NCBI GenBank assembly: GCA_034620365.1
Contig: JAQGEQ010000186.1
Location: 558,001 to 622,000 of the forward strand
Origin: Pegea sp. RAD2-039
Lineage: Eukaryota > Chordata > Thaliacea > Salpida > Salpidae
Direction: 5' to 3'
Length of the DNA stretch: 64,000 bases
Shown here: positions 1 to 64,000 of the stretch, piece by piece
Layout: each line of letters starts with the position of its first letter
Position numbering within the stretch: position 1 is the first letter of the stretch
Translations under genes and position numbers: made by a program
Notes under the pieces: generated by a model
The model's input: only the letters and a program-made list of their open reading frames with translations
The model's database searches: none
What the model was told of the DNA's origin: nothing

Positions 1-24
1 TCTTCAACTTCAACTTATACTTAC

Positions 25-186
25 CACTCATGTCATAGTACACAGAGTCGTTACTTTCAGGTACAATGCGCCAGGGAACATGAACCTCCCCTTGGAGTTG
101 CTTTGTACGTACGACTCTCAACTTTACTTTATCCTTACTTTGCTTCACATCAACATCTTGATCTTTAAAGCTGATCACCGCATTTG
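25..186 (-). repeat. Calx-beta unit 20, first half (class D-like), cut by window edge
   Basis: One exon encoding AVISFKDQDVDVKQ, LRVVRTKQLQGEVHVPWRI and a Tyr-Tyr-Asp end, closing at a GTAAGT donor in phase 1. The C-half must lie to the left of the window, so the array and the gene continue. Confidence 0.75.
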
Positions 187-3100
187 CTGCACATCTCAAT
201 TTAGTCTTGATTCGGATTCATATATTCAACTCACCAATATCATTTTCTATGATGACGTCACACTCTGAGATCTCGTCTAGCGTCGCGAAAACGTTTTTAG
301 GTTCAATTAGACGAATAGTAAACTGATCTTGCTCTTCCTTCCTCGGAAACTGATCAATATCGATCTTTATATGAGAGACTTCTTCGCCCTTAGAAAAGGT
401 TTCAACTCCTGATAAATTGTTTCCAAAGTTTGCATCAAACCCTTCTTTTGGGGCGGATTTCCACAGAACCCGGATCTTCTCTACAAGATCAAAGATTTGA
501 TGAATATTTAGTGATAATTAGTTGATCTTACTGTCTGTATTGATCGTTCTATGAACTGGGATAACAATTTCTTCATCTGTTTGTTTCACTTTTACAACTG
601 GTTTCTCAAATCCAACCTTACCAGGTAAGATATCATTGATGATGCTTACATGGCATCGAGAAGCATTTTCAGTCAGCCCGAAGTCGCCTGTCGGCTTACC
701 AAGCACAACGCTGTAAAAATAATCGATTAATTTGCATCCAACATCAACGTAAGAAGTCCAACGTGAAGTTTTCAACAGGAAACTTTTGTGGCTCATCAAC
801 TAGTTCAATTTCTATATGACTTTCTTCTTCTCCTTCTTTAAATGTTTCTTGTCCAAACAGTTTCTGTCATCAAAATATCAGTTTTTAGATCTTCAAATTC
901 GTTTTTTTGCTTTTACTTTGTATGGAGAGGAATCAAGAGAGTCAGAAATACTCCAGGGAACTATTACACGCCCCTTAAAGTCATCAGATCGAAGAACTTT
1001 GATGGTTACGTGAGATTGACTTTGGTAAGACTCAATATTGAGATCAGCAAATGAAATTTCTCCACAAACAACTAAAAAAAGTTTCAAATTTTTCCGATAA
1101 TTCAAAAGTTAGGAAGAAGTCTTACCATCTTGGATTTCATAAGGTCGTTGGACTTTTATCTCAAATTTTTTTTCTTGAATAAAAAGAAGTTTGTTGATAA
1201 AGTTAAATAAAGAATAAATCAAATACCTTTAACATTGTTTAAGATCACTTGAGTGCTTTTGGATGATCCGATTTTCGCTCCCATTTCACTCTCAACCAGA
1301 TTCACGTTGAAATACATCTGATCCCCAGAAGGATCATTTTCAATCGGAATAGTGATCTCTTGTCTGTTCACAAGTTACTCAATAAAAATTATTTTAATTA
1401 AACAAATAAATACCTCGTTTCATCAGCAGCAAATTCTAGAACACCTCGCCAAGCGCGATAATGTTTTCCACGAATAGCAGTTCCTTCCTCGGCAGTCCAA
1501 GTAACTTGACAAGGATACTTTGAATTTCCACTCCTGGTTACAGGGATGGTGACTAGTTTACAAGTTGCTACAACTTCTATCTGATCACGCTCTGTTTCAA
1601 CCACCCCAGCATCTATCAACAACATAAACGTTGAAGGCGTTTCCTTTCAATTTCCACCTCACCTAAATCATTGTCAACGATTACTCTCGTTGTTGGTGAA
1701 TCCCCAAGAGCAACACCAGACTTTGATATAGGAGTCATTAAAGTAACATCAAATTGAACTTCTTCACTATCTTGAGGTTCATCATTCAGTTTGATGTCGA
1801 TGACTTTATCTACTTCCCCTTCTTCAAATATCAACTGTTGAAATATTTTGTTGAAGTTTGTTGAAAAAAATCAGTTTCTTTGTTACTTTTCCTTCCAGCT
1901 TGTTGTAAAAGTCATTCTCACTGACAGCAGACTTTGTGGTGGTTGTTGGTACAACCTCCACAAACCAAGGGACTTCTGCCGCCCCTTTACTTCCATTCTT
2001 ACGTCTGACACCGATCATTGCAACTCCTCTACTCTGTCGGACCTTAACACTAGGTGACGCCATGTTCACAACGCCAGCTCCTAAAAATAAATCTCAAAAA
2101 TAGTGAAGTAGGATGAAAGAGACAGGATCAGTACCTGCTACGTTTTCAATATTGATCTTTGCAACATCAATCACTCCAATTTCACCCGGGCCCCCATCAA
2201 CAACTTCTATAAGTTCACAAGCAAAAGATACATTCCCACCGGAAGTATCATTCATAATTGGAATGAGAATATCCTTTTTGGTATCACCTGGTCCAAATTC
2301 CACTCTTCCGTGTCCATCATCACCAATATAATTTTTCACGTCAGTCGCAGTTCCATCTGCGAGATATTTATTTGATATTTGATCTCATATATATAATGCG
2401 GAACCTTTAGTTCGATATCCAACTGCTATTGATCGGTATTTTGGTCCTTCTCGTAATAATGGGAGCAAGAAAACATCACAATCTCCCTTGACAGTGTATT
2501 CTGAATGTGAAAATCCAACAGAGCATTTAAGATCATTTTCAACAGTGATCCTTGCGCGATAAGGATCTTGAAGATCAGCTCTTCCATCAGGAGGAAGCAG
2601 AATTATAACAACTCTGTAAGTTTTAAATATTTTGATCATCTGTAAAGAAGAGATCGATACTTACTCTTCCCGTTCATCAACTGTATCTTCCGGGAACTTG
2701 ATCTCTATCTGACTTAAATCTTGTCCGTCTTCAAATTCAACAGTTCCTCTTTCATCAACAAGTGGAGATGTCGAATAAGCATCTGATGATGAGAGAATCT
2801 AAAAAGATTCAAAGATCAGAAATTTATTGGTTGAGATCAGTTGAAACTGACTCTCCAAGGAAGAGAAACGCATCCTTTTAATCCTTCACTCCGCAAAACA
2901 TTAACTCTTCCCTTTAATGAGCTCTGTTTGAAGTAATAATCACTCTTCTCAAGATGGAAGAATCCAGGAACTAGGAACAAAATTATAAATGAAGTCTGAA
3001 TCATCAATCATTTGATGAGTATACTCACAAACATCATTCACAACTACAGCTGATGTGTTCGGGTATTCCCCTAACATCGCTCTTCCCGATGGAGGGTCAA

Positions 3101-6100
3101 TTACAACCCTTAAATGGTCCACGGTGGTGTTTTGGACTTGAGGTGGTAGTTTTAGTTTGATTTCTTTTCAAAAATTAAGTTTTCGGTAAAGAAATGTAAA
3201 AACTTTAACAAATTCACCTTTCATTTCTTCACCATCTTCAAAAGCAATTGTTCCATTTGTTCCTTCATATCTCGATCGTGGTTTTCCTGGCATCCCTCGA
3301 ACCTGCCAGAAAGCAGTCACGATACCAGAAGAGTCCTTGTTTCGGAAGACAGGAAAAGATGCGACGCCAGCAGATTGTTTAAAAGAGAAATGATCACTCG
3401 CAAATGAAAGTTCACCGCGTGCTGTATAAACAATTTGAACATAAGTGACATTTTGTAAACTTTCTTTAAAAATTTGCTGTGAAAACTAATCAGCGATTTC
3501 TTTTGAAAGTAAATATTTATCTTAATCGTTTTTTTTTTCTCAATGAAACTAAGTGAAATATTGATGTATTTACTTAGATCATTTTCCAAGACAACTTTTG
3601 TCTCTTTTACATTCAGAGTAGCTCCTCCAGTTGGAGTTGAAAGATGAAGCTTAAAAGCACATTCGTCTTCTTCAAAAAACTCTACTCTCACTGGCATCAC
3701 TAAATGAATCTCTTTTCTCACTTCCCCATCACCAAACACTAAATTGCCTTCGCCAGGCAGATAATGCTTTCCGCCTAAAATGCAAACATCAAAAATAAAC
3801 AAAGTCATCAACAATTTAGTTTTGTCTGGTAACCCCACCTATTGCTGTGGCATCTTGTGTATACCATGACACAGTCACGTGACCATCTGCACCTGAAGTA
3901 CGTTGTACTGGAATCACTAAGCTTTCAGAGCTACATTTAAAGTTATAACGTGAACTTGGAAACCCAACAACTCCAGAATCTATTATGAAAGAGATATGTA
4001 AGGAAGGACCATAACTTTAAATTCAATTGACCTTTATCTCTTATTACAGTTACTAAGGTTACATCTAAACCAGTTGATATGTCTTGATCATCTGGCTCAA
4101 TCAGTTGTAGTTTGAAAGTAGCTTCTCTTTGAGGTAAGTCTCGCCTCAGAAGAATTTCAATTTCAGTTTCAGTTTGCCCATCTTCAAAAGTTATGGAACC
4201 TGGAAAAAATTGTTGGATTATTTGATACTTTTACCGAAAAATCCATCAAACTTTAGTGATAGAAATTTTAATAATAATAAATTGGTAATTACAACTAATT
4301 AATATTCGAGATGAAATCTTTCTCCTGATTACAAAACATTTTTATAAATTTTAAAACTAAACAGTTTTTCATAAAAAAAAATTCTAAAATTTGATCTCTC
4401 TTAAATTAGAACTAATTTTACCTGATCCCCAATCAATTGAATCTTCATCTTGTTCTGCAGAAGATACACTAAGAAGAGTTGACTGATTGAAAGTATCATC
4501 TTCATCCAGATTGCCTCCTGTGCCAGTTGATACATTTGAAGCATCATGACGTCTTATAGGTGTAAAATTATCAGCAAATAAAGGATGAAGATTAAAACTG
4601 ATCCAATCAATCTTCAAAGATCCGTTATTATTAGATCTTCTGACTGGTATCCTAGCAACTGGTTGAGACTGCCGGAAGAGATATCGCTTTCTCACAAACT
4701 CAACTTCCGTATCTGATGAAGTTTAGGAGTTGTTTATATGTTTTACATCTAACTTATTTGAAGATTATCATACCAAGTGAAGGAGCAGCTTTTTGTTCGA
4801 CTTCTTTGATGATCTCTGCAATGGAAGATTTCAAGATTTAAATTTTTTTGGTTGAACATTTTTTTGGTTGAATTTTTTTTACTGATCTAAATCTCGAAAA
4901 ATAAAACTAACTTGGAACTGGTTCAAGAATTACTTCTGTGCAGTTTGTATCTCCTAGCTTACCAGTGCCTCTAATGTCAGTCAACTTCACGAAGAAGTTA
5001 ACTGGAGAGGTATCTGATAACTGTAATACTGGGATCATAATCTTCTTCTTCGTTTCATATGGATCAAACACCATATTTCCTTTGATATAAAATCAAATGG
5101 TTTAGATAACATTTGATAGAAGTGGTTTTAATGCACCATTTATTTAAATTAAATGAAATAACTTTTGACAACAAATTAACTTTTTAAGAATTCTATAATC
5201 CGTAGAACAAAACGGATAAAAGATGACTTTGTTGGTAGTAATTTATGAGCTTGTAAGTTACCTGATCTTCCTAGAAAGTTGACATCATTCTTTGCAGAAC
5301 CATCTTCACTTTCCCATGCGACAAAAGTGACGTCATTCACATCACCATGACGTAATACAGTGAGCTCAACAATTTCAGCACATTTCAATTGCAGAGTTGG
5401 TCTTCTCATCACAATAGTTGGCACTTCTGTAAAATCAACAAATATTTGTGAGAATTTTTCACAAAAAAAAACAACTTTAAATAAACAAACCAGCTTCTCC
5501 AAGTATAGTTACAGTAGCTCTTGTAGATGAACCTAACTTCAAGGAGCCGTCTTCAGATGGAAGAAGAACCATCACAAACTCATCATTAGGCACTCCTTCA
5601 AGTGTGATCTCTATATTCTTTGTGACTTCTCCATCTTTAAAATCTAGAATTCCTTTTGCTCCTAATAAAGATCAAAATAAGATTTCCGGATATGACACAT
5701 ATGAGAAAGGTTTTTTCTGAGCTTCAACACCTCTAAAGTTACCTTCAAATGGAGATGGTTTATCCAAAGACTGGATTATCCATTGTACCTCAACATCACC
5801 ATCAGATCCTCCTGATCTTATGACAGGAACAACTCCGATTGGATTAGTTGTTCGGAACACGAACGATGTTTTGTTGAATTCAAACTGTCCTGATTCTGAA
5901 TAATTATCAAATTGACTTTTTATTTGATAATTTTTCAGCTAATTTTTTTAGAAAATAAGCTACAAAACTGAAATATTTTTTGTGAAAAACAAGACAGTTA
6001 AAGAATAGCATCTGAGGAATTTTAAACTTTAATAAAAGCTAAGATGTGGTAATTGTAATATAAGGTAAAGAATTGAAGCATTTTTGAGGTTACTCAATCT

Positions 6101-9100
6101 TAAGAAGCATCAAATAGTTTCTTTTAAGTATCGAAAAAGTAATATTACATTCGAAAACATTTTTAAACTAACCTCGAGCGCTAACAATTGAAACTACAGC
6201 AGTACTATTAGGTCCTAGCACCGATTTTCCGAATTCCGATAAAGAAGTATCATCATCTTTAAGATCAAGCTCAGTGTCGAGTCGAAGCGAAAACTCTTTT
6301 GCTTGAAGAGCTTTACCACTCAATAATATCTCAACAGTAGCACGAGTCACACCAGAATCAAATGTGACGTAATCCTGTGATGTTAGTGGATAAGATCAAA
6401 CTTATCAATCATACAAATCTTACATGGTAAGCTTCAAAATCGATCCCGGAAATTGCTGTTCCATCTATCGTTTTACAAACAGCAACTGCCTTTTTCTGGC
6501 AACTTCCGGTGCGGAGTAAAGGAATCTTAACGCTTTTAGAGTTTCCGATCTCTGAGTAAGATGTCTTGCTGAACTGGATTACACTTCGATCTATAAAATT
6601 GTTAAAAGATTTAAAGATATTCGTAAATAGGACTAATCAGACCTTCATCAGATAGAATGTAGATTGTAGCAAGACGTAATCCTGATTTGGCTCCTCCTCT
6701 GATCTTATACAGCTCCACATTGAATCGCTTCTCGCCGCTATCATCGCCACTTGCGTCCTTAAACTTCAACTCAATTTTTTCAGCAACCTAAAGATGAAAA
6801 ATAATCTTCAGAAGATTGTAGTGAAGATGAAGATGATAGGATCACTTGATTATGAGCGAATGTCAATATTCCGCTCCCTCCTTCGTAATCCTTCCCGTCT
6901 TTAGCGCTCCCTTCAACAGTACGCCATCTAGTGGTGACTTTTCCATCCATACCTCCTAATCGATGAACAGGGATCACAATGGTCTTCTCAGCTTGTCGGA
7001 TCGAATAAGTTGCTTTAGAAAATCCGAGCGTTCCAGCATCTGTAGATGAAGATTTTTATAATTGGTTGAAAGGATGAAGATAAAGATTTGAAGACCGATA
7101 TCGTTGAGGATTACAACTTGTGTCTTCTTCAATCCAAGTCTTAGGTCATCTTCATCTTGTACTTTGTCCCCAATGTCACTCTGCTCCCATTTAAGATCAA
7201 ACAAAGACACATCTGCGACAGTTTGAGATGTAGTATTTGCCCTTTTTGAAGCAAGAGGAAGAGTAATCTCCATTGTATTAACTCCTTCCTCAAAGAGCAG
7301 CTAAAATAAAGGATTTAAATAAGAAGAAGATGTGAGATAAGATCCTCACCGATCCACTAAATCGATCCTCTTCATCATCTGATGAAAGAGGTGATGATGC
7401 TGCTGTTGAAACAGAAACAGCAGAGATCGTTGACTTTCGTCTATCATCTTCAATCTCAAATAGTCTATCCAGATCATCTTCTAAATCACACTTCCAAGAT
7501 ACAATACACGATCCTTCAGTAGATGATCTATGAACTGGAATTCGAAGAGTCTGAAGAGATGATGCACATGAGCAACTTGTCACAGCGTCTATGTTTCAAT
7601 CAACTCACTTTTCCACTTCTACGAGCAATGTATTTAGATTTGGCAAACTCTACTGTACATGGTCCCGTCTGTAAGCTTGCAAATCCCAGTGGAACAGTTG
7701 GAACTAAAAAGAAGTTTTGAAAATAATTGGAATTGATGTCACAGAGTCGTACTCTCACCTGACGCTACACAAGTTATAAGAACTTGAGCCTGACCAATGT
7801 CACCAATCTTTGGACCACCACTTGATGAGTTTAGGACAGCTGTAAACACTAACTGTCCTATATGATTGGGGTCGTTATAAACAGCAATTTGAAGCTGTTT
7901 AGTCATCTCCTTAGCATCAAACACGACACTCATCTTTCCTCCTAAATATTTATCTTTTTGTTGATTTTGGAGAATAATTGACGATAATGTTACCTCTATA
8001 ATGTACTCCACTTGTTGCTGTCAAATCGTTTGTTTCACAAGTGACAAATGCTGTGTTTTCACAATTTCCACTTCTAGTGATTAGAAGAGTTACCTGTCCA
8101 CTAGTTGCTGTTACATCAAAGCTGGGTTGCGCAAACGACACAACACCTAAATCTGTATAAACCAACATCAGTTGAAATCGCTCAGTTCCAGCATTTAATC
8201 ACCTTCTTCAGCAAAGACTCTCACAAGAGCTTTAGACTTGTTTCCAAGTTTAGCTCCTCCAGTAGGAGGAAGCATACAAACCATGAATGATATATCATTT
8301 ATAATTTGATGTTCAGATAGATTCAAATCAATATTTTTACTAATTTCGCCGTTTTCGAAAAGTAAGTCTCCTCTAATTGACAACAATCCTGTAAGATGAG
8401 ATGAGACATCAGCAGTGAGTTTAAAAAGATCACGTGATTACCTTCAGGAACTTGGCCAATATTTCCGTTATCTTGAGCGAGTATCCAAGGAACTTTAATA
8501 TCACCATCTGATCCTAATGATCGGATCACTGTCAATCTTCCCAAAGTCTCATTTGATCTCATGATCAAGAGAGGCTTAGAGAACTCAAATAATCCAGGTT
8601 CTAAGGAATAAATAAAAGTTTTATGACTGAATCAACTTTAAGATCTGCTTAGATACCATCATCTTCAATAATAGAGATAGTTGCTGTTTGACTCTTTGAT
8701 AATTTAGTTCCTTCACTGGGATCACTTAAGATCACTCTAAAGGCGCGCCCTGTTGTTATGTACTCATCATTGTCGATGATAGGGATCTGTATATGACTTT
8801 CAAACGTCCCGTCTTCAAATGTCAAGACTCCCTGAAACAACAATCATGTTGAAGAGCATGATGATTCCAAACTAGTCCTCAAAGCAATCAACTTACAGAA
8901 GACTTTTCATAATCTTTGCCAGCTTTTGCTGTATCATCTTCTGTGTGCCATTTCACATTCGAAACTCCGCGAGTACTTCGTGTTCTTAACACATTAATTT
9001 CAGCGATTCCACAATTTTCTGATCAAAAAGATCAAATTAAAAACTAGAAGAAGACTGAAGATAATCCCTCACCCATAAACGGATAAGCCTCTTTGGGAAA

Positions 9101-12100
9101 CTCGACTAAGGGACATTCATCATCCGATAGTAGAGTCACCATACAATGAGCAAGATCTAAAGTAGCTCCACCTTTGACATCTTCAAGTTCAACATTAAAT
9201 GCCTTTTCACTCTCATCATATAGAAGATCAGATATCAGTTGGATCTCAATACTTTGAGTAACCTAGATCAAATCAGTCAGCTTATAATTATCTTCCTCAT
9301 CAAACTTACTTGTCCATCCGAGAAATGTAAAACACCATCACCAGCGATGTAGTGCTTTCCCGATATTGCGCTGATATCTCGAGTAAACCAAGCAACGCTT
9401 ACAGCACCATCCATACCAACAGTTCTATGAACAGGAATCACCGTAACTCCATCGTTTTCTTTGAACACGTAGCTTGGTTTTGGAAATCCAATTACTCCAG
9501 GATCTAAAATGTATTTTTAATCTCTTTAATCTTATTTTTAATGGATCGAACTGACCTTCATCTTCAATCACAATAACTTTAGTTCGTCGTAACCCAAGAG
9601 CAATACTTCTTTCTTGACCAAATAATTCCACCCAAAATGCATCTTGTTTGCCATCAAAGTCATTCGTTAGTGGGATTTCAATATTAGCAAAGTCCTCGCC
9701 ATCTTCAAAGCTGTAAGAGTTGTGTCTTAGAGCAGTGACTTTAGATGAAAAATAGAACTAACTATATGGTTCCGCTCCCATAATCTCTTTGTGATTGGGC
9801 GATTCCGTTTTTGCCTGTCTCATCCAAAACCTCGTATTCAACTCCACTTCTTGTAACACCGCTCTTCAAGTTTTCATCATCACTCAGAAGAGGTTTAGAA
9901 ATGTCAGAGAGCTCACTAAGAACAATTGAAAGATACAAATGATTGGTTTATTTGAAGTTTTTACAAACTTTTCCTGGGACTTCATCCGTTTGCGCATAGT
10001 TGTCTTTTGTTCACCGTGACTCAAAACCTCAAAGTCATTATCTTCAGGAGAACCTGAATAAGTCCTCCATTGAACTCTTGTCTCTCCTTCAGTGAATGAT
10101 CTCCTAACAGGGATCACAGCCACTTTTGCACTCTTTCTCAACAAGTACTTGGCTTTTATAAACTCCAGCATGTTACCTGTCATCGTTTTATCAAATTTAT
10201 TTATTTTTTTGTGCTTCAAACTCAACAATCTTCAAATTTTTTAAATAATCTTACCCATGGTTGGAAGTGGTATACTTCTTATAAAAGCTTTTTCTTTTTC
10301 TTTATCAATTGCATAAATACAACATCGCCAGCAACATAACAGTAACAACCCAATCAGCAGGAACAGTAAAAATGCCCATAAGATTATCAGAAGAGAGTAT
10401 GAAGCCTTACACCCTAAAACAGATAGAAGTGACTAGATCTGAAGAAGAACTCCAAATAAAAACATTTGAAGCTTAGTAAGGAATAAATTTCTTATCGGTA
10501 AGTATATCTAGTTGTCTTGTGGACTGTTTTAATAGATATTTCATAAATTAATCTACAAAATATTTTCAAAATAAAATATTTATCTAAAATATCTCAAAAT
10601 TGTTTAACAAGTAAACTTCCAATACTTTTCTCATCTTCAGCAATAATCTCGATTTCGTCTCCTTTACTTGAAAATCCGTAATAGTATTTACAGCCATCTT
10701 GTTCATCAACTCTACTACATAAAGTAACTCCAAGATCTTTCAAATCTTCCTCTGCACAAATTTAAATCAGAAATATTCTCAACAAGTTTTAATATCTGAC
10801 CATCATTTAGTGAATTCACTTTCTGTGGTGTTATCTGATTTTTTCCCTCACATTCTTTTGAGCAATTTTCTTTTTCTTCTCCACTACGAAACATAATGCA
10901 TTTGACACAATGTTCAAAAAGTTCACATTCAGGGCAAGTCTGAAAAGATGTTTCTAAAGATTTCAATTGAAACAGATGATTAGTTTATCTACCTTATTGG
11001 AAGTTTCACTGGCAACACAATCAGCACAAAGTGGTCCCGTGAAACCATCTTTACACTGGCATATTCCACATTTACAAACACCATTTTCACTACAAACATC
11101 ACCAGCAGAGTTCTTGCAGGTTTCTAGAGATGTAGAACAACTACAATCTTCATCTTTCCAACCCTCATCACATTCACATCTACAAGAACACTCCCCAAAT
11201 GGTGTTGGTCTGAAACCGCAACAAATAAATTTGAATCATCAACTTACGCCGAATAACGTTCTTACGTTCCGTGATTTGAACAAACCAAATTTGCTACAAC
11301 TGGGCACGTGTCACACTGACAAAACTGACCAGTGATTGATCCCTTTATATGCTTGTATCCAGGATCACAGATGCAATTCCCTTTAAAGCATATACCTCGA
11401 CCTTTGAAAAGCAGCAATCTGATTGGTGGATGCTAATTGTAGACAGCTACAATTTACCTGAACACTCTTCTACGTCACCAGGCGCTACACACCCAAGCGG
11501 AATCGTACTAATTTCACATGACTGCCCTGTCCAGCCAGCAGGACAGAAACAAATGCCGCAAGAGAAGTTACCTCTATCTTGACATTTATTACTGTTTTCC
11601 TGCAAAAAAATTCAGTTAATTGTTTGAAAAAAATCAATATTTTAGACTTGCAATAACAGTCGAAGAACAATCGAAAGCTCCGAGGATTTTTGCTTCTATG
11701 GGAAGAACTTGTTTATGTTTTCGTGTTTTAACAAGGATTTGTCCAGGTTCACACGAAGATTGTCCATCACATGAGTCCTTGTGGGCGTTTAACATCATTT
11801 GGTAAGAGACCTGAACAATTTCAATAAAATAAATTCAGTCTTTAAAATTTAAAAAATTGTTTTTAATGTGAATATTTTGCTTAAAAAGTAAATTTAGTAA
11901 AAGAAATATCATTTTATAAAATTATATCTATTAAAACAAATCAACATCAAACCCACCATGTAAATAAAAGATTTTATCTGTTTATGTAAGCACTATGTAA
12001 TCAGAAATATTTACATTTGCAGTTATTGCTTATTTATCTAACTTGTATTCTTTGTATTTATCATTGAATAATGAAAATATTATTTTCTAATATAGTAACC

Positions 12101-15100
12101 AAGTTATGTTTTGTTACTAACTAAGTTTCCTGATTTTAATCCATCAATATAAGCATCATCAATTCCACGAATGATAGATCTTCCACTTGTAGGTATTGAG
12201 ATGTTGTACCACAAACAAAGGGCTTCGTTATTAGGATTGTCAGTTAGCAGTTGTTGTTGTCCTAAAAACAAAGCAAGTTAGCTAATTTAATTATCTTATA
12301 TTTAAAACGGTTTTACCAGATACAGCTGAGTAGGCATCCTCAATTAAATCCACAATATTGCTAGAATCATTTTTCAATACACCATAAGTTGATCCTCGGA
12401 AAACGTTCTTTGATACAAACTAGAACAACAAGGTTTTATTGTTGTGCATCATATACACAATACGTTTGTTGATTGTTTGGTGGTATGCTTGAAATAGTTT
12501 TTTCAATCGAATCTTTATTTTACTAATATTTACTAAACTTTTACTACCACGTGTGAAGGTATCGATCTTGAATCAGAGTAAGTGAGTCAGGTTTTCAATT
12601 AAATGAGAAATTTTTGCGGTTAATTAAGAAGATATATTTTTATAAGTTCTTAGTTTCAATTTGATTTTGGTTAATATTATTTATCAAATTTGTATGTGCG
12701 AAAATAAAAATAAGAAAAAGAATTTCAACTTGGAAATGAAATTCTTAAACAATTTTTTTCATTTAAATTCAGATAAAATATAATTTCAGTAAATCATCCA
12801 AAAATTTGAAAATATAAAATGAGTTCTTACTTTATACAGCTCCTTGTAATTTTTGCCAATAGCAAATATAGGGGTGATGGAACTATTTTCAAGCGCTCTC
12901 ACAACTTGATTAACTGTTGGGTAGTCCTGATCACCCGCCCCAACAAATCTAGAAAAAAACCAAACCTTAAACTCTATTTGAATTATCAAAATTCTTTCGG
13001 CTAATTAGAATTTTTTAGTAAAATTATTCAAGCAAAATAAACCTAAAAAACTAATTCTTGGTGCTCAAATTTAGCTGGAAATTTTCCAACTGCATACATT
13101 TACACTAGCGTGTATGCTATTAATAAAAAGAATGATGAATCTACTAACTTTCCTTCACTATTTGTGTGGCATTCACCATCGTTTTTACGAGTAAATCCTG
13201 CCAATACTCCCATGCCATCACCACCATAATGATAAGCAGACTCAGTAGCAATTAGCATCAAACGCAAAGCATCCTCTTTCCAGCCAACCAGATCGCCACA
13301 TTTGGCTACTTGTAACATGGCATCTAAGGCAGCTTCAGGTGGATCTGCATTTCCAGATACCTTGACTGCACTAACTACTTCCTCAAAAAGTGTAACATTT
13401 GATGTCAACTCAATTCTACTCTCGAATAGAAATGGTGACTCGGTATCATTCCCATAAGGGTGCATCAGTCTGTAAATTTAGTTTTAGATACAAAATGTTT
13501 ATCTTTTTTCAAGTGTGCTCACTTATATGGAGTGGTTTGAGTCATCGGAGTTCGAACCTTATCAACAAAAGTCCCAAATCCGATTCTGACGTTTTCACTT
13601 GATCCTTTTGTGAGACTTATAAGTGTATCAACTAGAAAATAAATCCAATTTTAATTGAAAGCCAAACTATATTTATGTTTGAAACCTATTTGGCCAGCTA
13701 ACTTTTCAACCATTTCTAAATCATCTTTCATACTATATGACAAGTCCATAAGATAATATAAATCAACTGGATATATCTCAGGTTCTTCGACATTGAAACT
13801 AACAGCTACAGTATCGCCAACGCGAATACTTGCCTAGAAGTGGGAAAAAGAAATTAGAGGTTTGAAGCAACCAGAAATTTCTAATTTTACTTATTACTAT
13901 TTTATCATAATTTATTATTTATAAATGTTTAAGATTAGTAGAAGAGTAAACAAACAGATTCTTCTCCTAATGATCATCAGTTTTTTGAGGCAGATTATTT
14001 ATGGAACCTTAGACGAAATATATGATGCTTTACGTCAGCTCTTGATATAGAGCTAGTTACTACTCTTGTTTGACGTCACATTTGACTTCAGACGTACAAA
14101 TGGTAAACAACAATACTGTGCAGATGGTCTTAGTATTTAAATAATATCACTTACAGTATTTGAATGCTTAGAATATTTAATGGAATCAAAAAGAAATAAA
14201 CTTGGTAAAATGTTTTCAAAATAAAATCTTTGTTTAATTTGTTTGTTTTTAATTAAATTGTAATTATCATTATAGAAGTAAAGAAACTTACTGAAGAGTA
14301 AGAGATACTAAATCTGCCTTTAAAAGATTTACTGTATGAACTTGAAAATATCGTTTGTATATTGGAGCAGTTTTGGTCCGAAAGCTCGTCTAATATGTTA
14401 CAACGTTTTTGTATAAAGCTCTGAAAAAAATAGAAATATTTATTAGAAATATGATTTATTCTTGAAGAATTTACTAAATTGCTGAAATATTTGAAATGCA
14501 CTTAAGCGATTATAAGGAGTTGCTTCATATTGTGCAAGAATTTTGAAAGATATAAAAAAAAGAATTTTTATTATATGATTAGAAATAAGTTCCTAAAAAT
14601 GTCAGAATTGTTTGCATCCAAGCTATTATACGCCTGACTAAATGCTATTTAAATTATTGTAGTAAGTAATAAACTTACAATGTTTTTGGTTTCAAAATCA
14701 AATAATGAAGATCAAACCTTGAAAAGAACTTTTCCATAAATTTTGTAAACAAGTGGAAGCAATTTTTCAAATTGTATAATTAAAAAGCAAGTGAATGTCC
14801 TAATAACCTTTTTATCTTGAATTTTATTCTTTATATATTTGTGTGTGACAAAGTAATTTGGTTCAAATTTACTTAATTGGTGTAAAATATGAAAGAATTA
14901 GAACTCAAAAGATCAGAGACAGGATACTAAGACCCAGACTTTGTTTCCAATCAAATGTTAGTGAGTGAAATGACATTTAGAAAGATGACTAGAAAGCGAA
15001 ACTTTGAATAAAAACATGTCATATACTTGATACTAAGCAAGAGAGTTTCTGATAAGATACTGACATAAACCACACGATTTAATTCTAAAATTTCAAACTC

Positions 15101-18060
15101 TTTAAATAGTATGTAACTGTAAAGAATATTTTCTAAAAGATTACTGAATCCGTAAAAAATAGATTACCTCATTTGAGGATATGCAAATTATAAAGTTGGG
15201 ATTTAATGAAGTTTAATCCGAAATATTTCAGGCATTTTTCAGCCTCACGAAGCTTACATTTAATTAATAAAAATTAAACGTGAGTCAATGTTTTAGAAAA
15301 ACCGAAATAATTTAATAATAATTATTAAACTTTTGAATATAAAAGATAAACAAAACTGTTTCAAATCAAGTGAATAAATAGAAATGTCTAGGCACCTCCT
15401 GAGCACACCATTGACATTCTGGATTAGCTTTAATACAGTCTGAAGGAAGTGTAGCCTCATTACAAATATTAATGAGTTCTTCTCGCGAGTAAAAACCAGA
15501 ATAGTAGGAATATCCATACCCATACCCACTTCCACCATAACCCCATCCAGAGCTAGCTGAGCATATATTAAGATCTACAAACACAAACAGGATCACATTA
15601 AAGATAAACTAATTGATAAAAGCGCTTGTTTAGATGTAAAAGAAAATAGTTTGAATTTTGGGAAATATTTTAACGCTAAATATGGACAGATTAAATGAAA
15701 CTATTAAATTTGTTAAGTAAATAAAACACGATACTGTTCTGTAATAGTCGTTTAATATAACAACTGTTGTGGTTATCATTTGCAAATAGAATTATAAGTT
15801 TGGAAAATACCATCAAATTGAAATGCAAAAAACGCTTCAGTAAAAGTGAAACTTTTTTAAAACATGTTTTGATATATATACTTTACATTTTTGTATCTGC
15901 AGTTTTGAATTATAGGCTTAAAAGTGAAGTAAAAAATAAAAGTGATCAAAGTAAATGACAAGTTATTAATTGTTTTCTTATTTTAACATTAACATTTGTT
16001 ATAAGTATTCTTGAAATTTATTAAAATCTAAGAATAAAAAAGCAAGTTTATAAACTTTCTATAGTATTTACAAATGCAAATAGCTAAACAGTTAGAGATT
16101 ATTTCAAAGCTTAGATATAATTGTGTAATCAGTTTCTAAATAGATAATTGTGACAAATATATGATATATTGGTTTGGATTTATATCGTCTGGCTTACATC
16201 AAGTTTTAGTGCTTGAAAAATTTCACAAAATAATTTTGAAGCATTTTAAAGAAAACTGTACGTGACTTTAGATAAACTGGTAATAAATATTTAGCAAAAC
16301 TAGATTAAAGAATTTTCAATGACTATAAATCTTTAAATAAAGTCTTTCATGCATAACACAAGTATATTGCTCACTAAGGTTAATAAATATTGTCAAAATT
16401 TGTTAAAACTTAACAAGATATTTCAATTAGAGCAAAGTTAATTAGACTAATGAAATCAAAATTTAAACTTTTGTTTAAAATTGTTTTTATTTTAGATACA
16501 AGGACAATGGAATATATTGTAATATTTCAAAAATAGTTTTTCGAAACAAAAACACTAATTACTGTAAAATATGCTGTTTAAAATCAAATTTAGTTGGTTT
16601 AAAACCAAATATTTAACTGTTTTTAGCTTTAAACTTAACTTTGTAATCTTACAAATAAAAACTAAGTGAAAGAAATTGGTAAATATTCAAATATAGTGAT
16701 AAATAAATTAAATAATTGAGATTAATTAAGGACAACAGACTTTTAATTCAAATCTGTCTGAACAAGTTTTGAAACCAACAAAGATTTGAATAGAACAAAA
16801 AAATCTTGGCAATATATTGTCGATGAAACTTGATGTTTAGGGCGTACCTGGTTTTATTTTGAATATCTAAAGACTATGATTTAATTGTCAAGATTAAAAA
16901 AAGGGTTGTTAGATTATTTAAGAATTTTATTTGTAAGTTTATTTATGATTCACTTTTTCTGATTTTAGTAAACAGTAGTTTCTTATCAGCAAAACTTTTA
17001 TATTTAATTTTTTTATTTTTTAACACAGCTATAATTTATAAATAAAATCAAAATTTTAAAAATGGGCGAAATGTATTTTAGCTTTAGGAAAATAAGATTT
17101 TTTTCAGTTTAAAAATCAGAAATATTTTTAATAAGTCAAAATAAACTAAGAAACGTAAAAAATTAGAACCACAACTTTTCTTACAAAAGAAAGACAAAAT
17201 AAAACTTAGATATATGGTTGAAAGTTTAATCCAAATATTCAGAAGGTAATTATCTAACAAAATTGTAAATGTAAGCCACTATCGTAGCTTAAGGCTAATA
17301 TTACTTGATGAAATAAAACTTATAAAATACTTTAAAGTATTAACACGATATAAAAAGCGCCAAATTCAAAAAATTAATCTGAAAAATATTTTTATTTTAA
17401 TACAATTTTTTCTCATTTAATAAACAGATGATAACAAGAAATAAGAAAAATATTACATATATAGGTTTTGGTTAGTGCAAAAATAAACTTTGTTAATATA
17501 ATCATGTTGGTATAATCACAGTTTCAAGTCAAATTTGAAAAATGGTAGCCACTTCAAAGCTCTATTTTTTATGTTTATGATTTTATTAGTCATTTTATTC
17601 ACAAACCAACTATCTCAATTGAAGAGGGGATTTCCCGTTTAGTTAACTTGCTTGCCTATATCACGTAAGTCGGACGCAGTCATGTGGAACAAGTTAGTCG
17701 ATATGACTTTGACCTTGCTGCAAATTACGCAGATTCAAAAAACTCTAAAACAACCCCGTAATGGAAATTTGCACTTTTTATTTGCTGAAGATATTCGTTG
17801 AAACAAATCTCAGCTATTGTAAACAAGGCAAGATTGAAAATAAAACCTTCAGGCTGTATTTATTGAAAACAATAATGAAAGTTTGAAATTAAATATTTTC
17901 AGAAGCTAGATAAAGTTTAAGTTTTCATCAACAACATCAACTTCATCAATATCGAATATTTGAAATTCTATTTACCTTCAAAAGTTTTCTCTTCAGCTAC
18001 AGATAGTTTTAAGAAGATCAGAAGAAATAAGAGAACTCCAAAACCATGAGAAGGACTCAT
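25..18060 (-). CDS. Integrin beta subunit with giant Calx-beta cytoplasmic tail (3' end outside window)
   Basis: Cell-surface adhesion receptor subunit. ATG at 18060 opens a signal peptide (MSPSHGFGVLLFLLIFLKLS). The exons up to the membrane are 17976-18060, 15396-15574, 14292-14420, 13686-13833, 13523-13631, 13149-13469, 12831-12948, 12317-12419, 12122-12261, 11658-11810, 11458-11599, 11266-11401, 10993-11209, 10801-10939, 10617-10751 and 10255-10413. Together they total 2413 nt in one unbroken frame, about 804 residues. Order: PSI, beta-I with MIDAS DLSYS, cysteine-rich stalk, beta-tail, one membrane helix. After it come about 2,100 residues of tandem Calx-beta domains, continuing beyond the left edge, so the protein exceeds roughly 2,900 residues; a typical integrin beta has about 800. 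Vertebrate ITGB4 is the known integrin with a Calx-beta domain in its tail, but it has one. The membrane-proximal HDRRE motif and NPxY talin site are not visible at their usual place. Start and ectodomain are secure; some exon edges within the array are approximate. Confidence 0.93.
235..616 (-). repeat. Calx-beta unit 19 (E-like)
   Basis: LPGKVGFEKPVVKV, EEIVIPVHRTINT, then KKIRVLWKSAPKEG, SKGEEVSHIKIDIDQF, FTIRLIEP and CDVIIENDIG. Phase-1 donor at 234/235. Confidence 0.78.
617..1173 (-). repeat. Calx-beta unit 18 (class D-like)
   Basis: Short leading exon (FEIKVQRPYEIQD), then ISFADLNIESYQSQSHVTIK, VLRSDDFKGRVIVPWSI, ETFKEGEEESHIEIEL, ENFTVVLGKPTGDFGL and VSIINDI. The intron near 700-780 is modelled from a GTTGGA donor (NFT/VVL junction), the only phase-compatible choice I found. 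Runs into unit 19 without a boundary intron. Confidence 0.75.
1227..1612 (-). repeat. Calx-beta unit 17 (class E)
   Basis: DAGVVETERDQIEV, VTIPVTRSGNSKYPCQVTW, EEGTAIRGKHYR, GVLEFAADET, ITIPIENDPSGDQMYF and VILNNVK. Very similar to units 5 and 15 in the TRSGN and NDPSG motifs. Confidence 0.82.
1663..2080 (-). repeat. Calx-beta unit 16 (D-like, with Thr-rich insertion)
   Basis: GAGVVNMASPSVKVRQSRGV, VRRKNGSKGAAEVPWF, a short threonine-rich stretch (VVPTTTTKSAVSEND), then LIFEEGEVDKVIDIKL and VIVDNDLG. It mixes the class A feature RR with the class D feature KGxxxVPW. Confidence 0.78.
2135..2547 (-). repeat. Calx-beta unit 15 (class E)
   Basis: CSVGFSHSEYTV, LLPLLREGPKYRSIAVGY, DGTATDVKNYIGDDGHGRVE, DTKKDILIPIMNDTSGGN and INIENVAG. 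The TKK-IxIP and NDxSG features group it with units 5, 10 and 17. Confidence 0.8.
2548..2970 (-). repeat. Calx-beta unit 14 (class D)
   Basis: VPGFFHLEKSDYYF, VNVLRSEGLKGCVSLPWRI, GTVEFEDGQDLSQIEIKF, IILLPPDGRADLQD and ITVEND. Shares the LLPPDG turn with units 4 and 9 and the KGxVxxPW pattern with units 18 and 20. Continues directly into unit 15 within an exon. Confidence 0.82.
3029..3421 (-). repeat. Calx-beta unit 13 (class C-like)
   Basis: RGELSFASDHFSF, SFPVFRNKDSSGIVTAFW, YEGTNGTIAFEDGEEM, IDPPSGRAMLGEY and VVVNDV. Assignment to class C rests mainly on its position in the five-unit order and is weaker than for the other classes. Confidence 0.78.
3574..3979 (-). repeat. Calx-beta unit 12 (class B)
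   Basis: DSGVVGFPSSRY, LVIPVQRTSGADGHVTVSWY, GKHYLPGEGNLVFGDGEV, TPTGGATLNVKETKVVLEND. Terminal END motif kept. Third copy of the unit 2/7 type. Confidence 0.87.
4032..4815 (-). repeat. Calx-beta unit 11 (class A)
   Basis: VEFVRKRYLFRQSQPVARIP and VRRSNNNGSLKIDW, then a long Asp/Ser/Thr-rich insertion of about 60 residues (including STGTGGNLDEDDTFN), then SITFEDGQTETEIEILL and VIRDKG. The largest of the three class A insertions. Confidence 0.8.
4912..5426 (-). repeat. Calx-beta unit 10 (class E)
   Basis: EVPTIVMRRPTL, LTVLRHGDVNDVTFVAWE, EDGSAKNDVNF, MVFDPYETKKKIMIPV and LTDIRGTGKLGD. The terminal acidic motif is replaced by VILEPVP. Intron inside the unit between 5089 and about 5250. Confidence 0.75.
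5491..5895 (-). repeat. Calx-beta unit 9 (class D)
   Basis: ESGQFEFNKTSF, VVPVIRSGGSDGDVEVQW, GILDFKDGEVTKNIEITL, MVLLPSEDGSLKLG and ILGEAG. Clear copy of the unit 4 type, sharing RSxGSDGD and the LLP motif. Confidence 0.83.
6173..6590 (-). repeat. Calx-beta unit 8 (class C)
   Basis: DRSVIQFSKTSY, VKIPLLRTGS, IDGTAISGIDFE and YVTFDSGVTRATVEILL, then an extended, acidic C-half loop (LDTELDLKDDDTSLSEFG). Ends VSIVSARG, without the acidic terminal motif. Confidence 0.78.
6643..7039 (-). repeat. Calx-beta unit 7 (class B)
   Basis: DAGTLGFSKATY, IPVHRLGGMDGKV, TRWRTVEGSAKDGKDYEG, GILTFAHNQV, EKRFNVEL and ILSDEG. Near-duplicate of unit 2 over its whole length. Confidence 0.87.
7096..7703 (-). repeat. 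Calx-beta unit 6 (class A)
   Basis: VEFAKSKYIARRSGK then LRIPVHRSSTEG, followed by a serine- and acid-rich insertion of about 45 residues (including STAASSPLSSDDEED), then LLFEEGVNTMEITLPL and VVILNDIG. The insertion lies at the same place as in units 1 and 11. A short intron ends at an acceptor just before ACTCTTCG (about position 7551). Confidence 0.8.
7759..8152 (-). repeat. Calx-beta unit 5 (class E)
   Basis: DLGVVSFAQPSF, LLITRSGNCENTAF, ATSGVHYRG and AVYNDPNHIG. It ends ITCVASG rather than in an acidic E-(N/D)-D motif, so the terminal calcium ligands look lost. Resembles units 15 and 17. Confidence 0.82.
8203..8600 (-). repeat. Calx-beta unit 4 (class D)
   Basis: Begins EPGLFEFSKP; has LTVIRSLGSDGDIKVPW, LLFENGEISKNIDL and CMLPPTGGAKLG. 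Matches units 9 and 14, including the LLP/MLP turn. The usual GxxY loop is replaced by a short Gly/Asn-rich segment. Phase-1 intron at both ends. Confidence 0.83.
8657..9117 (-). repeat. Calx-beta unit 3 (class C)
   Basis: A textbook unit: EINVLRTRSTRG, VKWHTEDDTAKAGKDYE, SGVLTFEDGT, IPIIDNDEY and terminal IIEDDG. The acidic ends are of the kind that coordinate calcium in the Calx-beta domains of the sodium-calcium exchanger. Ends in phase 1. Confidence 0.88.
9118..9503 (-). repeat. Calx-beta unit 2 (class B)
   Basis: Starts DPGVIGFPKPSY and contains IPVHRTVGMDG, SGKHY, GVLHFSDGQV, EKAFNVEL and LLSDDE. It is very close to units 7 and 12. The second exon (9073-9263) runs on into unit 3 without a boundary intron. 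Confidence 0.85.
9556..10176 (-). repeat. Calx-beta unit 1 (class A)
   Basis: First domain after the membrane. N-half has YLLRKSAKVAVIPVRRS and VQWRTY; C-half has FEDGEDFANIEIPL and IVIEDEG. A linker rich in Lys/Arg and then Ser/Asp (about 60 residues) splits the two halves. Exons 9969-10176, 9763-9915 and 9556-9710. Confidence 0.8.
10255..10413 (-). other. Integrin transmembrane exon and short juxtamembrane linker
   Basis: Encodes one hydrophobic helix of about 22 residues (LLIILWAFLLFLLIGLLLLC) followed by a basic, cysteine-bearing stop-transfer segment CWRCCIYAIDKEKEKAFIR. The canonical integrin HDRRE-type motif is absent, and only some 25 residues separate the helix from the first Calx-beta domain. 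Topology follows from the N-terminal signal peptide and the single helix: everything encoded below 10255 faces the cytoplasm. Confidence 0.88.
10617..10939 (-). other. Integrin beta-tail (membrane-proximal ectodomain)
   Basis: Two exons, 10801-10939 and 10617-10751, separated by a 49-base intron. The first begins TCPECELFEHCVKC, a standard start for the beta-tail domain. The second carries VTLCSRVDEQDGCKYYYGF, matching the family's C..(D/E)..C.FY pattern. It ends in phase 1 and joins the transmembrane exon as Arg-Cys-Lys. Confidence 0.85.
10993..11810 (-). other. Integrin cysteine-rich I-EGF stalk
   Basis: Four exons rich in cysteine with I-EGF spacing, for example CGICFCPAGWTGQSCE, GNCICDPGYKHIKG and CGICQCKDGFTGPLC. 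In integrins this stalk transmits the bent-to-extended conformational change. The junction FDCSST/ENSNKC uses a donor at 11657/11658, the only phase-compatible choice I found. Confidence 0.88.
12122..13833 (-). other. Integrin beta-I (VWA-like) ligand-binding domain and end of hybrid domain
   Basis: Six exons encode the family's hallmark sequences: YPVDLYYLMDLSYSMKDDLE (MIDAS, DxSxS), VSGNADPPEAALDA (matching the conserved SGNLDSPEGGLDA that supplies metal ligands), CGDLVGW, NDGECH, QDYPTVNQVV and PIFAIGKNYKELY. All the metal-site acidic residues that I can align by eye are present, so the domain should bind divalent cation and ligand. The last exons (12317-12419, 12122-12261) lead back into the hybrid domain. 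Confidence 0.92.
14071..14078. promoter_or_regulatory. CRE octamer in an integrin intron
   Basis: TGACGTCA in the intron between exons 14292-14420 and 13686-13833, inside a GC-richer patch (14030-14110) that stands out from its AT-rich surroundings. Confidence 0.4.
15396..15574 (-). other. Integrin PSI-region exon with Gly/Tyr-rich insertion
   Basis: Contains the PSI cysteine pattern (NICNEATLPSDC then CQWC) expected at the N-terminus of integrin beta chains, where it helps keep the receptor inactive. Between the first cysteine and the rest sits an unusual run of glycine, tyrosine and serine (GWGYGGSGYGYGYSYYSGFY). The following exon, 14292-14420, carries RCNILDELSDQNC and completes the region. 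Confidence 0.8.
17976..18060 (-). other. Integrin first exon: start codon and signal peptide
   Basis: The exon encodes a 28-residue start with a leucine/phenylalanine-rich hydrophobic core followed by SVAEEKTFE, typical of a secretory signal with cleavage near SVA. It ends in phase 1 at a GTAAAT donor. The next exon (15396-15574) begins after TTTGTAG and restores the frame as Asp-Leu-Asn-Ile-Cys. The intron between them is about 2.4 kb. Confidence 0.85.
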
Positions 18061-21000
18061 TTTTTGGATTGAATGTCTGTTAAAAAGAAATTAATTCGAC
18101 GACAACTTAATAATAAATCATTTTAACAAAAGTTTCAACAAACCAGTTCCTCTGACGGCTTCTATTTGTAAATTATCCTTTTTAAAGATTTGTAAATACT
18201 AAATGACATTTACAACAAATTAATAAAAAGCTAAACTTCCAAAATCTGGTTTTAGAACAAAGTATTCGTTTAAAATAGAGTTCTAAGTTCGTTTGTATAT
18301 AAATAAAGACTGAAAAAATTTAAGCTTTACACATCTTCCACAGATACAATAAGAAATTAATTTCTAATCCTTAATATAATTCTATAAATACATCTTTGAT
18401 CTTAGACCCACAAATATAAATTCTAAGAAATTAAAAAAAAACACTTTTTAATAAAATAAATAAAAATATCTGACCAAAGCAGTTCTCGCCACTTTATTAA
18501 GGAATACAATTACATTTTAATACGACATTAAAGATTAAAATGATGCAATCAACAGCTGCATCGATCTGAGATGAACACACTTTCAATGTTGTGAGCAAAT
18601 GTCTCAAACTAATTGTCTTTTCTCATCACTTTATGAAACTAACATTTTATTTAAAAACGTTACGCATTAGAAAAAAATCTTTTACTGAAATCACGAATGT
18701 ATGAGTTATTAGGTGATTAAGAAAATTATCTAAAAAATTTCAAGACTTTTTATTATGTAATTTTATTAATGGGATCCTTAGTGGGGTAAAGTTTAACAAA
18801 TTAAGTTCATTTTAAAATTTGTATCTGTTAAGAAACTTACTATGTTGGTATTTATCAGAAAAGTATTTAAAAAGAAAGTATTATTGTACAATAATCTGTT
18901 GAAGCTTAAGAAATTCTAAAAATAATGTTTTAATTACATACATAAACAATTTGAAAGTATCTAAAATAGCTGAAATAAGAAGATTTTAAAACAAACAATA
19001 AATAATCTTAATGTAACTCTTTATAATTTTCAATAAAATATGGAATGATTCATTAATTTCTTTATAATTTTATTCATCTTGTAATCAATCAAAATAAAAA
19101 ACAAAATCAAAGCATTGTTTTATTTCTAAGAAATCAGATCTAGTTTAAAACAAAACTTTTCCATTCCTGTAATAAGCAGCTTGGTAGTCTAGTTTTTCAA
19201 ATAAAAAATAAAATCAATAAAAAATAATTATGAAGTCTCATAAATAAATTCTCTATTTTTTGTGGTTTCTGATAATAAGCAAGATGATTTTATTAAATTT
19301 CTTATAAAATACTGAGCCAATAAAAATTTCAATGTGCTTATTATAAGCGGGTGAATCCTTAGGACCTTTAAGTAAAGTAAGATTTATTTGTGAAGTAGAT
19401 TTTGATGTTGAGGAGCTTTCACCTATTAAACAGCTGAATTTTTATCTATGTCTTTTATCAAGTCTCTAACCAAATTCAAATTTTTGGGTTTTAGGTTTGA
19501 ATGTCAAAGCTGTTAACATGCTGCCAGCAAACAATGATATTTAATTCACTTCGAAAGTTTATTCATCTCAGTAAGAAAAATGTTTTATTTTTTTAAGTAG
19601 GTACATTCTAAAATTCATTAGATTGGTATTCTTATAGAGTTTACAAGCGATCGGTATTATTATTGTAAAAAAAAATGTAAATTTCAAAGTATACACAAAA
19701 GATTTTTTTGGAACGCTTAATTGCGTATGACCAAATTATTTTTAGTTACAAGTATTTGTGAAAAAACGAACAAACGAACTGAAATGCCTCTGTAAGCAAT
19801 GCTAAATAGTAATTTACATACCTGTCAACTTAATGAATATCCTATTTTTATTGTCATTATTTGTTAGTCTTATTGTTAAGAACTGACTTAAAGTAGGTTT
19901 AATACCCTAAAGCGCGTTTAGTTCATCTTTTTTTGAGATGTACATGATCTAATGCTCAAGTATGAAAGACAGTTGAACATAAATTGGTTTGCCTTAAGCA
20001 ATCGAATGAAGTGTTATTATTTTTTTCGAAATGTTTTGAATTTTTAGCTAAATTTTTTGCTAAACAAAAACTCTTAATACTTATTTCAATTTTCGAACAA
20101 AAAAATGATTGAATGTAAAGAAAAAAATGAAAGTAAATTTTAAACTTTCACCAAAATAGACTACATGATTTTTTACATTAAATTGTAAATTCTTGAATAA
20201 GATCATTTTGTAGAACTTTATTTTTATGTCTTGTAGTTATAAACTATTTATTAAAGGTTACTTAGTCATAAAAATTCTTAGCAAACGAAAAAATTGTACC
20301 ATTAAGAGAAACTCATGTTGGTAAATTTTGGGGTTCTATAAATCTGAAAGAAAACGTTTTTTTATAAACACAACAACAATTTTCCTAGTTAATGTTGAAA
20401 CAAAAGATGTTAAAATGTAATTTTTTATATCTGGTTAACATCTTGTACCTTTACATAACTGATTTATATTTTTATAATTTAGTAATAAAAAATAATGAAT
20501 ATAAATTTAATAGTATAAAAATAATTAAATCTAATAATTGAATCAAATTTTTCATTTGTTTAAATAATTCTTCTCTAAGACATTAAAGCACATTAGATCA
20601 TAATTCAATGCAGACTTCTATATATAATGAAGATCAAATGGTCTTCCGATAAGTTTAGAGACAACAGTTTACAGTAATCAGCTTTATGCAAAACTTGAAA
20701 CTTTCAATTTTGCATCTTTAAAAAAGAACTTTCAACTTTTGATCATAATTGTAAATAAATATTTAAATAAAATGTTGAAATAATAACAAATTTTTAGGGT
20801 TTTAGCAAACTATAAGCAGCCAATTAAACACTTGTTTGTAATAAAATTATACTAGTAAGTAACAGAAGCATGTCATATAGATATTCCTTGATAAAACAAA
20901 TATTGTTATTCGACTCGTCGGCCTTGGGCGTCGCCGTAAATTTGAACCACAAGTATGAAGATTACAGCTTGAAAAATTCCTAATCAATTGTACCTTGCAA

Positions 21001-24000
21001 GGCGTAAGATCAAGAAATATAAACTGGATGTTGGTTTGAAAAAACGTGAAAAAAGCTGGAAGAATATTTATGTTTTTGTTTGAAATGAAATGTAAGATTA
21101 AAGGTTTTATAACGAATCATTTAAAAGAGTCAGATGACTCAGAGTTTTTTGAGTAATTTAGATTAATCACAAGTAGCTCTTATCGAATTTACGATACAAA
21201 TAAGCACTCAACCTAAACAAGAAGTGAGCTAAAAATATTCTATAGAGGGTTACTTACAAGATAAAATAACAGAAACGTGAAAACTGATGTCAAAAACTGG
21301 GAAATATTTTGTGAACGAATGTAAAATTATATTGTTCGATAAAATAGGTCTGAAAACTTTGTTTACTTACAACAGACTTATTTACTTATTCTAAAATTCG
21401 ATTTGACACTCAAAAAGCAATGAATAAAAAGTAAAAAGCTAAAAATAATTAATTAAAAGCAGTTTAAGGTTTTCTTTCTGTCTCATCTTAAGCTACTTGC
21501 ACTTCATTGTTTCTAGAAATACTAGTTTTATCATTACAGCTATACAAACAATTCTAAATTACTACAATTTCTTCTTAACTTGAACCTTAAAAAATGTGAA
21601 AATTCTCATTATTCACACTTGTAGACAAAATTGTTCAACTTGCTTGATACCAAGCTGAACAAAAGTTTATAGTGAATAGCTTCAAACTTCTGTTGCGTTT
21701 TTCTTGTTCATTTTAGCAACGCTAGTCTCTTGTGCCTGTAGATGTATGAATGAGTATTTGTTCTGTTTTATTTTCAATTGGCCGACTGACTTCTGCCTAC
21801 AACGCCACCTAGCGACTAGCTTGTAGAAATCTGATTTTTATGATTTTTATGAAAACAAACTTCTTTTTGAAGAAAGGTCAACTTATGTTTGAGTTTTATG
21901 TAGGTTAAGATAGACTACAGCAACATCAGGTAATTAAAAAAAGCTGTTTGATTAAAATTTATATAAATTTGACTTACAAACGACATAAATGAAATGAATG
22001 AAGTTAGAAAACCTTTCTCTTATGCTTAATGCATCATTAAGTTTTAATAATTGTGTTTGTTGTTTATTAGCCATATAGATCTACTTCTACTAAAAAGTTC
22101 ATCATTTTTTGAAGTCAAAAGTAAAGATAAAATCCTAAAAATATGTAAATAGAATTTAACTTTTACGTTTAGTTAGATGTTTCTGAAATTTTAGATTAGA
22201 AAGTGTTTATATAAAAAGTTTGAAATAAATTAAAAGTTGATTTGAAAGAAACTTAAGAATTGTAGACAGAAGTTTTTATTTGTTGAAATTTTTTGCCAAT
22301 TAGAAACTAACTGTGGGTTTTTGGAGGTTTAAAATTTGTAGGAGTTACACCCAGTAAACTTGACAATGATAATTCTATTCAATCAAAATAAATAAATAAT
22401 TTAATTTTTTGTTTAAATAACTTTTATTTCAGTTATAAATTAAAAGCAAAATTCAAATAATTAACTTTTCAAATGTAAGATTGTTTACTGAAAGCAATTA
22501 TCAAAACATTTGTTGTTTGATTATTATTTAAACTTTTAAAGAATGTAGAAATATCCTAAAAATTGTTTAAAATTAAAAAAAAGGACTTCAACTTAAAATT
22601 GAAACAAAATTTAAATTTTATTAAAAGTAAAAGGACATTTTAGTGATTACACAACAACAAGAAATTGAAGAACTAATGACTTAAAAATATTTAAATAATT
22701 TTAAAAACTACTAAATTCTTCTCATTAGACATAAAATGATCGATTTGAAAGTAGTTAAATCTAATTCAAAATCTTATCAACTACAAAACCAACCAAATTA
22801 TTTGTCATCTTAAGCTGTTAAGCTTGTCGACTTGTATAAACCAATTCTTGGACAAAAATATCACAGATGTTTGGTGATGGAAAGTTCTGTCACAGCACAA
22901 GCCATGTGTAATATAGGCTTCAATAAGGAAATATCTGTAGTATTTACTACTAGTATATTTTCAATTATCAACAAAGTATAAAAATAAGTTCCATTTATGT
23001 TCTAAGCTTTAACTCAAAGTGATATTTAGATACTGTAGTTTTAAGTTAACCAGATGTGACGAGCTATTAATCACTAAAGCTTTGAAAATTTGTAAACTTT
23101 AGGTTTATTCGTTTAATCAGAAATTTTTTAGTGATGCATTTATAACAGGTTATGAGAAAATTACATTAGTGGTTAGAAAATATTTGCTTTTCAAGTGAAA
23201 AAATAAATAATTCTAAGCTAACCAATGAAGCTTTGTTAATTTGATTTAAATGTTAAATTTTCTTGTGGAGAGATATGTTTTACAAATTATAGAGATCATT
23301 TTAAGTCACTTATGTATATCTACACTTGAAATTAAAAACTTAGGAAAGTGAAAGTAAAACTCTGAAATATTTAATGAAGTTTTAATAATTGAATTTTCTT
23401 TTTGGTTCGTGTAACAGTGTAAGAAATTTAATTTGTCTCTCAGATACTTTAATTAAAACCTACATTTTCTCAGAGTTCATCAAGTTAGCACTTCTCTAAT
23501 GAACTTCACTACCTATCAAATTAAAGCAAACAAAATATTTTTATAATTTTAATTGTACAGCTTAACTTATAAGCTTTAGTCAGTTATTTTACGCATTTAT
23601 ATCTGTCTAATATTTCAACAGTTTTAAGAAATAAGTTTATAAGAATAAAATGTAAGCATGACTTATTTAGTAATACTTTACGGCAAATGTAATAATTTAT
23701 AGAAAAATTTGCAATGAAGCCTATAAAAGTAGATACTAATGGAATAAAGTTATACAAAAGATACAAATTGAAGTTCTTAATTAAAGATTATCTTTTACAG
23801 TAATTTTAGATTAGTAAACAAAATGCTGAAAAATGTTTAGTAGAAATTAATAGTTTATAAATAAAGTTTTTTATTAATTCTATATTTTTCTAATCAAACA
23901 GATAATGAAAAATGCAAATATGTTTCAGTATTTTATTACTTGCACCAAAACCTTTATAAGTATAGACAAAGTTTTCATAAGTAACATTTTTCAATTTTAT

Positions 24001-25978
24001 TTGGGCTACAACGTCTTACAAGTTTTATTATAAACAATAAAATATGAAACTTAAATATCTAAGGTTCAACTAAATTTGGGTAATATTTTAAAACTTTCAT
24101 TAGTAATTAATACTATAATGTATTTTGTTTTGAACACAATAATTGAAAGATATATTGTAAGAATTATATTCCAAAAAAGCATTTTTTTAACTTCTAATTT
24201 AACTTTAGTTTAAGTTTATAAATTTGAAATCGATTAACAAAAGATTTATCTACAGTATATGTAAATTTAAGTTAGAGTCAGGCGTGCATGGAACAATTGT
24301 TGGTCGTTTGCAGTTAGTGTTCAGTGGTAGTTACGTTATTGTGTACAAGTGATTGTATATATGATAAAAGTTATTACCGTTTGGACCAATCAAATATAAA
24401 TTTATACTTAGATTTATAATAGAAGAACTTCTAAACTATTTCGTAAAAAATATTTTTGAAAGTTTGTGTAAAAATCTTTCACGTTTATAGCTGATTTAAA
24501 CCCACAAGAATGACCTAACTAGTTTTACCAATAATATATCTGGCTTAAAACATTTCAAACCTTTTCAAAATTATTTGCTTTGTTAGATGCATCAATTTTG
24601 AGTCTTATTATGAATGTATTTATCGAGCCTTCGAAATGAAATATTATTTTAAGTATTGAATAAGAATAATAGATAGGAGTTTATATCTTGTACTATTTGT
24701 TTTGTTTATTTTATGATTTAAAAGTCTTTAAATAAACAACTTTGATTTGGGTAATTGAAATTTCTACAAATTATAAGTTTCATGCAGTTTGAGTTGTTTG
24801 AAGTTTAAAACTCAACTATTAATTTAGTCGATGACTTTATGGGGTACAAAAGCAAGCTTTGAAAACTACAAAAGGTTATACTTGCATGCAAACTATTTAC
24901 TAATTTATTCATTAATCAAAATCCGTCTACTTAAATTGTTTTTAAAACTGTTTTAAACTTTCAAAAGTTAAGTATATGTGACACTGTAAATATTTTTTTG
25001 AAATTTAAAATGATTTAATATAATCAAAATATTTTTGTTTATGTGCTAAGTTAATTAAATGTTTTAAAATTGAAGCTAATTAAGCATCTGAAATAAATTG
25101 ACAATAAAAGTTATTTATAAACAATTTAATAATTTGTATTTTTCTGTCAGTAATTTCGAAAGTTGTTTGCAACAAAGGCTGTATGAAAATTCAGTCTTTT
25201 AAGTTTGCGTCTTTCCAAATCCTAAATTAATAAACTTTATTAAAGATAATAAAAATCTAAAAAAAATATGATACAAATAAAATGTTCGTTTCTCTCTAAA
25301 GTATTTTCGTAAAACTTTTTATATGTAATATAAAAACTAAACTTCTGAGACAAAACTAAAGGCAGTTTGTGAAATAAATTCTATTTTATTAAAGATATAA
25401 ACAATATTCAAAAATTGTTGATCAAAAATTGTTAATATTTTATACAATATACAATCGTTTTATAGAATGGTTAGTCTATGTCTAATATCTTTTAGTATTA
25501 TCTAAGGACTCTTTCTTCATTAGGTCTTGTAGTGTTACTTTTGTTGTAATGATACCTCTGGTATGTCTAATAAATCTGTAAAAGCGGAATTACTTTTCCT
25601 CATTTATCGATAAATAAGCAAAATAAGATAAAACTTTAGTTATCAACTAAGAAGAACAAATATTTGTTGATCAAACACAAAATAAACTGTTTCAAACAAC
25701 TGATTGCTACTAAGTTGCAATGATAGTAAATAGAAGTAAGATATTAAACAAATGTTAATTGAAGCAAATCTATAATCTTATAAACCATGTAGGAAGTATT
25801 GACAAATATTGTGTGTGAGTTAATACAGCTTAAAAAGTAAATAATTAAAGTGTAAAATATCTGTAAAATATAAAATCTTTTTTATAAAAACGTAAAATGT
25901 CAAAACTAGTGAGCACTTTTTATCTCATAAAGTATACAACAATGATATAGTTTCAAAAATCAGTTGAATCTTACCTGT
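18061..25978. other. Gene-free AT-rich intergenic region
   Basis: About 7.9 kb upstream of the integrin start and downstream of the lipoxygenase-like gene. I see no open frame longer than about 60 codons and no set of phased exons. The local exceptions to the AT background are a GC-richer patch at 20913-20945 and the CGCCACCTAGCG motif at 21803-21814. The integrin promoter presumably lies just right of 18060, but I see no convincing TATA or initiator element. Confidence 0.7.
21803..21814. promoter_or_regulatory. GC-rich motif CGCCACCTAGCG, copy 1
   Basis: A 12-mer identical, in reverse complement, to 38518-38529. Its core AGGTGGCGC resembles zinc-finger (CTCF-type) binding sites. It sits alone in AT-rich intergenic DNA upstream of the integrin gene. 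Confidence 0.35.
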
Positions 25979-28900
25979 TTAATAACAAACAGATCTGATA
26001 ATTTCATTTAGAGGGACCAACTGTAGGCCAACTGCTCTTTCCTCGTCTTTCAAACACTTAATTCTATGTTTAGAAAATTTTTTCTAGAAAAAAAAACATT
26101 AAAATAGTTTTAATGATAGATAAATAATTTCAGATTAACTTTTAGAAGATTATAAAAATCATATACCCTTAATCTACCATCATTTCGTCTTAGACCAGTA
26201 ATAAATTCATCTGCAGCAGAATCACACAGTTTATCTTCGAAGTTATATCTGGTTTTAACTAATTGCATTGGAACTGATTTATTCTCAATAAACTCAGCAA
26301 AAACATTAAGAAGACAACTGAAAAAAAAACTACAAATATTTGATTCTCTAAAAAGTTCAAACCCTACCGAGTCCTCATGACATCACGCCCGAAAACTAGT
26401 GATTCCGGATTCTTCATTATATCTTCAAGCTTCTTACTGCTCCCAATCATATTCTTCCAATGGATTGAGTTTGAATAAGGCTCGAACGGGAATCGGAAAC
26501 TCGTACAACCGTATTTTCGAGCGAAGTATTGGAGATAGCAGCTATGGTCACAGTGGTGGACAACTCCAACCTGAATCAATGATCTCATGTAAATTAAGAT
26601 GAAGGATCTTCTGCTGAACACGCGTGGTTGAGCCTCATGACACCATCTATCGAGCGCTAAAAGCATCTTCTTCCCAAATGTTGGTAAATAGTGCCACTAC
26701 CCTGTGGTTGGTTCGAGACAAAAAAAATCAACATAAAATCCGTTGACCTTGATGTAACTGTCCCGGGTTACTGGGTCGTGACACTAAACATTGATCTTAA
26801 AGAGTTCAGCGCGCGCTACCAACGCCGATGTGTAGACAAGAAAATTTCTTCCAACTACTGCTTCGAGATTAAAAGTTCAACAGAAAATAATTTGCTGAAA
26901 AAACATCGAGAAAACTGGCTTTGGTGATCTCAATAAACTAAAAGATTTGGAAGCAATTTTTGAAGACGTATAAGGAGCTCTTCAGAATTATTGTTTGATC
27001 TTCTTAAGACATAGTTTAAAAGAGATGGATTTAGCTGATGGGTTACAATTGTTGTTAGTTTTCTTCTGATCTATTTAACATCTTTCTAAGCGAGTATTAA
27101 CTGCTAATCCGAGTTCATCAAAAGTGGAATAATTTTATAATAAAAAGAAGTTTGTTTCTATGAATGGAGGTAATAAGGAGTTTTAACTTCAAAAATTATC
27201 TGAAAACTCAAAAAAGAAAATTTAATATTTTACTGAAGCATATTTGAGGCAGCTACTGAAGTAGTACACGAGTTAAGCATTTTGCATCGTTTAAATGTTC
27301 TAGATAAACTTACAGCAATTCACTAATCCTAATGTTTTGTTTAAGTATTAATTGCTGACTAAGTACTGCCGCAGTATTAGTAGAACACAAGCTTACTTGA
27401 GTTTAAATTCTAACTTTAAAATGTAAAAGATCTTTTTGATGAGTATTATTCTATCAAATCAGGTCTAAAGGATTTTTTGCATCATTAACTAATAATCATA
27501 CAAGATGAAAAATTTGTTCTGTAAACTTGAAAGGTCTGCATCATAAATTACTGGTAGTTGACCCAAAAGCTTTTACAAAAAACCATTTGAAACAAAATAT
27601 ATTTTCTTTAACTATTTGCAAATCAATTTTACTAAAATATGTTTTAAAAACCAAACATTTTAATCTAAAGCTGGGCTATAAAGCTGACAATAAACTTGTG
27701 GTAGACTTTTGTAGTATGCTAAACAATTATCACACAGCATAATTTTGTGAGTTTTGTTAATTTTGTACAAGTTAATTATTTTGTCAGTATTTTTGTTTTA
27801 TCTATTGGTTGTTGTTGAATACATTTTTACCAGCTTTTGCAAAACTTATATTAAAATGCTTTTTTACAGAGCTCTTATCATTTTAATATTTCCAAAAAAT
27901 CTTTTAGTGATGCCAACTAAAAATTTAAAGAACAGATTAAATTTCCTTCAAAACCTGAAGAAGAATTTTAGTTAAAATTCACTTTTGCTTCAGAACCTAA
28001 ACTGAAAAAAAGACTTTTATAAATTCTAAGTTTCAAACTCAAAGCTTTTATAATGTTAATCTATTTTTTACCTGATGAATGAAAGTTGTTATAGCATCAA
28101 CCATATCAACTTCTTTAAATTTAGGAACATATAACGTCATTTCTTCCGATAGTTTCTTCCATTCTTTACTAAAGAATTTTAATTTTGTTTTTTAAACTTT
28201 ACTAAAAGATTATTTTAAGCTTATACTAACTAAGAAAATTGTTAAGTCACATTTACTAACTGAAAAATAGACATTTAGTTTACCGATCAATTTTACGCTC
28301 AATTGATTTGACAAACTTTCTCACAACCATGTAATAAGATTTCAGGAATTTCAGGTAAGGTACCTAGAAGAAATGTTAGAATTTAAATTGATGCTTCTCA
28401 CAGAATAGAAAATATTTCATGTCGAGTAGTAACTAGTGTGTCTACTTGAAACTTTTTATTGTCTATATAACTAGTTGCCTTGAAGTGATTTTAAATCATT
28501 TTAAATGTCTATAAAACTTCAAAATATCTACATCACTTAGAGATTTATCGGTAACATATCTCGGAGGAAAGATTGCATGACTCCTTGGTTTAATAGAGTT
28601 CTTCATTTCAGTAAGATCTTCATCAGAAGAACTTAAATGTAACTCAGGGCTGTTTTCATTTTCCTGAAATGAACAAAAATTTCGCCAAATGCATCAGCAC
28701 AAGAAATATAAAACCTTTTCAGGAGTAGAAGAACCTAAATCATAGTAATATTGATCACATTTAGAGGCGACCCCTTCAATAAATTCTTCTTTTGTGATAG
28801 GAAACGCCCTCCAGAAGAAAAAGAATTTATCCATAATAGATCTTTTATTGCTGGTTGCTTTACCTATTCTTAACGCCTGATAATCAAAGTTTATATATTT

Positions 28901-29825
28901 ATAAGATGTACTTATAATTATAACTATATTTATTATTTTATTTATTTATGATAATACAGATTTATCAAAAGTTGATATTAAGCGTGAACCTGATGGTTGA
29001 TACTTTCTGTAAATCGAAAATGGGGAGAAAGCAACTTGTACAAAATTCCATTGGGTTTTAGAAATTTCTTACTAAGTACACAGAATGAGCTTGGAAAGAC
29101 AAAGTGAACGTGGTTATGTGCCAAGCATGGAGCATAATACGACAAACAAACCTATAATCAACAAAATAATTTTCAATAGATGATTTTCTAATAACTTTCA
29201 AGTTTTATAAGAATTTGATGATTAAATACTTGTAGATGCATTTTAGCTTGATTGAAATCTCCTCTTTCTCGAAGAGTACAATCTGAAGCATACTCTTTTC
29301 CGTTATTCATCCTGATAACTACTTTTTCACCATCACGAGAAAACAAAACCTCCCTTGCATCCAGATAAAAACCCTAAATGAGTTATAATAAAATCATTCT
29401 TATTTTTATGTTGATAAAATTTAAATTGTTTTGAAAAAGTTTAGCTTTTGAATAGTAACTTGAGTTTATTAAACAATAAATATTTCTTGAAATCTTATAA
29501 ACCTCAAACACTGTAAGGTTAGATAAACCTTCCAAAACAAAATGAAACATTTGAAATTGTTTATTCCATGTTACTGCGTGAGCAAAAACTGAATTCAGAA
29601 TGGTGTAAACCAGTTGTTGATCACTTATAAGAGGAACATTCTGTAATCTAGATCAATGTGATAAGTAAAAATTCGATTATTACAAGATCCAACAATAATT
29701 CACCCAGTAAACATTTTTGCAACCTCAAATGGTGTCCACAGGGCCACTCGGTGAATGTAGACAGTACTTCTATTTTTTATAAAGTCAATTTGTTCATCGA
29801 TACTTACTGTATCAATATCTTGGAC
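25979..29825 (-). CDS. Unidentified protein, possibly lipoxygenase-like; 5' end not found
   Basis: Eleven exons with matching phases: 29704-29825, 29503-29647, 29230-29373, 28990-29151, 28715-28876, 28532-28663, 28284-28363, 28072-28168, 26368-26570, 26167-26317 and 25979-26083 (stop TAA). Together they give 500 residues; one or more N-terminal exons are missing. Visible features are YYAPCLAHNHVHFVFPS, LYKLLSPHFRFTESIN, KFFFFWRAFPITKEEF, VVHHCDHSCYLQYFARKYGC and the end NEIIRSVCY. The PHFRFTxxIN string, the histidine-rich segment before it and a second histidine cluster (HHCDH) downstream recall lipoxygenase order (HLxxH, PHxRYTxxIN, HAAVN), and the length fits a catalytic domain. However, the exact iron-ligand motifs and the C-terminal isoleucine are not seen. 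I am confident that this is a gene and unsure what it does. No signal peptide or membrane segment is visible in the part found. Confidence 0.72.
26694..26835. repeat. Dispersed GC-richer repeat copy (intron of lipoxygenase-like gene)
   Basis: Contains GATGTAACTGTCCCGGGTTA followed by CTGGG, closely matching 60003-60027 in the DEPDC1 intron (about 80 % over some 33 bases). It also has GGTTCGAGAC, which looks like a tRNA-type B box. It stands out from the AT-rich intron between exons 26368-26570 and 28072-28168, and is perhaps an old SINE-like element. Confidence 0.45.
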
Positions 29826-32800
29826 CTTTGATCGTAAAAATATTACCAGAATTAATCATTATCAAATATATGGTTTGATGATAAGAAAAAAATCGTTATA
29901 CTTTGTCAAATCTATAAATTAATTTTTGTTCTTTGCTTTATTAGCTGCAAATTTGATGTTAAGCTAAAATGAAACTGGTTAAGTTAATGTTTAGTATTTT
30001 TTCATTATTGATTGAAATTATTTATCTAACTTTAAATATAACTTTATTTATCTACGTTCAAGTAAACAAACGCCTTATGGACTATTTATAAAGCTAAATA
30101 TTGAATAGAAATAAAGTAAATATAAAAAGAAGAATGAAAAGAAATATTATTAGAAATCCCAGCTTTAAATTCATACAGATTTTATCAAATTTGTTCTTAT
30201 ATTAATTCATTTGTTTCAACTTTTTTTAATGTTAGTAGTTTATAAGCTTTTTATTAAAACCTCACAAAAAGTATACTTCCTTATTTGAAAAGTTTAAAAA
30301 TGTAAATTAAAATTTATATTATTCAAAAAATTTGCTTCATTTAACAAACATTATTTATTAAACAAAAATTTTATTTTTCTGATACTTATGGAATTAATGT
30401 TCAAAATTAAATTGCGCAATCTTTGATTAATAACTAGAAGACATTTCAATATTTACTTCTTTTTCTGTTATATTATAAAACCTGCTTATTACAACTTTTG
30501 ATAAATAATTTTATAAAGTGAACTACTTTTAGTTTTGTTTGCTAATAACTGATTAATGTAAAAATCGACAAGCAAAAATTTTAAATTATTTCAAAATAAG
30601 ACAATTGTTGAAAGAATAAAGTGAATTAACGCGCTAAAAAATTTCAAGAATGTTTAACTTTGTGAAGACATAAGACTTGTTGTTTAACAAAATTATTGAG
30701 GAAGTTAATGTATAAGAGAAAATATTCGTTGTTATTCTTCTTTCAAAGTAATTCTTTTTAATCAATTCGTAATTTTGTGTTTCAAATTTCTTTACAATTC
30801 AAATTGAATTTAAATATTACAACAGAAAGCTTTCCCAAATTCAGGAACTGAATCATCACTTTTATGGAGAATTTATCCAAGACATTAATATAAATTGAGT
30901 GATCAAAGATGTTTATTGAATGAAAACTAATCTAATAGTTGTATAGAGACGTTCATGAATCAAACGTTTTATTTTATAAGGAAAATTGCTTAAATAAATA
31001 ACCACATATTTTTTTAATTTGATATAAAAATTTATTCAGTTTAAAATATGTTAGAATAAAGACAATTTTTTTGTAAGTTTAGAAGTTAAACACAAACCTT
31101 TAAAATACATATACTAGCAGAATTTGAAATTTAAAGTACTTTAATATTGTTCCTAGTTTTATCGCTTTATATTTTATAATATTCTAATTACCTTAACTTT
31201 TCTGTTGATTCGACTAAATTTAGACAATTTTCCATTCCCTAATTTTTTTTTCAAAATACATTTGATCAGATCTAATTTGACTGTGATATGAAAGAAAATA
31301 TAAATAGGGAAATAAACCGTAAGTAATATAAGGTATATCCAATAACAACACAATTTCCGTATCTATAATAACAAAAAAAAATATTTTCTGTCATATAGCT
31401 TTTTTTACAGTTTAATAAGCTTAAAAAATTTACACAAACATTTAAAACTACAAACAAGAAGTTTAAAATCTTTAAAATATATTTTTAAACAGTTTAAAAC
31501 AACAAACCGGTTTTGATATTAAAGACATCGTAGATATCGTATTCCAATAACCTTTTTTAGTATGCTAGCAACTTTTATTAAACTCTAAAATAGAGATTTC
31601 TTTTAAATCTTCAATCTTGTGAAAAAATAAAATTTATTGCCTATGATCATAGTATAAATCAATTATAAGTTAATAAAAGCTTTTGGTTGATTTAAAACAA
31701 GTATAATCAATTTTGTAAAAAATCAATCGTATCTAAACTGAAAAATTTAACTAAATTATTTTCTATATAAATGTTATCCCAATTTTATAATTTAAAAGAG
31801 TTTCCGAAAAATTCTCATAATAATTATATATAAAAAATAAAAATAATAATTAGAAAACTTATTTTAAACTAATTAATCTGAATTTGTTATTTGTTACTAA
31901 TACAGTCGATCTTTTTAAGCTACTAAAAACGTAACTGACAATATTATTAAATGAGAGTAGAAGAGAGGTTAGAATATTTTGAAGAAATTTAAAAAAAGTT
32001 TGCGTGAAATTAGATGATTTTCAAAATCTTTTAATCAACAAATATTGGTTACTCATAGAAATTTAGTATATATTCTAAAGGTTTCTTAAAGATTTACAAT
32101 TGATTAACATTGTTGGTGATTATTCTCTAATTTAAATTCAAATTTAGTTTATATGTTTAAAATTCAAAACTTAATTTTAATCTGAAATTTATTTGGATTA
32201 TCTAATTGTTAATATAAATTCCTTTAATAATTTTTAATCCAAAAGGGTTTTTTATTTTTCAGGTTTATTTGTTAGATATCTTTTATTTTTGTCAAATTTT
32301 CAGATCTAATCTACATAAAGTTGTTTTTTTAATAAATAAAAATATTTCTTTCAATCAAAGTAATGATTCATTAACCTCATAATTTTATAATTCATTTAAA
32401 TGTTTTGGAATGTTTAAACAGGATTCAATTTCAGATTTTAATTAAATTGTAGAAACTTAGGTTTCTATATATACCTTTCTCTTTTAGCAATATTTTACAC
32501 ATAAGCAGTTTAAACATAAAACTTTTAAAATAATTGATGTTATGAGTATTTTCCCACTTATGAACATACAATCAGGCTTATTAACAGCTAATTTTTGTTA
32601 TTATGTTTAAAAAAGTGATATTTAATTTCTATAATCAACACCCACAATTAAATTTGATATATTTTTGTTTTTATTACTTATTTTCTATAATTGTTGGCCT
32701 TGAAAAAAGTCTGTTGAAAGTTGTGTTAAACACTTTTTAGCAATTATATTTCTTAAAATCGTTTGTTATTGACTTTATAAAACTTTTTTTTATTGTATAA

Positions 32801-35800
32801 AGTTAAAAAGATCAGCTTTTTAACAATTTATTAATGCATTTAAAAAACTACTAAAAAAGTAGATATTAAAAAAAGTGATGCGTAATTCGTTCTTAAGGAT
32901 TTCTTTTTTAATATAGCTTGTATAAAATAGTCTTTTTCAAACATAAAGTAGTTTAATTAAAGTTTTTATGGTGTGTAATTTGTTATTCAGTTACAAAAAA
33001 ATAAATACAAATACACTTAACTAAAATTCTCTTTTTTAAAGTAAAAGTATTTTTAATTTAGGTCAAATTATTTTTGAAAATGTAATATTCGTTTTTTAAA
33101 AAGTTTAGTAAAAACTTTTTAATTTATAGATATTTCTACTTATACATTAAAACCTAACAACAGAATTATCGAACTTCATTAGATTATTCACAAAAGCATA
33201 GATTTGTCATAGATGAAAAATAATCAATTTAAAAACTTTTTGTTAGATCACACAAAATAGTTTTTAGTAAAAAATGTTTTTAAGTATTTAAAATAAAGTG
33301 TCAACTATTGAATGAAATAAAAATGTTTTCTTTACAAAAAAATCATTTTATAAAAAGTAGAAACTAAAAATTTTTAAATATGTAATCTAATAGAGCAATC
33401 TAGGAATATAATAGTAAAAACTGTTTAGTGTGAACCTTGAAGTGTATAATAAACAAGCAAAGAAAATATTTTTATTCAAAAAGCATTTTTCAATTAAACA
33501 TTTGATTATTTTATTCAAACCATCAATAGTTGATGATATTTCTTATTATACTTCTTAAAAAAAATGTTTTTATTAATGAATTATTCAAACTTCTTTCATT
33601 TATGTTAGCTACCATATAAGTAAATCCATTAACTTATTTAGGATTAGGATCAACACACCTGTTAAAAGATATAAACAAAACGTTTAAGCTAGAAAGTTGA
33701 AAGTAATATTCAAGTACAGTATAATTAGTATTGAATATAAACTTGTTTTTGAAATCATTATATTAAACAAAAATTAGAATAATAATTCATTACTTTATTT
33801 TTCATAAAACTTAAATAACCAGTTTTCTTTTTAGACACTTCTGCGTCTAACTATATATTTTTATTGCTATTTAGGCTCAATAGAAGTTGTGTAATTGTAA
33901 GCTGTAATGTTTTATTAGCAGTAAGGTTATTTATAAAAAGTTATAAAAAGTATTAAATGCAGAAAAAATTTCAAAAATTTAAAATAAGTTATTCATATAG
34001 CAAAACGTCTTTTAAATTTATCAAATTCTTTATGTATGACTAACAGCATGGTAAATAAACTGATTCAAAAAGTTAGAGAAGCTCAAGTTCTATATAAACA
34101 TAAATAAATTGATTTTAAGCAAATTAAGCAGCTTGGCTGACGGAAAATATCCTTCACCAAAGCAATTTTTTATCCGATAAAATCTTATAACCTATAAATA
34201 ATTCCAGAAATGATGTAGTTACGCTTCATTCTAAATGTAATAAGCCAGCGGAGTTTTTGACCTTTGAATTTGATTTTTGTGTGCAAGAATATATATATAT
34301 TGTAAAAATAAACTTTCATAACCTCTGTCATTACTAACGCTTTTGAAAATTACAATAGTTTCTTAATAAATTGATTGATATTTGTACAAAGTACTTTGAA
34401 AATCAATTTAAAGGCAAATTTGGCGAATAAATTAATTTTAATTCAACACACGAAGAAAAAATTAACTTCGAAGTGATCATAGCGTTTGTAACACAAATAC
34501 AAGTTTCATTAGAGATATTTAAAATGACTGAAGCAAAATTAAAAGTTTTAATTGATATTTTTCATTAATTTTTATAATTCATAGTTTCATATATACTTTG
34601 TATAATGTAAAATAGCTGAATTGAAAATTAAATTTACTCTCAACTAAATTGGCTTTTTAACAGCTTGGTATTAAAAAATTTAAGGTTTAGGTTTTGAATG
34701 CTGAACTTTTCAAGGCAAGCTTATGTATTATTCAAAAATTATTCCTAGCTATGTTTTAGTTAGTTTATTTTTAAAGTTTTTGTTATGTTTGTTTTTTAAT
34801 TGTCTTTTGGATGATACACTTTTATGGTATCATTAAAGTATATGTTTAATCCAAGTTAGTTTATATAGTGACATTCAAGTTTTTTTTTGTTTTTTTTTCA
34901 GCTTATCTTTTAAAAACTTCATAAATAACTTATGTCGACCTTCTAGCTTTATTATTTTTTCCAACATATACACACAACATTTTTTAGACGTTTTTTTAAA
35001 TATTTCTCATATCAGATTTTGTTTATTAAAGCTGAACAAGTAATTGAAACGTTTATCATTTGTTTTTAAACTTGAATAGATACTACATTTTTAAATAATC
35101 TATAATCATGTATTTAACTTTTAATTTTTATTTTGACTCATTACTTTTAGTGAATTTCATAATCACAAAATAATGTTTTAAAAATATTTTTTGATATTTC
35201 TTTTTAGTGATAAATTTTTTGATAAAAATTTAGTTAGTAGAGTTAAGTTTATTGGTTTCTATTTAGTTAAAGTTCAAACTTAATAATTATTTATTTATTA
35301 TATTTAATTGTTTTATCTAAAACTATTGTTGTCAAAACTAAATGAATTATTAATTAATTAATTAATTGTGTAATTAACTAACTACTAATAGATTTTGTTA
35401 AAATTTTATAAAAGTCTTTAATTATTGCTTTTGGAAACATATGTTTATTATTTTTTATTTATTGGTGCAATGTTGCTAAAAATTGCATAATTTCCTTTTT
35501 TCAATGTTTTTGAAAATGTTTATATTAGGATAGTTTTTGTAAGTTATTTAATGTTTACATTGTATAAACATCTAATGATTTTGTTAAATTATAGAGTTGT
35601 GAATAATATTTATGTTTTATTTATAGATATAGAAGTATTTGTATAATATAATTTTTTCTTTGTCTTGAAGTTACAAAAAAATAGAAAATAGATAAAGAAA
35701 TAAGAAGTGTATTCCAATAAGATTTCAATAATCAAATAATTTTTCTATTATTATTCTTATATTTTAATATATTAAATAAACTTAGTTAATTAGAGATAAT

Positions 35801-36015
35801 TATATTTTATTATAAGATTTAAACATATTTCTACACTTTTATTTTAAATAGATACATAAAAAATTAAATTAGCAGGTGTAGATATTTTGATATTGTAAAA
35901 TTATTAAATATTTCAAATCAATCTAAATCAGAATAATATTTGATAATGTTGTTTTGATTTTGTAATTTTGTTTTGAAAATATAGCTCATAACACTTATTG
36001 CTTAATGTCTGCTAG
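29826..36015. other. Divergent intergenic region between lipoxygenase-like gene and Shroom
   Basis: About 6.2 kb, extremely AT-rich with long A and T runs. It should hold the missing 5' exon(s) of the minus-strand gene and the Shroom promoter. One weak candidate for a first exon is on the minus strand at about 34164-34205: ATG AAG CGT AAC TAC ATC and onward to a GTTATA donor. I do not call it. Nothing else here looks coding. Confidence 0.6.
35345..35368. repeat. ATTA microsatellite
   Basis: Short tandem run of ATTA/TTAA units in the Shroom upstream region. It is the clearest simple repeat in the divergent intergenic stretch. Confidence 0.7.
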
Positions 36016-37092
36016 ATGAATACTTATCATAGTAAAGTTGAAATACTCCTGCAAGGGGGTAAGCCTTGGGGATTCGCCATCAAAGGTGGAACTGAAAATA
36101 ACAAACCATTAGTTATTTCAAGAGTTAGTACAGTTTCATTTATTCTAATTGTTTGTGTTAGCTAAATAACATTAGAATAAAAGTTATATTTAATGTGAAC
36201 AAATTAAATTTTGGTTTTAAAATTGACCATTATATCAATTTTACTTAAAAACATAACTTTTTTTCTTACCTTTAGAGGACTTTAAACTCTTTTCAGTTTT
36301 CATAATAGTAAATATTTTTTTTGATTTAATTTTCTACTCCTAAATAGAAATAAATTACTAATTTTTAAATATATTTTATAGAATATTGTTTATTATTACC
36401 AAAAATAAACAAATTTTATTAGAAAAAAAACCTTAAAATTTTTATCATCTGAAATCAAAGTTTTAAATAATTATATTTTTATATAAATATTTATAAAGTT
36501 TCTTTAGAAGCAGAATGTTTTAATTTGAGAATTATGACTTGTTAAGTATACATTTTTGAAATAGTCAATGCTCCAACAATTGTTTTAACAGTTTGTTAAA
36601 CAAATAAATTATTTTAAATTACTGTGAATTATACTAAAATGTTTTTTAATTTAAATTTGTTTGATTATCAATTATTATATATCACTTTTCAATTATGAGT
36701 ATATTTTATAAAATAGCTTTTAAAACATAATTTATGTCTATATCAAATATTTTTCTTTGTTTAATTTGTTTTTTAAGCCAAATTTATACAAACGGCAAAT
36801 AATTAGATTTTAAAAATAGTAAATCAATACATCAAGCTAAAATTAAAGGTTACTTTTCACATTTTTTTTCTAGTCTATGTAGAACGTTTACTTCAAAATG
36901 ATTTGTCTTCAATTTGATTAAAACAATTTTATTTTACTGAAAGGTTGAAGAAGAAGGAAAAGCTTTTATAGGTGGATTATCACTCGGTGATGTCCTTTTT
37001 AGTATTAATAACGTTCCTTTGAGTGGATCAAGAGACGAAGCAATCCGTCTTGTTAAGATGTCACAGTACACTTTGCGTCTGCAAGTTGAAAG
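36016..37092 (+). other. Shroom PDZ domain
   Basis: Two exons. Hallmarks: [20 protein letters not shown] (carboxylate-binding loop GF-I), [20 protein letters not shown] and [17 protein letters not shown]. PLSGSRxEAI is characteristic of the Shroom subgroup. The second exon ends in phase 2 and joins 37842-38041 as Arg-Ser-Leu-Ser. Confidence 0.92.
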
Positions 37093-40000
37093 GTTATTTA
37101 ATTAAATCTAATATTTTAAATGATGTTATAGATTTATCAAAAATTTGATTGAATAGAATAAACAGTCTTCAAAAATTCAATAAGTTACTTTTCATTTTTT
37201 CTCCAGTTTTTATATTTCAGTTTACTAAAGGTAGTGTCATTGACTACGTAAATATAATGAGAGTAATTCTACATTCTGTCATATAAGCCCTGATCACTAT
37301 TAGAATAAAGGTTGAAATATCTCGTTTTGTTCAGTTTAAAGCTATTTTATACTCATTATTCAGTTGTTACAAAAACTGTCAGTATTTTTTCTTCATAATT
37401 TTAGAAGTAGCTGCTTAGTTTTCTGGTAATATTATGTTTTCTTAGAAATTTATATCTAGAATTCAGAATTGTAAAAGTTTGAAAGTTTAATGACTTTAAA
37501 GAAATAAATTTTTTGTTAGAAAAGTATTTAAATGTATCAGTATTTATATAAAAGTTAATAATTAACTTAAATAATTTAAGTAAAGTCGTTTTATTTTAAT
37601 TTGATTAACTTTATATCTAATACCTTTTATACAATTGTATCTATTTGTGTAATTCTAAGAAATACTTCAACTTTTGAAATTTTCTTAAAATCTTTTTTTA
37701 GCTGAGGTTTTTTTGATGACTTCAATGTAACGTCATTAATAACGATCTTATATTTCTCGTAAAATTTTAACTATTTGTTTTTAAAGTTGCATAATCCTAA
37801 ATGGTTACGTGACTTGCTCATAAATATCTTTTTAATTACAGATCTCTCTCAGAACACTGCACATATTTTCAAAACGTCAACAATTTAACAAACATACATA
37901 AAAATCAACAATCACAAAACTCTGAGATGAAAAACTTCCTCACCGACTCTCAGATCAATCAATACACAGATGAAAATCTTTCATCAGCAAATCAAACATC
38001 AAAACTATACGACTCATTTAATACCAACCCCACCACCGAAGGTATGTTTCAATGATGTAATTGTTGTTTTTAAACATTTTTATTTGACAATTGAACAACT
38101 TGAATTACAACTAAAGCTTTTTCTTTTATACTTTAATAATGATACAATAAAAAGAACATTTTGCCAATTATAAGTGTGTAGGTATTTACATATCAATTGT
38201 TGTTTACAAAGTATTTTCTTTACTTTTCGAAGCCTTCTCTTCGAAACTTACCAACAGCGAGTAATTTACGGGAGCTTTTGACATATCTTCATTTCGATTA
38301 GCTAGCGATTCAATCGACTTACTTCCTGTTTGCTCTTGTAACCTTACTTGCGATTGATGGTGCAGAAAGATGCAATCACTTTATTTCTACTTCTCCAGAT
38401 GCTGTAAAAGTCGCCGCTGGTGGCGCTGTTTCCCCTTCAACTCCTTCACTTGACGACAACCACAACAATTATAAGCAGCAACCTGTCAAACGTCGAAACC
38501 TCAGGTGTGGGCATATACGCTAGGTGGCGCTATTAATCATTATAAATCAAAGTAGTTTGAACTCAGAAAGTTTAGCGGCCAAATTCGGTCTTAAATGCAC
38601 TTGATTCATGTGCAGCTGTAGGTTGCAAAATAACATGTTTGTAGAAGTATTTGGTAGTAGAAACTATAAAGTATGTCAAGTGCTATTGAAAAACTGAACA
38701 ATTTATCGATTTCACTCGCGTTTTGCTCGTCGACGACGTTTTTAGATCTTTTTTGTCAAAAGCAGTGATGACGTCAGAGTGGCGGCAAGATAGACGCTTG
38801 AACTCGAGTCCATACTACTAACACCAAATTTTATCTTTTAAGTCGCTGATATTGAGATTTCAACCAATTTACTTCCATTAATTAGTTGTTTATTTCTACA
38901 AAAAAAAAAGTTGTAATTTTTAATTTTCAGATTTTTAAAATTTCTAGTTTAATTTGTTTAAAGATTCAGCATTCAGAAAAGACAGATTTGTAGTTGATAT
39001 TTAGATTCGTGAAAGTACTCGCATGAATCATTCAAAGTTCTTAAAGAGTAATAAGACTTCGAATTCAGCGTCTTTTTCGAATGAAATTAATTTGATTGAA
39101 GGTGTAGATAAGATAGAACGTCTACAGGAGGCTCGAAAGCGAGTTTGTCGTCATTTAACAACTGTCAGGTAAGATATGTTGAAGCTTGTTGTCAATTTGA
39201 TATGTTTGTTGTGTTTTGTAGGTTAATTTACTTCAGGTTGATGTCTTCTTGTAACTGGACTGTTAATTGAAATAGAATAAAGCAGATAGTAAATTTCATA
39301 AGCATGAAGAACAGATAGAAATTGTTAAAAAGGTTTCGATGCTTTCACAGTAGAATTCAATCATTTGTGAAAAGCTCATCTGCACATAATCCTTATTTAG
39401 AAAGAGACTACTTGTAAATCCTGATTAGTTTTTATTTAATTGCTTAAACATTACTTTACAGTTAAAAATTATTTGAATTATAAAGTTATTAATAACATCT
39501 AGCCACTTTCTGTTAGATCTTATCAAAAAAAATTTCAGATTTTATAAACTTTATAATCAGTTAAAATCTAGCCAAATATTTTGAAATAAAACATTTTAAT
39601 AAATTCAAACTAGATAATTTTTTCCAATACTAAATACAAAAACTTAATATTCTTAATCAACTTATTTTTTTATGTTTTTACAACTTGGTTTTAAGTCTTA
39701 TATAAACATGTTAAATTTAATTACATTATAAGTAATGATGAAACCGATAAGGAAATAGTTCTTGAACATTAGCAATTTTCCTTAAACTTTAATAAAAACG
39801 TTTTTTTTAAAATGTCTTTAATTTTGACATGACATGAAGGATTTTTAATAAGTATTTATCATAAAGATTCACCTAACTGCACGTATTTATCTCGATTCTG
39901 TGACAAATTTCACATCTTTTGATATTTAAATTAAAATATCTGTTGATAAAAGTTCATATTTCAATAAATACTTGACTAGTCTTTAAAATGTTCAAGTTTT

Positions 40001-43000
40001 TAATTTCGAGCATTTTTAATAATCAAAATCCATTAAAATCAAGTTCAAGTAAGACACAGAAAGACTCAAGTCTGAATCAAATATCTCTTATCTAAGTTTT
40101 ATCTTGAAAAAATAGAATAAATGCCCTGGGCAATAAAACGTTCAACAAATTCATCAAGTTCTTATTTAACTTATGTTTCATTGTTCAACGTTTTTCTATA
40201 CATGTAGTCGAACCTCTTAAGAGTTTTGGCAAGCTTTTAAAAAGTTTTTTACACTTATACCCAATATTTCAAACCCAGATAGTTTATTCAGTTTTAAAGC
40301 TCTTCAATTGAAAAGAGTATTTTCACTTAATTAGAAAGAATAATTTCAGTCTATTTTCTTACTTTAAAAGTCATTATCCAATCATAGCTAGGTACCAGTT
40401 CCCAAAAGTTCTAATTTGCGTGAATATCTTATTTTAAAGGGTTTATATTCGCTAGTAAAGATAACTTTTGAAATATGTTCATGATGAGTATTCCAAGATG
40501 AGCAAGAACAATTTTCAAAAGCTTAGATAGTCTTTTATTATTAGCTTGCTACTGTTGTGTGAGTTTAGCTTAAGTCTTGTTAAAATTTTCTAGGAATGCT
40601 TTTGTTGATTTTAAAAGATTTATTATTCTTTAAAGAAAGGTAAAGTTAGATTATTATAGAATTCCTGACTAATTAAAAACTAAAGTTTTCCTACACACTA
40701 CTTTCAAAAAAGTTTTTAGGCCTACTTATCGTATGTTTGTGTTAATCTAATCATTAAATAATAAATACAAAGAAAGGTAAACAATTGACATCTAATATAA
40801 ACAAAGTTGAAAAACTTCTATAGGGCTTTTTGGAAACACTTGAAGGCTTTTGTTAGTAATTACTTGTTGAAATTTACAATCAAACCTTTTGTTTATTGAT
40901 TAAGTTCATTGTAAAAACTTTTCTTTAATTCATTTCATTATTAATTTCTAAGCTATGACGTTTTGCAAAACGTTAAAAACATTTCTAATGAAATTTAGAG
41001 TCAAATCATGAATTTAGCTTTTAATTATAAAAAAAGATGAAATAAGTAAAACTTATCTATTAGTTAGAAGAGTATGAAGGTAGGTATTGAGGAAACCAAA
41101 TAAAACCTTTGAATGATTACTAGTTCAGTTTTTCAGACAATTTGTCATTCTTAATGCTTGATTTGATCAGTAAAAGCTTGATGAGTTGATTTGAAACGAG
41201 TTGTCTAAATTGAAATAAGTGTAGATATACAAGAAATATTTTTATAGATTAACTTTAAACAGAAAGAATCAAGCTTACAATGATTAATTCAAAGCATTCT
41301 AACTTAATATACCTATATCTTTATATTAACTAGTAATTTACATGAATATGAGGATGACAACTATAAACAAAACTGGAATTGTTGTGTTTTTATCATTTAA
41401 AACATAAAAAAAACGATCTAATCTTAAATTAACATAAGGAAAGAATGCTATAGAGTTTGTTTATTCCGTTGTTTTTGGGCGATTAGTTTGTTTTTAGATG
41501 GAATTCTCTTATGTATATGATTTTGGGATGAAATTTAGTTTAATCAAATTTTTTAGTATCATTCATAAAAAGATTCTGTCAAATAATTGACATCACAAAA
41601 TATTAATCACTGAATAGCTGTATATTTCCTTTCAAACTTATTTGTCGTTTTTTTACTTCTGATTCATTTTTCAAAAAGTTTTTTTTAGCTGATACACTCG
41701 ATAACGCTTTCTTTGTCATACATCATTGAACATTGCTAGTGCCACGCTTCAGTGCTTTTCTTCGTTTTATTCACAGTACTCAGCTTAGAAAGCTAACCAG
41801 AGACCGTGTAGATATCAAGACAGATGTGGTTAGATTAGAAAAATCGAATTTTCAATTTAGTATGCTTGTTAATTTTATGACTGTCAACCTGTGAGGTAGA
41901 CGACTAAATTTGATTTGAAAATCTTGTTATGAAGATTCATATTTTGTAGTTTTAATTACAAATTTATGCTTCAATTAGAAATAGTTGTATTATTTTAAAG
42001 ATTATTTCGATAATTTTTTATAATTATCTGATAAATAATCCTTAAAATTAATTTGAAGAAAAATAAAAAGGTCTTCATAATCACAAGATTTTTTTTTGAT
42101 CTTTAGGAAGAGAGAAACAAACTTACTATCTTCGGAACGTCCAAGATCATGGCATGCATCTAAGCATACTGAAGCAGAACTAAATCCTTCTCTCAGTCAG
42201 ATTACAATGAGATCGCCCTATAACCCGAATCCGTTGACATCAAAACGTCGATCAAAAGGTTGGATGGAGTCCGGTGACCTACAATCCACTTACACATCAC
42301 GTGACTCCCTTCTATCGTCCAATACTAGCATCTCTAGACTGAGTTTATCTTCAAGTGGATTGAGTTCAGAACGGATGTCAGCATCCAGAAGTAGCCTAGA
42401 GAATCTCGATAATGTGTCAGTGACGTCATCACAGCTGAGGTCGTCGCATCGCGCGACTCGGAATTCGCGAATCAATACTGCTGGAATTGTGACGAAGAAT
42501 AAAAGTATGTTTGAGCAGCTCTGTCAACAAGGCAACTTCCGCCAGCATCGCGGCTCACAAGATCAGCTAGATAAGATCGAAATCGCGCATCGACGTCATC
42601 AGAGCAACATAGAGGATGACGTCATAAACTCGCGCGCTAATGGTTATATTACGCGGAAGACGTATTCACCTACTTCCAGTACAGTGAGGACATCTGGTTC
42701 TGAAATAGAACCAAGAAGATCTGGAACTGAGTATAAATACGCGGATGCAAAGATTGTGAAAACATCTACTCTTGAAAGACGTCAACCATCAACTACATCA
42801 CCTGATCCTCCAATCCGGGACTCTAGTATCGAAAGATATAAGATGCGAATAAAGTCACGAAGTACAAGCTCATCTAGAGTGAGTCTTTAATGATATTTTT
42901 TTTATTGTTTTAACTTTCTAATTTTTACAGGAAGATGATCCATCTTCTAGAAGAGTCTCATCTTCTTCACATGAGATTGTTGCAAGAGCTGTTAATGACA

Positions 43001-46000
43001 AGAAGCAAGCATTTGTAAAAGCGATCGAAAAAAGCATTGAAGGAAGTAGTGGGAGACAAGAGAGGATTTTTGGAGTTGTTAGCAACTCTCCTTCTTATAT
43101 CTCATCATCTTCATCACCAGCAGACTCTTATAGATCTGTTCATGAATCTAATGACTCACCAAACGGATCTTCAAAGCATCCAGTTCGTTTTGAACGACTA
43201 AAAGAATGCTATACACCTCTTAGTTCGAACGCTGGACGTGTTTATACAATTAACATGGACAACGAATTCCAAAACAAACAAGAAACTGCCAAGTCTAATG
43301 AAGAAGACACAAAAGCGTTTTATAAAGCTGCCAGGAACCACTTAAGATCTGCATCAATAGACTCGTTTGATTCCTCATCAGAAGTTTCAGCAAAAGGTCG
43401 TTATGGCGCTGTTTGGAAAGCTCCTAATTCTCACAGTCGTTCTAAATCTATTGATTCAACTTTATCAGAAGGAACCCATCTCCCTGAAGACGACAACAAG
43501 AAAGAAAACTTCACTTGTTCATCTAAAGGTAATAATGAGGTCGGTAAACAAGATTATGAAATGATTTGGTTGACTTCTACCCATAAAAGTCCTAAAACTG
43601 CAAGCCAGACTGAATTAGACAAACGAGCTAATGTTATGGACAGGAAAATAGCCAGAAGTCTTACATCAAAGTATGTTTTTATTACATTTTTTGGGTATGA
43701 ATAAGTTTGCTTGTATTTGCTATTGTTAGTAATCTGTTAATATAATTGTTTTATTAAACAAACTGATTTTTATTCATTTCTTTGAAATATTTGTTGAAAT
43801 CATTTTCTGTTTGTTTAGCATTGTTACTTTTTCTTCATTCAAATATTTTTTACTTTAAAAGTTTGTGTGTTTGTCGCTACAAATATAAAATTAGATGAGA
43901 AAGATTTAAAAAATTAAAGTTTTGATTATATGAAGAGATGTATTTTACTATTCACTCTCTCGCCTTATCAAATCTAATCGTTTGTTTATGAAACTTATAA
44001 ATAATTAATCATTGAAATCTATTAATTAAATTTTTCCTAACCAATTTTCATTATTTTTATTTAGATTAATATCACAAAGTTTATTTGAGTATTTCTTATT
44101 AAATCTTATATTTCAGTAATTGGAAAGATTATAAGAGTTCTGAACTGGATGTACAAAATGATGATCCATTTGTTTTATCACCAAGTGATCATACTTACTC
44201 CAATCACATAAAATACATTTCAAATAAGGTTCGTCAAATTTGAAAATCAAAACTTTGCACGAAATAATTGTTCAAGAAAAAAGCCAAAATTGGAACCGTG
44301 TAAAAACTATTTAAATACTTAAGTAATTCTATATCTCTTAGCTCTTTTAAGAACATAGACTCTATAAGTATTCACTGCTTGCGTTTAAAACTAAAACCAC
44401 ACCATCATTTTTATGAACTTTGTATATACAAAAGCATAAATAACCTCAGTATTTAAACCTCTTTTAAATTTGTAATAACTCAAGTGTTTATTGAATTGAC
44501 AGCTTTAAATGATACTTTGCTTAATGTAATTAATTACAGTTTATATTTGAAGCTCTTTCAAGCTATAAATAGCTACTATTAATATTACATCACATATGGT
44601 AAGTAACTGGCAACATATTTTTAAATAATTGTATTTATAGAAGTAAATAAATTTGCTTGTAGTACCGGGTACTATGCCCTTATTAGCCTATATTTTTTTT
44701 AATTTGACCTTTTTAACATGAATAAGTTCCTTAATCTTTGAAAAACAAAAGTTCGTTTTTAGAAAACATGTATTTGAATAGAAAATGGGGTTTTGTTGAC
44801 TGCTACTAAATATTTATTATAAGAAACCTATTTTCTTTTAAATATTTAGAAATAGTTTTATTTTTAGGTTCTTGTAGCTCAAATTATTTTACAAACTTTT
44901 CATTTTCAGTAAAATCATTGAAACAATTTAATAAAGTTTCATTTTCAATCTTTATTAAATTTTAAAAATTTGAAGCTATTTATCAAAATTTATTTTTTAT
45001 TCTTGCATCAGTTCACAATTCACTAAATTTGATGCTATCTAAAGATATGTTAAACATCAATTAAACTGTTACAAAAACAAGTCATACTTTTTCTATACTT
45101 TGTTTTATATAAATATGTTTTATCAAAAACATAAAAAATCTTTTTTGTTTACTACAAAATCTTTTCTACTAATTTGTTTATTGTAAATGGCATTTTCATT
45201 GAATTTGTCAAGTATGTAAAGTGTTTCTAATATACGATTACTACTATTTAGTAAACTCTATAAAGTATTCTATCGAATCTTTCAGGTTTTGAGCAAAACT
45301 TCGTTCACCAGAAAAGAAAATAATTTTCCGACCCAAAAAATTAAGGAAAAATGCAAAAGGTTTCAGCAACCATTAAACGAGAAAAAGGCCCAAGCTGTTT
45401 ATTTTCATGCAAGGTAATTACCTTTCAATGCTACAATTTATCAAATCTTCATTTTTTGCATTCTTCGAGTCTTTTGCATTTTTTACTGACAGTTTATTTG
45501 TTCTAATTCAACTTTTACTGCGGCTGTTAAATATTTGAAATTGGTTTGACACAGTATTAAATGTGATAAGTTAGCTGATAAGAAAACCTTTAAAATGTAA
45601 ATTTCAAGTTAAATATATTTTATTCTTACAACTGAGGTACATTTCAGGGACCGTCTCTTTCAATTACATCTAGAAATATTAGAATTTCGAGTCCTTTTGT
45701 TAGGTTTAGTTTACTATTAATAACGAACGCCATAAGTCTATGTTAAGAGCAACTAAAAGTAACTTTGAAAGATGATAAGTTTCTTTGTGTTTCTATCTTC
45801 AAAACTTTTTCATAAGACTCATTTCGAGTTGTTTTATTCGAACTTTTTCGTTTCAAATAACTTTATATGAACGATTTTGTTTCGAGGAATATCTAGTCTT
45901 CGAGTAATTGAAGCAAGGTTGATGAACAAGCTTGACTGGCTTTTTCAACTTGTCATTATACTTATCGTTTTCAAGTGAAGAACTTGAAAATTGAAATAAA

Positions 46001-49000
46001 GACTCTTTTTTCTATTTTAAGATCGAAATCTCAGGGCAATGAATTGGATGTTGATTTTAATCCGGCAAAAATAACCCCTAAAAGCCCGACTGATACAAAA
46101 GATTCAAGTCCAGAACAAAATCGTCCAAAATCTGCAGGATTCACCAAAAGCCGTAACTCCCCAAATAGGTAAAAAACTCTTTTAAAAGAGATTAATTTTC
46201 AACTTTTCGTAAAAATCCCAGTAAATTTGTAGAAATGAGTTTGTAAATAATTAAAGGTTGGTTTTATTAATACAAATGTAAAAAAAATCATTTCCTGCAT
46301 GCAACTGTGTTTGATTTTTTCTGAGTTTTTGTTATGCATGGTTTTCTTTTCACATTTAACAATTAACTACAGACCAAGCTTTAGATTAAGCACTCAAAAT
46401 CCGTCTGTAAGGACTCCTTATTCTAACTCAATAGAATATTCAAACCGTTTAAAGAAAGCTGGGTCCTTACCACGCAATGCCTTACAATCTCAAAGGTTTG
46501 TTGTCTGATATGTTGCATGTTTGCACGATTTGTTAAAAACTTCTGCCGTATTATGCATGTTGTCATATATGGATTTTACATATGATAAAGTATCATTTAA
46601 AATAGCTCATTAAGAAGAAGTGTTCGAAAAAAAAAGATTAAATTATTTCAAATGTAATCATATTGTTAAGTCCACTTCAAAATCCGATGTTTTGTTATCA
46701 CTACTAAGTGCAGTAATAAAAATCAACTATGCAGAATATTTCGACAGCTTTTTGTAACCAGAATTTTCTCAGTGAAACAAATAGAATAACAACAAACTAA
46801 CTGCTGTCGTTCATCAAACTTTTATTTAACTAGCGGAGCAAGTACGAATAGTTTAAAATCACAACATTCTCCTCAAACATTGGATCAAAACAGAAGAATA
46901 TTGATAGATGTCAAACCAGAGTTAGCCTCACCTCTACAACGTAATGAGAGTAACCACCAAGTTCTTTTGAATTACATCAAGAAACAAAAGTTGTCTACTT
47001 CAAGCTGGTAAGATTTACTCTTTAAAAATCTTATTTAAAGATTTCTAACTTCAAAGAAGAAAGTTATTTCTCTTTAACGTTAAAAGAAAACACTTTTGAA
47101 GGTCTTAGGAGGATTTTTAACACTCACAAATGTTTTAAGACTCATTTTATAGAGATCTAATTGTATTTTAACTTTGAAAAATAAGTTAACAAGTTACTAG
47201 CTCTAAACCACTAGAAAGCAATCTACTAAAGAAGCTGAAATCACATTTTTATCTTACGATGAAATATTTTATCTAGTAATCATTCTTCATATAAATCACC
47301 GTCAACCTCATCTGTCATCAGTGAGAACAAACCACAATCACGAACTAGTGATGAGGGTATTGGGTGAGATTCAAACTAATTTACTTGATAGGTGTAAAAT
47401 AGATAACTTCTATTTATAAATTATTGAAATATTTTAAGTACGTAAAGGTATTTTAACGATCATATTTACTCAGTCAATGTGTTTACATAAGAATTACTCT
47501 GTTATGTGACTAGTATTAAATTATTCATTCAGCTCTTCAAGTGTGTCTGTAAAAAGCTCCTCTCCAAGTGAAGGGAGTCAACGAGTGTCTTCCAATCATC
47601 GCAAACATAGTGTCAGGAAATCTGCGAATTATCAAGAGAGTCGAGAAAGATTTAATCAGATGAGGTAACCATCTGTCTTCTTCAAATCAAATTCTTTTAT
47701 TTTTTATCTGATTTTTCTTTAAATAATTTTTCATCTTTTTTTTGCAAGTGATTTGCCGAGAAGAAAATCATCTACAAACATTACAGAAAGTCCACGAAGA
47801 TTAAAAGCTTTTGGAAGAGCTAGCTCTATGGATGACCTTTTAAAAGGTTTTCACTTTTCACTAATCTCACTTAGCAATTATCTAAGAACACAAAAAAACT
47901 TTTCAAAAATTTTTTTTAGTTTTAAATAAATAAATTTCTAAATTAAAAATATTTTAATTAATATTTTGACAAAAAATAAATATTTGTTTTCAGATGGTGA
48001 AAACCGCTTATCAGTCAGATACAAATCAAATATCAACCTCTCAAGACCTTCTAACAAATCTTCTATTAGTGGATTACAACTAAGATATAATTTAGAAGAA
48101 GAACAGAAACAACAAGAAGAAGTAATAAAATAATTTGCTTTTTTTTTGAAACTTCTAATTACTCTATTTAGACCAAGGTAGAACCTCCTCCGAGACTCAA
48201 GCATAGAAGTCGAAACTCAAACAGGTCTGTTATATTTTTCTACAACAATTTTCAAATAATTTTCAGCAAATTTTTGAAAATAAGAATTGTCTATTTTATT
48301 TCTTATCAAAATTGTTAAAAGAAAAATAAACAGTTTTGCTGCAAGTTCTATTTGAATAACTTAAACAACAAGGATTTCAACATCACAAATAAAACGTTTT
48401 TAGTTGATTATCTATTTTCTTATTTGATTTTCTGCAAAAAGTCAATATTTAATGACGGAATAGATACTTTAAATATTTTCATTTCTAATTGTGAAATAAT
48501 TTAGTTCATAAAAAAACATTTAGTATTTTTTTCAAGTTTTGTAGGAATGACGCCAAAAATGTTTTTAAAAAATTCTTACAGATGTTTTCTACGTTTATAT
48601 TAATTCAAAAATTTACAAAAATATAAATTTAGAAAAATATGTAAGCAACAGATTTGACGAAATTTAAATTTAATTAATAAAAAAATCGAAAAAATTTAAT
48701 GAAAAATTCCTTTAAAAATTTAAAATTTGAAAAACATATTTATAATAAAATAAAAGAAAACTTTTAATCAGATTTTAACATTTAAATTAATTCTCCAAAA
48801 TAACTAAATCTAAAAAAAACAGTTTTCTTTGAGAGATAGATTTCTTAGTAAACTAAATAGAGAATCTTTTAGCTTAACAAAAATTTCTTAATAATTAGTT
48901 TGTTTATTCAAATGATGTATAAAATTGTTTAATTTAATTTCTGTTTTAGAAAAAATATTTTTTTTTCAAATCTCATTAAGCAACATTTTTATATAAACAA

Positions 49001-52000
49001 ATCTTTTATGTTATTACTTCAAAATTGGATTTTAGTCTAGAAATAAAAGCTTTTAAAAATTGTCGGAAAATATGTCTGTAAGCTTGTAGAAAATTGTAAT
49101 AACAAAGTTAATAACAAGATGAATAATAGGATTTAAGAATTAAATAGATTTATGTAAGATTAAATCTTTTCAACTATCATCTTTTACATCCTATACAACA
49201 AACAATTTACACCTTTAGAAATATCTTCTAATTCTATGAATAATTCAAACAGCTAAAAATCTATTTTTTAAACTTCTTTCATCGTTTAAACAACCTCCTT
49301 TAATTACCTCTAATCTTCACAATCGAGACGCGATGACGTCATCAATGACGTCACAGATAATTGCAGCATCTTATGTTTTAACAGCACTGTATCATCTACA
49401 ACTACAGCAAGCACGTTGTCATCTTTATCTTCGACATCTTCTACTTCAATCATAACCTTTCCTGCGGTAATTGATGAGGAGCAACCTCCATCTTTGGGTC
49501 ACGTGGTTGACAATAGGTTTGAAATTGAGTCTCTCTTTCTGATCTTTGTCATATTTCTACTCTTCATCGTCATCTTTCTTTCTGATCTTCATCCTGATCT
49601 TTTTGACTTTTCTTTACTATTTTTCATTCACTTACTTCACTTAGATTAACTTGACAGCGTCACCTAGTGGCAATTTTTCAACACGCTTTCTTCTTAGGAT
49701 CAAACCTGAATTTCGATCTCCAACCAACATCGACTCCCGGACCTACAAAGTGAAGAAGGTTCGAAGTCGTCGAAATCCTCAATCCGATCTCGAATCAGAT
49801 CCCAAATTGGATCAAAAGTCTGATCCCAGATCTGAACCGAAAATAGAGGATGAAAAGTCTCCGAAGAAAGATGAAACTCCTCCGCCACCTCCTCCTGATC
49901 TTCCAGACATCCCTTCAGATCAAACAAAGCGCGCTGCAGAGATTGTAGAAAAAGTGAAGAAGAGTTCCTCTTTTCGGATCCAGGCTCCCAGAGATCATCC
50001 TCTAACTCCTCCTCCTACTAGCAAGCCGCTAGATGAAGCAGGAGAGCGACTCTTACGGAAGATCTCGATGAAGAAAGAGCGTCAAACATCTGAAAGGTAA
50101 TCTATCCGATCTCATTTGCATCTCTTTAACTCTTTAATCAGAATTCCGACGGAAAGCGAAGAAAAAGAGATTTCCTTGAAAGTTGAAATAAACCAGAAAT
50201 CAAATGAGATAGAAGATGAAGATCAGAACAAACCTCAAATCAAGGTGATGAAATTATTAAAACAACTTCTATGTCCGTTTGCGGTTTTGTCAAATTTAAA
50301 ATTGTTTAATGTTGATAGATATCCAGTAAGCCTCTTCTTCCTGACCTTACGCTTCCATCCAATCACATTCAACCGACCGAAGACATTTCAACCAATCAGG
50401 TGCCTCTATTTTCTTTTCAATTCACGTTAAAAAAATTTCAATAAAATATTTCTTTCAGAGTTTCCCAGCCAAAAACAAAGAAGCTCTCGACTACATGACG
50501 GGCCTCTTCTCCCAACCGTCACATGACGTCATCGAGGAAGGAATGAGATATCGAATGAGGAAACCGAATCATCGTGACTCAATCTGTACTGAAGATGAAA
50601 CCAAAACAAATAGACAGGATTGTAGAGACGTGACGTGAGTCAATTTCTATTTGTTGTTTTTTATCTCACTTTTTTTTGTTGTTCAAACTTGTTTAATGTC
50701 ATTTGAACCGAAGTTGTTTTTAAATGGGAGTTTTAGTTGACAAATTTATACAAATTGATCCGAGATATTTTGATTTTGGGGCACTTAGTTAAGGGGTTAA
50801 TTAAGTAGATAAATTTGTTTAGATAAAAATCGATTTTATCTCTGAAGAAATTTTACTTTTTTTATTGTTTTAATGAAGTTGGTTTTGATGATTATGAATG
50901 TAAGTTGATGTCGAAACCAAATTGCTTTTACAAAACATTTGTCAAAACGTTTAAATAAATTAAATTTTTGAAGAATCACTTGAACAGTCTTCACGTTTAA
51001 ATTAAAGTGAATACAAAACTAGATTCTCTACTTTCAGACCTTGATTCTCAACTTTCAAATTCAGAGAGTTTCACGCTCTTAATGATTTATCATCATTTAA
51101 TGAATCCAATGTTGAAGAGTCTTAATGATTTATCATTTCACTTCCTCAAGTTTTCTTTTCAATTAGTTTCCTTAAATTTAAGAAAATTGATTTAAATGTC
51201 GAAAAACCTTCATCTTTTTAAAAACTGTTGGAGAATTTCAAACTTAATTTTTTTAAATTAATTTACTTCCAACATTAAAACCGTTGGCTTCAGTCAACGA
51301 AAATGATATTACAATTAAACGGGGCATGATCTTTTAACGCCTCCTTTGTTTTCTTCTTACTATGATGAGTCATAAAGCCGTTCCAACCACAATTTTGTAA
51401 TAACAGCTCATATTATAAGGGCTTCAGTTATATCCATTGAGCACTAAGCTAGAGATTAGTCTCGATGTATTTGTTTACTCGGTAAGCTTAGTGAAAAAAG
51501 AATAAACTAATTTCTTTTATTTTTTTCTTTTATAGAAATAAAAAGAATGATGTAACACATACAGAACCTTTAGATGAGTTACCAGCAACGTCAACTTATT
51601 ATAAGACATCTGCTTCTAAAGCAAAGATCATGAATCTTGTTCAAGAGAAAATTGATTTAAAAGTAGATGATACAGACGGCAGTGAAGCAGAATCCGTTGA
51701 AGAACTTAATAAGAAAAAAGTTAGTTATTTGTAAAGTTATTTTCAGTTTTAATCATTTGAATATTTCAGTTTGAACTTGTAGTCAGCTTGAATAAGAAGA
51801 TCAAAGAGTTGACAGAGATGAAGCAACTTCTTGATAACGAAAAAAGAGAAAATGAAAATCTAGGAAGTCAAGTGAATAAAGTTGTCAAGGAAATTTGCAG
51901 TAGCAGAGAATATGATAAATATATTTCATTTGTCGGGGAGGTGGATAATATAATAAAATTATTAATCTCATTATCTGGAAGATTAGCTCGGGTTGAAAAT

Positions 52001-53259
52001 GCTTTACTCATTCATCAACATGAATCACCTGAAAGAGTGAGTTGTTAAAGTTGTAAATAGTTGATTAGTTTGTTGTTACTACTTATGTTTTTATGTTTGT
52101 TGTATCTTTGAATCGAGTGGTGGATAATTTGCTTTTGTAAAGTTGAAATTAAGTTTAATTGTTTACTATTGAACTAAACTGAAAAAGTTTTACTTCAAAT
52201 TACTTTTTGTAATGTTTAGAAAATAGAAATTTAACTAACTAAGATTAAACCCATAATTAAATCGATTTATAACTAAGTCCTTAGTAAAGATTTTTTTGTA
52301 TTTTTGGGTAATATTCTTTCTGAAAAAACTTTTGAAATTAAAATTGAGGTAAAATTGCGAGATTACGGTTTGATATGGTCTGTAATTTAACCTTCATTAA
52401 AACCACGTGGTTATTTTTTTGAAAGCTTACTAAAGCTAAATTATCTTATAATTTAAAAATGAGCTGAATTACAATTCATATTTTTTAGTTATATCAAATA
52501 AGAAAGAAAATAGTTTAGTAATTTAACACTTATTTTTTTAATTAAATAATTAGACAACTTTTACATAATAGATAAAAACTTGTAGATAAATCAGTTATTA
52601 GTAAGCCTAACACGTTTCAACCACTTAATCAACTCTACTTTCATCTTGATGAATTTAGGCTCCTTTAATGGATAAAAAGCGAATTTTACAAGAACAACAT
52701 AAAGAAGCTAAACTGCTAAAAAAAGAAATCGACTTAAAACAGCAGCGCATTTCTGAAACGCTCGCTAAGAATTTCAATCAAGAACAGGTAACAGTTTCAT
52801 TCATAAATTTCTTGATTATTTCTTGATTTTTTTTCGATTATTTTAATACAAATGCAAGCTGGTATTTATTCATGAATTCTTATCTTATTTGTAAGAATTA
52901 TTTGTAATTCGATAGGCTAAATATATCACTGAATTAAATGTCAAGTTTTTTTATAGGATTAAAAGATATCGTTGTATGAAAATCATTGAACAAAAAATTA
53001 AACAAACAATTTGTCGTAAAGAATTTATTCAAATTCTATTTAAGTCTTTGACATTTTGTAGTTAGCTTCAAAAGTTTTATCAAATATTTAACTTTTGAAA
53101 TTACAGTTTGCAGATTATGAACATTATATTCAAATGAAGTCTGCTCTGATTGTAGAGCAAAGAGAATTTGATGACAAGATCAATTTAGGAGAAGAACAGA
53201 TGCAATGTTTAAAAGATGCTCTTCCTGATCACATGTTAGCACAACTAGACGATCTTTAA
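36016..53259 (+). CDS. shroom: Shroom family protein (PDZ + ASD2)
   Basis: Actin-associated scaffold that recruits ROCK to apical junctions and drives actomyosin contraction in epithelia. Exons: 36016-36123, 36944-37092, 37842-38041, 38399-38504, 42107-42878, 42931-43670, 44117-44228, 45286-45413, 46022-46168, 46373-46495, 46834-47007, 47277-47363, 47533-47664, 47749-47846, 47994-48121, 48172-48224, 49385-49516, 49698-50096, 50142-50244, 50319-50399, 50459-50634, 51536-51719, 51770-52036, 52659-52787, 53107-53259. A further candidate exon is 41777-41890. The sum is 4881 nt, 1,626 residues (1,664 with the extra exon), with every junction in phase. N-terminal PDZ (residues 1-85), a long Ser/Arg/Asn-rich disordered centre, a polyproline stretch near residue 1190, and the C-terminal ASD2 coiled coil from about residue 1383. 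ATG at 36016 places the PDZ at the very N-terminus, as in other Shroom proteins. I did not identify a clear ASD1. Confidence 0.93.
38518..38529. promoter_or_regulatory. GC-rich motif CGCTAGGTGGCG, copy 2
   Basis: Reverse complement of the 12-mer at 21803-21814, lying 13 bases after the exon ending at 38504 and before the alternative first exon. A related CACCTAGTGGC lies at 49661-49671. Confidence 0.35.
38769..38776. promoter_or_regulatory. CRE octamer TGACGTCA upstream of alternative Shroom start
   Basis: Perfect palindromic CREB/ATF site 254 bases upstream of the ATG at 39023, in a locally GC-richer stretch of intron (38690-38780). Consistent with an internal promoter but not proof of one. 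Confidence 0.45.
39023..39168 (+). other. Candidate alternative first exon of Shroom (PDZ-less isoform)
   Basis: An ATG at 39023 opens a frame of 48 codons (including [17 protein letters not shown], coiled-coil-like) ending in phase 2 at a strong GTAAGA donor. That is the same phase as exon 38399-38504, so it can join 41777 or 42107. An in-frame TAG at 39002-39004 and the lack of a convincing acceptor argue against an internal exon. A CRE octamer lies 254 bases upstream. Shroom genes in other animals are known to make PDZ-less forms. Confidence 0.6.
41777..41890 (+). other. Candidate Shroom exon (optional)
   Basis: Open for 38 codons in the required frame, with the acceptor TTCGTTTTATTCACAG and donor CT|GTGAGG. 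It is phase 2 at both ends, so it can be included or skipped without breaking the frame. It encodes [20 protein letters not shown], which continues the coiled-coil character of the exon at 39023-39168, and it may be used mainly in that isoform. Confidence 0.55.
49334..49353. promoter_or_regulatory. Paired CRE octamers in a Shroom intron
   Basis: Two perfect TGACGTCA octamers, 49334-49341 and 49346-49353, spaced by four bases and about 30 bases before the exon starting at 49385. Such close pairing suggests an intronic enhancer or cryptic promoter. Confidence 0.45.
49698..50096 (+). other. Shroom charged and polyproline exon
   Basis: Long exon with a short tandem charge repeat ([16 protein letters not shown]) followed by [14 protein letters not shown]. 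Polyproline stretches of this type bind profilin, EVH1 or SH3 proteins; which one cannot be told here. It also carries [16 protein letters not shown], a basic helical segment. Confidence 0.75.
51536..53259 (+). other. Shroom ASD2 (Rho-kinase binding coiled coil)
   Basis: Starts [18 protein letters not shown]. It continues with a long heptad-rich helix including [13 protein letters not shown], then [39 protein letters not shown] and [18 protein letters not shown]. These are the signature ASD2 sequences through which Shroom dimers bind ROCK. The final 11 residues include a short acidic tail and the stop at 53257-53259. Confidence 0.95.
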
Positions 53260-55930
53260 ATCGATATCCACCACTGTCATCAATTATTTCATGTTTTAAC
53301 ATCAAGTTTCTTCATTATCAATCATCAGAGCATTGATTACCACTGGGGGGCGGTATATGGAAGAATCATGACTCTTTAAATCTTTTGTCTTTTTAGTGAT
53401 TTTAATGTCACTGTTTCAATTTGATTTTATCCAATTTAGCTGAAATAATTCAGTTAACTAAACAATTGACCAATTAGCGTGATAATAAGCCTTCTTGTGT
53501 TTCTTTTTCTGTTTTGTACTGAGTCAACTTTGGTTTTGATCGTTTAGCTTTTTGAAGCATGATAAGAGCATATAATCTGGCTACTTTTCATCTTGCCGCG
53601 AAGATTTTTTTTCTCTTGATCTTTGAATCTTCCGACCTTTGAAATCTTTTACAGCAGGAGTTATTACTTGTTGCTAAAACTTGCTTTCAACAAGTTTTCT
53701 TTTCATATTTTCATAGTACAAGTCTTCTTACAAAACATTTCAGATTCTTTCTATTTTTCTTTCTTAAACACAAAACACTTCTATCATTTTATGTTTTAAC
53801 GCCAAATTTTCCACTCTCCAGATGTTGACTGCAAACAGGAAATAACTTGAATGATAAAACTCTTCTTTGGGTTTGAACTCTTTCTTATGCCCAAGGATCG
53901 ATTTGAAGTGATTTGTGGTTTGATGTTATAACTTACATCAATTTTTTCATATTTTATAATTGTATTTTCAAAAATGTACTAGAAGAAATTTGTGTTTATT
54001 TCATATCTTTTCATTTTTAGAAAGCTTTTGTTAGTAATTGTCTCTGTTTAATGTTTTTTGAATATTAAAATAATAGAAAAGCATATAACGCTAAATTAAA
54101 TATTCTCTTTTTTAAACTTTCAGTTTTTTGTGTACATTTACAATAACATTTTAGCAGTAATTAAAGATTTAATCAAATAATTATAATCAATTATTAATAC
54201 TTAACAGGATTGAGCCACAAATCAGTTTTACTACCGACAAACATCAATTTTTTGTTAATTACAATTTAGACTGAAGTGTTTTTTATGAGCAGCTTTATAT
54301 GGAATGGAATTCCAGATATTCTGTCATTGTTGCCGTTGACTAAAATTACTTGAACTAAATTGCTCGTGAGATACTCACATTAGCATCTTGAAGTTAACAA
54401 ATTGTTATCACTTGAAATAATTCTTTACTGATTCATCTACTATTTGAAATCTTTTTTTAACTTATGGCTTACTCATATTACTTCTAAGTTTTATAAAAGA
54501 GTAATTATATTTAGAGTTCTACAGTTAGGTCAGATTACTAAATTGTCAGAAACATCTAATTCTAGATCATCAATTTTGTTCTTCAAACATAAAGAAAATT
54601 CGAAAATACGACGAAGAAGTCATTTAATCAAGTGGTTTCAAGTAGCTTTCGACGTATTATCAATCTATTATGTCTTTTCTATCTCCTTAATCATTTAAGT
54701 TTATATTTATAAATGAAAACTTCTATTAAACACAAAATATTTTTCCGGTGAGTTAGGCATGAGATGTTGAAACTGAATATCCATCACTAAATCATTATTA
54801 AGTTTTTTTAAATCTACAAAATCTCAGCAGAGTTACCTACGTTTTGATATATTCCCAGTTTAAGAAAAAATAAAATAGTAGCTAATTATTTGTTCTAAAA
54901 CATAACTTACTTCAGGCTAAACATTTTTTAAGCACAACTTTCAGAAAACAAAGAAAAATATCATACTAACACTAAGTTAGAAAGGTATATGATTTTTTTA
55001 ACAATCAAGATGATAGATCTAGATCTGAAGATAGTACTTGAGATAGTTCAGACTTTATCTTAAAGACTTCAACACTTAATTTCATCTTAATCAATAATTT
55101 AATGATTATAGAATTTAATAGTTATTTAATGATTTTTAGTTGGTATTGAAGTAACCTATTTCTGTGAAATATTTCAGAATATAATTTTTTTAATGAAAAT
55201 ATTTGACAACGAGCTGCATAACTTACAACCTAGCTTCAAGTGTCTTGTTTTATTAGTTTTTATAAATACGAATAGTTGAAATATATTTTACGAGAAAGAA
55301 ACAACTCGGCAAAGTAATTGTTATAGCAATAGATTACATAATATATAAGTTATTTAATCATTAAGTACGCAGCCTTAATGATCTTTATGAAATTAGTTAT
55401 TATTTCTCATATATGATTAATGTTATTATTGATTACATTGATTTGAGTGTTACAATAAGATTTTGACTTTTCACAAATACTACAAACCAAAAATTTTCCT
55501 TTACCTAATAACTTTAGTTTATTTACTACTTTATGATACTTTCTTCATAAATTATATTTTTCATTATCGTTGAGTTTTTTTCCAACTACATCCTAGATTT
55601 ATATAAAAGTTTCATGAAAATCAAAAATATAGTTGATAATATTCAAGAAAAGTTTCTTCCAAGTAATAAAAGTAAATTAGACCAAATCTGAGAACTTGTT
55701 TATCAAAAGTCACAAAAATTTGAACTTGATAATTTTTGTTTATTTATTTCAATAAATGCGAAAGAGGGTGTCTGAAGAGAGCACCACTCGCTAACACACA
55801 TTTTCACAAACAATACTAATTGAGTTAGAAATATAGAACGCAGAAGATTTAACATATGGTATTTTAGTAGTCTCCATACAATATAACAGTGAACAATTAC
55901 ATAGAATGTTAATCATATAAAAAAGGGGAA
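53260..55930 (+). other. Shroom 3' region and intergenic sequence
   Basis: After the stop the sequence stays moderately mixed for about 700 bases (likely 3' UTR) and then becomes very AT-rich. ATTAAA variants occur near 54064 and 54155, and a perfect AATAAA at 54869-54874; I cannot tell which is used. CCACTGGGGGGCGG at 53340-53353 stands out as GC-rich. The open frame at 54444-54698 looks accidental. Confidence 0.5.
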
Positions 55931-55932
55931 AA

Positions 55933-56410
55933 TCACAGTTTAGAAATGACAATTTTGGCAGTGTTATAACGGTTCAACTTCTGCTTGAACAACGCGAGTG
56001 ATTCTGACATGACAATGTCTGATGGCAGCTGGTTCCAAGTAATAATTGTACGATGTTAGAAAAAAATTGCTCTGATTAACGTACCAGGTGATGTGGGCTT
56101 ATTAAGACCTAATGTGTGTCGTCGGAGTTGATATAACTTAAGGGAAAGACTAATGGTAAGAAGTCATCAAACTGAAGGTCAATTAAATTGTGGATAATTT
56201 CAAAAATAATAATTAAGTAGCATTCAATCCGTCGAGTTTTCAAAGTCTCTAAGTTTATGAAGCTAAGACGAGGTTTATGATTATCGTATTTAATATTAAG
56301 TTTCCTGCATACCATAATCTCATAAATGTTGCCTGAACAGATTCAATTTTTTTGATATCACCAACTTGGTATAGTATCCATGCAATAATGATTATAACAT
56401 TTTAATTGAT
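55933..56410 (-). mobile_element. Decayed LINE (non-LTR retrotransposon) 3' end
   Basis: Reading leftwards, the minus strand encodes, across at least one frameshift, the typical C-terminal end of a LINE reverse-transcriptase ORF: VGDIKKIESVQATFMRLWY (compare the family's KKDIxxLExVQRRxTR), KTRRIECYLIIIFEIIHNLI (YRRxRGDLIxxYKIL), TWNQLPSDIV (WNxLPxxVV) and SLALFKQKLNRY (SLxxFKxRLDxY), then a stop at 55933. Only about 480 bases remain, a 5'-truncated relic that cannot move. It lies between Shroom and DEPDC1. Confidence 0.75.
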
Positions 56411-56899
56411 TGACATTGCAGAGACCTTGTCGTTTTACTTAGCTGACGATATTTAGAAAAAGCTTTAAATTTATTGATTTTATAATCTTTGTTTGATTTT
56501 ACTAAACAATTTTAATAAAATAAATTTGGGCGAATTTGTATATTGAAATCAAATCACGCGGGAAATTATAATTTTTCTTATTTAAAAAGCACTCTAAAAT
56601 ACATTTGTATATTCAAGTTTACTTATTATATTGTTTGTTCAGAGCTAAAAATATTGTTTCTAGACTTTGTACAGTTTTTGAATATAGAGAGTTCTTCCTA
56701 ATAGATAAAATTTTACCAAAATAATAAAATGGATTTTATTTTATTAAAAAGTTTATGTTTTTTTACAAATTTTTTGTAGAAATGTTGATGGTCTCTTTAA
56801 CTTTATTTTGCTAATTATTTAAATAATTAATTTCTTTATTATATTTCTGCTAAAATTTATTTTAATTTCCAGATAGCATAGAAGTAAACTCAACTTGAA

Positions 56900-59800
56900 A
56901 TGTATAAGCTGGTTTCTCCAAGAAAGCCATTTAAAGCTACTTATTTGGTATGACAATTTACAACATAAACTTACATTTAATTAAATACTTTTTTTAAATA
57001 TTAGTGGGAAGATTTACAAAAGCTTTTTCATACTGGGATGATTTTGAAGAAGCACAGATATCGTTTTAAAACTTTTAATGATTGTTTTACTGGTTCTGAA
57101 GCTGTTGAGTGGCTTCATAATTTATTGAAGTCCCATAGGAATTTTGGAAATCATGTAAGTTCAACATATCTGACCAAAGTTTTGTGTATACCATTCATAA
57201 ATATTTTATTATTTCTTGGATAAATCTTGATGTAACTAGAAAAGTTTACAAATAATTCTAGAGTTTTACTTATTTCTAGTTTTATGTTTACAAATTTAAG
57301 TTCTCAATTTTACATTTTATTATAATTTCAAGGTTACTAAAGAGCAAACAACCAAGTTGTTAAAAAAATTTCTAAGATTTCATGTTATAGAAGATATGAA
57401 TGGAAGTTATGGTACAGAAGATTTTACAACTAGCAGACTGTTCAGGTATTTTACTTAAGTGAACTACATTATTGCCATGTCTAAATACTGAACTTTGAAT
57501 TATCAATACTTATTATTAGGTGATTGTGTTTATATTTTTTATTCATTTGTTTATTTAACGCATGGCTGCAAATAATAGTAAACAAAATGATAAAGCTACA
57601 AGGAAAAAAATAAAAAGCTCTATATAGTATAGTAAAAAATAGAAATACAGTAAAGGCAAGTTTATGGAAAGTTTTAATAATATATAATATAAGTAGAAAA
57701 AATTGAGGAAAATGGAAATATTATCACTCAAAGTATACTTTCACATAATTTTGTAAAGAATTTGTTGCAGTGAGGGAAGAAGGTTCCAAACAAAGATTAC
57801 CCTTTGAAAAAACTATCACTTCAATTCTGAAGATGTTTGAAAGATTTTAATCTTAAAAGAAATCATTAAAATTACATGGAAAGCCAATAATAAGTTGAAA
57901 CAGTATTAAGACGTTGGAGAAATTCTGTCGATATTGTATGGATTTAATATTAAGCTTTGAACGATGGTCTCTATATGAAGAAAAGGTGTGCCACATCTAA
58001 GGAAAGCTTTTCTAGTGAATGATGTTTGAATGGACCAAGATTTGAATATCAATTTTAAAGTGAAGACTCCATAGCAGTGTCTAAATAGTTCTGGGTTTAA
58101 AAGAATTTTGGTTTGAAATACTTGAACTAGTTCTAAAATTTAAATGATTGAGCTCATTTAAAGTTTATAGTAGATTAAGATGCCCAGATCTTTAATGACC
58201 AGTCACTGGACAATTTATTGCTTGAATAGAAATTAGATGATGTTGAATTAGAGCTTGAAGGTTTATTAATTGAGAGTTAGAAGCATTTGTTGATTGTCAT
58301 TGAGTTGTCTAAAGTTAGAAGAGTAAGTCAGTACTAAAAGGTTCAGCATCTTCTCCAATCAGCATCAAGCTCCCAGAACCTAGAGGAAGAAGTTTCTATG
58401 ATAATATTTATATAAAGAGAAGAGATAATAATTGAACATCACTGAGTACCCAAAGAAAACTTGAGACAGAGTTATTAATGATGACTTTTCTGTTAATATC
58501 TGAAGAATTGTTCCAAGTGAAGAAGAGAGGATTGAAAGAGGACCAATTTGTTATATCCTTGGGGTGGTAGAGAATAAAATGTCCTTTTGATAAATGACTG
58601 ATTTGATGATTGGTTTATTTGAAGTATAAATTTCAATCAAGCTGACAGATTTCTTTATTTTATATTTTTGTTAATAAGAAAGATGGTTTATCTTCTAATA
58701 GTTTCATTTATTTGATTTCTTCTTTTATTTGCATGAAAGCTTTTGTTAATCTTTGAAATCAATTTTTTTAGTGAATTAAGATAAAGTATAAAAGTAACCT
58801 AAAATATTTTTACTTTTTATAAATAGCATTAATTTGTAGATTTCAAAATTTTTTTTATTAAGAAATAGTTGTATCTGATTACTTATCAACTAGTTAATTT
58901 AGTAAATAGGTTTAATAATTTATCAATAATTTTCTTTAAACAGGTTACCAGATGAAGCAATGAAACTGAGATACACTTTACAAACTGATAACTTGCTTTC
59001 TGATTCTGAGTCCAAGGTAATTTGATGTAATCTTCTATCTGTTCTGAAAACATATCGTTATAGTTACTATACTTTGTTTTCAAGATCTTTTAAAATATGA
59101 ATTTTCAGGCTGCAAAAAACGTAAATCCGCCAATTTTAAAGCAAGAACCTCCAGTAATCCCGTCAACAAGAGATGCCTTAAAAAGTATTTTTTATGAGAG
59201 GTACTTGATATACTTCATCTAAAAAATAAAATTTATCAAAATATCAAATTTGTAGAATTGATAAAGTTTTGCATTTGGATAAAAAAGATAATTTTCTTGA
59301 CGAGTTAAAAACGAGTGAAATTCTTGATGAGTTGGAAGAAAACACCAAATCTTCCTTAGAGGCATGCGACCCACTACCTTATTGGGTCTTGAATATTATG
59401 AAGTGCCTCGCTAATTGGCCCAATGAACGTACTCTGCCCGCTTATGATGGTACTTGGTCTTTTTTGGCTTTCTAGTATCTGAGATCTTTTTCATCTGAAG
59501 GATTTGAACGCGATATTCTTGGAGCTGTTGTGGATTATTTCAACTCTTTTTCGCAACCTATGATCAGTTTCTGTTTTTATGATATCTTCATTAAGATCTA
59601 TAAAAGATGTAAAACACTAGATGAAGTTTGTCGAGATCCCAAACATCCGATCATCAAAAAAGGTACAAAGATCAGATCTTCAGATCATTTTAATCATTTC
59701 AAACTTCCAGATGAAACTAAAACAAATTCTGAGAATGAAGTTTTCAATGAAATCCAAAAACGGTTGATGCAAGCTAAAATGAGACATGAAAACGTTGCCA

Positions 59801-62319
59801 GTAGAAAAAGAAGGACTAAAGAAAACTGTCCGCCCTCTAAATATGGTCAGTTTCTAACCTCTAGGTCGTATTTGTCTCAATTTTTTGTTTCAGGTCGAAT
59901 CGATCAGTTTCAAATCAACTCTTACGGGTGAGTCGCTTTTTTGATTTGTTGTTTGGGGAGAATGTCCCGCCTCTAATGTCTGACCACCTCTAAGAGGTCT
60001 CGATGTTACTGTCCCGGGTCACTGGGCCTTGTCACCGAGTAGCAAATCCAAAGAGGGAGTTTAAGGGACCACCTGAGAGGTTGTCCATCTAGGGTGTCCC
60101 GGGTCACTAGTCAATGTATGAGGGTACTAAGGGGCCATCTTGAATCCAACGTCTTAATCCTGCTGATGAGCGATCGAGAGTTTGCTGTTGATGCGAAGAT
60201 GACATCAGCATCTTGCAAATAAACATCTTTTTTTGATCTTTAGAGCTTTTTTGAATTCAAATCATCAAAGTATGCATAATCTGAGTAAGATCGGAGAAGA
60301 AGTCTCTGAAGAAGATGAAAGGTAAGATGAGATGCAAATAAAAGTCCTCCATCAATCCCTCTTCAGATATCTCACTCCAAATCGGTGTCTGAGTCATCAC
60401 AATCTTGTTGATGGATCATTCAGGAAGAGGTCCTCATCACAATTGATCAATCGCTCAAATGAGTCGCTAAAACACAAAGTCATCTTTCAACCTTTAAAAA
60501 AAGGTGGTGATATTTGTGAATGTGATCAGGATTTGATCTTATATCTTCCCAGATTCAACCGAAGATTATGAATTGATGTCTTCAGTTGATAATCTTCTCA
60601 TGGATATGAGTTGTGGAGAGGTTATAGATACAAATGTCATCCAGCAGCCTACTCATCATCAAGACATTAAAAATGATTCAATGAGCGACAAAGACTTTAA
60701 TAAAGATCTTCCTTTAATCAAATCTTTAGATATATTGACCGCCGATGATCTATTTGATTACTTCAAAGCTAGCACCGGTAATTCCAATCTTGAAAGATCA
60801 CTTAAGCAAATTACTCTTAATCTTTTACTAGCATCCAGATCGAGTCTTCGAAGAAGTAATAGCATCAGAACTCGTAAAGAAGTCCCACCACTTGTACATA
60901 AGATTGAAAGAATCAATTCAATCAAATCTCGTGAAGTTCAACTTCCAACTGAAAGTCTTGGATCTAAATCAGCTGTCTTGAGGTCAGTTTTTTATGAAAA
61001 AACCTCCGAAAATTCCCAACTTTTGGAGGAGAGAAAATTTTATATATTTCACTGAAAATAAAAGCTGATTAAATAATTTTCCATTTTTTAAAAACTTTAA
61101 TCTTTCAATCAGACGAAAGAACAACTTGAAACGATTCGCGAGTCGACCTCTATCAGTGATTGAACAATCCCCAATCAAATCCGAAGATCATTTCCACTCC
61201 AACAGACTTTCACAAAACTTTTCAATAAAACCTCCACATCAACTAAACCTTGCCACGAAATTCCGAAGCGTCCAAGATGTTAATAAATGTCTCTCACCTT
61301 TAAGCATTGCATTGAAACAAGCAAGTTAGTTGATTTGTAGTTGATGTAATCACTTTCTTCATTCAATTTCTTTGTAAAGAACAAATTGAAGAAAATGAGG
61401 CTCATTTAGTTGAAGCTTTTCAATTATGTTTGTTGATGTTACCTCAATCAAACCGAAGGTAAAGTAGTTGATGTCGACATCCAAGGATTTTAAAGATTGA
61501 TTTTTTGTAGAAAACTTTTCCTATTTCTACGATTTGCCAAAAAAGTTGTGATGAATCCATATCTGCTGCATATCGGGGGCACCCTAGCCCCTCGTGAAGT
61601 GGTTAGTTGGTTCGCACTTGGTCTGACCACTTCATAATTCGTTATTTGGTTTTCAGCTTGCTGAGAGGTTTACTGCTTCAGTTATTTCTTGTAATAAAGA
61701 TAAAAAGGCTGAAGTTGATGAGGAAGTCTTCAGCTTTTTGTTGGATCATAATGAGATTATTCAAGAGATTCCCGATTTTCTTTCAGAAGATTCTATAGAG
61801 AACCGTTTGAAGGTAACTTGGAGTTATTTTGAGTAATTTTCATGAAAATTTCTTCAGAAATTGAAAGAAGAGGAACAGATGAAGACACAAAAGCAAGTCT
61901 CATTATGTAAACAGGTAGATATGATCCGATCTCAAATATTTATCTTCTTTTGATGTTTTTTTTTTAGTTTAATAAAGAACAATATGAAACTCAAAAAGAA
62001 AAAAATTTAGAAGTTTCCTTAGTTGAGTTACTTCGTAAGATTTGTGAAGATTCTAATCTTTCAACCAAAGAACGAAGAAAACGAATTAAACAAGTTTGTT
62101 CATTAATCACTTTCTACATCTACCAACAACCTCTTTGTAGTTTGAAAGATCGTATCCTGATCTTTATGAGAAATACGCAGCTGAAATTATACCCCAGGGA
62201 ATACTTGACCGAAAAACTGGATTGTCTCTTGCAATCCAGAAAATCCGTCAGCTGAGGTTAGATTAATTTCAATTAAAAAAAAGTCATCAACTTAATCGGA
62301 AAATATTTTCAGGTTTTGA
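56900..62319 (+). CDS. depdc1: DEPDC1-family protein (DEP + RhoGAP-like)
   Basis: Family members act in mitotic progression and Rho/adhesion signalling. Exons: 56900-56947, 57005-57154, 57333-57445, 58944-59016, 59109-59200, 59256-59449, 59501-59845, 59894-59927, 60244-60321, 60367-60503, 60553-60982, 61113-61324, 61380-61458, 61511-61601, 61657-61812, 61858-61914, 61968-62093, 62141-62256, 62313-62319. They total 2538 nt, 845 residues plus none after the TGA; human DEPDC1 is of similar size (about 811). DEP at residues 17-104, RhoGAP-like around 200-265 (LPYWVLNIMKCLANWPN, GFERDILGAVVDYF), a Ser-rich middle, a conserved C-terminal block (VEAFQLCLLMLPQSNRRKL, EEVFSFLLDHNEII) and a final coil (LSTKERRKRIKQFERSYPDL). 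ATG at 56900 precedes KPFKATYLWEDL, as expected for the family. All junctions are in phase. Confidence 0.93.
57005..57445 (+). other. DEP domain of DEPDC1-like protein
   Basis: Two exons: WEDLQKLFHTGMILKKHRYR, FNDCFTGSEAVEWLHNLLKS and KEQTTKLLKKFLRFHVIEDM. The match to DEPDC1 (LRKHRxxFKxxxxCFTAxEAVDWLxxLL, VIEDxxG) is close over the whole domain. DEP domains bind membranes or receptors. Confidence 0.92.
57720..58150 (-). mobile_element. Possible second, more decayed LINE fragment
   Basis: In the 1.5 kb intron between 57445 and 58944. The minus strand reads VIFVWNLLPSL near 57772-57800, matching the WNxLP signature and the copy at 56024-56037, with stops and frameshifts around it. The rest of the intron to 58600 is less AT-rich than other introns, which fits an old insertion. 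Weak. Confidence 0.35.
59950..60135. repeat. GC-rich repeat with internal 85-base tandem duplication
   Basis: Inside the DEPDC1 intron 59928-60243. TGTCCCGGGTCACT occurs at 60010 and 60095, and CCACCT followed by GAGG at 59984 and 60069; both pairs are 85 bases apart, indicating a diverged tandem duplication. The first unit matches the repeat at 26750-26780, so this is a dispersed family. Confidence 0.6.
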
Positions 62320-64000
62320 GTGAACTAGAAGATTGCTTCAAATAAAAATCAGTTTATTTCTTATGTAGGAGAGTACATCACTGTTTTTAATACAACTTTT
62401 AAATTGTGATTGGATTTGGTTTTTAATTTTGTTAAATGTATATACAAAAGACATCATATAAGCATTTGTACGTGAGGATGTAGAGGATGTTTAGCTTAAC
62501 ATATATCTCGTACTTTTGCTTAATAATTATATTTTTCAGATAGAAGTTTTATGTTAACAATTTAATCATGTATTTTATTGTTTTTATCAAAAAAAAAATC
62601 GTTAATTTTATCATTACATAATTTATTATTGAAATTTGCAATAAACCTAATAAATAAACATCAAATTTGTACTTAAATTAGATCGAATTCTGTAAAAAGC
62701 TTTTGATAAAATAGTTTTAAACAAATATTAATCTTTTTGAGTATCATAAGGATGTAGAATAAAGCGGGAAAAACTCCCGCAATTTTATAATTTATCAAAG
62801 CTGTTAACACAAGAAGAGAAATGTTTTGAAAAAAGAAACAAAACTGAAAAAAGTTTTAATTTATGTTTACTTTTTGCATATAAGATTAAAAGTAGTCAAA
62901 AAAGAAAAATGTTTATTAGTTATAAGCTGTAAGTGATTTAGTTAGTAAAAATATAAATAAAAAACCTTTTAAAGCAACTTTTTAGATATTTTTAAAACGT
63001 TTTTTTTTTTGAAAAACTAGTTTTTACAGCTTATTAGAGTTTGTATCAATAAAGCTTACATGAGATTTACAGATCAATTAAATTTGCTCTAAATTGATGA
63101 TGTTGTAACTTGATAAGAGCTTAAATTTTTCAAACTTGATAAATATAAGTTGGTAGTTTTAGGCTCAATATTTTGACTTCAGCTTTTCAACAGTTTTATT
63201 TATTTTTTACATAAGTTGTTCCTTTTAGTTGTTATTGATATCAAAAACTGAAATTAAATCACTTTATATCTTTTAATTCTTAAAACTTTTTGCTTTTAAA
63301 ATTTATTTTACTGTTATATTTTTCATATTTTCTTTATCATAAGCCACTATCTTCAAAATATTAGAGAATTGTGAAATAAAACCACCAGACAAAGCATGTT
63401 ATCAATAAAACAACTTTGAAAAACAATTTATGAAAACCTTACTTTAAAAAAAGATTTTTTTCTTTGACATATGCAGTATAAAAGCACAAATTAAGATTAT
63501 TGATTTAAACTGTGATACTTAAACTTTTAAGAATATGCATTTGGTAATTTCATGATGAAACTAACCTAACAGCAATTGTGCTGTAAAATTTAAGGCAAAT
63601 ATTTACTTTTTTGATTATAACCAAAATTTAAATTAAATATTTTTTTTATAAGTTTTACGGAAGCATAAATTTGATTTAAAGTGCATAAAATGTAGTTTTT
63701 TATATAAAAAAGAATAAAGTAATATTTGCTCAGCTATTTTGTTAATTTCTTCCTGAATCTGCTGAAGTTTCAAGTTTACATCACCTTATAAAAATAAAAG
63801 TTATTTGAAAGAAGTTAGAAAAAAAAATATTTTGAATCAAAAGAAGTCGACTGATTGAAATAGCGAAAGATTTTTTAAGTTATCTTCCGGTGGTTCAAAG
63901 CCTAAATTTTATTGAAGATCTACAAATATCTACGAGATTAAAAAAATTCTTCATATTTTGATGGAAACTTAATTAAAAAAAAAAGAAAGAAAGAGACAGA
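62320..64000 (+). other. DEPDC1 3' region and AT-rich tail of window
   Basis: Overlapping AATAAA signals at 62640-62658, about 320 bases after the stop, are the best poly(A) candidates; one at 62341-62346 is probably too close to the stop. Beyond 62700 the sequence is AT-rich with no coding signal that I can support. Confidence 0.55.

Follow-up and report, generated by a model that had tools for sequence, protein, structure and literature searches.

The window, a 64,000-nucleotide stretch of a tunicate genome, holds on its minus strand part of an integrin beta gene that we take, with a probability of roughly 70%, to be the tunicate equivalent of integrin beta-4, with a tail expanded to ~72 Calx-beta and 14 fibronectin type III (Fn3) domains that would tether the matrix to plakins and intermediate filaments. 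The gene runs from about window position 15,540 through a transmembrane (TM) exon into ~20 Calx-beta domains within the window, and its array extends 31 kb past the left window edge to a stop at C8:526518 (window coordinate -31482), the window covering only about one-third of the gene. An AATAAA lies 20 nt past this stop, and between the stop and C8:510001 no Fn3 or Calx-beta match better than E 0.26 was found. The gene model comprises 169 exons and ~10,570 aa in one GT-AG exon chain without an internal stop, with a median intron of 54 nt, and 9,921 aa follow the TM exon. The initial annotation had described an integrin beta with at least 19 Calx-beta domains in a tail that far exceeds the ectodomain and is unfinished at the window edge, all of which holds; indeed, its end points, 25 and 10413, are modelled exon edges. 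Its continuous frame from signal peptide to array stands as an exon chain through the TM segment, but not as a single frame; no signal-peptide exon was found, and the PSI exon lies in a frame that the gene model leaves unjoined. The host, which the initial annotation treated as a sponge, is a tunicate, as its genome carries a cellulose synthase fused to GH6, Cdx, Xlox and posterior Hox genes.

Features of the integrin beta gene, in window coordinates unless marked C8
Feature	Position	Strand	Basis or remark
PSI-domain exon (frame with NICNEATLPSDCIKANPECQWCAQE)	15396..15538	-	read by eye; upstream limit uncertain
Ectodomain exons: betaI (VWA) with DLSYS motif, EGF-like modules, beta-tail	10617..13833	-	Pfam and human beta-1 alignment
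TM exon, phase 1 at either end, inner edge rich in Cys (LLLLCCWRCCIYAIDKEKEKAF)	10255..10413	-	hydropathy, human beta-1 alignment
78-nt intron, inferred to join TM to Calx-beta array; AATAAA, in-frame stop, in-frame ATG at 3' end	10177..10254	-	
Calx-beta 1, three exons, serine-/acid-rich insert	9556..10176	-	
Calx-beta 2 and 3, each with 6/9 calcium-site acids	8657..9503	-	CBD1-type position comparison
Calx-beta 4 to 20	25..8600	-	gene runs on leftward to C8:526518
Beyond the window: ~52 further Calx-beta, 14 Fn3, Ser/Thr/Lys-rich C terminus	to C8:526518	-	

The betaI (VWA) domain, EGF modules and single TM segment of an integrin beta chain are present. Pfam matches in the ectodomain include Integrin_beta (2.2e-62) and EGF_2 (3.5e-5), and the alignment to human integrin beta-1 spans the beta-tail, the TM segment and the first cytoplasmic residues; Integrin_B_tail gave no reported Pfam match at E 0.01, though the region aligns to human beta-1. 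The TM helix has the highest hydropathy score of the modelled protein (KD19, 3.23), and there is no second TM-like segment in the tail, where the best window reaches 1.84. Cysteine makes up 6.9% of the ectodomain and 1.2% of the array. Among the PDB matches listed (the best 60 of 61), none of which is human beta-4, the ectodomain is nearest to beta-1. The short NPxY tail (Integrin_b_cyt) has no match on C8 at E 0.1, all six matches lying on C114 and C258. In the relevant passage of one review, the beta-4 tail is described as lacking similarity to other beta tails (PMC4452579).

The C-terminal Fn3 pair finds its best PDB matches in human integrin beta-4. With the last Calx-beta domain and the Fn3 pair as query, integrin beta-4 entries take the first six places among 216 PDB sequences (E 4.5e-24 to 2.2e-23), followed by RPTP-sigma at 2e-17. 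Four of these six are FnIII-1,2 constructs, aligned across both Fn3 domains, while two are FnIII-3,4 constructs, each aligned twice by the last Fn3. Against human FnIII-1, FnIII-2, FnIII-3 and FnIII-4, this last domain reaches 24%, 42%, 38% and 35% identity, respectively; the penultimate one has 25% with FnIII-1 and 18-19% with the remaining three. The counterparts of human R1225, E1242 and R1281 are found together only in the last of the 14 Fn3 domains, the other 13 being 15-26% identical to FnIII-2, and the four human Fn3 domains carry R/E/R at these positions in FnIII-2 alone. We take E1242 to be a plectin-contact residue of human FnIII-2. For the two arginines, a review section states that the FnIII-2 mutations R1225H and R1282W (printed so; elsewhere R1281W) abolish plectin binding (PMC4452579).

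The domain order, TM followed by Calx-beta and then Fn3, is that of vertebrate ITGB4, which likewise combines an integrin ectodomain, a single TM segment, Calx-beta and an Fn3 pair. These likenesses, together with the C-terminal pair nearest to ITGB4 in PDB, speak against the view of the initial annotation that the tail would be very different from that of ITGB4. Nor is the tail made solely of Calx-beta, as the annotation had described its visible part; the 14 Fn3 domains all lie further on, outside the window. Unlike ITGB4, the tunicate gene shows no counterpart of the FnIII-3,4 pair from its stop down to C8:510001, where no Fn3 match is better than E 1.9. The scale also differs: ITGB4 is outlined as having one Calx-beta and four Fn3 domains in a tail of more than 1,000 residues (PMC4030831, PMC4452579, in the passages on the tail), compared with ~72 and 14 in ~9,900 residues here.

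Within the window, the three stretches submitted to Pfam matched Calx-beta with whole-sequence E values of 3.2e-44, 1.3e-59 and 2.6e-77, and 14 segments (2 + 4 + 8) individually pass E 0.01; four further ORFs in the window had no Pfam match at this threshold. An HMM built from the protein's own repeats finds 22 Calx-beta matches downstream of the TM exon in the window, which correspond to ~20 domains since two pairs are halves of single insert-split domains; the last of them straddles the left window edge. Over the whole tail, 74 matches, again with two pairs that are each halves of one domain, give 72. By eye, a 142-residue gap contains one further likely Calx-beta. The regular repeat unit consists of one Fn3 and four Calx-beta domains and holds 10 of the 14 Fn3 domains. 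Repeat copies differ at codon positions 1, 2 and 3 with frequencies of 0.395, 0.267 and 0.596 (182 exon pairs); the repeats are under coding constraint, and this pattern rules out a pseudogene. For a 971-aa exon, single-sequence AlphaFold prediction reached a mean pLDDT of 32, too low for a usable model.

That assembly error inflated or collapsed the repeat number, with a true tail much shorter or longer, is very improbable. One repeat exon is 98% identical between two units and an adjoining intron is nearly the same in three, as such an error might leave, but mean unit-to-unit identity is 63-69% at eight of nine exon positions and 76% at the ninth, so that most copies are too diverged for a mistake of this kind, and the 102-kb stretch contains no N.

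Gene-model scores come from a gene finder trained on the same locus with penalties that we set. The TM exon was mis-spliced in unaided runs, so it received a bonus, as did the exon after it and the final one; without this bonus, the TM path falls ~18 units short of the mis-spliced path (6319.4 minus 40 versus 6297.4). The bounds of the exons of 73, 107, 129, 132, 189 and 277 nt are probably wrong. Of 158 forced gene breaks, none outscores the one-gene model (median loss 39). Forcing the break between TM and array costs 7.2 units with the bonus on both forms, the third cheapest of the 158 cuts, and 11.5 units without any bonus, and the donor of the beta-tail exon, at its join to the TM exon, is among the three weakest of 168. 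From the sequence, we infer that the beta-tail exon joins the TM exon, that splicing spans 10254-10177 and that the locus is one gene rather than two.

The cheapness of this cut favors a two-gene arrangement, in which an integrin of ordinary length would end '...LPTMGKII' in the post-TM intron and a giant Calx-beta/Fn3 protein, cytosolic and separately encoded, would start from the ATG at window 10183. Indeed, read-through of the TM exon stops at window 10243-10241, the intron has an AATAAA, and the ATG is in frame 7 nt before the acceptor. We nonetheless consider two genes unlikely. Their reading frames would be just 57 bp apart (568241 to 568183), leaving little room for a gene end and a promoter unless they formed an operon, and the AATAAA and ATG are weak signs because 18 of the 150 short introns in the model have an AATAAA and 14 of all 168 introns, the post-TM one included, have a readable ATG. 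In addition, the TM donor ranks near the middle (81 of 168 donors score lower), the ITGB4-like far end of the array would be unexplained in a free-standing protein, and the Ciona beta-4 orthologue is likewise noted to have Calx-type ORFs just 3' of it (PMC1145181). The same read-through stop and AATAAA, with the weakish acceptor after the TM exon (28 of 168 lower), could instead reflect a single gene with alternative ends, in which retaining the 78-nt intron gives a short-tailed receptor and splicing it out gives the giant form, a switch between plain and tethered integrin. This too we regard as improbable: an in-frame stop lies within 60 nt of the donor in 134 of 168 introns, so that nothing sets the retained form apart.

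In the one-gene reading, the array follows an integrin TM segment, and its low cysteine and the absence of a second TM exclude an extracellular, aggregation-factor-like array. The initial annotation had proposed a calcium-responsive rod linking matrix to cytoskeleton. A rod is plausible; its calcium responsiveness is poorly supported by the residues. Only two of the 63 complete Calx-beta domains, Calx 2 and 3, keep six of the nine CBD1-type acidic calcium-site positions, the other 61 keep at most five and 58 of the 63 at most three, some of these counts being lower bounds because the extracted domains ended before the last three positions. Most domains of the array keep few of the acids of CBD1-type calcium binding, and a calcium-responsive rod is mostly ruled out. 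ITGB4 Calx-beta has only two of the nine acids, in line with the low counts of most tunicate domains. The first three Calx-beta domains match Na+/Ca2+ exchangers best in PDB, and, like exchanger CBD1/CBD2, the array would place the Calx-beta fold in the cytosol, with Calx 2 and 3 retaining most acids. Unlike the exchanger, the gene has no exchanger part, and its 61 other complete domains fall below this count.

Tandem exon duplication probably accounts for the enlarged tail. In the mechanism that we propose, the ectodomain, paired with an alpha chain, would bind extracellular matrix, the membrane would be lined by the Cys-rich juxtamembrane segment together with the first Calx-beta domains, of which two have calcium-site residues, and the Calx-beta/Fn3 array would form an extended intracellular tether, ~0.3-0.4 micrometres if straight, as estimated from general domain lengths. 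The distal Fn3 pair, with R/E/R at plectin-contact positions, could then dock a plakin and hence intermediate filaments; plakin-repeat and intermediate-filament families are present in the genome. More tentatively, and at somewhat under even odds in our judgment, the tail may act as a titin-like rod of >80 beta-sandwich domains (>1.1 MDa) that holds the plakin site hundreds of nanometres off the membrane and adjusts the force between matrix and intermediate filaments, calcium being sensed only by the two membrane-near Calx-beta domains. Giant intracellular modular rods are best known from muscle proteins, and the tunicate gene suggests that an adhesion receptor can bear one.

The beta-4-type kind was known before, since a Ciona beta-4 orthologue with 3' Calx-type ORFs was reported in 2005; what is new is the giant array. 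In that account, integrin beta-5 of Ciona intestinalis is the beta-4 orthologue, with Na/Ca-exchanger-type ORFs in the 10 kb 3' of it given as 'data not shown', and the authors could not settle the presence of an extended tail (Ewan et al. 2005, PMC1145181). Its passage on beta-5 mentions neither a domain count nor Fn3 domains nor a giant array, unlike the gene here; it lists five beta chains in Ciona, compared with five beta loci in the tunicate genome (PMC1145181). In a 2024 survey that covered 22 animal genomes, with Ciona among them, the Calx-beta/Integrin_B_tail pair stands in a list of vertebrate-specific combinations (PMC11788884). The present gene indicates a beta-4-type tail, with Calx-beta, Fn3 and plectin-contact residues, outside vertebrates, which bears on when hemidesmosome-type adhesion originated.

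Long tandem Calx-beta arrays occur extracellularly in ADGRV1, FRAS/FREM and sponge aggregation factors; in contrast, the tunicate array follows the TM segment of a type I receptor. Genes that we label ADGRV1- and FRAS/FREM-like are found in the same genome, on C16, C1 and C6.

The window corresponds to C8:558001-622000 (C8, contig JAQGEQ010000186.1; assembly total, 105.7 Mb). From its left edge to 15.5 kb it is occupied by a minus-strand integrin beta gene that extends beyond this edge, here called the giant integrin, and C8:520001-558300 was added to the window DNA for modelling. A purpose-written exon-chaining gene finder, with home-made scoring trained on this same locus, returned a single gene of 165 exons in its second version. 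In the final model, a score bonus was given to the transmembrane (TM) exon, the one following it and the final one, and four stop-free read-through introns were split by hand. This model has 169 exons encoding 10,573 residues (~1.17 MDa), without internal stops; its introns are all GT-AG, with a median of 54 nt. The model remains incomplete at its 5′ end, where exon 0 has the wrong frame, the PSI exon was identified by eye, and no signal-peptide exon was found. Leftward extension, as the initial annotation had proposed, reached the C terminus, where an Fn3 pair is followed by ~150 Ser/Thr/Lys-rich residues and a stop codon, with AATAAA 20 nt past it.

The ectodomain matches Pfam Integrin_beta (2.2e-62) and EGF_2, and no Integrin_B_tail match was reported for the protein. 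Its best PDB matches are to integrin beta-1, with an alignment spanning the beta-tail, the TM helix and the first cytoplasmic residues. The TM helix is the hydropathy peak of the whole model (3.23; best tail window, 1.84). Further integrin beta loci lie on contigs C258 (two), C114 and C4. Pfam recognises an ordinary short integrin tail on C114 and at two places on C258, and the gene models carry the tail motifs NPMY (C4), NPIY (C114) and NPLF (C258), the last representing only the first C258 gene, as both are fused in one model. The long tail among these genes is that of the C8 gene.

An HMM trained on repeats of this same protein gave 74 Calx-beta and 14 Fn3 matches in the tail; because two pairs of the 74 are halves of one insert-bearing domain, the Calx-beta domains number about 72. 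Pfam likewise matched two Calx-beta stretches in the piece after the TM segment, four in the 971-aa exon, four and eight in the remaining window array, four plus one fn3 in a repeat unit (one of the ten was run), and three plus two fn3 in the C-terminal piece. These counts are lower bounds, since each stretch passes on its own. The Calx-beta array of the initial annotation is thus borne out by both methods, but the full tail, with its 14 Fn3, is not built of Calx-beta alone.

Ten repeat units, each of one Fn3 and four Calx-beta, span C8:557352 to 534803. A nine-exon model was obtained for nine of them; exon lengths of 161-121-152-101-176-402-174-168-168 are exact in four, and the remaining five deviate at one to four exons. 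Between units, nucleotide identity averages 63-69% at eight of the nine exon positions and 76% at the ninth, the 402-nt exon, which together with its upstream neighbour exon shows partial homogenisation. Differences between repeat copies at codon positions 1/2/3 are 0.395/0.267/0.596 (182 exon pairs), so selection acts on the repeats at the protein level. Three units are nearly identical in the intron preceding the 402-nt exon and in the first part of this exon, with other exons at ~65%, likely a local gene-conversion patch.

With the last Calx-beta and the last two Fn3 as query, 216 PDB sequences matched, the top six being integrin beta-4. The matches ranked second, third, fifth and sixth are FnIII-1,2 constructs, aligned across the whole Fn3 pair; those ranked first and fourth are FnIII-3,4 constructs, and the last Fn3 aligns with either half of each. 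When the domains are aligned directly, the last Fn3 shares 42% identity with human FnIII-2 (FnIII-3, 38%; FnIII-4, 35%; FnIII-1, 24%), and the penultimate 25% with FnIII-1 (18-19% with the other three). In the last Fn3, the residues corresponding to human R1225, E1242 and R1281 are R, E and R, a set found among the four human Fn3 in FnIII-2 alone and complete in 0 of the other 13 Fn3 of the giant integrin; E1242 has a role in plectin binding. According to the available text of a review, R1225H and R1282W (so printed; elsewhere R1281W) abolish plectin binding (PMC4452579). Human ITGB4 also has FnIII-3,4, whereas no counterpart was found from the stop down to C8:510001, since the best Fn3 match there has E 1.9 (best Calx-beta match, E 0.26).

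Judged from the genomic sequence, the TM exon and the array most likely form one gene, because the 57 bp between the stop in the intervening intron and the following in-frame ATG leave hardly any room for the end of one gene plus a promoter, and because the far end resembles beta-4. That a short integrin ends after the TM segment and a separate array protein starts from that ATG seems improbable to us. The intron does carry AATAAA, found likewise in 18 of 150 short introns, and an in-frame ATG can be read back to in 14 of 168 introns. A split at this point is among the cheapest forced breaks: if both forms receive the bonus it costs 7.2 units (rank 3 of 158), and if neither does, 11.5 units (rank 10); still, none of the 158 breaks outscored one gene, with or without the bonus (median loss, 39 units). 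Without the bonus the finder favours, by ~18 units, a path skipping the TM exon, which we attribute to the unusual composition of this hydrophobic exon. The donor after this exon is of median strength and the acceptor on the weak side; the donor before it belongs to the weakest three of 168.

The earlier suggestion of a calcium-responsive rod is unlikely for the rod as a whole, because 58 of 63 full-length Calx-beta domains retain three or fewer of the nine acidic positions of fly CALX CBD1 (shorter or interrupted domains left out; last three positions missing in some rows). Six are retained in two domains, those second and third from the membrane. The human ITGB4 Calx-beta has two of nine, and the two Calx-beta of this genome's own exchanger-like gene on contig C15 (our label) keep eight and six. 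The tail may instead serve as a long cytosolic tether, whose length and mechanics we infer, with a predicted plakin-binding Fn3 pair near its tip. The genome holds 19 matches each to plakin-repeat and intermediate-filament sequences, some of the latter below cut-off.

Ciona beta-5 has been placed as the vertebrate beta-4 orthologue; in the part of that report available, a long tail could not be established, and Na/Ca-exchanger-type ORFs are mentioned in 10 kb of DNA 3′ of it, data not shown (Ewan et al. 2005, PMC1145181). The available text of a survey from 2024, which covered 22 animal genomes including Ciona, lists Calx-beta with Integrin_B_tail as vertebrate-specific (PMC11788884), a pair test that the giant integrin would also fail because Integrin_B_tail is unreported. 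Tandem Calx-beta copies range from 3 to 41 across taxa in the available text of a 2009 study (PMC2805694). In full-text searches, mostly outside the subscription literature, no title or abstract opening among the matches listed describes an integrin tail with a tandem array of Calx-beta domains.

Coordinates of the giant integrin and of other loci noticed
Feature	Location	Strand	Remarks
Giant integrin, second finder version	C8:573538-526518	-	gene end at 526518
TM exon	window 10413-10255	-	
TM/array intron	window 10254-10177	-	78 nt
Stop; in-frame ATG	C8:568241; C8:568183	-	
Ten repeat units	C8:557352 to 534803	-	
Units sharing the near-identical patch	C8 555177, 552154, 545685	-	
Intermediate-filament rod matches	C8:627261-629015	-	~5.3 kb past the right edge of the window, same contig
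Two long open frames	window 42081-43701	+	269 and 260 aa; zero Pfam matches at E 0.01
Single open frames rich in fn3	C1:737623-836319		6,547, 4,777 and 3,610 aa
Apparent near-copies of a block in these frames	C1:752777-769928		one every 4.2 kb
More Calx-beta array genes (L020-L024)	C16:28370-51849; C1:4968686-5021943; C6:3563826-3555617		ADGRV1- and FRAS/FREM-like, labels by eye

The genome contains homeodomains that we take to be one Cdx-type, one Xlox-type and two posterior-Hox-type. One of its gene models joins a cellulose-synthase-like glycosyltransferase to glycosyl hydrolase 6, a fusion that is a tunicate hallmark. Because of these features, the sponge origin assumed in the initial annotation is wrong.
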